This document shows, piece by piece, positions 1 through 64,000 of a DNA stretch of 64,000 nt; the first letter of the stretch is position 1, and every line of letters begins with the position of its first letter. A program made the translations under genes and the position numbers. Source of the stretch: Porphyra umbilicalis (Eukaryota > Rhodophyta > Bangiophyceae > Bangiales > Bangiaceae); contig KV919026.1 of the NCBI GenBank assembly GCA_002049455.2, positions 1 through 64,000 on the forward strand, given 5' to 3'. The notes under the pieces were generated by a model. It made no database searches, was not told the DNA's origin, and was given only the letters and a program-made list of their open reading frames with translations.

Positions 1-2762
1 AGCTGAAAAGCTTCTTGGGCATGTGCAACGTCTATCGACGGTTTGTCAAAGACTTTGCCAAACGAGCAAAGCCCCTGAACGCCCTGACTAGGGCCGAGAT
101 CCCACCGGATTTACCACCACCGACGGACGTGGCTATCGCCGCCTTCGAGGACCTTCGCAACGCACTGTTGTGCCCACCGGTACTTGCCTTGCCGAAGGCC
201 AATCGGAAGCTCGTCGTTGACGTGGACGCATGCGCCGACCAAGTTGGTTGTACCGTCCTCCAAGAGGAGCCGGGCGAACTGCATCACCCTGTCGGGTATT
301 GGAGCCGAGGACTCACTGCTGCAGAGCAGAACTACTCCACCACGGAGCGAGAATGCCTCGGCGTTGTGTGGGCTGTCCTCAAGTTGAGGCACTTCCTCGA
401 CGGACAACGCTTCCTCATCCGAACGGATCACCAAGCACTTAGCTGGATCTACAGCACGACCGACTCAAGCGGACGCTTGATGCGATGGCGACTCTGCCTC
501 TCCGAATACACATTCGATATGGTTTATAAACCAGGTGCATCTCACCACTTGCCCGACTTCCTGTCGCGCGCCTCTACGGTGGCGCCGCCAGAAGATATCC
601 ATGATGATATACCTTGTCTGGCATTGGCCGAGACGGCCAACGGCTTAAGAACGGGGAGGTACACGGGTACCGACACACCGGAACCGGTGGAGTTCGACGA
701 TGTTGTCGAAGCACAACAAACAGACGACTTCTGCGTCGAGATGTCCACTCGCGTGGAGCGCGGAACGGCCAAGGTCTTCTTCCGCGATGAGCATCACGCT
801 CTGTACCGCCGTGCGCCTTACGGCAAACAATTGGTTATTCCAAAGTCGCTACGCGAACGCGTGTTGACCCTCGAGCACCACGCAACCGTGGCCGCCCATC
901 CTGGTATGAACCGGATGTATTACACCATGCGCAAGGCATACTACTGGCCTTCAATGGTGACGGATATTCATTCGACCATCACCAAATGCACAACGTGTGC
1001 GCAAAACCGCCTCGCCTTGCGGCGACACACCACGCCCCTGACCCTGTTCCAGGCTACCGAGCCTCTCACGGAGCTATCCGTTGACATCTTTGGGCCCATC
1101 CCGGCCTCCAAGAAGGGCAACCGCTTCATCTTGGTTATCACCGACCGCTTCGCCAAGCTCACCAAGTGCGTCGCCTTGCGGCGAATCACGGCTATGTCAG
1201 TGGCGTCAGCCATCATCGACGCGTGGGTGTCAGCTTGCGGGCCACCGGACCGGATCCTATCGGACCAAGGGCCCCAGTTCATGTCGAACTTCTTCATCGC
1301 TGTGATGAAAATGCTTGGCATTGAAACGGTTCGCACCACGGCGTATCATCCCCAAACCAATGGGCAAGTTGAACGGTACAACCGTACCATGGCTACGCAG
1401 CTGCGACACTACGTCGCCGACGACCCATCACGATGGGATGAGCTACTCCCGGTAATCACCATGGCGTATAATAGCCAACCATATCGGTCGACGGGCATCG
1501 CCCCATTTGAGCTTGTCATCCCAAGGCGGATCCCCAACCTCACGGTTCGCAACTTGCCCCCGGGCACTCCGCTTACCAATAAGGGAACGCTCAAGGATGG
1601 GTCACCCCTAGCTCGCACGCGCGAGTTCATGGCCCGCCTGCGCAAGCAGATCCCCATCGTGGTCGAGGCCTTACGTAAGACGCAACAACGTTACAAACGT
1701 AACTTCGACCATCGGGTCGCAACCCGCAATGCGGACGTCAAGATCGGCGACTACGTATACACGACCAACCACGATCGGCAAAACAAGCTGCAAAGCAAAG
1801 CCATTGGCCCCTTCGTGGTCGTCGACGCGGACGCGGACGCCTCCACGTTTGTCATTGACATTGACGGCGAGGAGAAACGCGTCAGCAGTGACCATGTCAC
1901 CCCCGCTCCTCGTCCAACGACGACGGACAAGGTTCCACACCCCTTGCTAGATGGTCTAGACCAACGCAAGTCAACCCCGGCAACTGCCGATGAGTATGTG
2001 ATCGACAAACTCCTAGGCTTACGCTAGACGGGTGACAGCTATAGCGCTAAGGTGCGCTGGTTCGACTACGGGTCGAAAGACGACACCTGGGAACCCCTGG
2101 AGAACCTCCCCCGCAACCTGGTGGTGCGTTTCCTTCGACAGAAGAAGAAGCATGTACCGGGGTACGAGTGGCAAACGCCAACGCGACGAAGTCGCCGACA
2201 GGCCGGGCTCACAACCGTGGCCAACATCGTCATGGACTCCACGTGGATACCCACTATCCAACATGTCCATGTTACCGGTGACGGAGTTATCCATGCCGAT
2301 GTCTCTTGGACAGAGTCAAGTACCAACGTTGCAATTAAGGAAGTAATTCCTGTGGCGTGGCTCAAGTCCACTCTGCCGTCCATGACGCGCAACTTTGCGT
2401 ATGACCCCCAACTCGCCTTGCGGCATTTCCCTCGGCTGAACCGTGTTTACGGTCCGTACACATATGTGTGGCCGAAGTCCGCGCAGGCGACACTGATCGG
2501 GAGCGATCCCCCTGTACCAGTGCTCCCCAACGGGTTTCTGGTACCTCCGGTACAACACTTGGACTCAGTCCTTCGACGCTTGGTAACAACCACTGAGGAA
2601 GCAACCGTGGTAATACCACAATGGACCAACACCAGTTGGTACGCTACTGCCGTACGTGCATGTTTCGAGTACGAAGTGCTTTTATCAGCAGACTCAAGGG
2701 ATGCAAATCCCACACCATGGGCCATGCTGGCATGCCACTTCCTTCATCGCTATGATGACTGA
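1..2762 (+). mobile_element. Ty3/gypsy chromovirus, 3' part of pol (element 1)
   Basis: This is a fossil retroelement that enters the window already inside pol. In order it shows the tail of reverse transcriptase (the FLGMCNVYRRF motif near the left edge), RNase H (about 190-580), the integrase zinc-binding region with paired His and paired Cys (about 860-1010), the integrase core (about 1020-1510, with the DQGPQF and HPQTNGQVER signatures), the integrase tail, and a chromodomain-like segment (about 2050-2150, containing KDDTWEPLENLP). A further domain of roughly 200 residues follows and is annotated separately. The order of parts and the chromodomain place it in the chromovirus branch of Ty3/gypsy. 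It is incomplete here because its 5' half lies outside the window, and it seems to hold only a few breaks. No 3' LTR could be recognised before the minisatellite that follows. Confidence 0.9.
2150..2762 (+). other. Extra C-terminal domain downstream of the chromodomain in element 1
   Basis: About 200 residues follow the chromodomain of element 1 in the same orientation and end at 2762. The segment begins with a basic stretch (RRSRRQAG). A middle part follows, then a conserved-looking end with PVLPNGFLVPP, then VIPQWTNTSWY. The PPxxLxxVLxxL plus VIPxWxxxxWY arrangement resembles the short motif seen in several algal and DIRS-like retroelement proteins and in phage-type methyltransferase-associated segments, where it reads roughly VVPxWPxxPWW. 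That resemblance is from memory and was not searched. The other two Ty3/gypsy elements of this window lack it in sense orientation. Function unknown. Confidence 0.45.
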
Positions 2763-2999
2763 CAAGAAACTGCGAAGTTGATACGCCGAGTGTGCGCGCG
2801 AGCTCGGTTGCGGACGAAAATGTCGTACAGACTCTGGTCAGTAATGACCGGGATCCCATCGACCACGTCGGTCGGGCCAGCGTGCGCGTCGAACGAGCCG
2901 CGAGGCTGAGGCGAACATGCATCTCCGGGTCGGTGGACCAAACGACATCGGGTCCGTCACCCGCAACGGCGTGAGCCACGTGCGCCGCGCCGCCGGCAG

Positions 3000-4250
3000 T
3001 TGCCGCCCTTGCCCGCGTTGCCGGCTCTCGACGCCCGCGCCGCAAGGCGAATCGCCCGCGTCGCCGGCCGTTGCCACCCTTGCCCGCGCCGCAAGGCGAA
3101 CTGCCTGCGCCGCAAGGCGAATCGCCCGCGCCGCAAGGCGAACTGCCTGCGCCGCAAGGCGAATCGCCCGCGCCAACGGCTGCCGTCAACCGCGCCGCCA
3201 GGCGAGCCGCCCGCGTCGCAGGCCAATGCCGCCCTTGCCTGCGCCGCAAGGCGAATCGCCCGCGTCGCTGGCCGATGCCGCCCTTGCCCGCGTCGCCGGC
3301 CGTCGCCACCCTTGCCTGCGCCGCAAGGCAAATCGCCCGCGTCGCCGGCCGTCGCCACCCTTGCCCGCGCCGCAAGGCGAATCGCCCGTGCCGCCAGGCG
3401 AACCGCCCGCGTCGCTGGCCGATGCCGCCGTTGCCTGCGCCGCATGGCAAATCGCCCGTGCCGCCAGGCGAACCGCCCGCGTCGCTGGCCGATGCCGCCC
3501 TTGCCTGCGCCGCATGGCAAATCGACCGTGCCGCCAGGCGAACCGCCCGCGTCGCTGGCCGATGCCGCCCTTGCCCGCGCAGGCGGCCCTCGACGCCCGC
3601 GACGCAAGGCGAATCGCCCGCGTCGCCGGCCGTTGCCGCCCTTTCCCGCGTCGCAAGGCGAACCACCCGCGCCACCGGCTGTTGTCGACCGCGCCGCAAG
3701 GCAGAAATTACCCGCGCCGCCAGGCAAACCGCCCGCGCCGCCGGCCGTTGCCGCCCTTGCCCGCGTTGCCGCCCCTCGACACCCGCGCCGCCAGGCGAAC
3801 CACACGTGCCGACGCCGCGCTTGGCCAACGGGCGCGCCGCCCGCACCGCCGGGCGTGCCACCCTTGCCGCCGCCGCGCTTGGCCAACGGGCATGCCGCCC
3901 GCCCAGCCGGGCGTGCCACCCTTACCGCCGCCGCGCTTGGCCAACGGGCATGCCGCCCGCCCAGCCGGGCGTGCCACCTTTACCGCCGCCGCGCTTGGCC
4001 ACCGGGCGCGCCGCCCGGACCGCCGGACTTGCCGCCCTTGCCGCCCTTGCCGCCCTTGTGCCTTGCCGCAGGGCGCGCCGCCCGCGTTTCCGACCTCGCC
4101 GCCCTTGCCGACCTTGCCTTCCTTGCGCCTTGCCGCCCTTGCCGACCTTGCCTTCCTTGCGCCTTGCCGCCCTTGCCGCCGTCGCCGCCGGGCTTGCCGC
4201 CCTTGCCGCCGTCGCCGCCGGGCTTTCCGCGCTTGCCGCCGTGCGCGCCG
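3000..4250. repeat. GC-rich minisatellite with 42-, 70- and 58-bp units
   Basis: Several tandem blocks follow one another. Near 3043-3180 a 21-bp motif (gccgcaaggcgaatcgcccg) alternates as a 42-bp pair. At about 3388-3590 a 70-bp unit repeats (landmark gtgccgccaggcgaacc at 3388, 3458 and 3528). At about 3815-4010 a 58-bp unit repeats (landmark cgcgcttggcc, with ttggcc at 3821, 3879, 3937 and 3995). At 4020-4250 short units containing cttgccgccctt continue. Units of 70 and 58 bp are not multiples of three, so any reading frame rotates through the array. The long open frames on both strands here are therefore best read as compositional artefacts. Confidence 0.85.
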
Positions 4251-5266
4251 CCCCCCCCACCCAGCGCAAACCCACACTCACCGGGCCCACCACCTCGCGG
4301 TGTGCCACCTTGCGGCGGCGCACCCCTACTCAACCTTGCCGTTAGGCCTCAACCTGTGCGCGAGCACGATGACACGGGATGGCCCCGTGCCGACAAACGG
4401 AGACCCGCACAAGACACGGTGGTAACCGGCCGCAGGGTACGCACCCCCCCCCCCCCCCCCCCTTCCCCTCGGCAACAAGCACCCGCGTCCCGGCTTTCGC
4501 CTTCTCGCCGGGGTAGTCAAACCCCGACGAAGCTGGCGCCACACGGCACCGACGATGGCCACCCCAGCACGTGCTGCTCGACACGCCGCCGCGAACATGG
4601 GACTTAACCCTGGCACCCGCGCCCGCCCCCGCACCAACGTACCCACACGCGTGGAACCGCCCGCGCCGGCACGCCTACGCGTAAGCGTCGAGCTGACCCG
4701 CAGATCAACCTGCCCGCCACGCAAGCACGCGCGTGCGTGATCGGACGGTCGCGGCCGACGCCGGCGAACCGCCACCTCCCCCCAATCGGGACTGAGCGGC
4801 GCGCCCCTTCGCGACTCCCGCCGCCCGGGCAGTTACGCCCCCGCGGGCCCGTAAGAGTCCGCGATTGCCCAATCGGGTTCCACCATTCTCGGATCTCACC
4901 GGGACGGTTCGAATCTCGCGTTGAAGGTATGTAGCATATCTCTGCTCCCAATTGGCAATTAGCCACGAGTAGCCCCCTTGACTGGCTGAATCCACGGATT
5001 TGTGTGACTCGGCTTGTGGCACGCCCTTTGGGGGGTTACTTCCGCATTGTTTATTTTTATTGCTTGTTTGCTTGCCTGTCTTATCTGTCTGCCGGCACTC
5101 ATTACGATCGCTTGATCGGATGGTCGATCGACCAGTGCCGTTGTTTGTATTAAACCACCGTGGGTCCGGGGTCGCCGTCGTGGGCACCACCCGGCTCCCC
5201 ATCGGATGCCCTTCAACAAAAGGTCTTTCTTCCTCGCCGCGACGGCGATAGAACTCGCTTTATTGC
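4251..5266. other. Stretch without a recognised gene, with a 19-base C tract
   Basis: No coherent coding region was recognised here. A homopolymer of 19 C lies at 4444-4462. From about 4920 the base composition becomes noticeably more AT-rich (for example tttatttttattgcttg near 5052), unlike the flanking minisatellite. The segment separates the end of element 1 and its minisatellite from the abrupt beginning of element 2. It may be host DNA or the eroded 5' part of an element. Confidence 0.4.
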
Positions 5267-7572
5267 TTGGCTACGGTCGGTCTCAGTACACTGGTAATTG
5301 AACTAACGTTATTAATACCACAGTGGTGGGTGGAGGTAACCCATACGGGGAACACGAGTAAGCGACTCCCCAAGGGCATGGTCATGGGGCATATGTCGGC
5401 CTACTCCGGTACGGTAGCGGCCATATCCCGAGAGGACTGGGCTGCACTCAGCCCCAGTCCGACCACTGCGCCCGACGCAACGGACCCCGTGGAGGAGCCC
5501 CACGTTCATACTTCGAACGTGCCCGAGGGGCTGCGGCCTCAAGTGCTCGCCCTACTGGAGAATCACCGAGCCCTCTGGAGTGGGCACTTGTGCTCCATCA
5601 AGGCCACGGAGCACCGGATCGAGTTGAAGCCGGGCTCCAAGCCCGTCCGGCTCAACCCCTACAGGATGGGTCCCCGAACTAGGGAACTCATCAAGGCCCA
5701 AGTCGACCGAATGCTCAAGCTAGAAGTTATAGAGCCCAGCCAGAGTGAATGGGCCAGCCCGGTGGTACTCATCCCGAAGCCCGACGGGAGTCCCCGGTTC
5801 TGCATCGACTATCGGCAGTTGAACGAGCGCACAATACGCGACTCGTATCCCCTACCCCGGATGGACGACTGCCTCGAATCCTTAGGGGATGCACAGTTCT
5901 TCTCCACGTTGGACTGCAACGCGGGGTACTGGCAGATCCCCCTAGCCGAGGAGGATAAGCCGAAGACGGCGTTCACTTGCCACTGTGAGACGTACCAGTG
6001 TACGCGTCTTCCGTTTGGCCTGTTCAATGCCCCTGCCACTTTTCAGAGGGCTATTGACATGATCCTATCCGGAGTCAAGTGGCAGAATGTGCTCGTCTAC
6101 TTAGACGACCTCATCATCTTCTCCGCCGATGCCGAGTCGCACCTGTCCCACTTGGACACTGTGCTCACCTTACTCGGGAAGCACGGGGTTACCCTCAAGG
6201 CACAGAAGTGCCACCTCTTTACTAATGAGGTGGAGTACCTTGGCCATGTAGTACGGCCAGGACGCTTGAGTGTGAACGAGAAGAACCTCAAGGCCATCAA
6301 GAAGGCCAGCTTCCCCCAGACCCAAACCCAACTTAGGAGTTTCCTGGGGATGTGAATTGTCTACCGTCGGTTCACGGTAGACTTCGCTAAGACCGCAAAG
6401 CCGCTGAACAACTTGAACAGCGTAAAGCTTCCTAAGCGGTTGAGTCCCCCTACTCCGGAGGAACAGAACGCGTTCGACAAACTACGCGAACAGCTATGCC
6501 ACCCGCCCATCCTTGCGATACCGCGCAAGGAGGAGAAGTACATCATCGATGTGGACGCTAGCTACGACCAGCTAGGGTGCTGCCTACTACAACAGCAACC
6601 CGATGGCAAGTACCTGCCCGTAGGCTACTTCAGTATGGGCCTACTACCGGCGGAGAAGAACTACACCGTTACCGATATTGATGGACTAGGTGTGGTGTGG
6701 GCGGTCGGTTTACTACGACCGTACATTGAAGGCACCAAGTTCCTCATCCGGTGTGACCACAAGGCACTGAAGTGGATACTAACCACGACGGCCTGCACCA
6801 ACAATCGTCTCAATCGTTGGCGCATCCTCCTCTCGGACTTCGACTATGATGTGGAATACAAGCCCGGCCCCCAACATGCGGTGGCCGACGCTCTATCCCG
6901 CATCCCGACTGAGGGGCTGGACACGGGACCCATCTCCCAGGAGATCCCCACAGTCGGGGTGACCACTCGATCGGGGGCGGTACTCGACCCTCGACTCCCC
7001 GAGAACAGGGAGACTGACCGCATACCCCTGGGCGAACTTGTCCAGAAGCAGGCGGCAGACGAGTTCTGTCAGGGGGTCAAGAAGTTACTTGACACCCCCA
7101 CGCCCACGCGCTTCTACGAGAACGCGGACGGGTTGTTGTGTCGTCGCGGACACCGCGAGGGGACCCAGCAGGTACTGGTCCCCCAGTCCCTAGTCAACGA
7201 CGTAGTACGGGCGGAGCACTCCTCCCCCTTGGCTGCGCATCCAGGTGGGACGCGCATGTACCATACCCTGCGGGACCAATACTTCTGGCCCTCTCTGGCG
7301 ATGGATGTGTTCGGGTGGGTGGCAGCTTGCCCCACCTGTGCTAAGAACCGGCTCATGGGTACGCAGAGTAAAGCGTTCATGAGGTTGTTCCCCGCGACGG
7401 AACCCTTCGCAGCGCTGGCCATTGACTTACTTGGCCCCCTGCCCAGGACACCCGAAGGATATGAGTATATCCTTGTTATTTGTGACCGATTTAATAAGGT
7501 CACTCGGGCGGTCCCGCTTCGAGACATCACGGCTCTGGATGTTCTCAGCGCGTTCCTCGACAGGTGGGTTGC
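5267..7572 (+). pseudogene. Element 2 pol, left part (RT, RNase H, start of integrase)
   Basis: A fossil pol segment. Reverse transcriptase occupies about 5560-6360, with the usual palm motifs including FCIDYRQLN and VYLDDLIIFS. RNase H follows at about 6530-6900. The integrase zinc-binding region lies at about 7210-7350 (HSSPLAAHPGG, then CPTCAKNR). The first catalytic strand of the integrase core follows (DLLGPLPRTPEGYEYILV). The segment ends at the TA that marks the insertion site of the giant transposon. Its first residues match the region between protease and reverse transcriptase of element 3, which shows that the 5' part of the element is missing. Confidence 0.85.
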
Positions 7573-7574
7573 TA

Positions 7575-7608
7575 TGGCACTTCCCCCAAAAATGGACACA
7601 CCGCTCAT
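7575..7608 (+). repeat. Left terminal inverted repeat of the giant transposon
   Basis: The 34-bp terminus begins TGGCACTTCCCCCAAAAATG and continues GACACACCGCTCATC. It pairs with the right terminus with two mismatches. The preceding dinucleotide TA (7573-7574) is the target-site duplication. Confidence 0.88.
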
Positions 7609-8339
7609 CCGTTGCACGATGACCCTCAAGGACCCCTCAGAGAGGGGTACGATGTGGACGAAGTGAACGAATGCTGACAGAAGTGGCGCTCCCGAGTCCG
7701 CATGCAAGGTCATTTCTTGCCCATCGCGTTGGCGCGGCCGCGGAATCGCGTTGCACGATCATGTGGGTGCCCCTCTGCCCTAGCCGAGTGGGCCAGGTCC
7801 TAAGATCAGCTTAAATATGCCGAATCTGACCCCCTGTTTCGGCATCGTGCGACGCATCGTGCTCGCCGCCTCAGCACGCCCCTAATCGGACCATGCGATC
7901 TGAGTGCCTGGGGACCTGTCGGCTGTTTTAAGGCCGATTAGCGATGGACATATCTGGGCGCTGGGCCGAAAAATTCGGCATCGTGCTCGACAACGTGCGT
8001 GTGCGTCCGACGTGCAAATCTTAGTTTCTCGGGTGCAAACGTGCCGAGTCGCCGGCAGACGCCCGTCCGGTGCGGGATCCCCCGGCGACGAATCTGGTAG
8101 GTCGGATGCTATTGGCTGCTGGAGGTCTCCAGTGTGTCTCGAGAGAGACGATCTCCCGGTCAAATCAGCGGTGGGCCATCGCTTTTTGCCGTGAGGCCGG
8201 TCAAACGGTGAGTTCTCGGTAAAAGATCGATGGTAATTTAGCAAGGCCCTGCATTTTTTTCATATTTTCCGCCCTTCAAGACCTGGAAACGCAGGTCGTT
8301 CCGGAAACAATCTTTGGCCGGCGATCTTATCAGCGAGAA
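7609..8339. promoter_or_regulatory. Left subterminal region with repeated GCATCGTGC motifs
   Basis: No gene was recognised in these 730 bases. The motif GCATCGTGC or its complement GCACGATG(C) occurs at 7614-7621, 7753-7760 (one mismatch), 7842-7850, 7854-7862 and 7978-7986. Another copy lies at 43361-43368 near the right end. Clusters of short motifs in both orientations next to transposon ends are typical of transposase-binding subterminal repeats; that role is inferred. Confidence 0.5.
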
Positions 8340-11135
8340 ATGACTGGAATTGCAGCTGAGACGTCGACGGTGGATGCAGAATCAGCACATCCAGAAACAG
8401 CACCCGTCAGGACACCACGGTGGATCCAGAATGTGCCCAAGTCAGAACTCCACCCACTTGGCACTGTGGGCGTTTCCTCCTCCGGGCGCCGCTCTTCTCC
8501 CAATTTCCCCATCTTCTTCCGCAATTCTGCCCACCCGCACCACTACGAATCCCAACCACCACCCCACGGACGGCCTGTCGACATGGTGGGTCGCTGTGCC
8601 ATGTGCGGTTTCGATCTAGGGCGGGGGGACGACGGAGAGTTGCGCAAGGGCGGGCACGATGCCCGCTCCTGTGAGATGAAGGTGTTCCCCTGCTTCAAAA
8701 GACTACCCCCCGACTCTTCTTTTTATGATGAACAGACGTGTACAACGCAGGGCTGCGCGCACGCTGAGAAGTGCACGACTTGCAAGCAGGTGGGGCACCA
8801 TGTCCGCACACTCGTGATCACCGACGCCCTCTACGTGCGCACTGGCAACCGCAAGCTGCTGTGTCGCCGGCGGTCGGCACCCGAGCTTGGGGGCTTCGAC
8901 TTTGTGTGCCCAATGGTCGACGACCAGTGTGTCAAAGAGTGGGTCAAGGTGTACCACGACAAGTGCTGGGCGTCGTGGCGCGAGCGGCAGCGCTCCGCCA
9001 GCAACGCGGAGCTGCTTCGGAATAATTTATTTCAAACTGGTTTGTCGGCCACCGGGGCGGCGGACGTCATGCGTGCCAATTCCATCCCGGCGGCCACGAA
9101 CGCAGTCGACAACTGGCGTCATTTCGATAGCGTCACGGCGGCTCTGGCCGAGCCGGGGATGTCGGCTGTCGGAGCCGCCATGGTGGCAGCCACCTCGGGG
9201 ATGCCGGCGACGCAGGCGGCACGTGGTGGTCGGGCCGGGTCGGTCGCCTCGGCGCCGGCGCCTCCGGCTCCTGGCGTTGAGGCGGGGGCCGAGACGATGG
9301 CGGCGCGCGGGGGGGGGCAGGTGGCCGTAGCCTGCAGGGGTTGGCGGGGCGGGGCAGCATCGGGCACTTCACTTGTGACCGCCTCATCCCGGGCGGGGAG
9401 AGACGGCGGTGTCAACCTGGTGGCTGCGCGCATGGTGTTGCAGCAGGAGGGCGACATGCGCGCCGCGGCGCTGCGCGCCGCCGCGGCCGTCCGCCAAATG
9501 TCGGCGGACCGGTCCGCGGCCACTGTGCGTCATACGGGCGGCGGTGGCGGCGGCGGTTCCGCCGCCGCCGCCCCCGCCGGCGTCGGCAGTGGCTTGTCTC
9601 TCGCTGGCCCCCCTCCGACATCCGACCATCTCGTGTGGCGCGCTGGACAGCGCGCCGTTTACGACAAGGCAGTCATTTTTTCCGACTCTTTTGTCAATCT
9701 GTGGTCGCCAGTGGACTTGGCGAAAGCCGTGTTTGAGGGTGCCATCGGCTCCGCCAACGCGCAGCACTTCCCTGGTATGGAGCAGGGGCTGAGGTGGATA
9801 AAGTTAAGCTAGATATATCCGCACAGTATACTCGGATATATCCATATTCATGCCGTAGCTGCGTATTCTTAATGTACTCTGTCCATTCACCGACGATTAT
9901 AATGTGCCTTAATAATTCTCTGAGGTCAGGATATAATGTAATCAGAGTGGAGATACTTTGCCTGAGTTTATCCGACTCCCGGAATCGGCTGTGCGCTACA
10001 ACAACAGTCTGGGGCAGCCCTTGCGACGCCGCAGGCGCACAAGATGCCAATGTTGGCTACCAGATATGCGATATGAGCTGGACCTTCGCAACTAAGAGAG
10101 AAATGTGTCTGGCACACCTGAGCCGGATGCCCGGACCACGACGCGAAGGTGTTTGGGTATCCGCAGCATGATCCTATCCCCTTCGCGTGAGGAGCAGCCC
10201 TGCCGCCCTGCTTCTCGTCGCATAAGAACTGCGCCTCTTTGCTGTCACAACACCCTCCAGCGTCGACCACTGTTGCACCCCGACGAGCACTCGTCGTGAC
10301 TTGGGGAGCACTGCCCGCAGCACCACAAATCTTTCTGTGTCCGACGACGAGATTGTAGCTTTTAGTTTGCACGCTGGAATTGTGCAGGTACACCATACCA
10401 CTCCAGTTTCCCAGGAGATTGAGACCACCTCAAAACGTACGTTGGCTGGCGCTAGACTGTGTTGGCGGCGTCGTCGGACAACCTCTCGTTGGTACATGCG
10501 TCGATCCCTATATGCGCAGAACTGTCCTCGGACGGAATATAGTCACTCTATGTACACAGATTATAATCGAAATCGGAGCGATAACATATCCGAATATAAT
10601 GCTGATCCTGACTCCGACCGACGAGGTCAGATCCGAATCCAGATACATGATATCATCAAAAACTCAAATCTGAGTGCATGTCAGCGCAACTGGAGTATAT
10701 TCAGATTCCATGAAAAGTGACAGATTCAAAAGCCCCTGGTATGGAGGCCGCCTTTGTGGAGGCTGCCAAGGACCACGTGCTGACTGGGATGACCCTGACG
10801 TGCGGGGCTGTCTCCTACGCGGACGTCGCCGAGCAGCTTTGCTATAAGCGGACGCAGAGCCCTAATGTCAACGTCTTGCCTATGATCGCCAAGTGGATCC
10901 ACAACCTCGTCGTCGAGTGCGCTGTGGCAACGTCGGTCGTGACACCGCGGGTTGTGAACGGGGGGGGGGCGAGCGGGGGGCAGGAGCTAGTGCGTCGGGG
11001 GATCGTGGGAGCGCGGGGGCTGGTTCGGCGCCATCCCGCAAGAGGTGGAGGCATGCGGGGAGCGATGAGGAGGAAGTTTTGGACGGGGATGACGCTGACG
11101 TGTCGGTTGAGAGCGGCAGTGGGGAGGAGTAGGAG
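8340..11135 (+). pseudogene. Cysteine-rich protein of unknown function, interrupted by a hAT-type MITE
   Basis: I do not recognise the family. The frame opens at 8340 (an inner ATG at 8583 is an alternative start). Its N-terminal third is rich in Cys and His: CAMCGFD, then CTTQGCAHAEKCTTCKQVGHH, then FVCPMVDDQC and HDKCW, which suggests several zinc sites. A long Ala/Gly-rich linker follows, then a more ordered part (VWRAGQRAVYDKAVIFSDS, from about 9630). At 9783 a 956-bp MITE with an 8-bp duplication interrupts the gene. The same reading resumes at 10747 with SYADVAEQLCYKRTQSPNV. Near a run of ten G (10960-10969) the frame shifts, and the likely C-terminus (SRKRWRHAGSDEEEVLDGDD, acidic) ends at 11132-11135. 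It is the first gene inside the left end of the giant transposon. It could be an accessory transposition or chromatin protein, but nothing proves this. Confidence 0.5.
9783..10738. mobile_element. Non-autonomous hAT-type element (MITE), 956 bp
   Basis: The ends are CAGGGGCT and AGCCCCTG. They are flanked by an exact 8-bp duplication GTATGGAG (9775-9782 and 10739-10746), which fits the hAT target preference nTnnnnAn. The interior is much more AT-rich than its surroundings, with many TATATCC/GGATAT and CAGATT-like words near both ends. No long coding region is present. It lies inside the cysteine-rich gene. Confidence 0.85.
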
Positions 11136-12627
11136 TAGTCGACGATGCGGCCGTGTGATCGATAGAGGAGACTGGCGAGCATGGGCTGTGTCCGTAGCGG
11201 GTCTCTTGCTCTTTTACTGTCGCCCCCGCCGCTGCTTGCAGCACCAACCGGACAGCCGGCCGCCCACGGGGCCGCCGTCCATCCTCTCCCCCCCCACCCC
11301 CCTCCTTTCCCGCCCGACGGCTTCCGGCAACACTGCTGGCGGCACCTAGGCACAAGCCCCCCCCCGCGCCCCCTTCTCCGTCGCCGGTCGGCCTCGCCCC
11401 CCCGCACCCCCCTCCTTACTCGTCCGTCGACCGGCAACACAGCTTGTGGGACCTTGGCACCCCCCCCCCCCCCGCGGCCCCTCTCCGGTCCCACGGCCAC
11501 CGCCGCCCTCCCCTGGTCGCGTCGGACGCCGCCACCGGCCCCCTCCACGCGAAGGTTGCCGCGTCGGCCATCCCTTTGGGCGTGCCGGTGTTGCTCTCGC
11601 ACACCGCTGCCGCCATCTCGACCGCCGCCGTGGGGAGCCACCATCGTCGTCGCCGTCGCCGCTGACGCTCGACCTTGTGGGCGAACGCTGACGCTCGACC
11701 TTGTGGAAGAAGGCGGCGGCGGTTCCAGCTGTGAGGGCGCACCACTCATCGTACCCTTAACGCTCGTGCTGCCGGTGGGGGGGGGGGGATTCCGGCCACC
11801 AGCTCGGCCGTGGGGCTTTACCGCTCACTTCGGCCGCCTCCGTCACCGCCGCTTACCGCCGCCGCCTCTACCGCCGGCGGGGCGCCGCCACCGCTGTCGA
11901 CCGGCACGTCGCCGGAACAAGCCCGACGCGCCGCCGCCCGGACGGAGACGCGCGCAGCGCCGTCGAGTGCGCGGCGAAGGCGGTCGTGTGGGTCTCTGGC
12001 GCCTCGGCACTCAACTCAGCGGTAGCCACGTTGTTCCGAACGCCGCGCGTTTCGAGGCTGGTACCCGACGCCGGCGCTTCGACTCTCCACGCGGCAAGCG
12101 TTGCATCTGCCTGCCCGCCGCGTGGGTCGGTCGGTATTGGTCCTCGACGCCGCCACCGCCGCCGCCGCCGGCCCCGCCCTCGCCGCCACCCCCGCAACCA
12201 CGACCCCTCTCCGCCCTCGCCGCCTCCATCGAGCTGTCGTTGCGGTGGCAGCAGCTTTTTTTTGTGGCGGCGGCGTCGCCGGCGGCGGCGCTGGAGGCGG
12301 GGCAGGCTCAGTGGCGTCGGCGTCACCGCCAGCGGCGGGTGGCGCCATCCGTCCCGGCAAGCCCGCCCCCCGCCCCTGAGCCCGACGCGATGCTGCCGGC
12401 CGGGGCTCGCGCCCACCGCGCCGGCGTGTCCGCCCCGCCTCCCAGCACGTGACGCGACGCCGCCGGCGGTGCTGGAAGCGGTCGCGAAGGCGGTGCTCAA
12501 CGCTGCCGGGCCGTAGCAGGCAGCCGCCGCTGTGGCGACCGTCGTCCCCGCCGCCCACCGCCTCCTCCCAGTCGCTCGTCCCTCCCCCCCTGGTCGTGGT
12601 CCCGCTGCTCCTTTTTTTCCCCCACCC
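11136..12627. other. GC-rich stretch without a recognised gene
   Basis: About 1.5 kb of C- and G-rich sequence is open in several frames on both strands and has no family resemblance that I can see. A 26-bp direct tandem repeat (cgctgacgctcgaccttgtg...) lies at about 11661-11712. A looser repeat, ccggcaacac followed by a C run, recurs near 11325 and 11432. It precedes the start of the ATPase relic. Confidence 0.4.
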
Positions 12628-15600
12628 ATGGCGGCGCGCGTCCGCCGCTACACCGTCACAGGCCACACGTGCGGCCGCTGCGTCGGGCGCTTCTCGGCCG
12701 CCGTCGGCGCCATGCCCGGCGTTGCCGCCGTCGACGTGGCCCTCGCGTCGGGCGCCATGGCCGTCATCTACGCGTACCCGCCCGTCGCGACGGCGCCGAC
12801 CGCGGCGGCGGCGGTGGCGGCGGCGGTGGCGGGCGTCTGCAAGGCCGCAACGCCGGTGGCGGCGGCCGCCGCCGCAGCCACCAACGACGCGGCGTCGTGC
12901 ACGGCGTTTACGGTGGCGGGCATGACGTGCGGGCGTTGCGTGGCGGTCGTGCGCGACGCGGTCGCTGCCGTGGACGGCGTGGCGGCCATCGCCGTCGACC
13001 TCCCGTCGGCGACCATGGTCGTCATGTGGGCGCCGGCGGCGGCGGCGTTGTCGTCGCCACCGCCGCGCGTCGTTGCGGGTTGCGCGCGGTATCGGGCATC
13101 GGCAAGACGGCGACGACGGCGGAGACGGTGGCGGCGGCGGCGGCTGCGGCGCCGCCGCCCGTCGGCGCGTCGGCGCGCTCTGTGAAACGCGGCCGCCGCG
13201 CGGCCGGTGCGCCGCGTCAAGCGCCGCCGCGTGCGCCGCTTCAACTGTGGGTGCGGTGCGGCCACGCGTGCTGCTTGTCAGACAGGGTGTTGCCGACGGA
13301 CGTCGGGGTGGTTGTCACGCAGCGCCTCGTCGAGGCGCCGCCCTCGTCGCTACCTGCGTCGGCAAGACCGAGTCGACGCTGACCGCCCTCCCGGGCGCGT
13401 CTTCCGCGCGCTTCAATCTCCTCGCCGGCCGCGCGGCGGTGACGGTCACCGACGCGGGCCTCCTCGAACGAACGGCGCTGGCCGCCGCGCTCGACCGCGT
13501 CGGCTACACCGCCACCGTGACGGCGCGCGGCGACGCGGCGGCGGGGCGCGGCGCCGCCGACGTGGCGAAGTTGCGGATTGCCACTCCCGCCGCCGCCGCC
13601 GAGGTGGTGGGGCTGCTCCGCCGCATGGACGGGGTGGCTGCCGCACAGGCGCTTGTGGGGGGGGTGCCGGCCGACGAAGATGGAGGTGCGGGCGGCGAGC
13701 AGACGGGCGGCTCCGGCCGCTGTTGCGGTTTCTTCTGCCGCCGCTGCTGCCGCCAACGCGCGCCGTGACGTACACTCTTCAAGGTTGTGGCGGCACGGCT
13801 ACCGCTGCACCCGCCTCGGCCGACAGGGCGCGCTGCAGACGCAGTTGCCGCCACGGCTGTCGACGCGCGACGTGGCGGTGGCGGCGGCACGCGCAGTGGC
13901 AACAAAGAACAAGCGGAAGCGGACAGCAGGTCTGCTCGGCCGCGCCGTCGCATGCGGCCTCGTCCGCCCCCGCCCTCCCCTCCACCGCCCCTCTCCCTCA
14001 CCACCCCCCATGTCCCCCCAACACCGCTGCCCCTCCGATTGCGGGGGGAGGGGCCGCCTGGGGGGGGGGGGGGGGGGCTCGCCGCGCTCGCCGCGTCGGA
14101 CGCGGACTCGTCAGAGGAGGAGGGCGGCGGCGGGGCGGGCGCGGCGGCTGCGCCGCGCGTGGGCGGCGGCGGCGACGGCGGCGGCTACGGAGGCGTCGGC
14201 GGTGGCCCGCTGTCGGCAGCGGCTGTGCCCGGCCGCAGCAGCAAAATCGGTGCGGTGAGGGCGTTTGAGGTGGCCACTCGCGGTCGCCTCCCGCTTACTG
14301 TGACGAGCGCTGCGGCGGTCACGGCGGGCGCTGCAGGCTGTGACGTGCAAACGTCCCTGCACGCCGCCGGCCGACACTACCTCGCGATTTGCCGTTTTCC
14401 GTCGGTCTTCACGGTCCCCCTTTTGGTAGTGACCATGGTCGTGCGCCGCGTGCCCGCCGCGGCGGCGGTGCTCGACGCGTCGCTCGCGGCTTCGCGACGC
14501 GGGCTGCTCATGGACGTGACCGCGTGGGCGCTCGCCACCCCCGTCCAGGCTGTGGCCGGCGCCGGCTTTTACCGCGGCGCGTGGTACACCCTTCGCCGCC
14601 GCCGCGCGTCGATGGACGTGCTCACTGCGCTCGGCACGTCGGTGGCGTACGTCTTTTCTGCCACGGTCGTTGCGCTCAACGCGACGCGGCCGGTGGGGGC
14701 GTGGTTGGTGGAAGGGACAGTGTTTGAGACGGCCGCCCTGCTGCTCATGATTGTGCTGACGATTGTGGTCTTTGGCAAGTGGCTCGAGCCCCTCGCCAAG
14801 GGGCGCACCGCCGCGGTGGTGTCGGCGCTCGCCGCGCTCGCCCCGTCGACGGGGACGGTGCCGGCGCCGGGCGGCCGCGCCGTCGCTGCCGACGGGGTGC
14901 CCATTGGGCTCTCGTCGCCGGGGGATGTGGTGTGGGTGCGGCCGGGCGCGAGCTTTCCCGTCGACGGGATGGTGCCCGGCGCCGGCGCGGCCGACGGTGA
15001 GGCGCACTGCAGCGGCGGTGGCGCCAGCGGTCGCGCGCCGACGCCAGCGGCCACCCCGCTGTCGGTCGACGAGTCGATGCTCACGGGGGAGGCGCGGCCG
15101 GCCGCGAAGACCCCCGGCGACGAGGTTTATGTGGGATACCTTAACGCGGCGGCCGCCCTGGCGGTCGTCCGCATCACGGCTGCGGGCGAGGACGGCGTCC
15201 TTCGCGGCATCATGGCCCTCGTCAAAGAGGCGCAGACGGCGCGCGCGCCGATTGAGGCGGTTGCCGACCGCGTCATCGAGGTGTTTGTGCCTGCCGTCGT
15301 TGCGTATGCGGGCGCCACGTTTGCCGTGTGGTACGGCCTGGCCGCCAGCGGGGCCTTCCCCTCCTCGCGGACGGCGGCCGAGGGGGACGTGCTCTTTGCG
15401 CTCCTCTTTGCGCTTGCCGTGATTTTCATTGCGTGTCTGTCTGCGCTCGGCCACGCAACGCCGTCGGTGGTGATGGTCGCGACTGCCGTTGACGCGTCGC
15501 GGAACGGCATCCTTTTCAAGGGGGGGGGGGAGGCGCTGCAGGCGGTGGGGTGGCTCGGCGTCGTCCCCTTTGGCAAGACGGGCACGTTGACCGAGGGCAA

Positions 15601-16360
15601 GCCCCGCGTCACAGGTGCCGTCCGCTTGGACGGCGTCGCCGCCGACGGCGCGCGCGGTCCTGCCGACGTGGCGCTGTCAGACGCCACGTGGTCCGCCCTC
15701 GCCGCCGCCGAAGCCGTGTCGGGGCGCCTGCTCGCGCGCGCGCTCGTCGCGCAAGTGCGTGAGGGTGTCGGCGTGGCGGCCGACGGGGCGGGCGTCGTCG
15801 ATTCTGGGGCCGCCTCCGGCCGGGAGATCGTCACCACCCTCACCGACGGCCGCGTCGCTGCCGTCGGCTGCCGCTCGTGGATGGCCGACCGCTCGCCGAC
15901 GTGGGCGCCCTCGCCGGCGACGGCCGCCGACCTGACTGCGTGGGCGGTCCGCGGCGCGATGGTCGTCCTCATCTCCATTGACGGCACGCAGACGGCGGCG
16001 GTGGCGATTTAAGACACTCTCCGTCCGGACGAGGCGGCCGTCGTCGCGCACCTCACGCGGTCGGGCATGGCCGTGTGGGTCGTGGCGGGCGCGTTGCCGT
16101 GGGCAAAGACGGTCGCTGTCCCCGCCGCGCGCGACGCGCTGCCGCCCGCGTCCCGCTACCGCCGTGTTGCGTTTGTCGGCGACGGAATCAATGAAGCGGT
16201 AGCGCTCGCCGCCGCGGACGTTGGCGTGGCGATGGGCGCCGTCTCGGCGTCGGCGACGGAGAGTGCAGGCGTGGTGCTCGTGCGCTCGGCGCTCGCCGAC
16301 GTGGCTGAGGCGGCGGATATGGCGGCGGTCGCGTCCCAGCAGCAGCAGCACGAACAGTAG
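12628..16360 (+). pseudogene. Degenerate heavy-metal P1B-type ATPase (copper ATPase-like)
   Basis: Two metal-binding (HMA) domains with GHTCGRC and GMTCGRC start at about 12655 and 12910. After a frame change, a third HMA-like domain with CGKTES follows at about 13350. The membrane and pump body runs from about 14270 with the actuator motif LTGEARP. Membrane transport by the family needs a CPC-type motif and a phosphorylated Asp in DKTGT. Here these read CLSALGHATP (15433) and FGKTGTLTEG (15569), so the second Cys and the Asp are gone. The SEHP motif is absent and the hinge is GDGINE (16178) instead of GDGIND. In-frame stops occur at 13766 and 16010. The last helices are missing where a CAG microsatellite begins. 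Proteins of this family export Cu or similar ions; this copy cannot pump. It lies within the giant transposon. Confidence 0.85.
13717..14035 (+). repeat. Copy 1 of a 319-bp inverted duplication (partner at 37.6-37.9 kb)
   Basis: This segment, between the third HMA-like domain and the membrane part of the ATPase relic, recurs in inverted orientation at 37593-37910 with high identity (shared landmark ccgctgttgc at one end and tgttggggggacatgg, read on the other strand, at the other end). Both copies lie inside the giant transposon, 24 kb apart. An 18-base G tract follows at 14060-14077. Confidence 0.75.
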
Positions 16361-16560
16361 CAACAACATGAGCACCGACGACGACAACGTCAACGCAGCA
16401 GCAGCAAAAGCAACAGCAGCACAAACGACACAACAGCATCATGAGAAACAACAGCAGCAGCATTGTCAGCAGCAACAACACCATCAACATCAACAGCAGC
16501 AGCATTGTCAGCAGCAACATCCTCATCAACATCAGCAGCAGAAGCAGCCACCCTCAGGAC
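16337..16560 (+). repeat. CAG/CAA microsatellite
   Basis: Imperfect CAG, CAA and CAT triplets run for about 220 bp. They include a roughly 48-bp higher-order unit (cagcagcattgtcagcagca) present twice. Read forward it would give a Gln/His-rich peptide. It abuts the truncated end of the ATPase relic. A shorter CAG/CAA run recurs near 16740-16765. Confidence 0.85.
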
Positions 16561-16699
16561 AAGCGCTTGAGCCACCACGAGGGCTCTGCCTGCAGCATCT
16601 GCCGCAGGAGGCTCTCGTGGAGCACCAGGCACAACACGAAACGCCGCAGGCACCCTATAAACGCACCTTAAGTGCACCTTGCAGTGAGTGCAGATGAAG

Positions 16700-17940
16700 C
16701 ACGAAAAAACAGCGGCGGCCACTTCCCAGCCGCTGCCTCCGAGCAGCAGCAACAGCAACAGCAGTCGGCGGCTCCCGCCGCCGTCGTCGCCGCTGCCGGC
16801 CCAAAATGTCTACAACAAGAGGCTGCCGCGCTGAAGCCAGAGGGCTAGGCGGGGCCCCAAGAACCGACGCTCGAGCCGACCCCGCCCCAGTTTAAACCGC
16901 TGCACGGCGTCGCTGCCGTGGCGGCTACGACAGCCGCCGCCTAGACGCGTCGGCGGCGGCACCGCCGGGGGGGGGTGGTCGCGGGCACCGCCCGGGCGGG
17001 GACGCCGAGCTATCCGGGTAGTCTGCCGGCGGCCAAAGCGTCGGCGGCGGCGAATGCACGTCAATTTGTCGGCGATGGGCGGAGCCATGGCGCGCCCGGT
17101 GGCGCTGGCGGCGGGGGTTGCCAAAGCGCAGAAGTCGGCGCTCTGACCGCCCATTTACGGCCGCAGTACGGCCGGCGGCCCGGCGCCACCGCGCCGCCTC
17201 GGCGGGGGCGGCGCCGGGGGGTTGGGGCGTGGGCACCGCCGGGACGGTGACGCCGATCCTGCTACGCTTTTGGCCGGCGGCAATTCCGGGCCTGCCCGCC
17301 GGTTCGCCATCTGCAAGAGAGGCAGTGGCGAAGGCGCCGACCTCAAATGTGCGTCCAGCCGCCGGCGAGGGACCGAGACAAGGCGCTCCCAGTGGTGGCG
17401 GCGGCGGGGGTAGCCAAGGCGCAGACGTCAGCGCTTCCGCCGTCCATTGGCGGCGGCAGCACGGCGGCGGCGCGGAGCCGAATTGCGGTTGGCGCCGCGT
17501 GGGTGGCGGCGCGGGCCAAGCGCCCCTTGTCGGGGGGGGGGTTGAAGCGGCGCTGGCACTCGCCACGGCGGGTGCCGTAGCCTCTTGCGCGCCACCACTA
17601 CCGCTGGCGACGGAGGCGCGGAGCGCGTGCGGCAGACGCCACCGCCGCTGCCGTGGGCGTGCCTGTCATGACTTGAGCCGTGCACACGTCGCGGCGGCTG
17701 CGGCGGCGGCGGCCGCCGGCAGGGGCTTCATGGCCGGCGGTGCCGGTGGTCGCGGCGGCGGGCCGGGCGGCAGCCGGCAGCGGCGGTGGGGTGTGCGGGA
17801 GCCAGTTCTGGTAGCGGTGGTGGTCGAAAAGGCAAAAGGCACCAGTCAGTTTAATGATCTTGGACCCAGTACACTCCCCCTACTGGGCACCATCATAGTA
17901 CGGGTGGGTCGACACGCAGCTGCTGCAAGCAAGCGCAGTT
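16700..17940. repeat. GC-rich region with an imperfect ~290-bp tandem duplication
   Basis: No gene was recognised. Landmarks such as gttgccaaagcgcagaag (17117) and gtagccaaggcgcagacg (17410) recur about 293 bp apart, with looser similarity on either side. This suggests an old tandem duplication. Long frames are open here on both strands and look like compositional artefacts (Ala/Gly/Arg-rich). Confidence 0.4.
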
Positions 17941-17981
17941 AGCGTGTGCTCCGAGCAATATGGGTACTTGGTCTTGTCGTT

Positions 17982-18833
17982 CTACAGCTCCCAGCGCGAC
18001 CAAAAGAAGTCGACCACCGCGTCTAGCATGTCGACAAACACGCTCATGGCCTCAGAGGGCATGGGGTACTCGTTGGGCTCGCGAAACGTGGAGGTGAAAA
18101 AGCACAGCAGACCGCGCTGGGTGAAGCATCCAAAAGGCACCGGGTTCAGGCTGGCGTCCATGCGGCCGCGCCAGTGGATGAGCGAGGCCACGTCCCTCTC
18201 AGGGCACATGGCCAGCATCAGATCGCCCGCCTTCCACAGGTCAGCACGGCAGAGTAAGAGACAAGCATCGCAATCGCGCTGCTCCAAGCGCACGTCGGGA
18301 TGCAGACGAAAACGCTGTACGACTGCGCCGTCCTCACGGGGTGAAGAGGGAGGGGCCGCCTCCATTGTGTACAGCTGCGGGAACGATGGGGGCTGCAGGC
18401 TGCTTGATGGCGCCGCCACGGGGAAAGCATGCACCGGAGATATTTTCACAGTGAGGTGCGCGCGCCGCTCGTGCCCCCGCAGCGGCGGCATCGCACAGTT
18501 GCACAGGGAGCCGCCACATTCGGCATCCTTGTCGCAATGTACGAGTGCGGGCAGCTGGCGACGGGGATGGGTGCGACGAAGGCCGCACTGGGACAATCGG
18601 GATGCATGCGTTGCGATATTCGTGTCAACTACGCACTTAACATGCTGTTGCGCTTCTGTGAGGCCCAGAGTTGGACACGGTTTGGAAACAGCTCGCCACG
18701 CAATCCAATTAGCGGCATTGCGTCGCGCTGTGCTTTTCTGTGTTCGCGCCATGAGGTCGTGACACACGTCTCGTGCGGTCAGCCAGCAGTGTTTTTGCTC
18801 TCCTGGGATTTCATGCCATGTGCGGCCCCTCAT
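17982..18833 (-). CDS. Hypothetical protein of 283 residues
   Basis: I do not recognise this protein. The C-terminal 110 residues have a balanced composition unlike the Arg/Ala/Pro-rich shadows nearby. They contain RDCDACLLLCRADLWKAGDL, then a run of aromatic and aliphatic residues ending FFWSRWEL. The middle has a short Cys cluster (CGGSLCNCAM). No signal peptide or membrane segment is evident. A weakly similar segment (ARKAADLILSFTPREGK against WKAGDLMLAMCPE) is encoded on the same strand at 19073-19426, which may be a diverged partial duplicate or another exon. A long frame is also open on the plus strand, so the strand choice is uncertain. It lies inside the giant transposon. Confidence 0.35.
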   Translation of the reverse strand: MRGRTWHEIPGEQKHCWLTARDVCHDLMARTQKSTARRNAANWIAWRAVSKPCPTLGLTEAQQHVKCVVDTNIATHASRLSQCGLRRTHPRRQLPALVHCDKDAECGGSLCNCAMPPLRGHERRAHLTVKISPVHAFPVAAPSSSLQPPSFPQLYTMEAAPPSSPREDGAVVQRFRLHPDVRLEQRDCDACLLLCRADLWKAGDLMLAMCPERDVASLIHWRGRMDASLNPVPFGCFTQRGLLCFFTSTFREPNEYPMPSEAMSVFVDMLDAVVDFFWSRWEL

Positions 18834-19072
18834 TGGCTCCTTATCTCAAACGCGACAGCTCAATGGCTGACGTGAGCGGGTCAGATCAGGCACCTGTTGT
18901 TTTCCTCAGATCACAGCGTGGACAGTGCCACCCCCTCGCATTAACTCGACAGGGCAGTACAGCATGATCGGTTCGAAAAGCGCTTATGAAAGTTTGGGCA
19001 GAAAGAAGCCGTGTTCGTGTGGCGCGTCCACGCTCGCGGTGATGTGGTTGTGGGTGCGCCCGCCTCATGCGT

Positions 19073-19426
19073 TCACAGCCTCTGGCTGTGATGTGCTTCT
19101 GGGGATGTGACCTCCAGAGCAGACGCGGCGAGGATGGCGGCCAAAGATAACGCTGCGAAAGGAGAGTTGTCTGTTCCTGCTGCCTCGCACATTTGCATAA
19201 ATCTCATGAACTTCCGTCCTCCCCTCATCCAAATGGACCTTGTGACGGAGCGCCCATGCCGGGGCCCATAAAAAAGTCGCGACCTAAGTTTTGTCGACCA
19301 CCACATTTTCAGCACGTCGCAGGGAAACTTTCCTTCACGAGGTGTAAAGCTCAGAATCAGATCAGCTGCCTTGCGGGCTTCTTCTCGTGCAGCTCCTCTT
19401 CTTCGGCACTGCGTGTCCCGTACCAC
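19073..19426 (-). CDS. Hypothetical coding fragment, weakly similar to the 17982-18833 protein
   Basis: The frame is open upstream of the first possible start and begins with an acidic Ser-rich stretch (SGDEDESS). It continues into ARKAADLILSFTPREGK and ends with an Ala/Leu-rich tail. It resembles, at low identity, the second half of the neighbouring minus-strand protein. No known domain was recognised. It may be an exon or a relic. Confidence 0.25.
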   Translation of the reverse strand: MVRDTQCRRRGAAREEARKAADLILSFTPREGKFPCDVLKMWWSTKLRSRLFYGPRHGRSVTRSIWMRGGRKFMRFMQMCEAAGTDNSPFAALSLAAILAASALEVTSPEAHHSQRL

Positions 19427-19461
19427 CGAGCTTTCATCCTCGTCACCGCTGGCTTCTCACG

Positions 19462-19923
19462 ATGTCTTCACCTGACACTCATTCGATGATACCACCTGCT
19501 TCTGAACCACCGGCAGCTTCTTCCGGAGCCGCTCCACCAGCCGACGAATTTTGTGCAACGTGCGGTGGAGGAGTGCCTCACCGCTCGCGCACAGACGATC
19601 GCGCTTCACAACATGTGCATGTCTCCGTCCGTATCGGTCCTTGTGCGGTTTCTTCGAGCGGCGCCGTCCCGCATGTTGGAGATAATGCATGGAAACAGGG
19701 AGCCCGTTGCGTATGTCCCTCGTCGCCGTGCGCCATCGGAGGAGGTGGGGTTCGAGTCCGAATTCCTCCTGGTGCCCGTGTGTGGTTCGAGTGTTCCTCT
19801 TGTGGTCTACTGTTCGGGTCTGCAGCAGACTTTGGTCGACATGAATGTGGTGCTCCTGGCAGCGGCGGCGTCGGAGGTTCCCCCAGGACGGGCAGCTTGG
19901 GGAGAGCCTCGTCAAGGACCTGA
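19462..19923 (+). CDS. Small putative zinc-finger protein (C2HC-like)
   Basis: An ATG at 19462 opens a frame of about 153 codons. Two possible zinc sites are visible: FCATCGGGVPHRS near the N-terminus and a finger-like FECSSCGLLFGSAADFGRHE followed by C near the C-terminus (C-x2-C, then H-x-C). The rest is Ser/Ala/Gly/Pro-rich. The composition of the finger is more convincing than any frame on the opposite strand. No family was recognised. It lies inside the giant transposon and may be an accessory nucleic-acid-binding protein, but evidence is thin. Confidence 0.35.
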   Translation: MSSPDTHSMIPPASEPPAASSGAAPPADEFCATCGGGVPHRSRTDDRASQHVHVSVRIGPCAVSSSGAVPHVGDNAWKQGARCVCPSSPCAIGGGGVRVRIPPGARVWFECSSCGLLFGSAADFGRHECGAPGSGGVGGSPRTGSLGRASSRT

Positions 19924-21999
19924 AAGGGGCACCGTTGGGTTGGCCCTGTTCCTGCAGCGGTGGATGCGGCCGAATCGGTAGCAGGCCTCCGAGCATCGTC
20001 AATGAGGCCGAAAAGGGCATTGCCCGAGTTAACCCGACGACGAGCGATGGTGATTAAGGCGGCCAAGGGCAGTCATTCGTGGAGGGGCAAGGGTGAAAGT
20101 GAATGCTCTGTGTATGGCGCGACGATGGTATGTGGTTCTGTTGAACGTTTGCCACTCTGTGGGGTGCGTATGGCTTGACGGTATTGTGTTGCGAAAGGCA
20201 ATGACTGTGTGCGGCGTGCGACAGTGGCAGGGAGGCCTGTCTGAGTGAGAATGGTGCTGAGGTGGCGTCGCCAGCGGTCTTCGCCAGGATTTGAGAAACA
20301 CACTCTGATGGATGGCGAGGCTTTCTTTGCTTGCGTGCGTGCCCCGCCATGGCCTGCTGTCATGGAGTTGTGCGGTTTATTTTTAGGACATCCGTGGCAC
20401 CGGGCAGCGTGTCTCTTGAGCCGCGGGTGGGTTGGCGCTGCTGGCGACGGCCGTCCGTTAAAGGCATGAGACTGGTGGAGTGTAATGGGCGGCGCAGGGA
20501 CAGAGGCGGGGGCGGCGATAATGGAACCCTGGGCGGCCGCCTTTTTTTGCTGGTCCTACCTTCCCTTTTGTGTTCCCCTCCACGGCGGGTGTTCCCGCAT
20601 CCGTCAACGGCGCTTCAGCAGACACCAGGATGAGGATTAGGTGCGGGGGACCGCAGGGGAGGCGTAGGTGCCGGAGGCAGTGCGAGGGGACGGAGAGGGG
20701 TCCGACTGCGGGTTGCGGGCACCTCGTTGGCGAGGTCATAGGTGGTTGCCGCGGGGACTATCCCCGGGGCAGAGGGAAGACGTGGGATTCTATTTAGTCC
20801 ATCTAGCCCAGGTGGAGTCGCAACACGCGGGTGGCGTGCATGTGCGCAGACGCAACGCGCCGTTGTTGGCTGGAGGCGATGGTCCAAGGATCTCCACGCC
20901 CGGCCAGTGCCACGCCTGGTCTTTTCCCGCGCAATTGTGCCTGTGGCACCCTCCTGCCACTGTTTGCTGAAGGCCGAACCGGGTCTGTCGTCGTGGCAAT
21001 GGCCATTGTGTCGCCTCCGCTGTGTCCCTTCACGCCACCGCCGCGGGCAGCCCTGCATCGACCTCGTCAACAGGCATGCCAACAGCAACGCCAAGTGCAG
21101 GTCGGGAGGGAGCTATCACATGATGCTTGTGGCGACCGTGACGCTGACAGCTTCTCTGCGACAAGCGCCGAGAACACGGCACAGCAGAGAGAAGCAGGAA
21201 AAGGACAGAGAGTGAAACCGTTTGACTTGTATGCCGCTCCACGTATCGAACCCCGGTCGGGCATGCGCCAGTTCGCACGTCGTCTCAGAACGCAGTCGAC
21301 AGATTGGACATGAGACATGCGTGGTCGTCGCAGGTTCGAAGGCGGCGGCAGCTGCAAAATATGTCGAGTATCCATGGCCAGTAAAGTTCTAGGATAGCGT
21401 TGGTGTCGATGACCGAGTCTTCATGGAGATTGCACAGTGACGAGTTGTGATGCTACAAGGGAAGGGATACCTCAAGACCGTCTGCGAACTGTTCGTAAAG
21501 ATATAGTGCGAGTCGCAGCAACGACAGGCGCGACCACTTTTGCGTATTGCCCATCGAGAGGCCAGAACGAATGTTCGCTCTTCTGCGGTGAGCCTCAAGT
21601 GATTCGTTCAGAGCGCAACGCGGCAGCGCGCACCATGCTCAGTCTGTCCCAAGTCGATGCGCACGACGAAGCCGGACACTTGTTCGAAAATACAGTGCTT
21701 TGCACTGGCATCGTGTATTTCCGGATCCCCGCATCGGTCGCGTACTTCTGGATCCCAGCGGCCCTCATGTCCACGTGCTTTTTGTCGACTGAGAACCGTC
21801 CCGATCGTCGAACGTTTTTCCAGAGCCTCGAATGCGTCAAATTTTTCTATCAGATCCCAGCACCTGTCACGGCCGTGAGGCCAGTAGCGCTCCAACGACT
21901 GTCCCATTATATGACTGGCCAGCATGGAGATCCACTTTCCACCGCCGATCTGGTGGGGACGGCGCCGATGACGTCGTCACTACCCCACTGACGGCCGAC
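19924..21999. other. Stretch without a confidently recognised gene
   Basis: About 2 kb of moderately GC-rich DNA holds only short overlapping frames on both strands. The best composition is on the minus strand at about 21600-21925 (SLERYWPHGRDRCWDLIEKF). It has no match that I can name and is probably a relic. A partial direct repeat (ggatccc...) occurs near 21720-21760. Confidence 0.3.
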
Positions 22000-22680
22000 C
22001 TCACCTCGGTGACGTTCCCACCGCCACCGTCGCTACCACCGCCATCCCCACACCGCTCGTTCTCACTGTGATCATCGTCACCACGGCCGTCGTCACAACG
22101 GGCGTCGTCATCTCCCTCGTCACCGCGGCTGTCCTCAGAGTTGACATCATGACGGCGGTCAATGCACCACTGCCATCGGCACCGTGGCCACCGTCACCGC
22201 GGCCCCCGGCACGGCGGCCATCGTTTCCATGGCCATCGTCACCACGGTTGTCGTCATCGCGGCCGTCAGCACCGTGGCTGTCGGCAGCGCGGTCATCCTC
22301 AAGGCGGTCATCCTCACCAAGGAAGTTGCACCCGCCGCCACCGTCACGGCGGCAATCGCCCCCGCGGTCACCGTCACCACGGTCATCCCCGCGGCGGTCG
22401 TCGTCTCCGAGGCCCTGGTCACGGTGGCCGTTGACACTGCGTTCATCCCCACGGCGGCCAGCGTCAGCGCCGCGCGGCCATTGTCACTGGGGTCCTCGCT
22501 ACCGCGGCCATCATCACCGTGGTCCTCGACACCGCGGATAACCCTGCGGAGGTCGGCGTCGTCACATTTATGTCCATAGCGGCCGGCGCCCGCGCGGCGA
22601 GGCCATTTGCGCCGCGGAAATCGCCACCGCGGCCATTCCCACGGCTGTCTTCCACACCGCCGCCACCCCCACTGACATCA
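22000..22680. repeat. Degenerate short-period repeat (ccgtcaccgcgg-like)
   Basis: The sequence is built from irregular copies of words such as gccatcgtcaccacgg and ccgtcaccgcgg with a period close to 9-15 bp. All frames give low-complexity peptides (Val/Thr/Ala, His/Arg/Gly or Pro/Ser). No gene was inferred. Confidence 0.6.
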
Positions 22681-25600
22681 TCATGCGGTGCTCGTTTCTG
22701 TCATGTGAGTCTGGTGAATGTATCTGCTGCGAGTGCGGGGGCTCCTGTGCTTGTTTATTGCGAAGTGGTATGTTGACTGGGGACCCACAGACTGGCACTC
22801 GTCATTCGCAGATTGTGTTTAACCTGAGGCATGCATCCCTTGCCAATCGAGCAGCTTCATCACGCTTCCCTGCCTCATTTTCTTCCTTGTCCGGTCATCA
22901 CAGGAGAAATACCCATGGGGTCCACAGTGGGCAGGCAGGTGATCATGCCCATGGTGTTCGGGGGGCACGCGGCCGGCCGGTATCTGTTCAAAAGCTGTGA
23001 TGGTGTCGCCCGCACTAAAATTTAAGCGCCCTGCTTGTCTGGGCGGCCTGTATGCGGTCGCCATACACATGGAGCGAATTCAGTTTATGTGGTGGCGCCG
23101 CTCTGGGCCCCGCGTGTGGGGCGCGCGGCCCCGTGTAGCCGCGCGGTACCAGACTCCCCGTCTGCCGCTCGGGCGACGGAATCGTTTGGGCCACGACGTG
23201 TGCAAGTGCGCCCGGCCCGTTGTGTGGCCGCAGGGCACGTGCGGCTGCCCAGTGACGACCCGACGCACCTGCCGCCGACGACGCGCACGGGACGGGCCCG
23301 GGCACGGTCGGCAATCAACCGCGTCACACGTAGGCGCCCCCCTGTGCGGATCCCCACTACGGTCCCACCACCTGACAATCACGTGCATGTATGTGTACGC
23401 CTGCATTTGTGCACCTTGGGGAGGAGGTGCGAGCATAAACGGGCGAGCCAAAATGGTCCTTTCGCCTGCTGGGTGGCGGTCTGACGCCAGTGGGAACCGA
23501 GTTCCGTTCAGGCGCCGCATGAGTGTGCTCAGATAGAAGTCCGTTCTTGGTTCTCACGACGACAGCGTGAGCTTGCTTGCGCAAAGAGTTACCGGGCTCT
23601 TTTCGGACGCGTCCGCGGCCGCCGGCCGCTAAGCGGTGGTCTAACACGCCTCCCGCCTGCTGCCCTCGACCGGCTGTGTCTCCATCACAGGGACCACCCC
23701 TTTTGGGCGACGACGGGCAGGTGCCGGTGTTGTTCACAGTACCGCTCGCTCACTTGCGTTGCCGCGTCGACTTGGCTGCTCAAACCGCCGTGCCACGGCG
23801 AGCTGGCAGCCCGACCTGACCGCCTCGTTCTCGGCCGTGTTCAGCGCTGCGGTGGACGCTGCCGTTGCCGCGGCGGCCCGCCCATTGCAGCGGCCGTGAA
23901 AGCAGCCATGTTTTTCGGTCGTTCTCGTTCCTGTCAGAGGTGTGGGGGGGCAGCGACTGTTGGGCGGGTCTCGAACTGGTTCCCCCACCGTCCCGCGTCC
24001 GCTGTCTCACTTTTTACCTTGTTATCCTCCCAATGCCCACTGCCCGCCCTGCCCCACCCCGTCCGTGGACCCTCCGTACACGGACCGCCGCCCTGTTCCT
24101 GTGGTCCACTTCCGTGAAGTATTGGAGGCCATCGATAGAGCTCCTTACCACAACGACCCCCCAAGGGTGTGACCTGCAATCCCTCCAGTTGTCGAAAAAT
24201 AAGAGAAACAATGCCGCTCGACACCGCGAGACGCTTTCCTGATGGTGCCTGAGTACGCCACAGGCTCGCACAAACTGAAACACTTCGGTGCGGGGCGACG
24301 AATGCCGACGAAAAACGAGCTCACGCCATGGAACAGCGTGCACGAACTCAATGAACACGAAATACACGTCGCCTCGTCCTCGGGCACAAGATCGAGAGAA
24401 AGAAAAATGCGACGGAATCCAACCGAGGTATCCATGCGACAAAGAACTTGAACATCAACGAGGGCGGGGCACACAACGTCGCGTGCAGGAAGCCGGCGCA
24501 GAGCACAGCCTGCTGCTTTCAACCGCCGCGTGTTCGACATAGCTCAGAGGTCGTCGCCCGCTATGCGGGAGAAAAACAAACTGTGGCCGAGTCGACGGCA
24601 GCACGGCACACGTCTTGGGAAAAGGAAGTGACGCGAACGCCGCAGCAAGAACCGTCCTCATACATACCTATCGGCGACGACCAGCCGAAACCGAGGATGA
24701 TCGACTTGCAAACGGCGACAACAACGGAACTCCAAATGTGGGCAGCGCGACGCATCTGACGCGGTAGGATGCGCTTGTCGCGGGCCGAATTTGTTGCAAG
24801 CGCCGCAGGCCATGACTTCAGAATCAAATGACCACAGCACAACGATATGGTCCAATCGCCTCATGAGCAAAGGTTAGAAGACTGCCATTTGGCCTTGAAC
24901 AACAGCTCGAGCATGTGCGGGAGAACGGGCTGTCGACGCAGTGCGACCAGCTCGGCATCATGTTGGTCACAACTGCTATTTCGGCGTCATGTTGGTCACA
25001 ACCGCTGTTGTCCATGGAATGCACGATGGTAAATCATGCTGAAACGTACCTGCTGGAAAACTATGGTGGTCCGGCCGGATATTCCTCGCCGCGGAGAAGA
25101 CGACCGGCACAGCTCAAGAAACGATGAAGCAGGACAACGCGTCAGTGATCTGACCCGAGCATGGTGCGCACCACGATGAGCACGGTACCGACGTGACACA
25201 GATCTGAATCGACCGAGATCGCCACATTATTGTCGTCAACATGGGCCACTCTTGGAGAAAGCAGGCTACATGTACACAAATGTTTCTAAACCCCTCGGGT
25301 CGCACCTCTGTTCGATCGACATGGACGCTTGCGCACCATTTCGGGTGGTCGTGTCCGGTCATGACCACTGGCACGAAGAATGTGGAGTTCATTGAGGCCG
25401 AAGGGGGTCGGCCTCAGGACTGATTGGCGCCATCAATTTGATGACCTTTGGTCCTACGAATGGAGGAGGCGCCAGGAATGGTGGAGCACCTGGCAGCGCC
25501 ACCCATGTCACTGGCTGTGGCTTGAAAGAAAAGCGCCTCCTTTATAGCCTTAGTCAACCCCAGCACGGCGGAACGGCTCCTCCTCCTCCAGACAGAGTAG

Positions 25601-27600
25601 GAGCAGCGGTCGACGGCGACACGGCACAGTCTGACCAGGCAGGTGCGAATAGTCACATGTGTTTCCACAATGCCTTGAGACCACGGCCGGCACTGTCTGG
25701 CATGTGGTGACAGAGTGTGTATCGGCGAGAGCTTTACTGTGGTCAATCCTCCGTGGTCTTATTTTATGCGTCACGAACATCGAATAGATACCCTGGTACC
25801 CACACGCTCTACGCCAAGGCCTCGTTCCCACTGGTCGCCGACTTCCACCTAGAGCACTCACTCCCTGTTGTCCTAAATGCGACGGACACAAAAACCCCTC
25901 TCAGCGCAACAGCTCTGTTGCGTGGCGGTCGGCGGACGCACTGCTGTAAGCAGACGTGCCGCCGCCGCACCGGCGCCAAGGTGACGTGGCGCCGGCGGGT
26001 GCCTGGGTGGTGGTTGATGAGGCGGCGCGCCCGGCGCAGCGCCACGTCGGCGCTGAGGGGAGCGCGGCCAGCCCGGACGGGCGCGAGCGGCCCAGACGGG
26101 CGCGAGTAACGGGGGAGCGCCTCGGAGGCGCCCCAGTGAGGGAGCAGGCGGGAGGCCCACGGGATGGGAACCGCCCCGGCGTGCCGGCCACTGAGTGGCA
26201 CGCCAGGGCGTGCGGGGGGCACGCACTGAGGGACATGAACCGAGGGTGCACGCACGAAGAGACCGGCGATAGGGCAAGCAGCGCCTGGAGGGTACATAGC
26301 TGTGAGTCCGGGTGGCCGGGGGAGTAGGACGAAGAGACCAGACTTGCTTTGACCCGACACTCACACTGCCGGTCGGCGCCACCATGGTCGCGCCCACGGC
26401 GGCGGAGGGTGCTCACCTTGATGCACAACACTGTCATGATGACCACGTCTTTCGTGCGGAGGCACGAAGAAATGTGTGAAAATACAATCCGACGCCGAAA
26501 GATGCCTCAAATCGCCAGAATGGCGTCATCCTTTTGGTCGTTGTTGGCATAAAGTGGATCGCGTGTCTGGTAGGGTTTTCGCTGGACATGCCACGCGCAA
26601 CACGGCTGGCGGGAGTTGCCCATTCTGAAGCGCACATCGTGCCGTCTTAGGTCGGTTCGCATGTGCACGTTCAGCGTGTGTCGCACTGTTTTCCCGCTGT
26701 AAGATCATTCCCTCCCAGGTCCTACAGCCGTCCCGTGTACATCGATCGTGGAACGCGACACAGACCTGGCGATCAAGATGCATTTGGGTCTCCATGACGC
26801 GAAACGGTTGCAAACGTGGCCCGCGTTTTTGACGATTCCAGCTCTGAAAGTGACAAGGTTGTCTCGCGGGCTCGACCTGGGCTCTAGCGGAGCCTGCTGT
26901 GCAGGCACGATTTCAGCTTTCAACAATCCAGCCGAGGTTACAAGGCTGTACTTGTCAGGATGGCCAAAACTAAAATGTGTGCGCACGCGTGAAAATGTGT
27001 GTTACATTTCAATCTGCAGGCAAGCAGATTTTCAAATCGAGCCAAGGACGTGATCCTATTGGTTGTGGGAACGGACATTTGCGCAACGTTGTCCGGAAGG
27101 GTCCGCAGCAGCCATGCCACGTCAACGAACGCCGAGCGATCGTGCACGAATCTTGGATGCGAGGCCGAGCCGACTTGGTCCGGGTCGTAGGCGTCTCTCG
27201 AGCGTTCCCCGTCGTTTCTTTTGCAGTAGGATGCTTTCATATGGCGTCTGCGGAGCCCGTATGCAGGAATGTTGTGGAGCGGGCCGTGGGGCCGGTAAGC
27301 ATGAAGCGGTTTGCGTCTTCATTGGTCTGACGGACGAGAGATCATCGCAAACGTGTCGCTTATATTGGGTGCTCCCAGCATGAAAGATGCCACGATGGCC
27401 AGATGATTTGGTCGAGGGCTTTGACGCGTGCCTGGCGATGGGCATGATCGCATTCTTTTGGCAGCAAAGGTTGTTGGGTTTGTCGAGCCAGCAGCAAAGT
27501 TGGAAACTGGGGGGCGTGCTCAGGGCGTTCTGGCCCGCGTGCGCGCCGCAGGCATGGCCAAAACTGTGTGCGCACCTGCGTGTGTGTGTTCACTTTCGGA
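22681..27600. other. 4.9 kb without a recognised gene (interior of the giant transposon)
   Basis: Base composition is closer to 55-60% GC than in the flanking cargo. Only short, overlapping frames are present on both strands, with no recognisable motif. The word atggccaaaact followed by tgtgcgcac recurs near 26960 and 27553, which may mark an old dispersed repeat. Nothing else could be supported. Confidence 0.35.
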
Positions 27601-29140
27601 CCCGTACAAAAGTTCGCATCGGCGGTGGATGCCGCGGCGCTTCGTTCCTCAGCCTTGCGGAGGGGGCGCCGGCGGGACGGTCGGGCTCCCGCCGCCCGCC
27701 ACGCCCGCCGCGGCGGCGCGGCCGCCCCCCCCCCCCTCCCCCCCCCCTCCCCCGCCTCCGACGCCGCCCACCCCCCCTCCCGCCGCCACCACCGCCACCG
27801 GCTGTCGATGACTCAAGAGTCACGAGCGGCGGCGCCACTGCCGCCCCCATCCACGCCGGCGACGGGGGTGGCGTCGGCGTTGCCGCCGGCGGTGCACCCT
27901 CCCCCCCCGCCCCCCCCCCGCCCTGCGGCTGCGGCGACCGGTGGCGGTGCGTCTCGCCGCGTCGTCCACCGCCGCGGCGGCGGCTCTGAGGGTCGTCGGA
28001 CCCGCCGCGTCGCGGGCGGCGGCGGCCTTCGCCGACATGGCCCGTGTGGTCTTCGTGTGGGATGTTCCGCGCGCAGCGGTGATGTGACCATCGTGGGCGG
28101 GGACGGCGAGGTCACGGTCGGGGGGATGGCCGCTGCGGCAGCTGTCGCACGCACGGGTCGGCGTCGGGTGGCGCGCGGACCGGGTGCGCGGGGCGGGCGG
28201 CGGCGACGCGGCCGCCGTCGGCCACAACCGCCGCCGCGACCGGCGGCGACGACGGGCGCGCGGCGCTCGCCCGCCGGCGGCGGCGGCGCCAATGACAGGG
28301 CGGCGTGCGTTGCCGCGGCCGGCGGTCACTGGGGGGGGGGGGAGGGGGGGGGGGGGGCGTTCCCCAGTTCTTACGCGTCGCGGCGTCTGCCCGTGACTGC
28401 GGAGCGCCGGCAGGCACGGGCGCGCGGGCGACGGCGCGCGCAACCTATCGCCGGTGGCAGGCGCCGCCGCCGCCGCGGCCGCTGCTGCCGCCGGTGGGTG
28501 TTCACTGGCCGGCGACGGATAGGCGCAGAGTGCCGCTACCGACGCCGCCGCCGACGCAGCGCGCAGCATGTCGCCCCCGTGTGTGGCTGGGCGGCCACGG
28601 CCGCGCCACAGGGGGGGCCGGAATCGGATACGCACAGCGCACCTGCGGCAACGTGCGCGGCGGTTGCGCCGCGCGCGTCGTCCGGTGGCGCGGCGCGCTG
28701 CGGCCGCTCGCCCTCGGGCGCCGCGTCGCCGTCTGTGGGGGCGGTGCAATCCCTATTCCTACCCCCCCCTCCTCATTCTCACCCCCCCCCCCGCACCGCG
28801 AGTGGCGCTGCATCGGCGGCGGTGCCGCCGACGTCGCTGCCGCCGTCGTTGCCACCGTTGCGGCCGCCGGCACCGCCGTTCGACGGCGGCGGAGCCGCGG
28901 GGCACGGCACCAGACGCATCGGACGGCGGGCGGTTGGGCGACCGCGTTCCCGACGTGTCGGGCGCTTGTTGTCTCTCTGTGGCGCTTGCCTGGCCCCGGC
29001 GTTTTGTGGGTGCAGGCACCGAGGCTGTTCGTTGCGCTTCGCGCATTATTTAATGCTGGTAGGGGCTGTACATTCGGCAGCAGAGTTAGAAACGTTTTGG
29101 AGCCATCATGGTGTTCCGCCCGCATGTGAGACAGGCGTGG
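27601..29140. other. Very GC-rich region without a recognised gene
   Basis: C and G homopolymers dominate, including G12-A-G14 at 28331-28357. Frames longer than 300 codons are open on both strands and give Pro/Ala/Arg-rich peptides without a recognisable domain. I treat them as shadows of composition. Confidence 0.4.
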
Positions 29141-29569
29141 CTGACATGGTGCCTTGGGGAGTTCACGTGTGACATTACGTTGTGAAGTGCATGCCAAGCC
29201 CGACGCCGTATGTCCCCAGGCGTCACACGCCTGCGTTGTGGCGATGGCGGCTGCGGCTGTACCAAGTGCCGCCGTAGCCCGCGCCGAAGACTCGCTGTCG
29301 GGCAGCCACGCACCGTCGGTCGTGGCGGTATGCAGCGGGGAGGCGGTCAGCCCACACGCACTGTGACTGGCGGTACCTGCGGGTGGAGGACGCGCGATAG
29401 CGGCGACCGTGCCGACCACGGTGGCCGGGCGGTGTCGCCCGGAGGCGGCGCCCGGCACGCAGCAACGAGGCGGCTGAGGTCGAAGATGGCAACAAGGAAC
29501 TGCGGGAAAGCAGGTAAGAAGGAAGGCATACAGTATCACAGAGACATAGGCAACGCGCAACGCTTTCAC

Positions 29570-29843
29570 TCACTTCACGGCGATAAACTCGGCAACGTCC
29601 AGGACGCACACGGCGTCATGATGGCCAGCATCATTCGGGCACTGGTCGCCATTGATGGAGTGCGTCATCGTCATAGGTCCCTGGGAGATGCCAAAATCAT
29701 CGTGCAGCACCTTGAACAGCGACGCCATGAACATGGTCGTGCACGAGACGTTCGACACGAGGTTGTGGGTCGCGGGGGTGTACTCGCCATCGTTGACACC
29801 CACGACGTACATTTGGATGCCGTAGCCTTTGCCGCGCTCGGTG
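29570..29843 (-). pseudogene. Unidentified coding fragment downstream of the SUZ12 homologue
   Basis: The minus strand reads SRLITERGKGYGIQMYVVGV and about 75 further well-mixed residues ending in CVLDVAEFIAVK. This is clearly more protein-like than the shadows around it. It lies directly downstream of the VEFS-box gene in a different frame. It could be the diverged tail of that gene, another exon, or the remnant of a separate gene. The family was not recognised. Confidence 0.35.
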
Positions 29844-29844
29844 A

Positions 29845-31935
29845 TCAGCCGACTCGTTCGGCAGCTGCCGCGCGCGCGTCCGACGCCGCCACTCCGGCAG
29901 CTGCAGCAACAACAGCCTCCGCTGGGTCTGGTCCGTTGTCGGTCCCCACCGAAGTGCCATTAGGCACACCCAAGCGCGACCGGTCCGTCAGCACGCCGAT
30001 GGCTTGTGCTGCTGCATCAACATCCAAGAGCCCGTGAGTGTACATGACCTCAACATGCGCTACGGCTTGAGCCAGCAACCCTGTTTCGAGGATGGTCCTG
30101 CGTCGAGCCACGCAAAAGCCGCCGAGCAGGAAAGCCGCCCCTCTGTCTCTCCACGGTGGGGCCGCGTCCACGTACCCAGACCAAAGAGCCATAAACTACA
30201 CATCATGCGACGGCAGCTCGAGGGCCTTCAGGCGCGCCGCGTCCATCGAGTGCAGCCAATCCTCGTCGACGCCGTCTTCGAAGTCAGAAGACAGCTCGGC
30301 GTTCGGCGACTGCTTGACGGACAGAGGGGCGAGGCTGCCTGTGTGAAAGTACTCGCGGTCAGCGCTTGCAGTCGCCAGAGTGCGACGCGCAACCCTTGCT
30401 TTGCCCGACCGCGGCAACAGCCGCTGCCGTCGGCGCGACGCGCCCGCTGCGAGCGGGTGACGTAAAAAGGACAAGTCCCGACGGAGGAAGGCGGCTGCAG
30501 CCGTCGCCGGGCCGGCCCCACCGCCCTCTCGGAGGACCCCGGCGGAGCGCACTACGCCGTGATCGTCGCGCAGCGGTTGAAAGGGGGCGCGGCCGTCGGG
30601 GTGAACGGTGCCGGGGGCAGCGGCCGCTACGGGTGGAAGGCGAAAGGAGGGACGCACAGCCCCAGCCGTCGATTGGAACCAACCGGCCGACTCAAAAAGG
30701 CCTGGCAATGGCATTGGCGTCGACTCCCAGCGAATATTTGCCAGGTAGCGATCCCAGTCGCGGCCCGCACCACTGCTGGCTGCGGCTGCGGCCCCTTCCA
30801 GCTCCGCGGCCGATACGGCACGGAAGAGCTCGACGCTGACGACGGCGTGGAGGGCGCGGAGGTGATCCAGCAGGCCACCGACAGTCCGCGCGTCGAGATG
30901 ACACAGCGGACAGCGGGCGTCCTGCCGTGTGTGTCGGCGGAAGGGCTGCGTTTTTCGACCTGGGCGGTACTCCAGGTACTCAACGTCAAAGGGAGTTGGT
31001 GCTGACCGGTCGAAGACTGCAGGGGTCTGCCGTCCGCCAACCAACTCCTCCCCATCAGCATCCACGCGTGGCACAGCGGGCACGCCGCCACCGCCGGAAG
31101 AAGGAAGAGAGAAGAGCTTGGCTGCAGGAGACGCCGTACACGGCTCGCGCGGGGCCGTCTTTGGACCTTGCGAGGCGGAATGATCCGCCACGACGAGCGC
31201 TTTTGCGGCCGCCGCCATCTCGGCCGCTGCCGCCGCCACCGCCGGGACTGCAGCCAAATGCGCAGGGCAGCCGAGGAACACGGAGTACGTAGACAAGACG
31301 TCGAACGGGGACAAGCCACCCACCCAGGACACGTGCCGCTGCCACCCATCCAGTGCGTCGCCGAGCGCAACGGTGCCGCCACCGCGAGCGCATAAGCCGA
31401 CCCACTTGCCGTCCTTGTGCAGCACGTGCTCAACACCGAAGGCGGGCTCCGCACGACGGCCATCGCCGGTGCGGTGCGCGATCCGCAGAAGAAGACGGGG
31501 GTGGGCCGCCAAAGGGTCCGGCGCCGCAGAGCGCCTCCTTCTACTAGCGAGGCCGGCCGCCGCGGTAGCGGCCGACTGGCGCTCCTCATGGTGCAGTACC
31601 GCGGCAACGCCAGGCCGTAGGTCAATCGACACTGCTTGACTGACAAGCGTCGGTACGACGGAGATCAGCGTCTGCAGGGGCCCCATCGAGCGGGAGTCTC
31701 GCACCCTAGCGTCACGTAGAACTCGCAGCCCTGACCGGCGGCAGATCCTCCGCCCACGGCAGACGACGTGTCCCGTGTCCTCGAGCGGCTGCTACGCCCC
31801 GTACGTGACGTGCGCTCATCCTCATCAGGATCACGCCCGGCAAGTACAGTGACGTCGAGAGCCAAAACAAGCGGTTGAGCACCGGGGGGAGTGGGAGACG
31901 GGTGGCGACGGACAAAGCCGGGAGTTAAGCGGGTC
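29845..31935 (-). pseudogene. SUZ12/EMF2 homologue (PRC2 scaffold subunit), with an in-frame stop
   Basis: SUZ12-family proteins hold PRC2 together and are needed for H3K27 methylation in the nucleus. The main frame runs from 31704. A C2H2 finger (CPLCHLDARTVGGLLDHLRA then LH; C-x2-C-x12-H-x4-H) lies at residues 265-286 and matches the SUZ12 finger in spacing. A VEFS box follows: REYFHTGSLAPLSVK, an acidic DFEDGVDEDWL, then MALWSGYV and VMYTHGLLD. The last two correspond to the MHMWNSFV and NHGLLDA segments of plant EMF2. One in-frame TAG (30196-30198) falls in the linker of the VEFS box. The frame continues to 29845. A probable N-terminal segment with PLVLALDVTVLAG lies in another frame up to about 31935. 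It is on the same strand as the E(z) homologue, 7 kb away, inside the giant transposon. Confidence 0.8.
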
Positions 31936-33020
31936 TCAAATGGTAGAGGCGGCAGGGAGGCGGGCCCTGTAGTGGAGGCTGACATGGAGAAAGAAGCGCG
32001 CCGACGAAAATTCTCTCCCAGCGCGGTACTAACGCACTTACAGACTCGCAGAGACACAGAGGACAAGACCGACCCGGAGCAAAGAGGAAGGGACGGAAAT
32101 GCTTCTTCAGTGCCCGACATACAATCAAGGCAGACCGACAAACAATCAAGGCGGACCCGCCGTGCTGAACAGTTCCTCGGCCGCCGCCCCGGCGGCCTCC
32201 GCGGCCGAATCCCGGCCTCTGCCAGCGAGCCGCCGCCGCCACCGCCGCGCGTCTCATGGGCGCAGACCACCGAAACGAGCGGTCGTTGTCAGGGCTCGCT
32301 CAAGCCAAAGCTGTGCGCGCGGTGGCCAAAGCAAAAGACCTCCAGAGGAGGAAAAAGCTTCTGTAACTTCGTTTCAAAGTCTTGCCAAACTTAATGCCTG
32401 GCAAGTTCCTCGACAAACGAGTGGACAACGTCCTGTTGTGAAGTCAACAAATGCAGTCAGCGTACGTTCCCTAAGACACTGCGAGGGACTTACGAGTGAT
32501 CTTAGACCTTCGGTGGGGTGACCGCCACGCTTGTCCCTCGTCAGCCATATCTCAGATGCGTCTCTGCGGGTCAGCCGTCATCTTTTGGCGCATCTGATGC
32601 GACCTACGGTGTCCTCCGATTTGACTTGTGCTCTGCACCGGCTGGTGCATTGCGACGGGCCAATGCTCGGCGACCGACCGGAGGGTGCTTTGATACTAGC
32701 GGGTTCTCGTGGACCGGGGGGTGCTCTGCCAGCGGAAGTTCCTGGCCGACGCGCTGCTCTTTGAGGACCCGTTTTGTGCTCCACCGCCGCCGGCGCCGGC
32801 GCGCCTAACAGACCTGCCGTCTGCATCCACCCACTCGGTGCCCAACGGTGGCTGCGTCCCGGCCACTGTCTGCTTGTTGTCTGCCCACTGTACCCCTCGT
32901 ACGTGCCGACCACGGATATCTCTCGGACTGCCGGCTGTTTTGCACGGCACGCAGTGTGCCGACTGCCGGCATTTCCCGGTCGGTCGGCCGCTCTTGGACC
33001 GTTGGCGCTTGACGCTGTCC
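31936..33020. other. Stretch without a recognised gene
   Basis: This segment upstream of the SUZ12 homologue could hold its promoter and 5' end. Short frames exist on both strands but none shows a domain. The word gacaaacaatcaaggcgga has a near copy 20 bp upstream (about 32125-32155). Confidence 0.3.
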
Positions 33021-34345
33021 GGCTGTGCTGCCGACGTCGCCCGCCGCCGCCGGCGTCCGGCGACGCCGGCTGCGCCGCCGACATTTCCCGCCGCCCGCGA
33101 CGCCCATTGCTACCGGGTACGTAGCTGACGTTCCTGTCTGCAGCCGTCGCTGCCGTCGCCGCTGCCGGCGGCACCAAGCGCCGACGGCTGCGCCGCCGAC
33201 GTGTCTGCCTTCGGCCGCCACCGGCACCGGCTGCCCCGGCCGGTTGCACTGCCGTCGCCGTCATTGCCCGCTGCGGCCAGTGTCCAGCGCCGCCGGCTGC
33301 GCCGCCGACGTTGCCCGCCTTCGCCGCTGACCGGCGTCACCGTTGCGGCTGTCGCGGTCGTCGCCGCCGCCGGCCACCCCGGCCGGATGCGCCGCCGTTG
33401 CCGCTGTCGCGCCCTTGGCGGCCGCCGCTGGCGACCGGCGCCGCCGGCTGCGCCGCCGACGTCGCCCGCAGCCGCCGGCGGCTGGCGCCGCCGGCTGCAC
33501 CGCCGAGGTTGCCCGCCGCTGCCGCCGCTTGGCGCCGCCGCCTGTGCCGCCGACGTGGTCACTTTCGGCCGACGTCGCGGCCGTCGCCACCGCCGGCCAC
33601 GCCGGCCGGTTGAACAGCCGTTGCCGCCGTCGCCGTCGTTGCAAGCCCCCGCCGCCGACCGGCGCTTGCGGCTGAGCCCACATTTTTGCCGGCTGCCGTC
33701 GACGCGGCCGTTGCCGCCGCCGGCCACAGCGGCCGGTTGCGCCGCCGTTCCTCCCCTTTGCCGGCTGCCGCCCTCGCGGCCGTCGCCGCCGCCGGCCACG
33801 CCGGCCGGTTGCGACGTCGTCGCCGCCGTCGTCGCCGTTGCCGGCAGCCGCCGGCGTCCGGCGACGCCGGCTGTGCAGTAGACATTTCTGCCTGCCACCG
33901 TTGCTGCCGTCGCCGCCGCCTGCCACCCCGGCCGGTTACGCCGCCCTCGCCGCCGTCGCCGCCTTTGGCGGCCGCCGCCGCCGACCGGCTCCGCCGGCCG
34001 CACCGCGGACGTCGCCCGCCGCCGCCGGCCTCTGGCGCCGCCAGCTGCGCCGCCGTCGTCGCGTTTTTTTTGCCGGCTGCCGCCGTCGCGGCCGTCGCCG
34101 CCGCCGGCCACCCAGGCCGATTGCGCCGCTGTCGCCTGCTTTGCCCGCCGCCGCCGGCGCCCGCCGCCGCCGGCTGCGTCGCCGACTTCGCGGACTGCCA
34201 CCGGCGCCGCCGGCGCCGCCGCCGACCACCCCGGCCTGTTTCGCCACCGTCGACGCCTTTGCGTTGCTGGCTGCCGCCGGCGACGCCATTGCCCGCCGCC
34301 GCTTCCTCGGGCGCCGCCGGTTGCGCAGTGGCCGCCGTTTGTCGT
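33021..34345. repeat. GC-rich minisatellite upstream of the transposase
   Basis: Irregular tandem units built from ccgccgccggccaccccggc, gttgccgccgtcgccg and ccggcgccgccggctgcgcc repeat many times. They give open frames of several hundred codons on both strands (Arg/Ala- or Gly/Arg-rich). It immediately precedes the transposase gene, and the array may have invaded its 5' flank. Confidence 0.75.
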
Positions 34346-34349
34346 CGGA

Positions 34350-35409
34350 ACCTGCTCGCTCTGCCTCGAGTAAGACGTACTCTGAGCGTTTGCGCGCCTC
34401 GGCTCTCTCCATGCCGTCCAACGGTGTGGAGCGCAGCAAGGTGCGCAGCAGCATTGGCGTCTCGCGCACCCAGCTGAGGCGCTGGGAGCAATACTACGCG
34501 GACAGCGGGTCGATGTGGTGCAACGCGGACCGGCGGGACAAGCACCACGACGCCTGCGAGTACGACCGGCAGCTGAGGGACGGGCTTATCTACCTCATGC
34601 GGAACCATCCTCATGCGTTGCTCCGCGAGCACGCCGAGATGCTCAAGATAATGAGTCAGGACCCGGCGGGGGACATGACTTTGGTGCGTTTTTCTAACAG
34701 CACGGTCGACCGCCACCTTCGCCGTCTTGGATTCAGACGTTAACAGATTTTGCGGCTGTTTCGTGAGTCGACGGAGGAGCGCCGGCGTCAGCACGCCATC
34801 GTGTGGCATCGCATCCCCCGTCGCTGCATCGTCTCCGACGATGAGACGCACACGGATGGGTCCGACGTGTTTCGTCTCTACGGCCGGTCGCTGACGCACG
34901 AGCGCTCGCACCTCCGTGACCGTGACCCGCGGTCCGTCCCTCGCACAAGCACAACGATGGCGGTATCCAGCCAAGGCCGCATCCTCGGCTTTATGTCTCT
35001 GGTCGTGCGGGAGAAGGCGTTGACGGGGGCGTACTGGCGACTTTTTCTTCAACATCTCTTCCCCAAGCTCGGCGTGTACACGTCGGGGGCGCCATGGGAT
35101 TTACAGCCCGACAACTGCGTCGTGATGTTTGACAACGCCCCTATCCATGACGCCGATGGAGACGCTTTCATGACGGCCAACGGTGTTGCGTTCCTCCGCC
35201 TTCCTCCATACAGCCCCGACATGCAGCCGATTGAAGGCGTTTTCAACGATTTCAAGGTGATCATCCGAAATTTTGTCTACCACAATCAAGCACTGGTGGA
35301 TGACCCCCACCTGCTGCAGGCGATGGCGGCCAGTTTCTTGAGCCAGCGCCACATTGTCGGGCAATTTGACCGCGTAGATCGGGTTTTGGCCGCAGTTCGT
35401 GCCCACTAA
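34350..35409 (+). pseudogene. Tc1/mariner (IS630)-superfamily DDE transposase with one in-frame stop
   Basis: The N-terminus holds a helix-turn-helix region (RSSIGVSRTQLRRWEQYYAD) and a second helical part ending VDRHLRRLGFRR. The catalytic DDE_3-type domain follows with IVSDDETHTDG, then VMFDNAPIHDADGD, then YSPDMQPIEGVF. The three acidic residues are D, D and E, with 33 residues between the second D and the E. The length of about 350 residues is normal for the family. A TAA at 34741-34743 interrupts the frame between the DNA-binding and catalytic parts; otherwise the frame is continuous to 35409. No good in-frame ATG is visible before 34411, so the exact start is uncertain. The enzyme class matches the TA duplication and TIRs of the surrounding giant transposon, which it probably mobilised. 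Confidence 0.88.
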
Positions 35410-38400
35410 ACCTTTGCCTTTTATTCTCACCTTGCTGTCTCTGACCGCACAAGCTTGACAAGCCCGTCACGGCGGAGCATCACAGTGCCTTCCGGAGCAC
35501 CGGCGGATGCTGCGGCCGTGGCCAGCGGAGGCGGCTTCTGCGGCGGCGGTCTCGGCGGCGGCGCATCGGCGGCGGCGCATCGCGCTGAACCTGTATTTCC
35601 TGCCACCACTGCGTTCGACGTGGGCCGCACATGCTGCGGCGGTGGGGATGTCGCCGTGTCAGCCGTGTCCGGGAAGGTCGCGCCTGCTGCACATGGGCTG
35701 GAGAGGCGTGGCGGCGGCCATGGTCGCCTGCGCCCCGTCGCCGGCGGCGGCAGCGGCGGCCATGGCCACGTGCTCCCCGTCACCGGTGGCCGCCACAGCC
35801 ACCGCCGCCGCCACCGTGACCGTCGCTGCCACAACCGCTGCATTCGGCCGCCGCCAGCGCCGCTGCCACGGTGGCCCTCGCCGCCTTTGTGGTCGCCGTT
35901 TGCGTCAGCACCGCCCCGGGCGGGAGCGGAACACGGCGCGACGCCGGAAGCCCGGGCCCCGCCGTGGCTGTCGAGACAGACCACGATTTCGCCGCCGTTT
36001 GCACCATCGCCGTCTGCGCCGACGCAGCCGCGGCCGCCGCCGCCTCGTCCGTCTGCCGTCTGCGCCGACGCAGCCGCGGCCGCTGCCGCCTCGGCCGACG
36101 CCACCGTCGCCACAACAGCAGACGGCCGCGGCCACTTGGAGCACTCGCTGGCCCCCGCAGGTGGGACGACGAACGGGGGGGGGTGCGCGAGGGGTTGCGC
36201 GGAAGGGGGCGGGGGGGGGGAGGCGTACTTCCTGAGGACAACACGAGCCGCAACGTGGACAAACACATCGGCAGACGCGGGCGTGGACGAGCCCGTCGGT
36301 GACGGCGGCGGCACAAGTGGCAGTGATGCCTCGCACGGCGGCGGCGGCGGCTGTTGAGGGGCCCGCCGCCGTCGGCCGCGGCAGATGCGGCGTCGCGGGA
36401 GTTGCCGCCGCCGCCGCCGCCGCCGCTGCCGCCGCGGCCGCCACCGACGCCACGGAGGCCTTGGCCGCCCGTGGCTGCCCGAGCGAGAGCGGCGCCATCC
36501 TCGTTGCTGCGGATTGGGCACGGCCGAGCGGAACCTGTGCCGGGGTATGGGGGGGAGGGCGAGGGCGCGGGGCGCAGAGCTGCCAACGCGCCTGTCAGGG
36601 CGTTCCAGGCCGGCGCGCAAATTGGGGCGACGGGATGCACAGGACGGCCGCCGCGTGCGCGGTCGCGATCAGCAGCGGCGCGCATCGTGGGGCGCCGTTG
36701 GCGGCCCGGCGCCCGCCGTCACAACCGCCGCCGCCGTCTGCGCTGCCGCGTCTGCGCTGCCGCGACTGCGGCCGACGCCGCCGGCACTCGCGGTGCAGGC
36801 GCCGTCCCAGGAGGGAGGCCCAGAGCGTGGCGCGCCAGCGGCATGCCCGTCGCCATCGTCCCAACCGACACGGCGGTCGTCGCCGCCGCCGTTGCCGTGG
36901 CACGCATCGCCCCCGCCCTTGGCGCGGCCGCAAGCGCCACCGCCGTCACTGGGAGGCCCGCACCGTGGCGCTCCGCTGCCGACCACGCGGCCGACGCGGC
37001 AACGGCCACGGCCGTCGCCGCCGCCCCTGCATGCAAATCACCACGGTAGCCGGCACCACCGCCGGCACCGCCGCGTGCGCCGCCTACCTGTGCGCCGCCG
37101 CCGCGTGCGCCGCCGCCGCGTGCGCCGCCGCCGCGCGCGAGACGGGGAGCGCCGCGGGCGGCTACGCGGCCGCCGTCGCAGCCGCGTCCGTGCTCGCCGC
37201 CGCTATCGTCAGCGGTGCCGCCAGGTCCATCAATGTCGCCGCCGACGCAGCGGCGTGCGTCGCCACGGCTGTCGAGGTACGTACGTTGTGACGCGGTGCC
37301 ACAGGCCCGGCGGTCGGTGTTCCGACCGCTACAGTAGCCGCCACCGCCGCCTGTGGCACTGTCGCGAACGCCGCCACAAAAGACGTCGGCGCCGTGAGCG
37401 CCGCCGCCGCCACCTTGGGGGAAGCAACGTGGCGTGCAACCGCAGTCCAGGCCGCAGCCTCCGAAGCGGCTCCCGCCGCCGCGGCGCCTTCCCGTGGCGG
37501 CCCTTTCCCGTGGCGGCGCCTCCGCCGGCGCTGTGTACCCAGCGTCCGCCGCCACCACCGCTGCCGCCGCTCCCAGCAGTCAGCGAATATGGATGGGCGG
37601 CGGTGTTGGGGGGACATGGGGGGTGGTGAGGGAGAGGGGCGGTGGAGGGGAGGGCGGGGGCGGACGAGGCCGCATGCGACGGCGCGGCCGAGCAGACCTG
37701 CTGTCCGCTTTCGCTTGTTCTTTGTTGCCACTGCGCGTGCCGCCGCCATCGCCACGACGCGCGTCGACAGCCGTGGCAGCAACAGCGTCTGCAGCGCGGC
37801 CTGTCAGCCGAGGCGGGCGCAGCGGTAGCCGTGCCGCCACAACCTTGAAGAGTGTACGTGACGGCGCGCGTTGGCGACAGCAGCGGCGGCGGAAGCAACC
37901 GCAACAGCGGCGGTAGCTGCCGCGTGGAACTGGTGCCACCGACGGTAGCAGCATTTGCGGAGGCCGCAAAATGGCGGCTGGCGGCGCCGCCGCCCCTGGC
38001 GCAGTCCGGCTGCCGTCGCCGCTGTCGCCGCGGCCGCCGCCACCGTCGCCGCCACCGTCGCCGCCAGCTTTTATTGCACCGACCACCGACACGCCCTCAG
38101 AAGGCACCGCCGACGTGGCGACCGCTTCACTAATCGTGCTCGCCTCTGACTCGCCGTGGGTGGCGTCGGCACCAGGACGCCGTGCATTCGGGCTCCCGCC
38201 GCCACCGCTCGCGGCGAAGATGTTGCTGGCTGAGGAGGCGCCTACTGAGGCCGGTGGCGGCGGCGGCGGCTGCAGCAGGAGCTGCCGCGCAGGTGGCCTC
38301 CGGTCCGGAAGAGGCGTGGCGGTGTCAGAGGTGCTGCTCGATGCGCTGTCGCAAGTGATGTGCGGCGTGGCCCCCGCCGGCAGGCCATCGCATGGGATCC

Positions 38401-38640
38401 AGGGCGGGTGGAGGGGGTGCAAGCGCGAGCACAAAGGGCCGGTCTGAAGGCAGGGAGCTGCAGCACACAACGTGCTCCGGGGGAACGTGCGTGCATGAAT
38501 AAAAGGACACCTCTGGAACAAGAAACAAGGGATGTTGGTTCTTCAAGAACGGGACGAAGCGAGCAATCGGCCAAACCGTGACACTCTTTTGACCTGCACC
38601 CGTACAGGCACTCCGGCGAGAAATGCCCCTCTCCCTCTTC
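35410..38640. other. GC-rich, mostly Ala/Pro/Arg-coding region without a recognised gene
   Basis: The region lies between the transposase and the 3' end of the E(z) homologue. Frames of 200-400 codons are open on both strands and give low-complexity peptides. A minus-strand frame at 37580-38521 has a less repetitive first half (HPLHPPWIPCDGLPAGATPH) but no recognised domain. The second copy of a 319-bp inverted duplication lies at 37593-37910. Confidence 0.35.
37593..37910 (-). repeat. Copy 2 of the 319-bp inverted duplication (partner at 13.7-14.0 kb)
   Basis: Read on the minus strand, this segment matches 13717-14035, which is part of the ATPase relic. Identity is high over the whole length, with only scattered differences. 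The flanks do not match, so a fragment rather than a whole gene was copied. Confidence 0.75.
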
Positions 38641-38646
38641 TAGCTG

Positions 38647-41505
38647 TCACTTCACCCACGAGTCAAGAGCATAGCCATAGTCAAAAAAGACCTCCTCTCC
38701 GGGGCTCAGATCCCTCGCAGCAAAGAGAGCGGCGCGAATTGTACCGTCGATGCTCAGCAGCTTCATGTGCAGGTTGGGCGAGTCGGAGCTGTGGTTGATG
38801 AACTTCGTCCGGCTTCCAACTCGGGTGGCGTCGACGATGGTTGTTTGTGACAGAGTGGCGAGGTAGCTTACCCCCCGCGCGTCGTACGCTCGACCGCGAC
38901 GGTGCCCCTCCGCGGTAGAGACAAGCTCTCCCACATATTCACGAACAAAATCTCCGGCTGCAGCTGGTTCGGCCACAAAGACGCCAAGCCCGTGGGCACG
39001 AGATGCGCCCAGAACGAGGCGCACCCGGGCACCAACTTGAACTTGAACGTTGCGACAGCGCCTAGTACCTGCCGACGTCGGACTGCGCGAAGACATAGCG
39101 ACGCCAAGCCCAGACATGACACCGGGGTCGGTTGGGCGTGGTGACCGCACCAGTCGCCAATAGGCCCCAGCTGCGTCCGCAGTGGAGCGGGTGATGGGAG
39201 AATCTGCCATCACGGATCCCGTAGTCAGCCCGTCCACGCCTGATGCCGGATGCAGGTGGGCACCGCACATCATGCACGCGTCAGTATCACACTCACGGTC
39301 CATGGCAAAACAAGGGCACGAATCCGTCTCACAGCGCGACGGCGAGGTGCAGGAGCACGATGTGCGCCTGCTGCTAAACAGCGACCCATCCGTCGGTGCG
39401 CAGCCGTCGGCGGGGATAAATACGGACGCCGAAGTGCCAGCATCCAACACCACAGGCACGCGCGACGCCCAACGGGTACGAGCACACCCACACTGCTTCT
39501 CACACGACACGTCACTTTGCACGCATCGACAATTGTGCCGCGTGCACGCGCCAAGATGGCCACACGGAACGAAGGGCGCGGACTTCTTGAAGATCGCGTT
39601 TTCGCTGCCGTTCGTGAGGGAGAACTCGGGGGGGGTAGAAAGAGGAGCGTCCCGTTGGGGTGGTCGCGGTGTCGTCGGCTGCACCGGCCAGGCTCTTGGC
39701 CAACCCCAGTCCACCAGGTACTCAGCCACCCGGCGACATGTCCAGGAGGGCACGAAACGGGCCATGCGGCACGTATCGAACCGTCCGACAATACGAACAG
39801 CCACATGAAGCAGCTCAACGTCTTCGACGGCCCAGACGTCCGTGCGGCACCCGCGCGCGAACACCTCCGCGCGGCTGCGGAGGTCGAGCCGGCAGTCACG
39901 ACACGGTCCGGCCACCACGCGATTCGCCGCATGCATGGCGCGGGCGCGTCGCGCGCGACCGCCGTCTGCCCCGCCGTCTGACGCCGTGCCTGGGGCATCA
40001 ATGCCAGCGCCATCTGACGCCGTCTCCATGCGTCGCGGGTCAGAAGGACGCGCTACGGGCGTGGAAGGGAACGGCGCGACGAGCCCGTTACGCACAGGAG
40101 CCCCGTGAATGCGACAGCAGTACACAAAGCAGAAACGACAGAATAAGCGCACAAGCGTCTCCTGGGTACGGAGCGACGAGTCGAGCGGCCGCGGGAGTGC
40201 GGCCACGCCGACCAACGAATTAGCAGCCACGCCGCGGCGCGGCAAAGGGCGGCAGCCCAGTAGATTGCCGAAGAGTGAGGAGACGGAGGGGACGGCGTCG
40301 CCGCCCGCCGCACGAACAGCCGCTCTTACAGCGCGGGCAACGGCGACGCCTTCACGCAGAGAGCCTGAGAGCCCACGGACAACAACAAGTTCCGACGTGC
40401 GCCTACCGACGCCGAACGCACGCGGCCCCGTCAACCCGTCCACGTCCGACGAGGACTGCGGGGACTCCGCCAATGTACCCGCCGCTCAAACCGCGGCGAG
40501 GCAGGCCCCACCCGTTAGTCGTCGAAATGCAGAGTGTCGAGCAGCGGCGTCCGTTCGCGCAACGTGAACTGCACCAGCCGCGGCCGGTCGGGCGTTCGCC
40601 AGATCTAGCATCAGTTTGATAGCCGACCGGCGCACGCGGAGAACACGCCGTACAACGCGGAGAACGACAGCATCCGCACGCAGCGCCGCGACAACAGTGG
40701 CAAGAGCTTCTCGGTCCATGGCTCTGCGTGTACGGGCAGCAAGAGAGTAGTACGCCGTACATTCCGTTCTCCCTGCGTCCCCGTACGCGCAGCTACCGTC
40801 ATGGCTCGCCGCTGACGCGTACTTGTTCTCGTCAATGATGCGCGCCATCGCCCCCTTCGCACGGGGAGAATCCCGTCAGTAAGGGACAACGAAGCCCGGA
40901 GAAGGTGCTTCCAGGCGCCGCCACGACCGGCGGACAGACACGTACGATGTCATCCGTGGTGGCGGTCGCACGGTGGGTAGCACCGTCGGCCGAATGGCCG
41001 TACGCTCCGTCGCATCGACAGATGATTCGATGGGCGGTCGATTCGCCACTGCTGCGACAGCAGGAGCGGCGCCTGCGCCCGTTTCGTGCGACCTGGGCGG
41101 CCAAGCTGGATTCGTCAGGCGTGGTTTCTTGGAAAAAGGAGGCTTATGCGACACAGCACGACAGGAATTCGTGACGGTGATGCCTTCGAGGGATTCGGTG
41201 CACTCGAGGGCCGGAGGATCCGGCCCGCCGCAAGCCTGCAGATGCAGGTCGCGCTGTAGACTGCGCATGGCCTCTCGGTTCGCACTCATAACAGCTGCTG
41301 CAGCAGACCGTCGACGGCGACGCGCGAGCCGAAGCGTCCTGCGGATGATGCGCGGGACGACGCGCGCTACCGCGCGTCGGTCACCGGCGCGTGCCTGCGC
41401 CGTGTCCAGGGCTTCTTCCACGGCGTCAACACTCGACGCGCCGCCATCAGAGGATGAGCCGCCGGCGAGGTTGGGGGGCGGCCGGGGAGCGGCTTCGTCG
41501 TCCAT
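38647..41505 (-). pseudogene. Enhancer of zeste homologue (H3K27 methyltransferase, PRC2), with two in-frame TGA codons
   Basis: E(z)/EZH proteins transfer methyl groups to lysine 27 of histone H3. One frame runs from 41505 to 38647, broken only by TGA at 40876 and 40486. The first two parts (about 210 and 120 residues) show the N-terminal E(z) pattern, including AAVMSANREAMRSLQRDL and IIDENKY. The last 608 residues hold an MCSS-like LFCRFCFVYCCRIH (111-124), a SANT domain (AVEDVELLHVAVRIVGRFDT, about 215-253), a CXC region (PCGHLGACTRHNCRC through CFAMDRECDTDACMMC, 303-403) and a SET domain (about 487-605) with REYVGEL, FINHSSDSPN and PGEEVFFDYGY. The SET motifs needed for cofactor binding look conserved. 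The second TGA could lie in a 36-nt GT...AG segment, but no such explanation serves the first. The gene lies near the right end of the giant transposon. Confidence 0.88.
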
Positions 41506-41589
41506 GTCGTTTTGAAGAAACAGCGTCTTTAGCCACCGTCGACGCCGGCGACGCCGGCGACGCCGGCGACGCGACCAACCGGTGAGCTA

Positions 41590-42860
41590 GCCGGTGGCGA
41601 CGAGCGCGACGGCGGCTGCCAGCAACGTCGGCGGCGCAGCCGGCAGCGCGGGGCCGGGCGCCCGGGGCGGCGGGCGACGTCGGCGGCGCAGCCGGCGGGG
41701 CCGGACGCCGGCGGCGGCAGCCAAAGACGGCGATGGCGGCGCAACCTGCCGGGGTAACCGACGGCGGCGACGGCCACGCCGGCGGCGGGCAAACGCGACG
41801 ACCGCGGAGCTACCGGCCCGTGCGGCCGACGGTGGGGACGGCCGCGACGGCGGCAGCCAGCAACGTCGACAGCGCAGCCGACGGCGCCGGTCGGCCGCGG
41901 CAGCGGAGGGGGTGGGCGACGGCAACCTTTGGCGGCGGCGGCCGGCCACGGCCGAGGCGAAACCGGTGGGGGTGGCAGACGGAGGGGGGTGGTCAACGGC
42001 CACCGCTGGCGGCGGCGGCCGGCCACGGCCGCGGCGCAACCGGTGGGGGTGGCAGACGGAGGGGGTGGGCGAAGGCGACCTCTGGCGGCGGCGGCTGGCC
42101 ACGGCCGAGGCGCGACCGGTGGGGGTGGGCGACGGCAACCGCTGGCGGCGGCGGCCGGCCACGGCCGAGGCGCAACCGGTGGGGGTGGCAGACGGCGGGG
42201 GTGGCCGACGCAACCGCTGGCGGCGTCGGCCGGCCACGACCGAGGCGCAACCGGTGGGGGTGGCGACGGCCACGACCGAGGCGCAACCTGTGGGGGTGGC
42301 TAACGAAGGGGGGTGGTCAACGGCCACCGCTGGCGGCTGCGGCTGGCCACGGCCGAGGCGCAACCGGTGGGGGTGGCGACGGCAACCGCAGGCGGCGGCG
42401 GCCGGCCACGTCCGAGGCGCAACCGGTGGGGGTGGCAGACGGAGGGGGTGGGCGAAGGCGACCGCTGGCGGCGGCGGCCGGCCACCGCCGAGGCGCAACC
42501 GTTGGGGGTGGCTGACGGAGGTGGTGGCCGTCGTTGGTAGCCGCGCAACCACTGGCGGTGGCAGCGGCGTAGCCAGCCGGTCCAGGCGGCGCCGGCAGTG
42601 CAGCCGGTGGGTGCGGGCGACGGAGGTAATGGCCGACTGCAGCAGCCGCGCAACCGCTGGCGGCGGCGGCGAAGGATGGAAGGGTCGGCAGCGGCGGCGG
42701 TGACGGCCGGCGGCGGCGGCGGCGGCCGCGGCGGTGGTGGTGGCAAGAGACTGCGGCGGCGGGCGGCGGCTGCGGCGGGCGACGGCGAGCGGCGGCTGCG
42801 GCGGGCGACGGCGGCGGTGCGACTGGCGGCGGTGCGACCGGCGGCGGCAGCGGCCCAGCC
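41590..42860. repeat. GC-rich minisatellite near the right end of the giant transposon
   Basis: Units of about 60-77 bp contain ggccacggccgaggcgcaac and cggtgggggtggc. The landmark accggt occurs at 41962, 42039, 42115 and 42175, and the pattern continues further right. The array lies between the start of the E(z) homologue and the right terminus. Long frames on both strands are artefacts of the repeat. Confidence 0.8.
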
Positions 42861-43386
42861 CACCTGGGCAGCGACACAGTCGTTCGCTGCACACCTGGGC
42901 GCGGCTGCCGAGGTCAGCGGCGTCCCTGTCGGTGGCAGCGGTCCGCGTTGGCGATGGTGACACAGCCGAAGTTGATGGCGCCGCGGCCGGTGGCAGCGGC
43001 CGACGGTGGGATACATTTGAGCCGGGGCGTCGGCAGTGATCTATGCCGTGCTCTATTGCGGCAGAGCCGCACCTCCCGCGGAGAAAACGGAGACGGGGCA
43101 ATCTCGCTGTTTGTGCCCACAAACGATTGCATGGTGGCGGACGCAGAAACACGCCCAAATTAGAGTTGATTCCGATGCACGCCGGCGTTGAAGAGAAAAT
43201 CTCCCCAGATAGAGAGCTGCTTCCTTGCATGAGAAGCCCAACGGCAGCGAATAAGGAAAAGGACGGGAGTGTCGACCTTTGGTCTTGAGCTTGCAACAGA
43301 TTTTACCGGGGCACGAACGCCGCTCAACAATTGGACATGCATCGATGGCTCCCCCTTTTAGCACGATGTCTGCAAGATGCTTCCTG
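42861..43386. other. Right subterminal region of the giant transposon
   Basis: No gene was recognised. One GCACGATG motif lies at 43361-43368, 19 bp inside the right TIR, matching the motif cluster near the left end. Confidence 0.45.
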
Positions 43387-43420
43387 ATCAGCGGCGTGTC
43401 CATTTTTGGGGGAAGTGCCA
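43387..43420 (-). repeat. Right terminal inverted repeat of the giant transposon
   Basis: Read on the minus strand it begins TGGCACTTCCCCCAAAAATG and continues GACACGCCGCTGATC, matching the left terminus at 32 of 34 positions. TA at 43421-43422 is the second copy of the target duplication. Confidence 0.88.
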
Positions 43421-43422
43421 TA

Positions 43423-44352
43423 GCTATGGGATCCCCGATTCAGTTCTATCGGATAACGGACCCCAATTCGCTGCCGTACTCTGGCAAGGGGTGCTCAAGA
43501 CCCTCGGTATTGACACTAACTATGCCACCCCTTACCACCCACAAACTAATGGGCAGGTCGAACGGTGTAATAAGACCTTAGTTAAGCAACTACGACACTA
43601 CGTAAGTGACCACGTAGTGACGTGGTCGCGATACTTAAGCCTGGTAGTAACGGCTTACAATTCGCAAGTGCATAGTAGTACCGGGCAAATCCCTTTCGCG
43701 TTCGTAAGTCCCCGACGGCTTACTCCCGTGGCAATCGAACGACTTACAGCGGGCTCCGACCCCGAGGAGATAGTCACCCCCGGGCGAGCCAAGGAGAATT
43801 TCCTCCAGCGCCTCGACCTCCTGATCCCCCTAGTACGGGATACCATGGAAAAGGCACAGGCCCGATAAAAACGAGCCTTCGACAAGCGCGTGCAGACTCG
43901 CCGCGAAGCCCTCCAAGTGGGAGACTGGGTATTCGTGAAATCCCACGAGAACCAGGGGGGTAACCTCGTCTTCAAGACACTGGGACCCTACCAGATCTTA
44001 CAGACCGACGGGCGTCGGCTTACCATCGAAAGTGACGATGGTATCCGTACTATCAATGGGAACCACGCCACCCGGGCCCCTGAACCACCAGAGGGTGACC
44101 CGGCGTGGGCACGGGCACTGGCCGCGTGGCGGGTCCCCTCCCTCCCCTCATTGGCAAGTAAACCGTTTGAGGCTGTCTTCGACCGCTTTGTCGGGCAGGG
44201 GTAAGACGACCAGGAGCGACGCATGCTCAAGGTCAGATGGTTCGGGTATGGACCCCGGGAGGACTCCTGGCACTATGTGGAGGACCTCCCGGCTGAGAAG
44301 GTCCGCCACCACTGTGCGCGGCACCGGCTCACGATGACAAGAAGGGTATAAT
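43423..44352 (+). pseudogene. Element 2 pol, right part (rest of integrase, chromodomain)
   Basis: A fossil segment that begins just right of the giant transposon. It holds the second half of the integrase core (LSDNGPQF, HPQTNGQVERCNKT), the integrase tail (VGDWVFVKSHENQGG) and a chromodomain-like end (KVRWFGYGPREDSWHYVEDL). The orientation and order fit the left part at 5267-7572. Confidence 0.85.
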
Positions 44353-44489
44353 ACAACTAAAAACCTCCAGTACGGAGTACTCCTCACACACACCCCCGAC
44401 AATAGATCCAACCCAACAATGGACAAGCATGGTAGGGGGCGAGGCGGACCATAACTTAACGCCCCGGTACCCTACCCGGACCAGGGTAA
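44353..44489. other. Spacer between the chromodomain and the antisense gene of element 2
   Basis: A short, less GC-rich spacer. It holds nothing that I can name. Confidence 0.3.
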
Positions 44490-46434
44490 CTACTCCCTAC
44501 CCGGCGAGTGCGGGCGGTCGTCGCGGGCGTACCCCCCGTAGTGTTCGTAACCCGGGGGGTCCACCGGGTACTCCTGCGCCGGCCTCCGGTCCACGGGGCC
44601 CGGCCCCCACGACGAACGCGGCGCCCTACTCGGCGCCGCCCCCGCCGCGGCATACCCCCCCGCGGAGGTGGGGTATCCGCCCCCGGGGTAGGCCGCGGCC
44701 GAGCCGGCCGGCTCGCCGGCGTACGGGGCTTGACTGGAGCCCCCGCCCGCCGAAGGCACAGCGGGCCCAGGCGCCACCCGCAGTCCGTGCCCCTCCAAGC
44801 GGGAGGACATCTGGTACCCGATGGCCTCAGAGGTGGTATCCACCAAGAACTGCTCGGCCGAGGCAGTTCGGGGGGACGAGGAGTCCCGCAGTACGGCCCC
44901 CGCCCCCCGGGTAACCCACGCCAGGGTGTCCACCAGGAAGACCATTATCGCCTCGCCATGGGCCGCCCTAAGCGCCCCCGCCGCACTGAGGTAGGTGGCC
45001 GCCAGGGCGTGGGCACACGGTGGGGTGACGTACCCCCAGCTGAGGCTCTGCCGCGCCCCCAGGGCCGGGTAGTACGGGCCTCCCCTCGGGGCAAACGTCG
45101 GACGGCCCGACCGCCCCACGGATGACGCCCCCGCACGGATGGTCCGCCGGACAGCGTCCTCACGAGCAGGGGGGTGCTCGGCAGTACCCCGGGTGCGCTT
45201 ACGCTGGTCGTCGGCGGTTCTGCCCACTCGATGTTTCGGGTTACTTCTTGGTATCTTCGAGGCGACACAGGCGCGAGCTGTAACGCCAAGAAGTCGCCAA
45301 AGAGGTCTACAAAGAGAGTCATACGGTGGATCCAAGGGGACACCCAAGAAGACGGATAGCTAACCGGATTGTCCGGTTTCAGGCGTAATCTGCGAAACAC
45401 ATTTACCACTGATTTTGGGTGTATGCTTCAGTACTATTTGGCGGATGCAGATTTGTTGATCCAATATAGTGCCAATCAATGACTGCCACGCGACCAACCA
45501 TACCAGGGGGACGTGGTGGGGCGGCGACCCCCGCCGCCGCCGCGCCGCCGGTGCAGCCCGCCACCTTGCCGCCGGCCACGGCCACCGTCGCCCCGCCGTC
45601 GCCCGTCGGCGGCCGGCCGCGCCGAAGCACCGTCGCCGAGTCGCCGCCGCCGAGTCCCTGCCCCCGTCGGCTGCCACGGCGCCGCCCCGCGCGGGGTGCC
45701 TGTCGCCTGCGGGCGCGAAATCCGTGGCAGCCGCCGCGGCGCCGCCCCTTTCCGCCGCTGGCGCCCGCCCCTCACCCGGGGTCGACGCGGCGCAGGCGAC
45801 GCCGCCCCCCCCCCAGCCGCGCGCAACTCCTTGGCCGCCAAGACTACCGCCGCCGCCCCGTCGCTGTCGCCTCCCACCGCCTCGGCTTGCCGCCGCCGCC
45901 GCCGACACCGCGCACCTCCGCAGCACGTCTGCCCCCCCCCCCGCGCCGACAACGCGGCAGCCGCGGCCAACGGCCCGGCCGCCTCCCAGTCCAACGACTG
46001 CTGGAGGTCCAGCAACTCGCTGAGGTACGCATGCGCGTCCGGGCCCGCCCCCTCCGCCACGTTGGCGCGGCGGAGCCCCACCAGGCGGCCCACCACGGCG
46101 GCGGGCACATGCCAGAGGTATCCCTTAGTACGGGAGGAGGCATACCACACCCCCGCCACCTCCAACACCCACTGGGTAGCGAGGATGGCTGCCGCCGGGG
46201 TGGCTCCCCCCGGCGGAGCGCAGTGCCAAAGTAGGCCACTATGCGCGGCATCCGGGCCGGGAACCCGAAGGGCACCTCCATTACCGACCACCAGGACGGC
46301 GTCGGGACGTAGTACGCCCGCGGCGCCGAGGCGTGGATCTGGGTGCTCTCCACTTCAGAGGCCCGCACCAGGATGCCCGAAACCTCCCGCACCCGGCGCT
46401 CGGTGCGGGCGTCCTGGTGGTGGACGTGGGGATC
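44490..46434 (-). pseudogene. Antisense gene of element 2, C-terminal part
   Basis: This minus-strand coding remnant lies between pol and the 3' LTR of a plus-strand retroelement, so it is antisense to pol. A part near 46250-46330 reads YYVPTPSWWSVMEVPFGFPA. A following part (YLWHVPAAVVGRLVGLRRAN) and a C-terminal block (LAWVTRGAGAVLRDSSSPRT) all have counterparts in the same order in the antisense gene of element 3 (YLPTPAWWSGVEVPYVCMA; LWRFPPRLVDWIRSLGPANI; IGQWARDNPGVPPRQVEELL). The gene is broken, and element 3 is inserted at its right edge. A Pro/Gly/Tyr-rich tail ends at 44490. The function is unknown. Confidence 0.6.
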
Positions 46435-46439
46435 CCCCT

Positions 46440-46937
46440 TGTAGCGGTTCTTGGCACCACCACGTTGGTTCGTCGTCTGGCCGAAGTGACCTCTTGATCA
46501 GCTCGGTCCGTCGAAGGAACTGCCCCGGAAAACAACCCACAGTCCAGCCTTCCCCCTCGTGCGGGGAGAGGATCACGGCAAAGCCCAGGGGGGTATCGTC
46601 GTCCAAAGCACAATTGGTTTTATCAAACGGCGACGGGGACGGCGTCCCCGCTGGCAATAAACCCCTCCCAAACCGAACGCCGGCGGCCAAAGTAGCCACC
46701 CCAAATGCGCCAAACAGATAAATCCCTCCAAAGCGAAATGTTCAAACAAGTAGTAGGGGGGCTGGGAAAACCACTTGGGAAAAGCCCCGCCCCAGACCGA
46801 ATCCAATCTCCCCGAGATCTGGACAGGTCATTCCCTTGCTGGCCCGGATCGGGATATTTTGGGGCGGCCCCCCGGGGGTGTGCTGTCCACAGCTGAGGGG
46901 CCACGCCCCTTCCAACTGGGGACCCCCGACCGCCACA
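46440..46937 (-). repeat. 3' LTR of element 3
   Basis: A 498-bp copy of the LTR, about 98% identical to the 5' LTR. It starts TGTAGCGG and ends CCGCCACA on the plus strand. A purine-rich tract (cgaggggg on the minus strand, about 46940-46948) adjoins it on the pol side, as expected for second-strand priming. Confidence 0.92.
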
Positions 46938-47490
46938 CAGCCCCCTCGGTGCGTGACGTGGCGTCTTTGTTCGTCCCGCGACGACCTCCGAGGAGGGGGT
47001 TCCAGCCCGGCCCCCTGGCCGGGTGCCGGCCACAACCGCCACCCCCCCCTCCCGATCCTCGCCCCAGGGGGGTTGTCGAGGTCGGTCCGCGGACGAGATT
47101 GGCCCCACGCGACACCGGCGTGGCGTGGCGTGCGGCCCGCACGGGTTTCCCGCGGCCCCCACACCCCCCGTGACGCACGTCGGCCCCACCCCTCCCCGTG
47201 GGCCCACACGCACATCCCGGTCTCACCCACACAGGCGACTCCACGACTCCTCCACGCCACCCCACGACGTAACCCTCCGCGCTCGTTGCCACGCGGTGTT
47301 CGCCGACTAGTTCCTCCGCCCACCCCACGACGTGCCGTCCACTCCCCCTCCGTGGTGCCCGTCGCTTCTTGCTCCTGTCGGCCCCCGTGGGCCCGCTCCC
47401 TCCTCCTCCGCGGTTGCCCCCACGTCCCCCCCCCTCCCGAGGACCCGGTGACCGCCGCCCCCCCCCTCCGCGTCCGCGTCGTCCACCGCG

Positions 47491-49125
47491 ATGGCCGACG
47501 AGGAGATGGCGTACCGCACCGTCGTGGGCCCCCTGCCCGTGTTGACCGATCCGTCCACGTGGGCACCGGCGTGGGCGCGCGAGGAGGCGCGCCCGGACGT
47601 GGCTGGGACGCTGGCCCACGCGACGTTCCGAGGGATCGACTCGGTACGCCCCGCCAACCCGTTCGTGAAGCAGATCACCGCGATGCCGCACGCCCTCGTG
47701 CCGTCCCTGGACGACCGAGCCTCGTCGATCACCGTGGTGCGGCGTCGCCGCGAGGTGGGCTACCGCCGGTCGTACCTCGGGTTCATGGATGACGCCCCCG
47801 CGGACCCGCCGTTGGTGCCGACCTTCGACTACATCTTGACGCCACCGCCCTACCTCGAGGGGGCCGACTTGGAGGGTCCCACGACGGTCCAGTTGACGAC
47901 GGCCCGCAACCACCGGGGTGGGCTCACCGGCCACCTCGTGGGCTGGCATCAAGCGGAATACTCCAGCTGCGCGTCGTCGTCGCGGTCGCGCTTCTACTTG
48001 CCGACCCCCGCGTGGTGGTCCGGGGTTGAGGTCCCATACGTGTGCATGGCGGAGCTCCCGTGAGTCCACACGTACGCCACGGACGACCTCTACGCGGGGC
48101 GACGCGCCTCGTGGGCCATCTTCCGCAGCGAGTGGGCCCTCGGGGCCGCCGTCGTCCTCCTCGAGACGTTCCGCACCCGTCGGGTCTTGTGGCGCTTCCC
48201 TCCGCGGTTGGTCGACTGGATCCGTTCCTTGGGGCCGGCCAACATCTGCTCCCGTGCCGAGGGCCCCGACGCGGAGGCGACCGCCACCCTCGAGGCGTTG
48301 CTGGACCTCGCGGACCAGCTCCCCGACACGGAGGCGTTCCGTCAGCGCCTCCGTGCCCGCAGCTGCGAACGTCGTGACCGCAAGGGCTGGATCTGGGCCG
48401 ACCTCGAGGTGGGTGACGAGGGGACGCGCGCCAAGGTCGCCGAGGATCTCCGCCCCTTCGACTTGCCATACTCCGCGGACATCCTCGAGGCACCCGGGTA
48501 CGGTTTCGCTCGTGGGGGTTGGTCCGCCGCCGTCTCGGCTGCTCGTAGGCCGCGTTACCCCGGGGGTGGAGCCGCCCCGCCTGGTTCCTCCGTGGTGACC
48601 ACCGCCGTGGGCTCGTCCATCCCGGGTCCCCCGCAGCCTGTCGTGTTGGCGCCCCCCTCCGCGGGCCATTCCTCGGGGAGCCACATGGTCTCGTTCGACC
48701 CCGTGGAGCACCGTGACATCCCCGACGCTACCTTCGACTCGCTGGACCACGTGCCCTCGGACCGCGTCCCGCAGGGGTTGGCGCGTGTTGTCGCTTGCGA
48801 CCCCGGGGAGCTCCGCGGCTACACGACGGGGACCTTGATGGCCGGCTTGTGTCACACCGTGGTGTCCCTTGGCGAGTCGATCGGGCAGTGGGCCCGCGAC
48901 AACCCCGGGGTTCCGCCCCGCCAAGTGGAGGAGCTGCTTCAACTCGTGGGCCGACGTGGCATCCGCGCGGCCCTCCTTCGTGAGACCGGGGTTGCCGCCG
49001 GCGGGGTAAGCCGTCGCCAGCAGCACCAGCATGACCGCGACGCCTACCGCGAGGAGCCGCCCGCGCAACGCTCGCGAGGTCCGTCCGGCCACGGGTGGGG
49101 TGGGCCCTCGTCGGGGCAGCGTTGA
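47491..49125 (+). other. Antisense gene of element 3 between pol and the 3' LTR
   Basis: This plus-strand coding region lies opposite in direction to gag and pol. It starts at ATG 47491 (MADEEMAYRTVVGPLPVLTD). It contains a conserved block (YLPTPAWWSGVEVPYVCMA), a second block (LWRFPPRLVDWIRSLGPANI), an acidic helix-rich part (ATLEALLDLADQLPDTEAF) and a C-terminal block (LGESIGQWARDNPGVPPRQV). The same blocks in the same order occur antisense in element 2, so this is a conserved part of the retroelement lineage and not a chance frame. Antisense genes between pol and the 3' LTR are known in some plant Tat/Ogre-type Ty3/gypsy elements. I saw no known domain. Confidence 0.65.
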
Positions 49126-49566
49126 ACAGGGAGAGCGGACCACGGCGGGAGGTAGGAGATCGCCCCACGGGGGCCGTAGTAGTAGTCCATAGTGTAGGGG
49201 GTGTCGTCGCGTCGACGGTGCCGGTCGGCCTGTCAGCGGCCAATAAACCCCACGCGGGTCGTTTGCGTACCACCCACGAGAGCGCCCCCTGCTCCTTCGA
49301 ACCGGATCCCCACGCGATGCCGCATTGAAATTCGCAGCCCCGCCCGTCCACACGGGTCTGCCATCACCTACCGCCCCCTCCGGGCACGTCCACGATGCCA
49401 GATCGACTTGGCCCGACGCCGTGACCATGGGACGGACTGTCGCGCTGCCGCGCGGCGGCGACGGTCGCCACCGCGGCCACGTGGCTCCCAACGAGACACG
49501 TGTCGTGGGCCGAGAATCCGCCACGATTCGAAACTTGAAAACCACGTGTCCCTCGAGGGAAATACC

Positions 49567-50052
49567 TTAGGCAAGAAAGTCGACGACCGCCACCGCTTCT
49601 TCGACTCGTAGGCCCACCCGCCGCATATACTGGTGCACCTTACGTTTGTCGAACCGACTGGCCAACTCGAGGGTGTCCTCCTCGGGGTGGTACCCCCACC
49701 AGCGGGTCCACAGGCGTAGCGTGCCGTCCTCCGCGACTTCGTGGCCCACGAAGACCTCCCAGACGAACTCGTTGCCCGTGTGTTGATGCCCCTCGGGGAC
49801 CACGATATCTTGGGGCACCCCGAGGTTCTGCAGGAGCGTCTGCGGATCCCCCGGCGGGCCCGGCGCCGCCGTCACGTGGTCGCTGCTTACCGTCTCAGGG
49901 TACTCGCCGATGTCCAGCGAGAACGTGCCCTCCCCGCGGGACAACACCTTGTACGGTCCGGCCGCGCGGGTCCCGAGCTTGTGCTTGGTCCGCGCGTGAC
50001 CATCGACGAATACCCAGTCCCCCGCTTGGATGTCCTTGTTGACCGGCCTCAC
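49567..50052 (-). other. Chromodomain segment of element 3
   Basis: The segment continues the integrase tail (AGDWVFVDGHARTKHKLG) and carries a chromodomain-like part with LWTRWWGYHPEEDTLELAS. Chromodomains in this lineage steer integration to particular chromatin. It lies immediately downstream of the main pol region. Confidence 0.75.
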
Positions 50053-50061
50053 GCGGGCGTC

Positions 50062-53000
50062 CTAGCTCCTCTTGTACCGCCGCTGTGCCACCGCGAGGGA
50101 CCGCCGCACCTTGTGGATGAGGTTGCGTAGCCGCGCTCGGATGGCCTCGCGGACACCCCGCGGGCTACCGTCCGTCTCCTCGGGTGCCGGGGAACTGACC
50201 ATGCGCTCCACGGAGAGGCTCCGTACCCGCTCGGGTGTGACGAACTCGAGCGGCGCCACCCCGGTGCTCTGCTGCGGCCGACTGTTGTAGGCCAGCGTTA
50301 GCATCGACACCAGGTCGTCCCATCGGTCTTGATGATCCTCGACGTACGTCCGCAGTTGTCCCACGATGGTCCGGTTGTACCGTTCCACTTGGCCGTTCGT
50401 CTGCGGGTGATACGTCGTGGAGTACCGATTGGCGATCCCGAGTAGTGAGCAGACCCCTTGGAAGTACGTGGAACGGAACTGGGGGCCATTGTCGGACAAC
50501 ACCGTCGCCGGGGGTCCATATGCCGCCACCCAGTAGTCCAAAAAGGCCGCCGCGATGGATTCCGCGTCGATCCGCTGAAGGGGGATGGCCCGCGTCATCT
50601 TGGAGAAGCGATCCACGATGACCAACAGGTGTTCGTTCCCCGCCTCGGTTCGGGGGAGGGGACCGAGCAGGTCCATACACAGGTCCGTCAGCGGCTCCGT
50701 CGGGGGGAATGTCTTGAGGTAGTTCGTCTTCCGTCGCTTGCCGACGCGGTTCCGCGCGCACTGCACGCAGTTCGCCACGAAGGCGTAGACGTCCACCACC
50801 ATACACTCCCAAAAAAACCATCGTCGCATCGACGTGTACATCTTGTTGGCCCCCGGATGTCCGGCTTGCGGGGGGTAGTGCTCCCGCATCATCACCCCGT
50901 AGCGCATGTGGGTCGGCACGTAGACTTGCGTGGCTCCGTCCAGCGGTGCGGTGCGGACCAACAGGCCGTTCGGATCCTCGCGGAACCGGGACTTGTCGTT
51001 GCCGTCCATGGCTGCCCGAACCTCCTTGCACCGGCCGTCCTCCGCCTGCCCCTCGAGGAACTCCGCGAGCGTCAGGGGGGACAGATCCCCTCCCTCCGTC
51101 TGCGGTGGCAGTTGCCACGCCGCCGACGAGTTGGGTAAGGCCAAACAGGGTACCGCGTCGGGTATCGGCCCGTCGTCCCCCGCGGGTGTTGAGATGCGTG
51201 ACATCGTGTCCGCCGCGTGGTGTGACGCCCCGGGGCGCGTCTGTACCACGTAGTCGAACTCCGCCAGTCGCAACCACCACCGCGCCAGCCTCCCGTGGGC
51301 CCCGTCCATATGCAGCATCCACTTGAGCGCCGCGTGGTCCGTGCGCACCGTGAAGCGGGTCCCCTCGACGTAGGGACGAAGGAGAAAAGATGCCCATACC
51401 ACCGCGAGGCACTCTCGCTCCGTCGTGCTGTAGTCCCGCTCCGCCGCGTTGAGGGAGCGACTCCAATAGCCCACGGGTTGCGTGGACTTGTCGGGTTGTT
51501 CCTGTAGTAGGACTGCGCCGACCTGCCCCGCACTTGCGTCCGTGTCCAGCGTGTAGGCCCCGTGTCGCCGCGGTAGGGCGAGGATGGGTGCCTCCGTGAG
51601 CCGCCTCTTGAGCTCCTCGAACGCCCCCAACGCCTCGCCCGACAACGTCCCCCACCGATCGGGCCTCTTGGAACTCGTCATCGCGGCCAGCGGCCGTGCC
51701 ACTTGGGCGTAGTCTTTGAAGAACCTCCGATAGACGTTACACATCCCGAGGAAGCTGAGCAGGTCCTTCTTGCACCGCGGCGGAGACGCCTCCTTGAGCC
51801 CGCGGATATTCTTGTCCTGCACCTTCAATTGCCCCCGGCCCACGATATGGCCCAAATACTCCACCTCCTCTTGGAACAAGTGGCACTTGTTAGCCTTGAG
51901 GGAGACGCCCGCGCCACGGAGCGCCGCGAAAACCTCCCGCAGGTGTTCCACGTGTTCCCCCGCCGTCTGCGAGAAGACGATGATGTCGTCGAGGTACACG
52001 AGGCAGCTCTTCCACTTGAGTCCCCCGAGGATCATATCGATGGCCCGTTGGAAGGTCGCCGGGGCATTGGACAGCCCGAAGGGAAGGCGGATGTAGCGGT
52101 AGGCCCCCTCGTGGCAAATGAAGGTCGTCTTGTCCCGGTCCTCGTCCGCCACGGGGGTCTGCCAATACCCCGAGTTGCAGTCGAGCGTAGAGAACACCTT
52201 GGCTTTCCCGAGGAAGTCGATGCAGTCGTCCATACGGGGTAGCGGATACACGTCCCGCACCGTCACCTCGTTGAGCTGCCGGTAGACCACGCAGAACCGC
52301 ATCGTCCTGTCGGGTTTGGGCACCAGGACCACGGGGAAGGCCCACGCCGCGCTCGAGGGCTCGATGACCCCGAGGTCCCGCTGTCGTTGCACCTCCTTGG
52401 CGATGACGTCCCGCGAGGCATGGCTCGCTCGATAAGGTTGGGCCCGCCGTGGGCGTGCCCCGGGGGTCACCTCGATCCGATGCGGGGTGACGTCGACCTT
52501 GCCGAGTTGTCCCGCCCAGAGCGCCTTGAATTCCTCGAGGAGGTCGTCCACGTCACCACGAAGCGTGTCGGGGACGCCCTCCCAGTGGACCTCCGGCTTG
52601 GGATACGTCTTGTCCGGCGGGTGAGGCGGAGGTTGTCCCTCGTCGATCCTCTCTTCGGCTTGCCGCCCCGTCTTGAACTCCTCGTCGGGCTGGTCACGGG
52701 GGTCCGCCCCCATCGTTAGGACCGCTCCCGGTTCCTCCTCCTCCTCGACGACGTGCAGCGGTCCATTGTAGGCCGTCGCGGTTCCGATGACATATCCCTT
52801 CGTTAGGTGCACCGGCACGTCCCCGATGTTCGTCAAGTAGAGGGACCGCGGGGCGTTGGGGGAGAACTCCACGACGGCGTTGTGCAACAGCACCTTTCGC
52901 CGGCTCATTTGGACGGGGCGTTCCCGCACTAGGTGGACCTCCTTGACGCTGCAGCACACTTGGACCGCCTGGATGCACCGCGGACCCACGGTTACCCCTT

Positions 53001-53577
53001 GTCGAAGCCGGATAGCCCCAACTTGGGCCCTCGGCTTGTTTCCTCGGCGCGGGGGCGCGGGCCGCGTATTCCCCGTCCATCTCCGCACCGCCACCGTGGA
53101 AGTGCCATCATCCCACTTGATCGTCTGCGTCTTGGGGGAGATGGTGTCCACGTAGTTCCGCTGGAAGTCCCACCCGAGGATGAGCGGCACCGACAGCGAC
53201 TTGACCACGAGGAAGTCATACTCCATGGCGGTCCCCCCGACGTAGATGGTCAGGGACACCTCCGCGTTCACCTTGAGCAGCTGCCCCGAGGCGTCACTCA
53301 CTTGGGTCATGGGCGGCGCCCGCGACGAGTACTCGTTCCACCCCTCGGGCAACATATCCGCGCGGATCACACTGGGCCCGGCGCCCGTGTCGACCACCGG
53401 CCTTGTGGGGGTGGGGGTCTGCCACGGCGCCAACTGGTACGAGGCCCCGATCTCAAAATTCTCCTTGCGTAACAGCAACAGCGTCCCCTTAAACCGCGGG
53501 AGGAATCGCCCACGACGACAGGGACATCGGGCCGGGACGGGCCACGTCGCGCTTACCCCCGGGGAGGCAAACGTCAC
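50062..53577 (-). CDS. pol: Pol polyprotein of element 3
   Basis: An open region of 1171 residues. The aspartic protease motif VVDTGAGPSV lies near residue 60. Reverse transcriptase occupies about residues 380-600 (CLVYLDDIIVFS). RNase H runs from about 680 (TDASAGQVGAVL). The integrase zinc-binding region (HYPPQAGHPG, then CVQCARNR) begins near 895. The integrase core carries DLLGPLPRTEAGNEHLLV and DNGPQF. The order protease-RT-RNase H-integrase is that of Ty3/gypsy. Products would act in virus-like particles and at the chromosome. Gag lies just upstream. Confidence 0.93.
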   Translation of the reverse strand: MTFASPGVSATWPVPARCPCRRGRFLPRFKGTLLLLRKENFEIGASYQLAPWQTPTPTRPVVDTGAGPSVIRADMLPEGWNEYSSRAPPMTQVSDASGQLLKVNAEVSLTIYVGGTAMEYDFLVVKSLSVPLILGWDFQRNYVDTISPKTQTIKWDDGTSTVAVRRWTGNTRPAPPRRGNKPRAQVGAIRLRQGVTVGPRCIQAVQVCCSVKEVHLVRERPVQMSRRKVLLHNAVVEFSPNAPRSLYLTNIGDVPVHLTKGYVIGTATAYNGPLHVVEEEEEPGAVLTMGADPRDQPDEEFKTGRQAEERIDEGQPPPHPPDKTYPKPEVHWEGVPDTLRGDVDDLLEEFKALWAGQLGKVDVTPHRIEVTPGARPRRAQPYRASHASRDVIAKEVQRQRDLGVIEPSSAAWAFPVVLVPKPDRTMRFCVVYRQLNEVTVRDVYPLPRMDDCIDFLGKAKVFSTLDCNSGYWQTPVADEDRDKTTFICHEGAYRYIRLPFGLSNAPATFQRAIDMILGGLKWKSCLVYLDDIIVFSQTAGEHVEHLREVFAALRGAGVSLKANKCHLFQEEVEYLGHIVGRGQLKVQDKNIRGLKEASPPRCKKDLLSFLGMCNVYRRFFKDYAQVARPLAAMTSSKRPDRWGTLSGEALGAFEELKRRLTEAPILALPRRHGAYTLDTDASAGQVGAVLLQEQPDKSTQPVGYWSRSLNAAERDYSTTERECLAVVWASFLLRPYVEGTRFTVRTDHAALKWMLHMDGAHGRLARWWLRLAEFDYVVQTRPGASHHAADTMSRISTPAGDDGPIPDAVPCLALPNSSAAWQLPPQTEGGDLSPLTLAEFLEGQAEDGRCKEVRAAMDGNDKSRFREDPNGLLVRTAPLDGATQVYVPTHMRYGVMMREHYPPQAGHPGANKMYTSMRRWFFWECMVVDVYAFVANCVQCARNRVGKRRKTNYLKTFPPTEPLTDLCMDLLGPLPRTEAGNEHLLVIVDRFSKMTRAIPLQRIDAESIAAAFLDYWVAAYGPPATVLSDNGPQFRSTYFQGVCSLLGIANRYSTTYHPQTNGQVERYNRTIVGQLRTYVEDHQDRWDDLVSMLTLAYNSRPQQSTGVAPLEFVTPERVRSLSVERMVSSPAPEETDGSPRGVREAIRARLRNLIHKVRRSLAVAQRRYKRS

Positions 53578-53643
53578 ACGACGGGGGGCAACCGGGGAGT
53601 TGGGGCGGACAGGGGGGATTGAGGGGATGGCGAGGCCACCCCC

Positions 53644-55431
53644 CTAGGCGTTTCCCGCCGCGCGGCGCCCCTTGGTCGGGGTTGCCACGGGCGGGACATC
53701 ACCCCCATCCGTCTTTGTCGGCTCCGCGCCGCCCAGCAGGTCGTCCCACAGCAGGGCCACGACGGACGTGCAATCTTGTGCGGGGTCCGCCCCCCGGTTC
53801 CTCTGTCGCACGAAGTTGTTCCTCGCGGCTCGCACTAGGTCCCTCTGCTTGTCCGTCAGGATCTTGCAATCAGGCACCCTGTGCCCACGCGTCCAACACA
53901 TGTAGCACAGCGGGGGACCCGTCGGGGCCTCCCGTCGAGGGTAAGGCGATACACCAACCGTGCTGAACCCCGGGGTGCCCGACGGCAGCACCGCGACCGT
54001 GTCGTGCGTTTCCGTGTCATCCTCCTCCCACGAGGAGTGGAGTTGGTTGACCGAGAGGCCTCGGGGCCCCGTCGACGTCTGTCCCTTCCGCGATGATCCC
54101 CCGGGTGACCCCCGGCCTGCCAGCGCCATGACGTCCTTGGCGGCCCGATATTTCCCCGCCACGTAGGTCGACAACTGTTGGTAGCTTCGTTGCGCCGAGT
54201 TGTACACGAAGGCGTCGGTCCGTAGATACTCCGGTAACCCTTGGATCAGCTGCTGTTTCATCGTCCCCTCGGAGTGGATGTTGCCGCAGAGCTCAGCGAG
54301 GCTCCGTAGACGTGCCGCGAAGGCATCCACCCCCTCGTTGTCCGCGAGCGTCGCCCGGCTGAACTTGTCCTGCGCCAATCCCAAAGCGTGCGGCTCCGCG
54401 TAGGTCGACAGCAACCAATTGACAGCCGCGGGGTAGGTTTCGAGAGCCCCCCGACCCCCCCCGACGTCCGACCCCGGTAGGTTCCGCGTGTTCCGCGTCT
54501 GGGCGTCGCCCGCGAGGAAGTTGGGAATTAGGTAAAGGCCCATCCCTTCCGACACGTCGTTGTCATCGCAGGCCTTGACGAGCTTTCGGAGCCACGAGAA
54601 GACCTTGAGGGGTTCCTTCCCGTTGAACATCGGGGTCCCCCCGACGGAGAACTTCATATTCTTGGCCGTCCGTCCCATCTTGCGGGCCTGCGATGCCCCG
54701 TAGGTCGAGTGACGGTTCCGCAGGCGGTACGATCGGTAGTCCAGGACGCCCGCGAAGCGATCGTCCGGGCACTCGAGGACCGCCAACTTGCCGGACCCCA
54801 CCTTGCGCCCCACGTGGTCGTCGTCGTTGTCGGTTGTCGCCGGCGACGGCGAGGAAGATGAAGACGATGATGACGACGAGGGACTACGATGACGCCGTGA
54901 CTTCCCTTTGCTGCGGCTCTTCCGCGTGTCCACTGGAGAATTTCGACGGGGGGCATCTTGAGCAGAGCCCGCGGGGCTCGCCGCGATGACCTGAGAAACG
55001 TCGGCCAATAACGACTCGCGGAACGTCGACAGCGCCGTGTCCAGATCGGCCATCGCTAAAGGCGTCGCCGGATCACGATCTTGATCCACCAATCCCGTCC
55101 GTTCGTCGTGACGTCGAGGGAGGAAGGCACCGGCCCCCGGTGGGACCCGACGAAGCGTTTCGCCCACGAGGTCCGCCAATGGCCGAGGCGGAGTGAAGGG
55201 AATCCCTGATCCGGCCGCGGATCCCCTTGTTGCAGCGACCGCTGGGGTCACCGCGGATGTACCCGCCGGCATACCGCTAGCGATCGCGTTCGACTTGGGG
55301 ATGTCGGACGGCGACGCCATCGTAGTGGCCGGACGGTAATCGACGACAGACCGACGCGGAGATCCACGTCGCCTCGAACTCACAAACCAACATACGATCG
55401 GGGAACCGGCTACCCGGTACGGGCGTGGCAA
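53644..55431 (-). CDS. gag: Gag polyprotein of element 3
   Basis: The open region has up to 595 residues. A more likely start is the inner MASPSDIPKS, about 37 codons in. The middle holds the Gag core typical of Ty3/gypsy (VNWLLSTYAEPHALGLAQDK and neighbours). A CCHC zinc knuckle (CYMCWTRGHRVPDC) lies near the C-terminus. A Ser-rich run with basic residues lies in the N-terminal half. It would form the particle and bind RNA. It precedes pol by a short spacer. Confidence 0.88.
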   Translation of the reverse strand: MPRPYRVAGSPIVCWFVSSRRRGSPRRSVVDYRPATTMASPSDIPKSNAIASGMPAGTSAVTPAVAATRGSAAGSGIPFTPPRPLADLVGETLRRVPPGAGAFLPRRHDERTGLVDQDRDPATPLAMADLDTALSTFRESLLADVSQVIAASPAGSAQDAPRRNSPVDTRKSRSKGKSRRHRSPSSSSSSSSSSPSPATTDNDDDHVGRKVGSGKLAVLECPDDRFAGVLDYRSYRLRNRHSTYGASQARKMGRTAKNMKFSVGGTPMFNGKEPLKVFSWLRKLVKACDDNDVSEGMGLYLIPNFLAGDAQTRNTRNLPGSDVGGGRGALETYPAAVNWLLSTYAEPHALGLAQDKFSRATLADNEGVDAFAARLRSLAELCGNIHSEGTMKQQLIQGLPEYLRTDAFVYNSAQRSYQQLSTYVAGKYRAAKDVMALAGRGSPGGSSRKGQTSTGPRGLSVNQLHSSWEEDDTETHDTVAVLPSGTPGFSTVGVSPYPRREAPTGPPLCYMCWTRGHRVPDCKILTDKQRDLVRAARNNFVRQRNRGADPAQDCTSVVALLWDDLLGGAEPTKTDGGDVPPVATPTKGRRAAGNA

Positions 55432-55440
55432 CGGCCGGAA

Positions 55441-55458
55441 TCCCCTGCTGCTCCACCA
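55441..55458 (-). promoter_or_regulatory. Primer-binding site of element 3
   Basis: Five bases inside the 5' LTR the minus strand reads TGGTGGAGCAGCAGGGGA. This is complementary to a tRNA 3' end of the form TCCCCTGCTGCTCCACCA, including the CCA tail. The tRNA species was not identified. Confidence 0.7.
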
Positions 55459-55463
55459 GAAAT

Positions 55464-55961
55464 TGTAGCGGTTCTTGACACCACCACGTTGGTTCGTCGT
55501 CTGGCCGAAGTGACCTCATGATCAGCTCGATCCGTCGAAGGAACTGCCCCGGAAAACAACCCACAGCCCAGCCTTCCCCCTCGTGCGGGGAGAGGATCAC
55601 GGCGAAGCCCAGGGGGGTATCGTCGCTCAAAGCACAGTTGGTTTTATCAAACGGCGACGGGGACGGCGTCCCCGCTGTCAATAAACCCCTCCCAAACCGA
55701 ACGCCGGCGGCCAAAGTAGCCACCCCAAATGCGCCAAACAGATAAATCCCTCCAAAGCGAAATGTTCAAACAAGTAGTAGGGGGGCTGGGAAAACCACTT
55801 GGGAAAAGCCCCGCCCCCGACCGAATCCAATCTCCCCGAGATCTGGACAGGTCATTCCCTTGCTGGCCCGGATCGGGATATTTTGGGGCGGCCCCCCGGG
55901 GGTGTGCTGTCCACAGCTGAGGGGCCACGCCCCTTCCAACTGGGGACCCCCGACCGCCACA
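55464..55961 (-). repeat. 5' LTR of element 3
   Basis: A 498-bp copy with TG...CA ends, about ten differences from the other LTR. The CCCCT target duplication follows at 55962-55966. Confidence 0.92.
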
Positions 55962-55966
55962 CCCCT

Positions 55967-56944
55967 CCCCCAAGTACGGAGGAGAGGAGCACGCCCACTC
56001 GCAGGCCACGACGGGCGGCACATCGTCGGCGGTGGCCCCGTCCATCACATTTGACAGGCGCGCGGCGGCGCGCTCCACCCGCGGCGCGTCCACCGCCTCG
56101 AGTAGGGCGGGGAGGTCCGTGTCCATCCCGGCAGGCAGTTCGTACTGCACGGGGTGGCGCGTCAGCCAGCGCTGCCAAGCCGGGCCCTGCTTGGGCAGCG
56201 GGATCGCGGAGTATAGCGTCCGCAGGCGAAAGTCCCCCAACTGACTGGGGGCCGAAGGGGGCGTCCACTGAACCAACGCCCCCGGCCCCGCGGGCCCCGC
56301 CTCCTCCACAGCCGGGAGGCGCCCCCGGCGCGGCACCGGCGGGGGGGACTCCTGCTCCATGGGATCATCCCCCCATCGGCCGGCGCCGCCGCGGCCGCCA
56401 CCCCCGCCGCCGGGGGGAGGGCCCAGCCGGCTCGGCGGCAGCGGCACGCGCGCCGCCGCCGTGCGGGGCACGGCCGCGTCCTCGTCAGCCGACCGCGTCG
56501 CCGCACTCGACGCGCGAGAGGCCGACGCCGACCCCGCTGTCGACTTGGACCCGCGGGGGGGGCGGCGGCGGTTGAGTCGCTTGACTCCCCGCCGCCGAGG
56601 ACTCCCGGCTCGGGGGCGCGCCGTTCGCCTGGCGCGACCGACGGGCTGCCTTCCCCCCGCGCCGCCGCCGAGGCCGCGCCACTTGACTTGATGGTGCCGG
56701 CCGGCGTAGCAGGCGCAGACGCCGCCGCCCCGCCAGCCCGGAGGGTGGCCGCCGGCGAGCCCTTGGCCTTTGGGGCGCCCGTACTGCCCGGAGCCCTGCC
56801 CACCCGCGGGGACCCCGCCGCAGGGCTGCCCGACTTGGCCGTAGCCGACGCCGGCGTCCCACTCGACGCCGGCGCGGCGCGCCCCGCACTTGGCGAAACC
56901 ATCTCCTCAGTCGGCGCCACTGCTGTCGACCGCAAGGAAGCCAT
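55967..56944 (-). pseudogene. Antisense gene of element 2, N-terminal part
   Basis: The minus-strand remnant begins at ATG 56944 (MASLRSTAVAPTEEMVSPSA). It is Ala/Pro/Ser-rich at first, then better ordered (LGDFRLRTLYSAIPLPKQGP and DAPRVERAAARLSNVMDG). The part ends in SSPPYL at the insertion site of element 3, where the antisense gene of element 3 itself reads LTPPPYLEGADLEG. This shows that element 3 landed inside a homologous gene of an older relative. The gene is broken. Confidence 0.6.
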
Positions 56945-57550
56945 AGCCGCCGCGCCCTAGAAAGGGGGAGGCGAGGGGGATGACGAAGGGGAGGGGGGCG
57001 CAATAAGCACAGAGGGACGAGGGGGGGCTCTCAACTCGAGTAGCGACGGGGGGAACGGTGGCGGCCGGCAGAGGCGGCCGCCCCGTCAGTCCCCCGCCTA
57101 CCCCCCTTTTTACGAGCCCCTGGGGGCGGGTAGGGCCCCCCCCACGGGCCCCCGCAGCCCCGCCCCGCGGGCCACCCCCCCCTGGAAGACTCTCCACAGG
57201 GAAGGGCGGGCCCGCAAGGCAGCCCCCCATGTGGGGGTGCGGGGGCGCCATACTGGGCGCCCCCCTGTTGGCCCACCGGGCCCGGTTAGCGGGCACGCCC
57301 CGGAAAAGCGGCCGCGCCCCTGGCCCCCCGCCGCCATGTCCACCGCACGGCGACGGCGCCTACCCCCTTGCCCCCGGCGGGGGCGCCCCCACGATCCGGG
57401 GCGGCCCCCGCTGGCGATGACTGGGGCGGCACCCGGGCCCCACACTGAAGAGGCCGGCGGTTAGCCGTCCTGGCCCGCCCGCCACACTCGTGCGGGCCCG
57501 CCCCTCTGGCTCTGGGCCGCCGGGACGGCGACCCCTTTAGAATGGGGAAT
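56945..57550. other. GC-rich 3' region of element 2 without a gene
   Basis: C- and G-tract-rich sequence between the antisense gene and the probable 3' LTR. The last bases before the LTR (agaatggggaat) look like a polypurine tract. Confidence 0.4.
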
Positions 57551-58278
57551 TGTGACGGTCCGTCACATGGCCCCCACACTCGGGAAACCAGATTCCCCGG
57601 AAATATGCCCCACTACCGCATACTCCAAATTGTTCCGTTGCCGACCCACTTGTGATCACCTCGTGGCTCACCAACCACAACCGCAATCCCCATACTTCCC
57701 TGGGATTCGTAACCCCCCCGAGCAGGCCCCTACTTAAGGGCCTAATTCTGTGTAAACCCGACTTGGATTATCGACTTACGTTACTCCGCGCCCCTGACCC
57801 CGGGGCGCCGCGAGGGTGTCACGTAGCACCCTCTCCCCGCCTCTTCTCAAGGAGGTATTCGAAGCTTCGGCCGTCCTCCAGGTTATGGGCCCAGTGGGCC
57901 CTGAGGAGAGGGTTTTCCGAGGGTCCTTTGAGGGTGTCTGACGAGGGTTTTCCGAGGGTCCTTTGAGGGTGATTGACGAGGGATTTTCGACGGTCCTTAG
58001 AGAATTTCTGAGGAGGGTCTTCGGAGGGTCCGAGAGGAACGGACGGGATAAGAGGGCGAGTTGTGAGTGTTGCCTCGAGGCCTCCGACGCGGGCAAGTAA
58101 ACTTCCGGTTACACAACTCGTGTGGGTCGCTCAGGACGCCTTCCCCCGGTCGACGCCGTGCGTGTGTGCTCTTCGGGGTTTTCTTTCGGGGCGGGTATTC
58201 CCCGACAGGACTACCCGGCGACACGGTCTGGCTGGCCCTTCCCCCAACTGGGTGGGGTGGGCTGAGCGTGTTGTCACA
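57551..58278 (+). repeat. Probable 3' LTR of element 2
   Basis: It begins with the palindrome TGTGACGGTCCGTCACA directly after a purine-rich tract and ends GTCACA at 58273-58278, giving TGTGAC...GTCACA termini. A 35-bp unit (gagggttttccgagggtcct...) is repeated in tandem at about 57906-57990. No second copy exists in the window because the 5' end of element 2 is lost, so the LTR call rests on ends and position only. Confidence 0.5.
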
Positions 58279-59661
58279 GAAGGCACGTTCGGATCGGCCT
58301 TCGCGTCCTATCTCGTTCTTCTTGGCGGACGCGTGTCGAGCATGCGCCCAGCTTGTCGCGGTCAAAGCCACGCGACGTTTTGGTGCGCGGCTCCTCGCAG
58401 CTGAGCTTGAACTTGGTAGTTGAGTACACACCTTGGGACTGTCGCGTGCGACGGCCCTTGTCGACGACAAAGCCAGCGGAAGACAAAGATGTTGCTCGCC
58501 CTACCGGGCCCCAGGGCGCTGCGCTCCGTGCATCATTCCGCCACCTCCTTCGGCACTGGTTCTCCGGTGGGTCCCGCACCACCTGCGGGGCCCGATCCGC
58601 CTAGGGGTTTCAAGTAACATAGACCCCTGGCACCCAGTGCGACGCGCCGCGGCCCGAGCGTCTCGTTCCAAAGCGGCTGGGACGCAAGTCACTGACGGGT
58701 GCGAAAAACCGGGGTCTAAGGACCGTGCGTCGGTTCTCCACGGCCACCGACCTGCCGCCACTGCTCAGCGCTCCACCCCAATCCCACCCCGGGCCCCAAA
58801 GACGCCCGGCCGGCGCCGTGTCGTCTCCTGCCGACGACATTGCGGCGCCTTTTGCCCGTCAGAAGCCTTGAGCCACGCGTAGTCATCGTTCTGCAGGGAG
58901 GTTGAGGAAGAGCCGTGATCCGGACGGCTACAGGAACACGGTCGATCATAATGTCCTCATGTGGCATCTCACCCAAGACAACCCCACCGAGACAACCACA
59001 ACCAAAGTGCTAGGACGGTTCGTCCCGCGAGCAGCTACGACCACTAGCAGGTCTCACCCGTAGCGCCAAATGTAGCACCACAGAATGTGGATCAAGTCGT
59101 AGGGGGGAGGGAAGCATCCCACACGTGCCCCCTCCGAACGCGCACTGCTATAGGGCCATCTGACCCGGGAAGTCAGGCCGCGAGAGATGATGACACAAGG
59201 CACGGTTTACTTGCCGGCGACGACAGTGCCTCCCACCGTCGTCGCCCTTCGTCCTAAAAGCGCGGAAAACGTTGCGTGGGCCCAAGTCTCCTAATGGGAA
59301 TTGGCCCGCGCCGCCGACCAACCAATACATCTAAGTACGATGCAAGACAAGTCTCCCAATGCGGTAAGTACATACGAGGTGGAATCGGGACCGGGCGCCC
59401 CTACCTGATGTGGCGGCCGGTGGCGCGGCCACGCGGGAGCGCTCGCCGCCCGACATAACCGCCGCCTCGCGCTGGCGCGCCGCCCGCGGCTGCGCGCCGC
59501 CAGGCCGGGTTGCACGCACCGCACGGCCCCACCCCCAGTGTGGGCACCATGAACGTGCCCCTACGGGACACCAGGCCCGTGTGCCGGTGGGTACCGTGTC
59601 CGCTTGGCCCCGGCTCCCCCCGCGCGGTGCCCTTGCACCACCCCCGACCGGGTGGTGCTAC
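58279..59661. other. Stretch without a recognised gene
   Basis: Only short frames without known motifs are present on both strands. A loose direct repeat (gtctcc-aatg followed by ggaatt or cggtaa) lies near 59286 and 59351. Nothing else can be supported. Confidence 0.3.
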
Positions 59662-60093
59662 ACTCAGTGTGGGGCACGTGGCACCGAGAGGTAATAGGCC
59701 GGATGGGGAAGGTCGGGGGGAAGAAGACGCGGGCATCTGCAAGTGTGAAAATGGCCAGGTCAACAGAATGTGGGCCCACGGTGTCATCAGAGCGGGTAGT
59801 TAGGCATCAAATTGATTTCCGAGAGTGCGCCCTTTTTGTCCTCTCGGCGTGCTGCTCGGTCCGACTTGCTGCCTTTTCGGTGTGCTTCACACAGAAGGCG
59901 AGCTCATGTGTTCGTGCGTTCAACGGTGTGCGACATGTTTCCCTGCCTGTTTTCGTTCTTTTTTGAAAAACTGGTTATCAGGCGCTTTTCCTTTTTTCTG
60001 TTGTCACCGAACCCGATCTCATCAGTAAACACTGTTGATTTGTCACACAATTCGAGTTGTCACAAAATGGCACAGTTGTCACGAGCTGGAACA
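59662..60093 (+). repeat. Dispersed repeat, copy 1 (432 bp)
   Basis: This segment, starting actcagtgtggggcacgtgg and ending near gttgtcacgagctgg, recurs at 62742-63583 with roughly 85-90% identity by eye. It contains the conserved piece ttcaacggtgtgcgacatgt. It preserves an empty site (TA at the equivalent point) for the MITE present in copy 2. The repeat family is not recognised; a solo LTR fragment is possible. Confidence 0.75.
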
Positions 60094-60104
60094 TGACGGA
60101 TATA

Positions 60105-60276
60105 TTGCTGTCTTACCAATTTTGGCCGATGTGGTCGAAGTCAAGACCGGGTCTGGTTCAACTGCCCATTGATCGATGCATTATATCCGGCTGAATGGAT
60201 GGCTGAGACACAGTTTCGCACAGTTGATCACCCTTCTTGACATCGACGGGATCGGCCAAAATTGGGAAGACAGCAA
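60105..60276. mobile_element. MITE with TTGCTG ends (172 bp, TA duplication)
   Basis: TA at 60103-60104 and 60277-60278 flanks a 172-bp segment. It begins TTGCTGTCTTACCAATTTTG and ends with the complementary sequence. The inverted ends extend about 44 bp with a few mismatches, so it is close to a hairpin. The TA duplication suggests a Tc1/mariner-related non-autonomous element. Confidence 0.8.
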
Positions 60277-60403
60277 TATTTTCTATGACTGTCCCTCAGA
60301 CCCCCGCCCGCCGTGCATGAGCACATCTGACCTGGATGAATGGCACATCTGACCTAGCTTAATGGTTTGTGCGTATCGCACGCATTCGGGCACATCATCC
60401 TCG
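60277..60403. other. Short spacer with two cacatctgacct words
   Basis: Two copies of cacatctgacct occur about 22 bp apart near 60325-60355. Nothing else was recognised. Confidence 0.3.
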
Positions 60404-60766
60404 TCACCCACGTTCCACACCCCCGCCCGCAGGCGCTGTTACGTCGAGAGACTGTAACTCAGCAGGGGGAAGCTTATCGGCGACTTGAAGCAGCAGGTCC
60501 ATAGGAAGGAGCGACAGCTTGCCCACCCGCGGCTCTGGATCGGCCACTACCGAAACGCGTGCACGGACACTTTCATGGTCATACTGCCGCCGCCTGGGCG
60601 GAGCGTCGTGGGCGGCCCGGGCGTAGAGGCCACGGCGCCCGCAGCCTGCACGCACTGTGTACACCGCAGTCAGACGCTCGAACGGGCTCGCCGGTGGCGG
60701 TGGCGGTCCGCGGTCCGCCGACCCAGGTCGCTGCCCATCCCCCCCGCCCCCCACGTCGTTCAGCAC
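60404..60766 (-). CDS. Possible F-box-like fragment
   Basis: Near its C-terminus the frame reads KLSLLPMDLLLQVADKLPPA then ELQSLDV. This fits the start of an F-box (LPxxLLxxIxxxLxxxxLxxL). F-box proteins recruit substrates to SCF ubiquitin ligases. The motif is followed after a few residues by the end of the frame, with no substrate-binding region, so it would be a fragment. The upstream part is Arg/Pro-rich and unconvincing. Chance resemblance is possible. Confidence 0.25.
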   Translation of the reverse strand: MLNDVGGGGDGQRPGSADRGPPPPPASPFERLTAVYTVRAGCGRRGLYARAAHDAPPRRRQYDHESVRARVSVVADPEPRVGKLSLLPMDLLLQVADKLPPAELQSLDVTAPAGGGVERG

Positions 60767-62741
60767 CCCTCCACCCCCGTCGTGCCGAGCCGCCCGTGCC
60801 GCCGACGTGGCACCCTAACGTGCCTGAGGAGCGGCTCCTGCCTGCGCAGTAGAACCGCTGGCCTAGCCGCCTTTGCCGCTTACGACGGCCGACGACCCGG
60901 CGGCGGCGGCGGCGGCCGACGTTCCAATCGCGATGGCAGCCCCCAAACGGTCGGCACCGCCGGCTGCCGGCCGGTGGGAGCCCCCGGCGGCACCGCTCCC
61001 CGTCCAAGTTGCCCCTTTCTCCCACCCCCACCACCGTACACAAGTACTCTGCGTCAGCGGGCGTGACGGCGAGCGACATCACTCCTGCCGAGAGTGGGGA
61101 CCCCCCCCCCGCCCACTCTATGGAGCGGAGGGACGACTCGCTGCCACCCTGCCGACGCTCCCACGCGAGCCCCGCCGCCGCCGCCCGTTCCGAGCGGGTG
61201 CCCGAGCGAGATGCCCCCGCAACCCCTTCGTCGCCTGTCGGCAGCAGCCGCCGCCGCCGGTGGTCGTCGTCGACGGCATGGTCGGCAGGCTGGGGAGGGG
61301 GGGGGTCGTCGTCGGCGTCGTGGCCACCAGGCCGAAGGGGGGTCGACCACCCCCCTCATCGTAGGCACAACGATGGTGGGGGGGGGGAAGGCCGGCCGCG
61401 TCGCCGTGTCGCCGCGTCACCGCCGATGAGAACAGCTGTGGGCGAGGGCAGTGTGGGCAGCAAGGGGGAGAGGGATGTGGGCGGCGCCGCTGTACGCGAT
61501 GACGCCGGGCGTGGACAGGATCCGCCCCGCCGGCAGGGGCGCGGGAGGTGGCAACGGTGGCGCCGGGGGCGGACGTCGGCAGGGAGGAGCAGTCCACGAG
61601 GACACCAGGCGGCAATAAAAAAAAAGCGCGCGCGCGCCAACGAACCGGGAGGGGTGCGCCAAGACGTCGCGCGCGCGTGGAATTAAATCGCTTTGGGTGC
61701 GCTCCATCGCTTGGTTCATCGAACCTGCGCGATCGTGCCTGCTGGCAGTATCCGTCATGCCCTAGTTCGTGACAACTGCTTCAGCAATCTGGCTTAAACT
61801 CATGCCTAGCGAAATGTGGACATATGACTGGCTTCAACAGTCTCTCACGAGGACGGCAGTGTTCTCCGTTTCTGTTGGGGCGCTCCCGTTTATTTGCTAG
61901 AAAATGAGGTCGAAGAACCCTCGGTACCAGTTCGTGACACAATGACTGATTGTGTGGGAACGACCTGGAATCGCACATTACAGTTGGAAAAACTTACCGA
62001 GGAACGAACAATTTGATCCAGATTGCCCAAGATTCTTGCCTGCGCGACCAATAGGGACACTCTGGTGAAGCGACTGCCAAGCTGTGACATGGTTTCCGTC
62101 GTCCCGTTCGGCCCCGTCCCCAGTCCCTGCTGCGACAACAGCCTATACCGTTCGCCTGCAGGCCCGCGCCCCCCCCCCCCCGCCACAATACCGCGGCGCT
62201 CCTCATGCACTTTGCCACACCCGTCTTTCTCGGCGCACTGACGTTCGCCAGAGACACTCCAGCCCTACCCGCAGTGCAAGACTCGCCCTCCTTCCCCCCC
62301 CTCCTTTTTCATCAGCCATCACGTGAGAGACGCCCATCGAAAGAGAGCCTATGCAACAGATGGTTTTTTACTCGTGCCAAACGTTATGTAGCACGACATG
62401 GGGAGCGCAGAGCTTTCAGAATGGGCAACTTGGTGCGCTTCTCACGGCAAAGCCAGAAGGTCCTCCTCGTCCGCGAAGAAGAAGAGTGGCGGACCGGGCC
62501 TGTGTAGGGTTCGTCAATGATGAAGCGGCGCGCCTGGGCTGAGACGAGCCCAAGTCGCTTGCCAAACGCCTTGGTCCTCAGCTCCCCGGTGCGCGCGAGA
62601 CGCAGGCCCGCAAACATGGCCTGATGACTTGCAGCATCACCATCCGCTGTGGCAAGGCGCCGCCGCGGTGGCAGTGCGCGGCACTCAGAGGGGGGGGTGG
62701 GGACAATGGTATTATCAGTCTGTGAGAGGGTGGCAAGTGCG
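60767..62741. other. Stretch without a recognised gene
   Basis: GC-rich to about 61690 with G and C homopolymers, then closer to average composition. Several frames of 100-220 codons are open on both strands without recognisable domains. Nothing could be supported. Confidence 0.3.
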
Positions 62742-63583
62742 CTCAGTGTGGGGCACGTGGAGCCGAGAGGTACCTGGCCGGATAGGAAAGGTCCGGGGGA
62801 AGAAGACGCTGGCATCTGCAATTGTGAAAACGGCGAAGTCAACAGAATGTGAGCCCACGGTGTCATCAGAGCAAGTATTGCTGTAAATCAAATTTTGTCC
62901 TGGTGGACAGAGACTGACTTGCGGACCGACTATCTCCACCAATCAGATGCGCCCCTGGAACTGACTTGGTGCTCCTGATTACCGACATGTGCCCATGCAG
63001 CCTGGAAATCAACATCAGCTTCTCTTCTTTTGTGCACTTCTGGCGAGGATACAGTAGAAAATCTCAACTTTTCGCGTGGGATGCTTGCTCCGTGCCAAGA
63101 AAAGCGGATCAAGCAGCAACAAACAGTGAGTTCTGCTCGATGCGAGGTCCTGGCTCAGAATGCGGGCTTCCTGTTGGCTTCGATGCCTTCTTACTGTCGT
63201 TTTAAACCAATGGAGTGCTCTTATTCAATTCAGAGTCAGTCTCTGTCTCTGTCCCCCAGGACAAAATTCGGGGATCAGCAATAGTTAGGCATCAAATTAA
63301 GTTGCGAGAGTGCGTCTTTTTTGTCCTCTCGGCGTGCTGCTCGGACCGACTTGCGGTCTTTTCGGTGCGCTTCACACCGAAGGCGAGCTCACGAGTTTGT
63401 GCGCTCAACGGTGTGCAACATGTTTCCCTGCCTGTTTTCGTTCTTTTGTGAAAAACTAGTATATGGGCGCTTTACCCTCCTCTTTTCTGTCACCGCCGAA
63501 CCCGATCTCATCAGTAAACACTGTTGATTTGCCACACAATCCCGAGTTGTCACGAACTGGCACAGTCGTCACGAACTGGCACA
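62742..63583 (+). repeat. Dispersed repeat, copy 2, interrupted by a MITE
   Basis: The flanks 62742-62877 and 63282-63583 match copy 1 (59662-60093) without a gap once the MITE between them is set aside. At its right end the word gtcacgaactggcaca occurs twice in tandem. Confidence 0.78.
62878..63281. mobile_element. MITE with TTGCTG ends (404 bp, TA duplication)
   Basis: It is flanked by TA (62876-62877 and 63282-63283). Its ends start TTGCTG and share an inverted AATTTTGTCCTGG-like block about 12 bp in (the inverted ends extend about 35 bp with mismatches). The paralogous repeat at 59662-60093 has the unoccupied TA site, which confirms both boundaries. It shares the TTGCTG terminus and TA duplication with the 172-bp MITE at 60105-60276. 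Confidence 0.85.
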
Positions 63584-64000
63584 TCGTCTCGAAAAGGTAC
63601 GGCACTACTGGGGTGCGCAAAGGGTGTACTGGGGCATACTGTGGCCTAGAATTTGTACCCAGAAGGTGAAATCAATGCTGGGGTGGCGCGGGCTCCACTG
63701 GCCTCTCACCAGCCCGTGGAAACGCAGGCTACGAGTGACGCCTTCAGTCCTGGTGGTGTCCCCGCCAACGGCGGTGGGATTCGGCAGGATTCCCCGTCAT
63801 GTAGCCTCACCGGATCGCTAATGTAGCCTCACCGGGTCGAGAGGGAGTTTTCGTGCGTGAGACGATTCAATGCCTCAATGCAAGGCCTGGACGAGACTCG
63901 TGACGGATCAACTCCGGCGGTTCATCGCTGGATTTCTGTAACGCTGCGCTGAGCTCTACGTGGCCCTCTCTGAACCCCCATTGATACCCCAGGTCAGATC
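63584..64000. other. Right edge without a recognised gene
   Basis: The word atgtagcctcaccgg occurs twice (about 63798 and 63821). No coding region was recognised before the window ends. Confidence 0.3.

What the first reader, a model, noticed from the sequence alone, without database searches (positions are those of the whole stretch)
29845..41505. Two PRC2 core subunits (E(z) and SUZ12) carried as cargo
An E(z) homologue with MCSS, SANT, CXC and SET parts and a SUZ12 homologue with the diagnostic C2H2 finger and VEFS box lie on the same strand, 7 kb apart, inside one mobile element. Together they form most of the minimal H3K27 methyltransferase (an ESC/EED WD40 subunit was not seen). A transposon bringing its own Polycomb machinery could silence itself, shield itself, or interfere with host PRC2. 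I know of no described element that does this.
Basis: partly seen in the sequence, partly recalled or inferred. Interest (0 to 1): 0.95.

Follow-up and report, generated by a model that had tools for sequence, protein, structure and literature searches.

The report
Giant transposons carrying Polycomb PRC2 genes
In what is probably a red seaweed genome, a family of very large jumping-DNA elements carries copies of two core genes of the Polycomb gene-silencing machine, which suggests that the elements use, or interfere with, the very system that normally silences such elements.

Summary
An E(z) gene (41505-38647, minus) and a SUZ12 gene (about 31760-29845, minus) lie in one 35,846-bp DNA transposon (7575-43420) with 25-bp terminal inverted repeats (TIRs), a TA target duplication, an IS630/Tc1/mariner-type transposase, and a clean insertion in a Gypsy integrase gene. 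The genome is probably Porphyra umbilicalis (inferred). The pair recurs: of 78 preSET_CXC matches 62 have a related transposase within 25 kb (uniform random mean 5), and 23 of 26 VEFS-box matches have a CXC within 25 kb (mean 1); nine TIR pairs enclose E(z), SUZ12 and transposase. Between subfamilies dN/dS is 0.17-0.38. SUZ12 accompanies only a minority of E(z) loci; no WD40/EED was found in the element; the window copy is decayed. Most likely, but only inferred, element E(z)+SUZ12 join host EED into a PRC2 serving the element. SET methyltransferases in transposons are known; my searches found no PRC2 pair in print. New variant of a known kind; very high interest.

The parts
7573..7574 (.). 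TA target-site duplication, left copy
   Evidence: TA flanks every end seen (window both, C79 both, C219 both, C174 right)
7575..7599 (+). left terminal inverted repeat, 25 bp identical to the right one
   Evidence: 123 matches with up to 3 mismatches in the genome, 0 for the reversed control pattern
43396..43420 (-). right terminal inverted repeat
   Evidence: homology of copies C79 and C174 to the window stops at 43424/43425
43421..43422 (.). TA target-site duplication, right copy
38647..41505 (-). E(z)/EZH gene (ATG at 41505, stop 38647-38649); matches the 953-aa homologue P0001 over its whole length at 71%; in-frame TGA at 40876-40878 and 40486-40488 in this copy
39259..39357 (-). CXC (preSET_CXC) part of E(z)
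38674..38991 (-). SET domain of E(z), with the motifs HGLGVF, FINHS and FFDYGY
   Evidence: (65.7 bits)
29845..31760 (-). SUZ12 gene; frameshift near the 5' end and TAG at 30196-30198 in this copy; 90% identical to the uninterrupted 642-aa frame of copy C79
30010..30381 (-). VEFS box of SUZ12
   Evidence: 37.5 bits, one stop inside
34372..35409 (+). transposase, IS630/Tc1/mariner type (HTH_23 weak, DDE_3), TAA at 34741-34743 in this copy; uninterrupted in C79 and C219
8223..11115 (+). conserved Cys-rich gene near the left end (8223-9782 and 10735-11115, split by about 950 bp absent from C79 and C219), no Pfam match at E 0.01, 90% identical between C79 and C219
17883..18368 (-). conserved small Cys/His-rich protein, 162 aa, 71% identical to C219, no Pfam match
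12926..16012 (+). heavy-metal P-type ATPase region: E1-E2 ATPase part 13769-16012, a weak HMA match in 12926-13765; a stronger HMA match (3e-20) lies in another frame that was not located. Also in C79; in C174 as far as fetched; absent from C219

Best explanation
Shown: a clade of giant DNA transposons (TIR pairs of about 24-48 kb) that insert at TA and have an IS630/Tc1/mariner-type transposase carries E(z) and, in some subfamilies, SUZ12, as genes kept by selection. Inferred mechanism: the element makes the catalytic subunit (E(z)) and the subunit that activates and targets it (SUZ12, VEFS box). These join the host's EED (and RBBP4/p55) into a PRC2 variant that writes H3K27me3 in the element's interest, most likely on the element's own chromatin. 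That would replace heavier host silencing with a reversible facultative state and could time expression to life-cycle phases. Antagonism of host PRC2 through competition for EED would be a by-product or an alternative.
For: Element anatomy: TIR, TA duplication, integrase frame restored on joining the flanks; transposase DDE_3 40.5 bits. Recurrence: 62 of 78 CXC matches have a transposase within 25 kb (2000 uniform random draws: mean 5.2, max 16), 23 of 26 VEFS matches have a CXC within 25 kb (mean 1.2, max 6); 9 TIR pairs enclose all three genes. Linked E(z) and transposase diverge together (Spearman 0.84, 40 pairs; 0.56 in the 28 distant ones). Selection: SUZ12 dN/dS 0.23-0.38 between subfamilies, E(z) CXC-SET 0.17-0.30, transposase 0.16-0.48. 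Of 15 transposon-type E(z) homologues tested (P0006, which ends inside SET, left out), 15 have an NH motif and 14 a motif of the FFDYGY kind, some with substitutions (FFNYGY, FFHYGY, FFDHGY); the pattern missed P0013, whose sequence reads YFDYGY. EED is missing from the element but EED-like genes exist elsewhere. In the red alga Cyanidioschyzon merolae, E(z) knockout leads to expression of transposons (PMC13353863, passages).
Against: No expression, binding or methylation data. The window copy is damaged, and the nearest relatives C79, C174 and C219 each have at least one lesion in E(z), SUZ12 or transposase; recent E(z) pairs give dN/dS 0.63-0.84 and one recent SUZ12 pair 1.4. SUZ12 is seen at a minority of E(z) loci (23 of 78 CXC matches have a VEFS within 25 kb), so the pair is not obligatory. 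An EED-binding segment was only weakly suggested (14 bits, with a profile that includes one ordinary E(z)). Some E(z) subfamilies have NHR or NHK in place of NHS, and some have changes in the FFDYGY motif, so not all need be active. The random control is uniform, whereas transposons cluster, so the linkage excess is somewhat overstated.
Confidence: 0.5

Rival explanations
1. Anti-silencing decoy: element E(z)/SUZ12 compete for host EED or target sites, poison host PRC2 and so relieve the host's Polycomb silencing of transposons.
For: PRC2 silences transposons in a red alga (PMC13353863, passages). A domesticated transposase, ALP1, inhibits PRC2, and its authors suggest an origin in evading host surveillance (PMC4671723, passages). 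EED was not found in the element, so host EED would have to be recruited.
Against: Catalytic motifs and low dN/dS in the CXC-SET part suggest selection on enzyme activity, which a decoy would not need.
Confidence: 0.25
2. Weapon against rivals or the host: element PRC2 silences competing transposons or host genes rather than the element itself.
For: Many distinct subfamilies coexist in one genome, as expected in competition between elements.
Against: No targeting information; nothing in the sequences points to foreign targets.
Confidence: 0.1
3. Passive passengers: host PRC2 genes captured once and copied along, without benefit to the element.
For: The window and C79 also carry a captured P-type ATPase that C219 lacks, so gene capture or loss happens; several copies are decayed.
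Against: Low dN/dS between subfamilies, persistence in dozens of diverged elements and co-divergence with the transposase are not expected of passengers.
Confidence: 0.1
4. Not cargo: a host multigene family of E(z)/SUZ12 around which transposons happened to insert.
For: 10 of 78 CXC matches have neither a transposase nor a VEFS within 25 kb, and 3 of 26 VEFS matches have no CXC within 25 kb. Of these, C73 lies inside a TIR pair, C278 beside a TIR, and C154 beside a SET fragment.
Against: Homology between copies stops at the TIR; the joined flanks restore an integrase frame; 14 of 31 TIR pairs enclose an E(z).
Confidence: 0.02

Closest known systems
HarbingerS and MuDR transposons of Phytophthora that encode a SET histone methyltransferase (Kojima and Jurka 2014, as cited in PMC12730594, passages)
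   Same: DNA transposons with a SET-domain histone methyltransferase gene as cargo
   Different: Different transposase families; as cited, a SET gene only. I did not see the Repbase reports, so the type of SET protein is unknown to me. Here it is E(z) with CXC, in part of the elements with SUZ12, in IS630/Tc1/mariner-type giant elements.
Fungal DNA transposons with TET/JBP dioxygenase (PMC12730594, passages)
   Same: Transposon-borne enzymes acting on epigenetic marks, thought to counter host silencing
   Different: They act on 5-methylcytosine in DNA; no histone methyltransferase complex subunits
Giant algal Sola1 and EnSpm elements with a ParB-DNA methyltransferase protein or other accessory genes (PMC12477816, section 5 read, other passages)
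   Same: Giant (20-30+ kb) algal DNA transposons with an accessory protein proposed to mark the element's own DNA
   Different: Other transposase superfamilies and a DNA, not histone, methyltransferase
ALP1/ALP2, domesticated Harbinger transposases that join PRC2 (PMC4671723, passages; PMC7282668, search listing only)
   Same: Link between a transposon protein and PRC2, proposed to have begun as evasion of silencing
   Different: A transposase that binds host PRC2, domesticated and immobile; here the element encodes PRC2 core subunits itself
Canonical PRC2 (EZH2-SUZ12-EED-RBBP4)
   Same: E(z) with MCSS, SANT2, CXC and SET; SUZ12 with C2H2 finger and VEFS
   Different: No WD40 subunit found in the window element; genes are mobile and multicopy

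Membership tests
E(z)/EZH (KMT6) proteins | CXC domain before the SET domain | tested here: met
   preSET_CXC 26.6 and SET 61.4 bits, both over cut-off; 78 CXC matches in the genome
E(z)/EZH (KMT6) proteins | EZH2 closer than other SET families, with MCSS and SANT2 in order | tested here: met
   phmmer with the C174 frame: EZH2 3.4e-35, best non-EZH family (KMT2A/MLL) 1.5e-17; the MCSS/SANT2 stretch aligns at 11 bits only, 55 bits with a profile that also holds one ordinary E(z)
E(z)/EZH (KMT6) proteins | EED-binding segment | tested here: inconclusive
   N-terminal stretch up to PYxG aligns to EZH2 at 14 bits
E(z)/EZH (KMT6) proteins | H3K27 methyltransferase activity | not testable with these tools
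   needs an assay
SUZ12 | VEFS box | tested here: met
   38.2 bits in C79 (cut-off 23); 37.5 in the window with a stop inside
SUZ12 | SUZ12 C2H2 zinc finger | tested here: inconclusive
   Zn_SUZ12 23.9 bits, under the cut-off of 28; aligns to the SUZ12 finger of solved structures at 8 bits
IS630/Tc1/mariner superfamily | DDE_3-type transposase | tested here: met
   40.5 bits, cut-off 28.6; HTH_23 19.3, under its cut-off of 24.6
IS630/Tc1/mariner superfamily | terminal inverted repeats and TA target duplication | tested here: met
Starship giant transposons (fungi) | tyrosine-recombinase captain, no TIR (recalled) | tested here: not met
   TIRs present; no such domain among the Pfam hits of the frames scanned
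HarbingerS/MuDR with SET, KDZ, EnSpm, Sola | own transposase type | tested here: not met
   only a DDE_3 transposase was found among the element's frames scanned
Complete PRC2 unit | WD40 subunit (EED) encoded alongside | tested here: not met
   no WD40 among 97 frames of at least 150 aa; EED-like places at C527 and C20, the latter about 10.7 kb beyond a TIR end

The most novel reading that the evidence does not exclude
A selfish Polycomb system: transposons that encode their own PRC2 catalytic and activating subunits, borrow host EED, and use H3K27me3 to govern their own chromatin or to subvert host silencing, diversified into many subfamilies in a lineage where PRC2 is a transposon silencer.
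Probability: 0.5. Interest if true: 0.97.

Novelty: new variant of a known kind. Interest (0 to 1): 0.92.

Why it matters
It has been proposed that the Polycomb system began as a transposon silencer (PMC10638273, passages), and in a red alga PRC2 still represses transposons. Here transposons carry E(z), and in part SUZ12, as selected genes in many families. This makes a long-standing question directly testable: how transposons and Polycomb shaped each other, and whether Polycomb parts can be turned to a transposon's use. It would also supply dozens of natural, fast-evolving E(z)/SUZ12 variants for structure-function work, and it warns that red algal E(z) gene counts and trees can be confounded by transposons.

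Tried and rejected
Viral origin: one scan of IMG/VR with the E(z) part found no relative. Host SET family only: the strongest SET hit (C352, L001) was read and looks like an MLL/SET1-type gene (recognised by eye), not E(z). EED in the element: not found. A SUZ12 structure model was made but is worthless (mean pLDDT 33), so no fold search was run; E(z) modelling was never accepted by the busy machine. Naming the host by 18S failed (no answer). An ordinary E(z) (P0017) as query brought up the transposon-type loci and no clear host gene. A search for the Cys-rich left gene gave no answer. The idea that the 331-bp inverted pair 13706-14036/37591-37921 is the element's TIR was dropped when the true ends were found. 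No host-versus-element tree was built, for want of host E(z) letters. By hand, I merged split pieces: 134 places into 69 E(z) loci and 40 places into 24 SUZ12 loci. The 40 pairs are the 53 linked loci less 13 whose E(z) match covers little more than the SET. The TIR pairing used the 100 places listed of 123, and gene places, which are capped lists.
Full report
Observation. The window holds an E(z) frame at 41505-38647 (minus) with CXC and SET over Pfam's cut-offs, and a SUZ12 frame at about 31760-29845 (minus). Among solved structures EZH2 ranks first for the E(z) frame of the sibling copy C174 (3.4e-35), and SUZ12 is the only molecule matched by the SUZ12 frame of copy C79 (weakly, best E 0.006). 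That C79 SUZ12 is an uninterrupted 642 aa with a VEFS box at 38.2 bits, cut-off 23.

The element. Two close copies, on contigs C79 and C174, align with the window and stop at 43424/43425; C79 reaches the left end at 7573, while the left end of C174 was not fetched. The ends are 25-bp perfect inverted repeats (TGGCACTTCC...), 7575-7599 and 43396-43420, flanked by TA. Joining the flanks with one TA removed restores an uninterrupted Gypsy integrase frame, so this is a clean insertion of 35,846 bp. C219 (34,146 bp) and C79 (37,371 bp) have the same ends with TA on both sides. In C219 the modules are reordered and partly inverted, and the block with the P-type ATPase is missing.

The transposase. 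A frame on the opposite strand between the two Polycomb genes (34372-35409) is 91-95% identical between copies and carries DDE_3 at 40.5 bits, cut-off 28.6, in C219. With the TA duplication this places the element in the IS630/Tc1/mariner superfamily. Members of that superfamily are usually a few kb long (recalled), so the size is unusual.

The genome. Searches ran on the window's own assembly (83.8 Mb, 665 contigs). The name Porphyra umbilicalis is an inference: an ATPase homologue named BU14_0272s0013 [Porphyra umbilicalis] lies on a contig of 158,948 bases, the exact length of contig C174.

Copy number and linkage. The preSET_CXC family gave 78 matches (81 candidates, all scored) and VEFS gave 26 (26 candidates, all scored); not every CXC match has a SET match in the capped list. 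The transposase gave 115 matches, a lower bound (115 scored of 375 candidates). Within 25 kb, 62 of 78 CXC matches have a transposase, 23 of 78 a VEFS, and 23 of 26 VEFS matches a CXC; 2000 uniform random placements gave means of 5.2 (CXC-transposase) and 1.2 (VEFS-CXC) and maxima of 16 and 6. Transposons cluster, so a uniform control is lenient. Ten CXC matches have neither partner; of these C73 lies inside a TIR pair and C278 beside a TIR. Of the three VEFS matches without a CXC, C154 lies beside a SET fragment; C478 and C6 stand alone and are candidate host SUZ12 genes. C76 has CXC and a partial SET with no linked transposase or VEFS, a candidate host E(z). An earlier count with merged loci gave 53 of 69 E(z) loci with a transposase and 22 of 24 SUZ12 loci with E(z).

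TIR pairs. The TIR with up to 3 mismatches occurs 123 times, the reversed control 0 times. From the 100 places listed I paired 31: 14 enclose E(z), 9 enclose E(z), SUZ12 and transposase, and 15 are under 8 kb and hold none of the three as far as the lists go.

Selection. Pairwise Nei-Gojobori dN/dS between subfamilies is 0.23-0.38 for SUZ12 and 0.17-0.30 for E(z) CXC-SET; three transposases give 0.16-0.48. Very recent pairs give higher values (E(z) 0.63-0.84; SUZ12 0.35-0.45, and one pair 1.4 on under 1% divergence). Synonymous sites are near saturation for the widest E(z) pairs (4 of 21 could not be computed), so the ratios are rough. In the window-C219 comparison, differences concentrate in one codon position across most of E(z) and SUZ12. 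E(z) and transposase identities of linked loci correlate (rho 0.84, n = 40; 0.56, n = 28 without the near group); subfamilies are not independent, so this is descriptive.

State of the window copy. E(z) has two in-frame TGA codons, SUZ12 a frameshift and a TAG in the VEFS box, the transposase a TAA. C79, C174 and C219 also have lesions. Copies with single uninterrupted genes exist: SUZ12 frames without stops in C79, C219, C184, C273, C59, C466 and C387, and many E(z) open frames of 900-1400 aa. Long homologues of both proteins occur on other public contigs from ENA and JGI sources.

EED. No WD40 was among the families found in 97 frames of at least 150 aa in the element. A FIE query found two strong places, C527 and C20; the C20 place lies about 10.7 kb beyond a TIR end. 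The element would have to borrow host EED.

Origin. In a 40-residue finger block the unlinked C6 SUZ12 shares 23-25 residues with element SUZ12s, which share 28-36 among themselves; human SUZ12 shares 10-12 of 31 with them. This suits capture from the red algal host, but direction was not tested.

Reading. An element lineage that keeps, under selection, a catalytic subunit with its main motifs and, in part, the VEFS subunit most plausibly builds a working PRC2 with host EED. In Cyanidioschyzon merolae loss of E(z) leads to transposon expression (PMC13353863, passages), and H3K27me3 covers about half of the repeats there (PMC5405695, passages). I favour self-directed H3K27me3 (0.5) over a decoy (0.25); the rest is in the rivals. 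That SUZ12 accompanies only a minority of E(z) loci is a real limit: E(z) is the general cargo and SUZ12 a frequent partner.

Known context. SET methyltransferases in HarbingerS and MuDR elements and TET/JBP in fungal transposons (PMC12730594, passages), ParB-DNA methyltransferase in giant algal transposons (PMC12477816, section 5), and ALP1 (PMC4671723, passages) show that chromatin functions in or from transposons are a known kind. In the passages that I saw of three PRC2 evolution papers, none mentions transposon-borne PRC2 genes (PMC10638273, PMC8788455, PMC9018016). My literature searches (listings only) showed no PRC2 pair in a transposon; the Bostrychia genome paper that is cited for giant EnSpm elements in red algae is not held.

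Noticed in passing
window 12926-16012: A heavy-metal P-type ATPase region rides in the same element in the window and C79 (and in C174 as far as fetched), but not in C219; its named homologues nearest to it are Porphyra umbilicalis proteins, one on a contig of C174's exact length.
   Followed up: partly
window 7573-9782 against C219:28077-30685: The left-end module is 95% identical between window and C219 while most other modules are 65-80% identical, which suggests recent exchange of element ends.
   Followed up: partly
G000, for example C12:122900-126522, C33:333335-336834, C263:68772-72214: 15 of 31 TIR pairs are short (3.2-7.1 kb) and hold no listed E(z), SUZ12 or transposase match: likely non-autonomous derivatives, many close in size to the left module.
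   Followed up: partly
window 7574-7609 and 43386-43421: At both ends an ATG is formed by the A of the target TA plus the first two TIR bases, opening a frame inward (MALPPKMDTPLI); a frame at the right end is 82% conserved with C219 over 125 codons.
   Followed up: no
window 13706-14036 and 37591-37921: A 331-bp inverted duplication (95%) inside the element: one arm overlaps the ATPase frame, the other lies beside E(z); the arm beside E(z) also exists in C79 and C174.
   Followed up: partly
G000:C20:216890-218268 and C527:8898-9863: Two EED/FIE-like loci in one genome; the one on C20 lies near, but outside, the end of an E(z)-bearing element.
   Followed up: partly
window 1-7572 and 43423 onward: The transposon sits in a Gypsy integrase; a separate Gypsy frame at 3-2027 is followed by a weak chromodomain match in 2028-2762.
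   Followed up: no
window 46439-55962: A Gypsy retrotransposon bounded by 500-bp repeats 98% identical, outside the giant element.
   Followed up: no
window 8223-11115 and 17883-18368: Two conserved Cys-rich genes of unknown function in the element, possible DNA-binding or targeting factors.
   Followed up: partly
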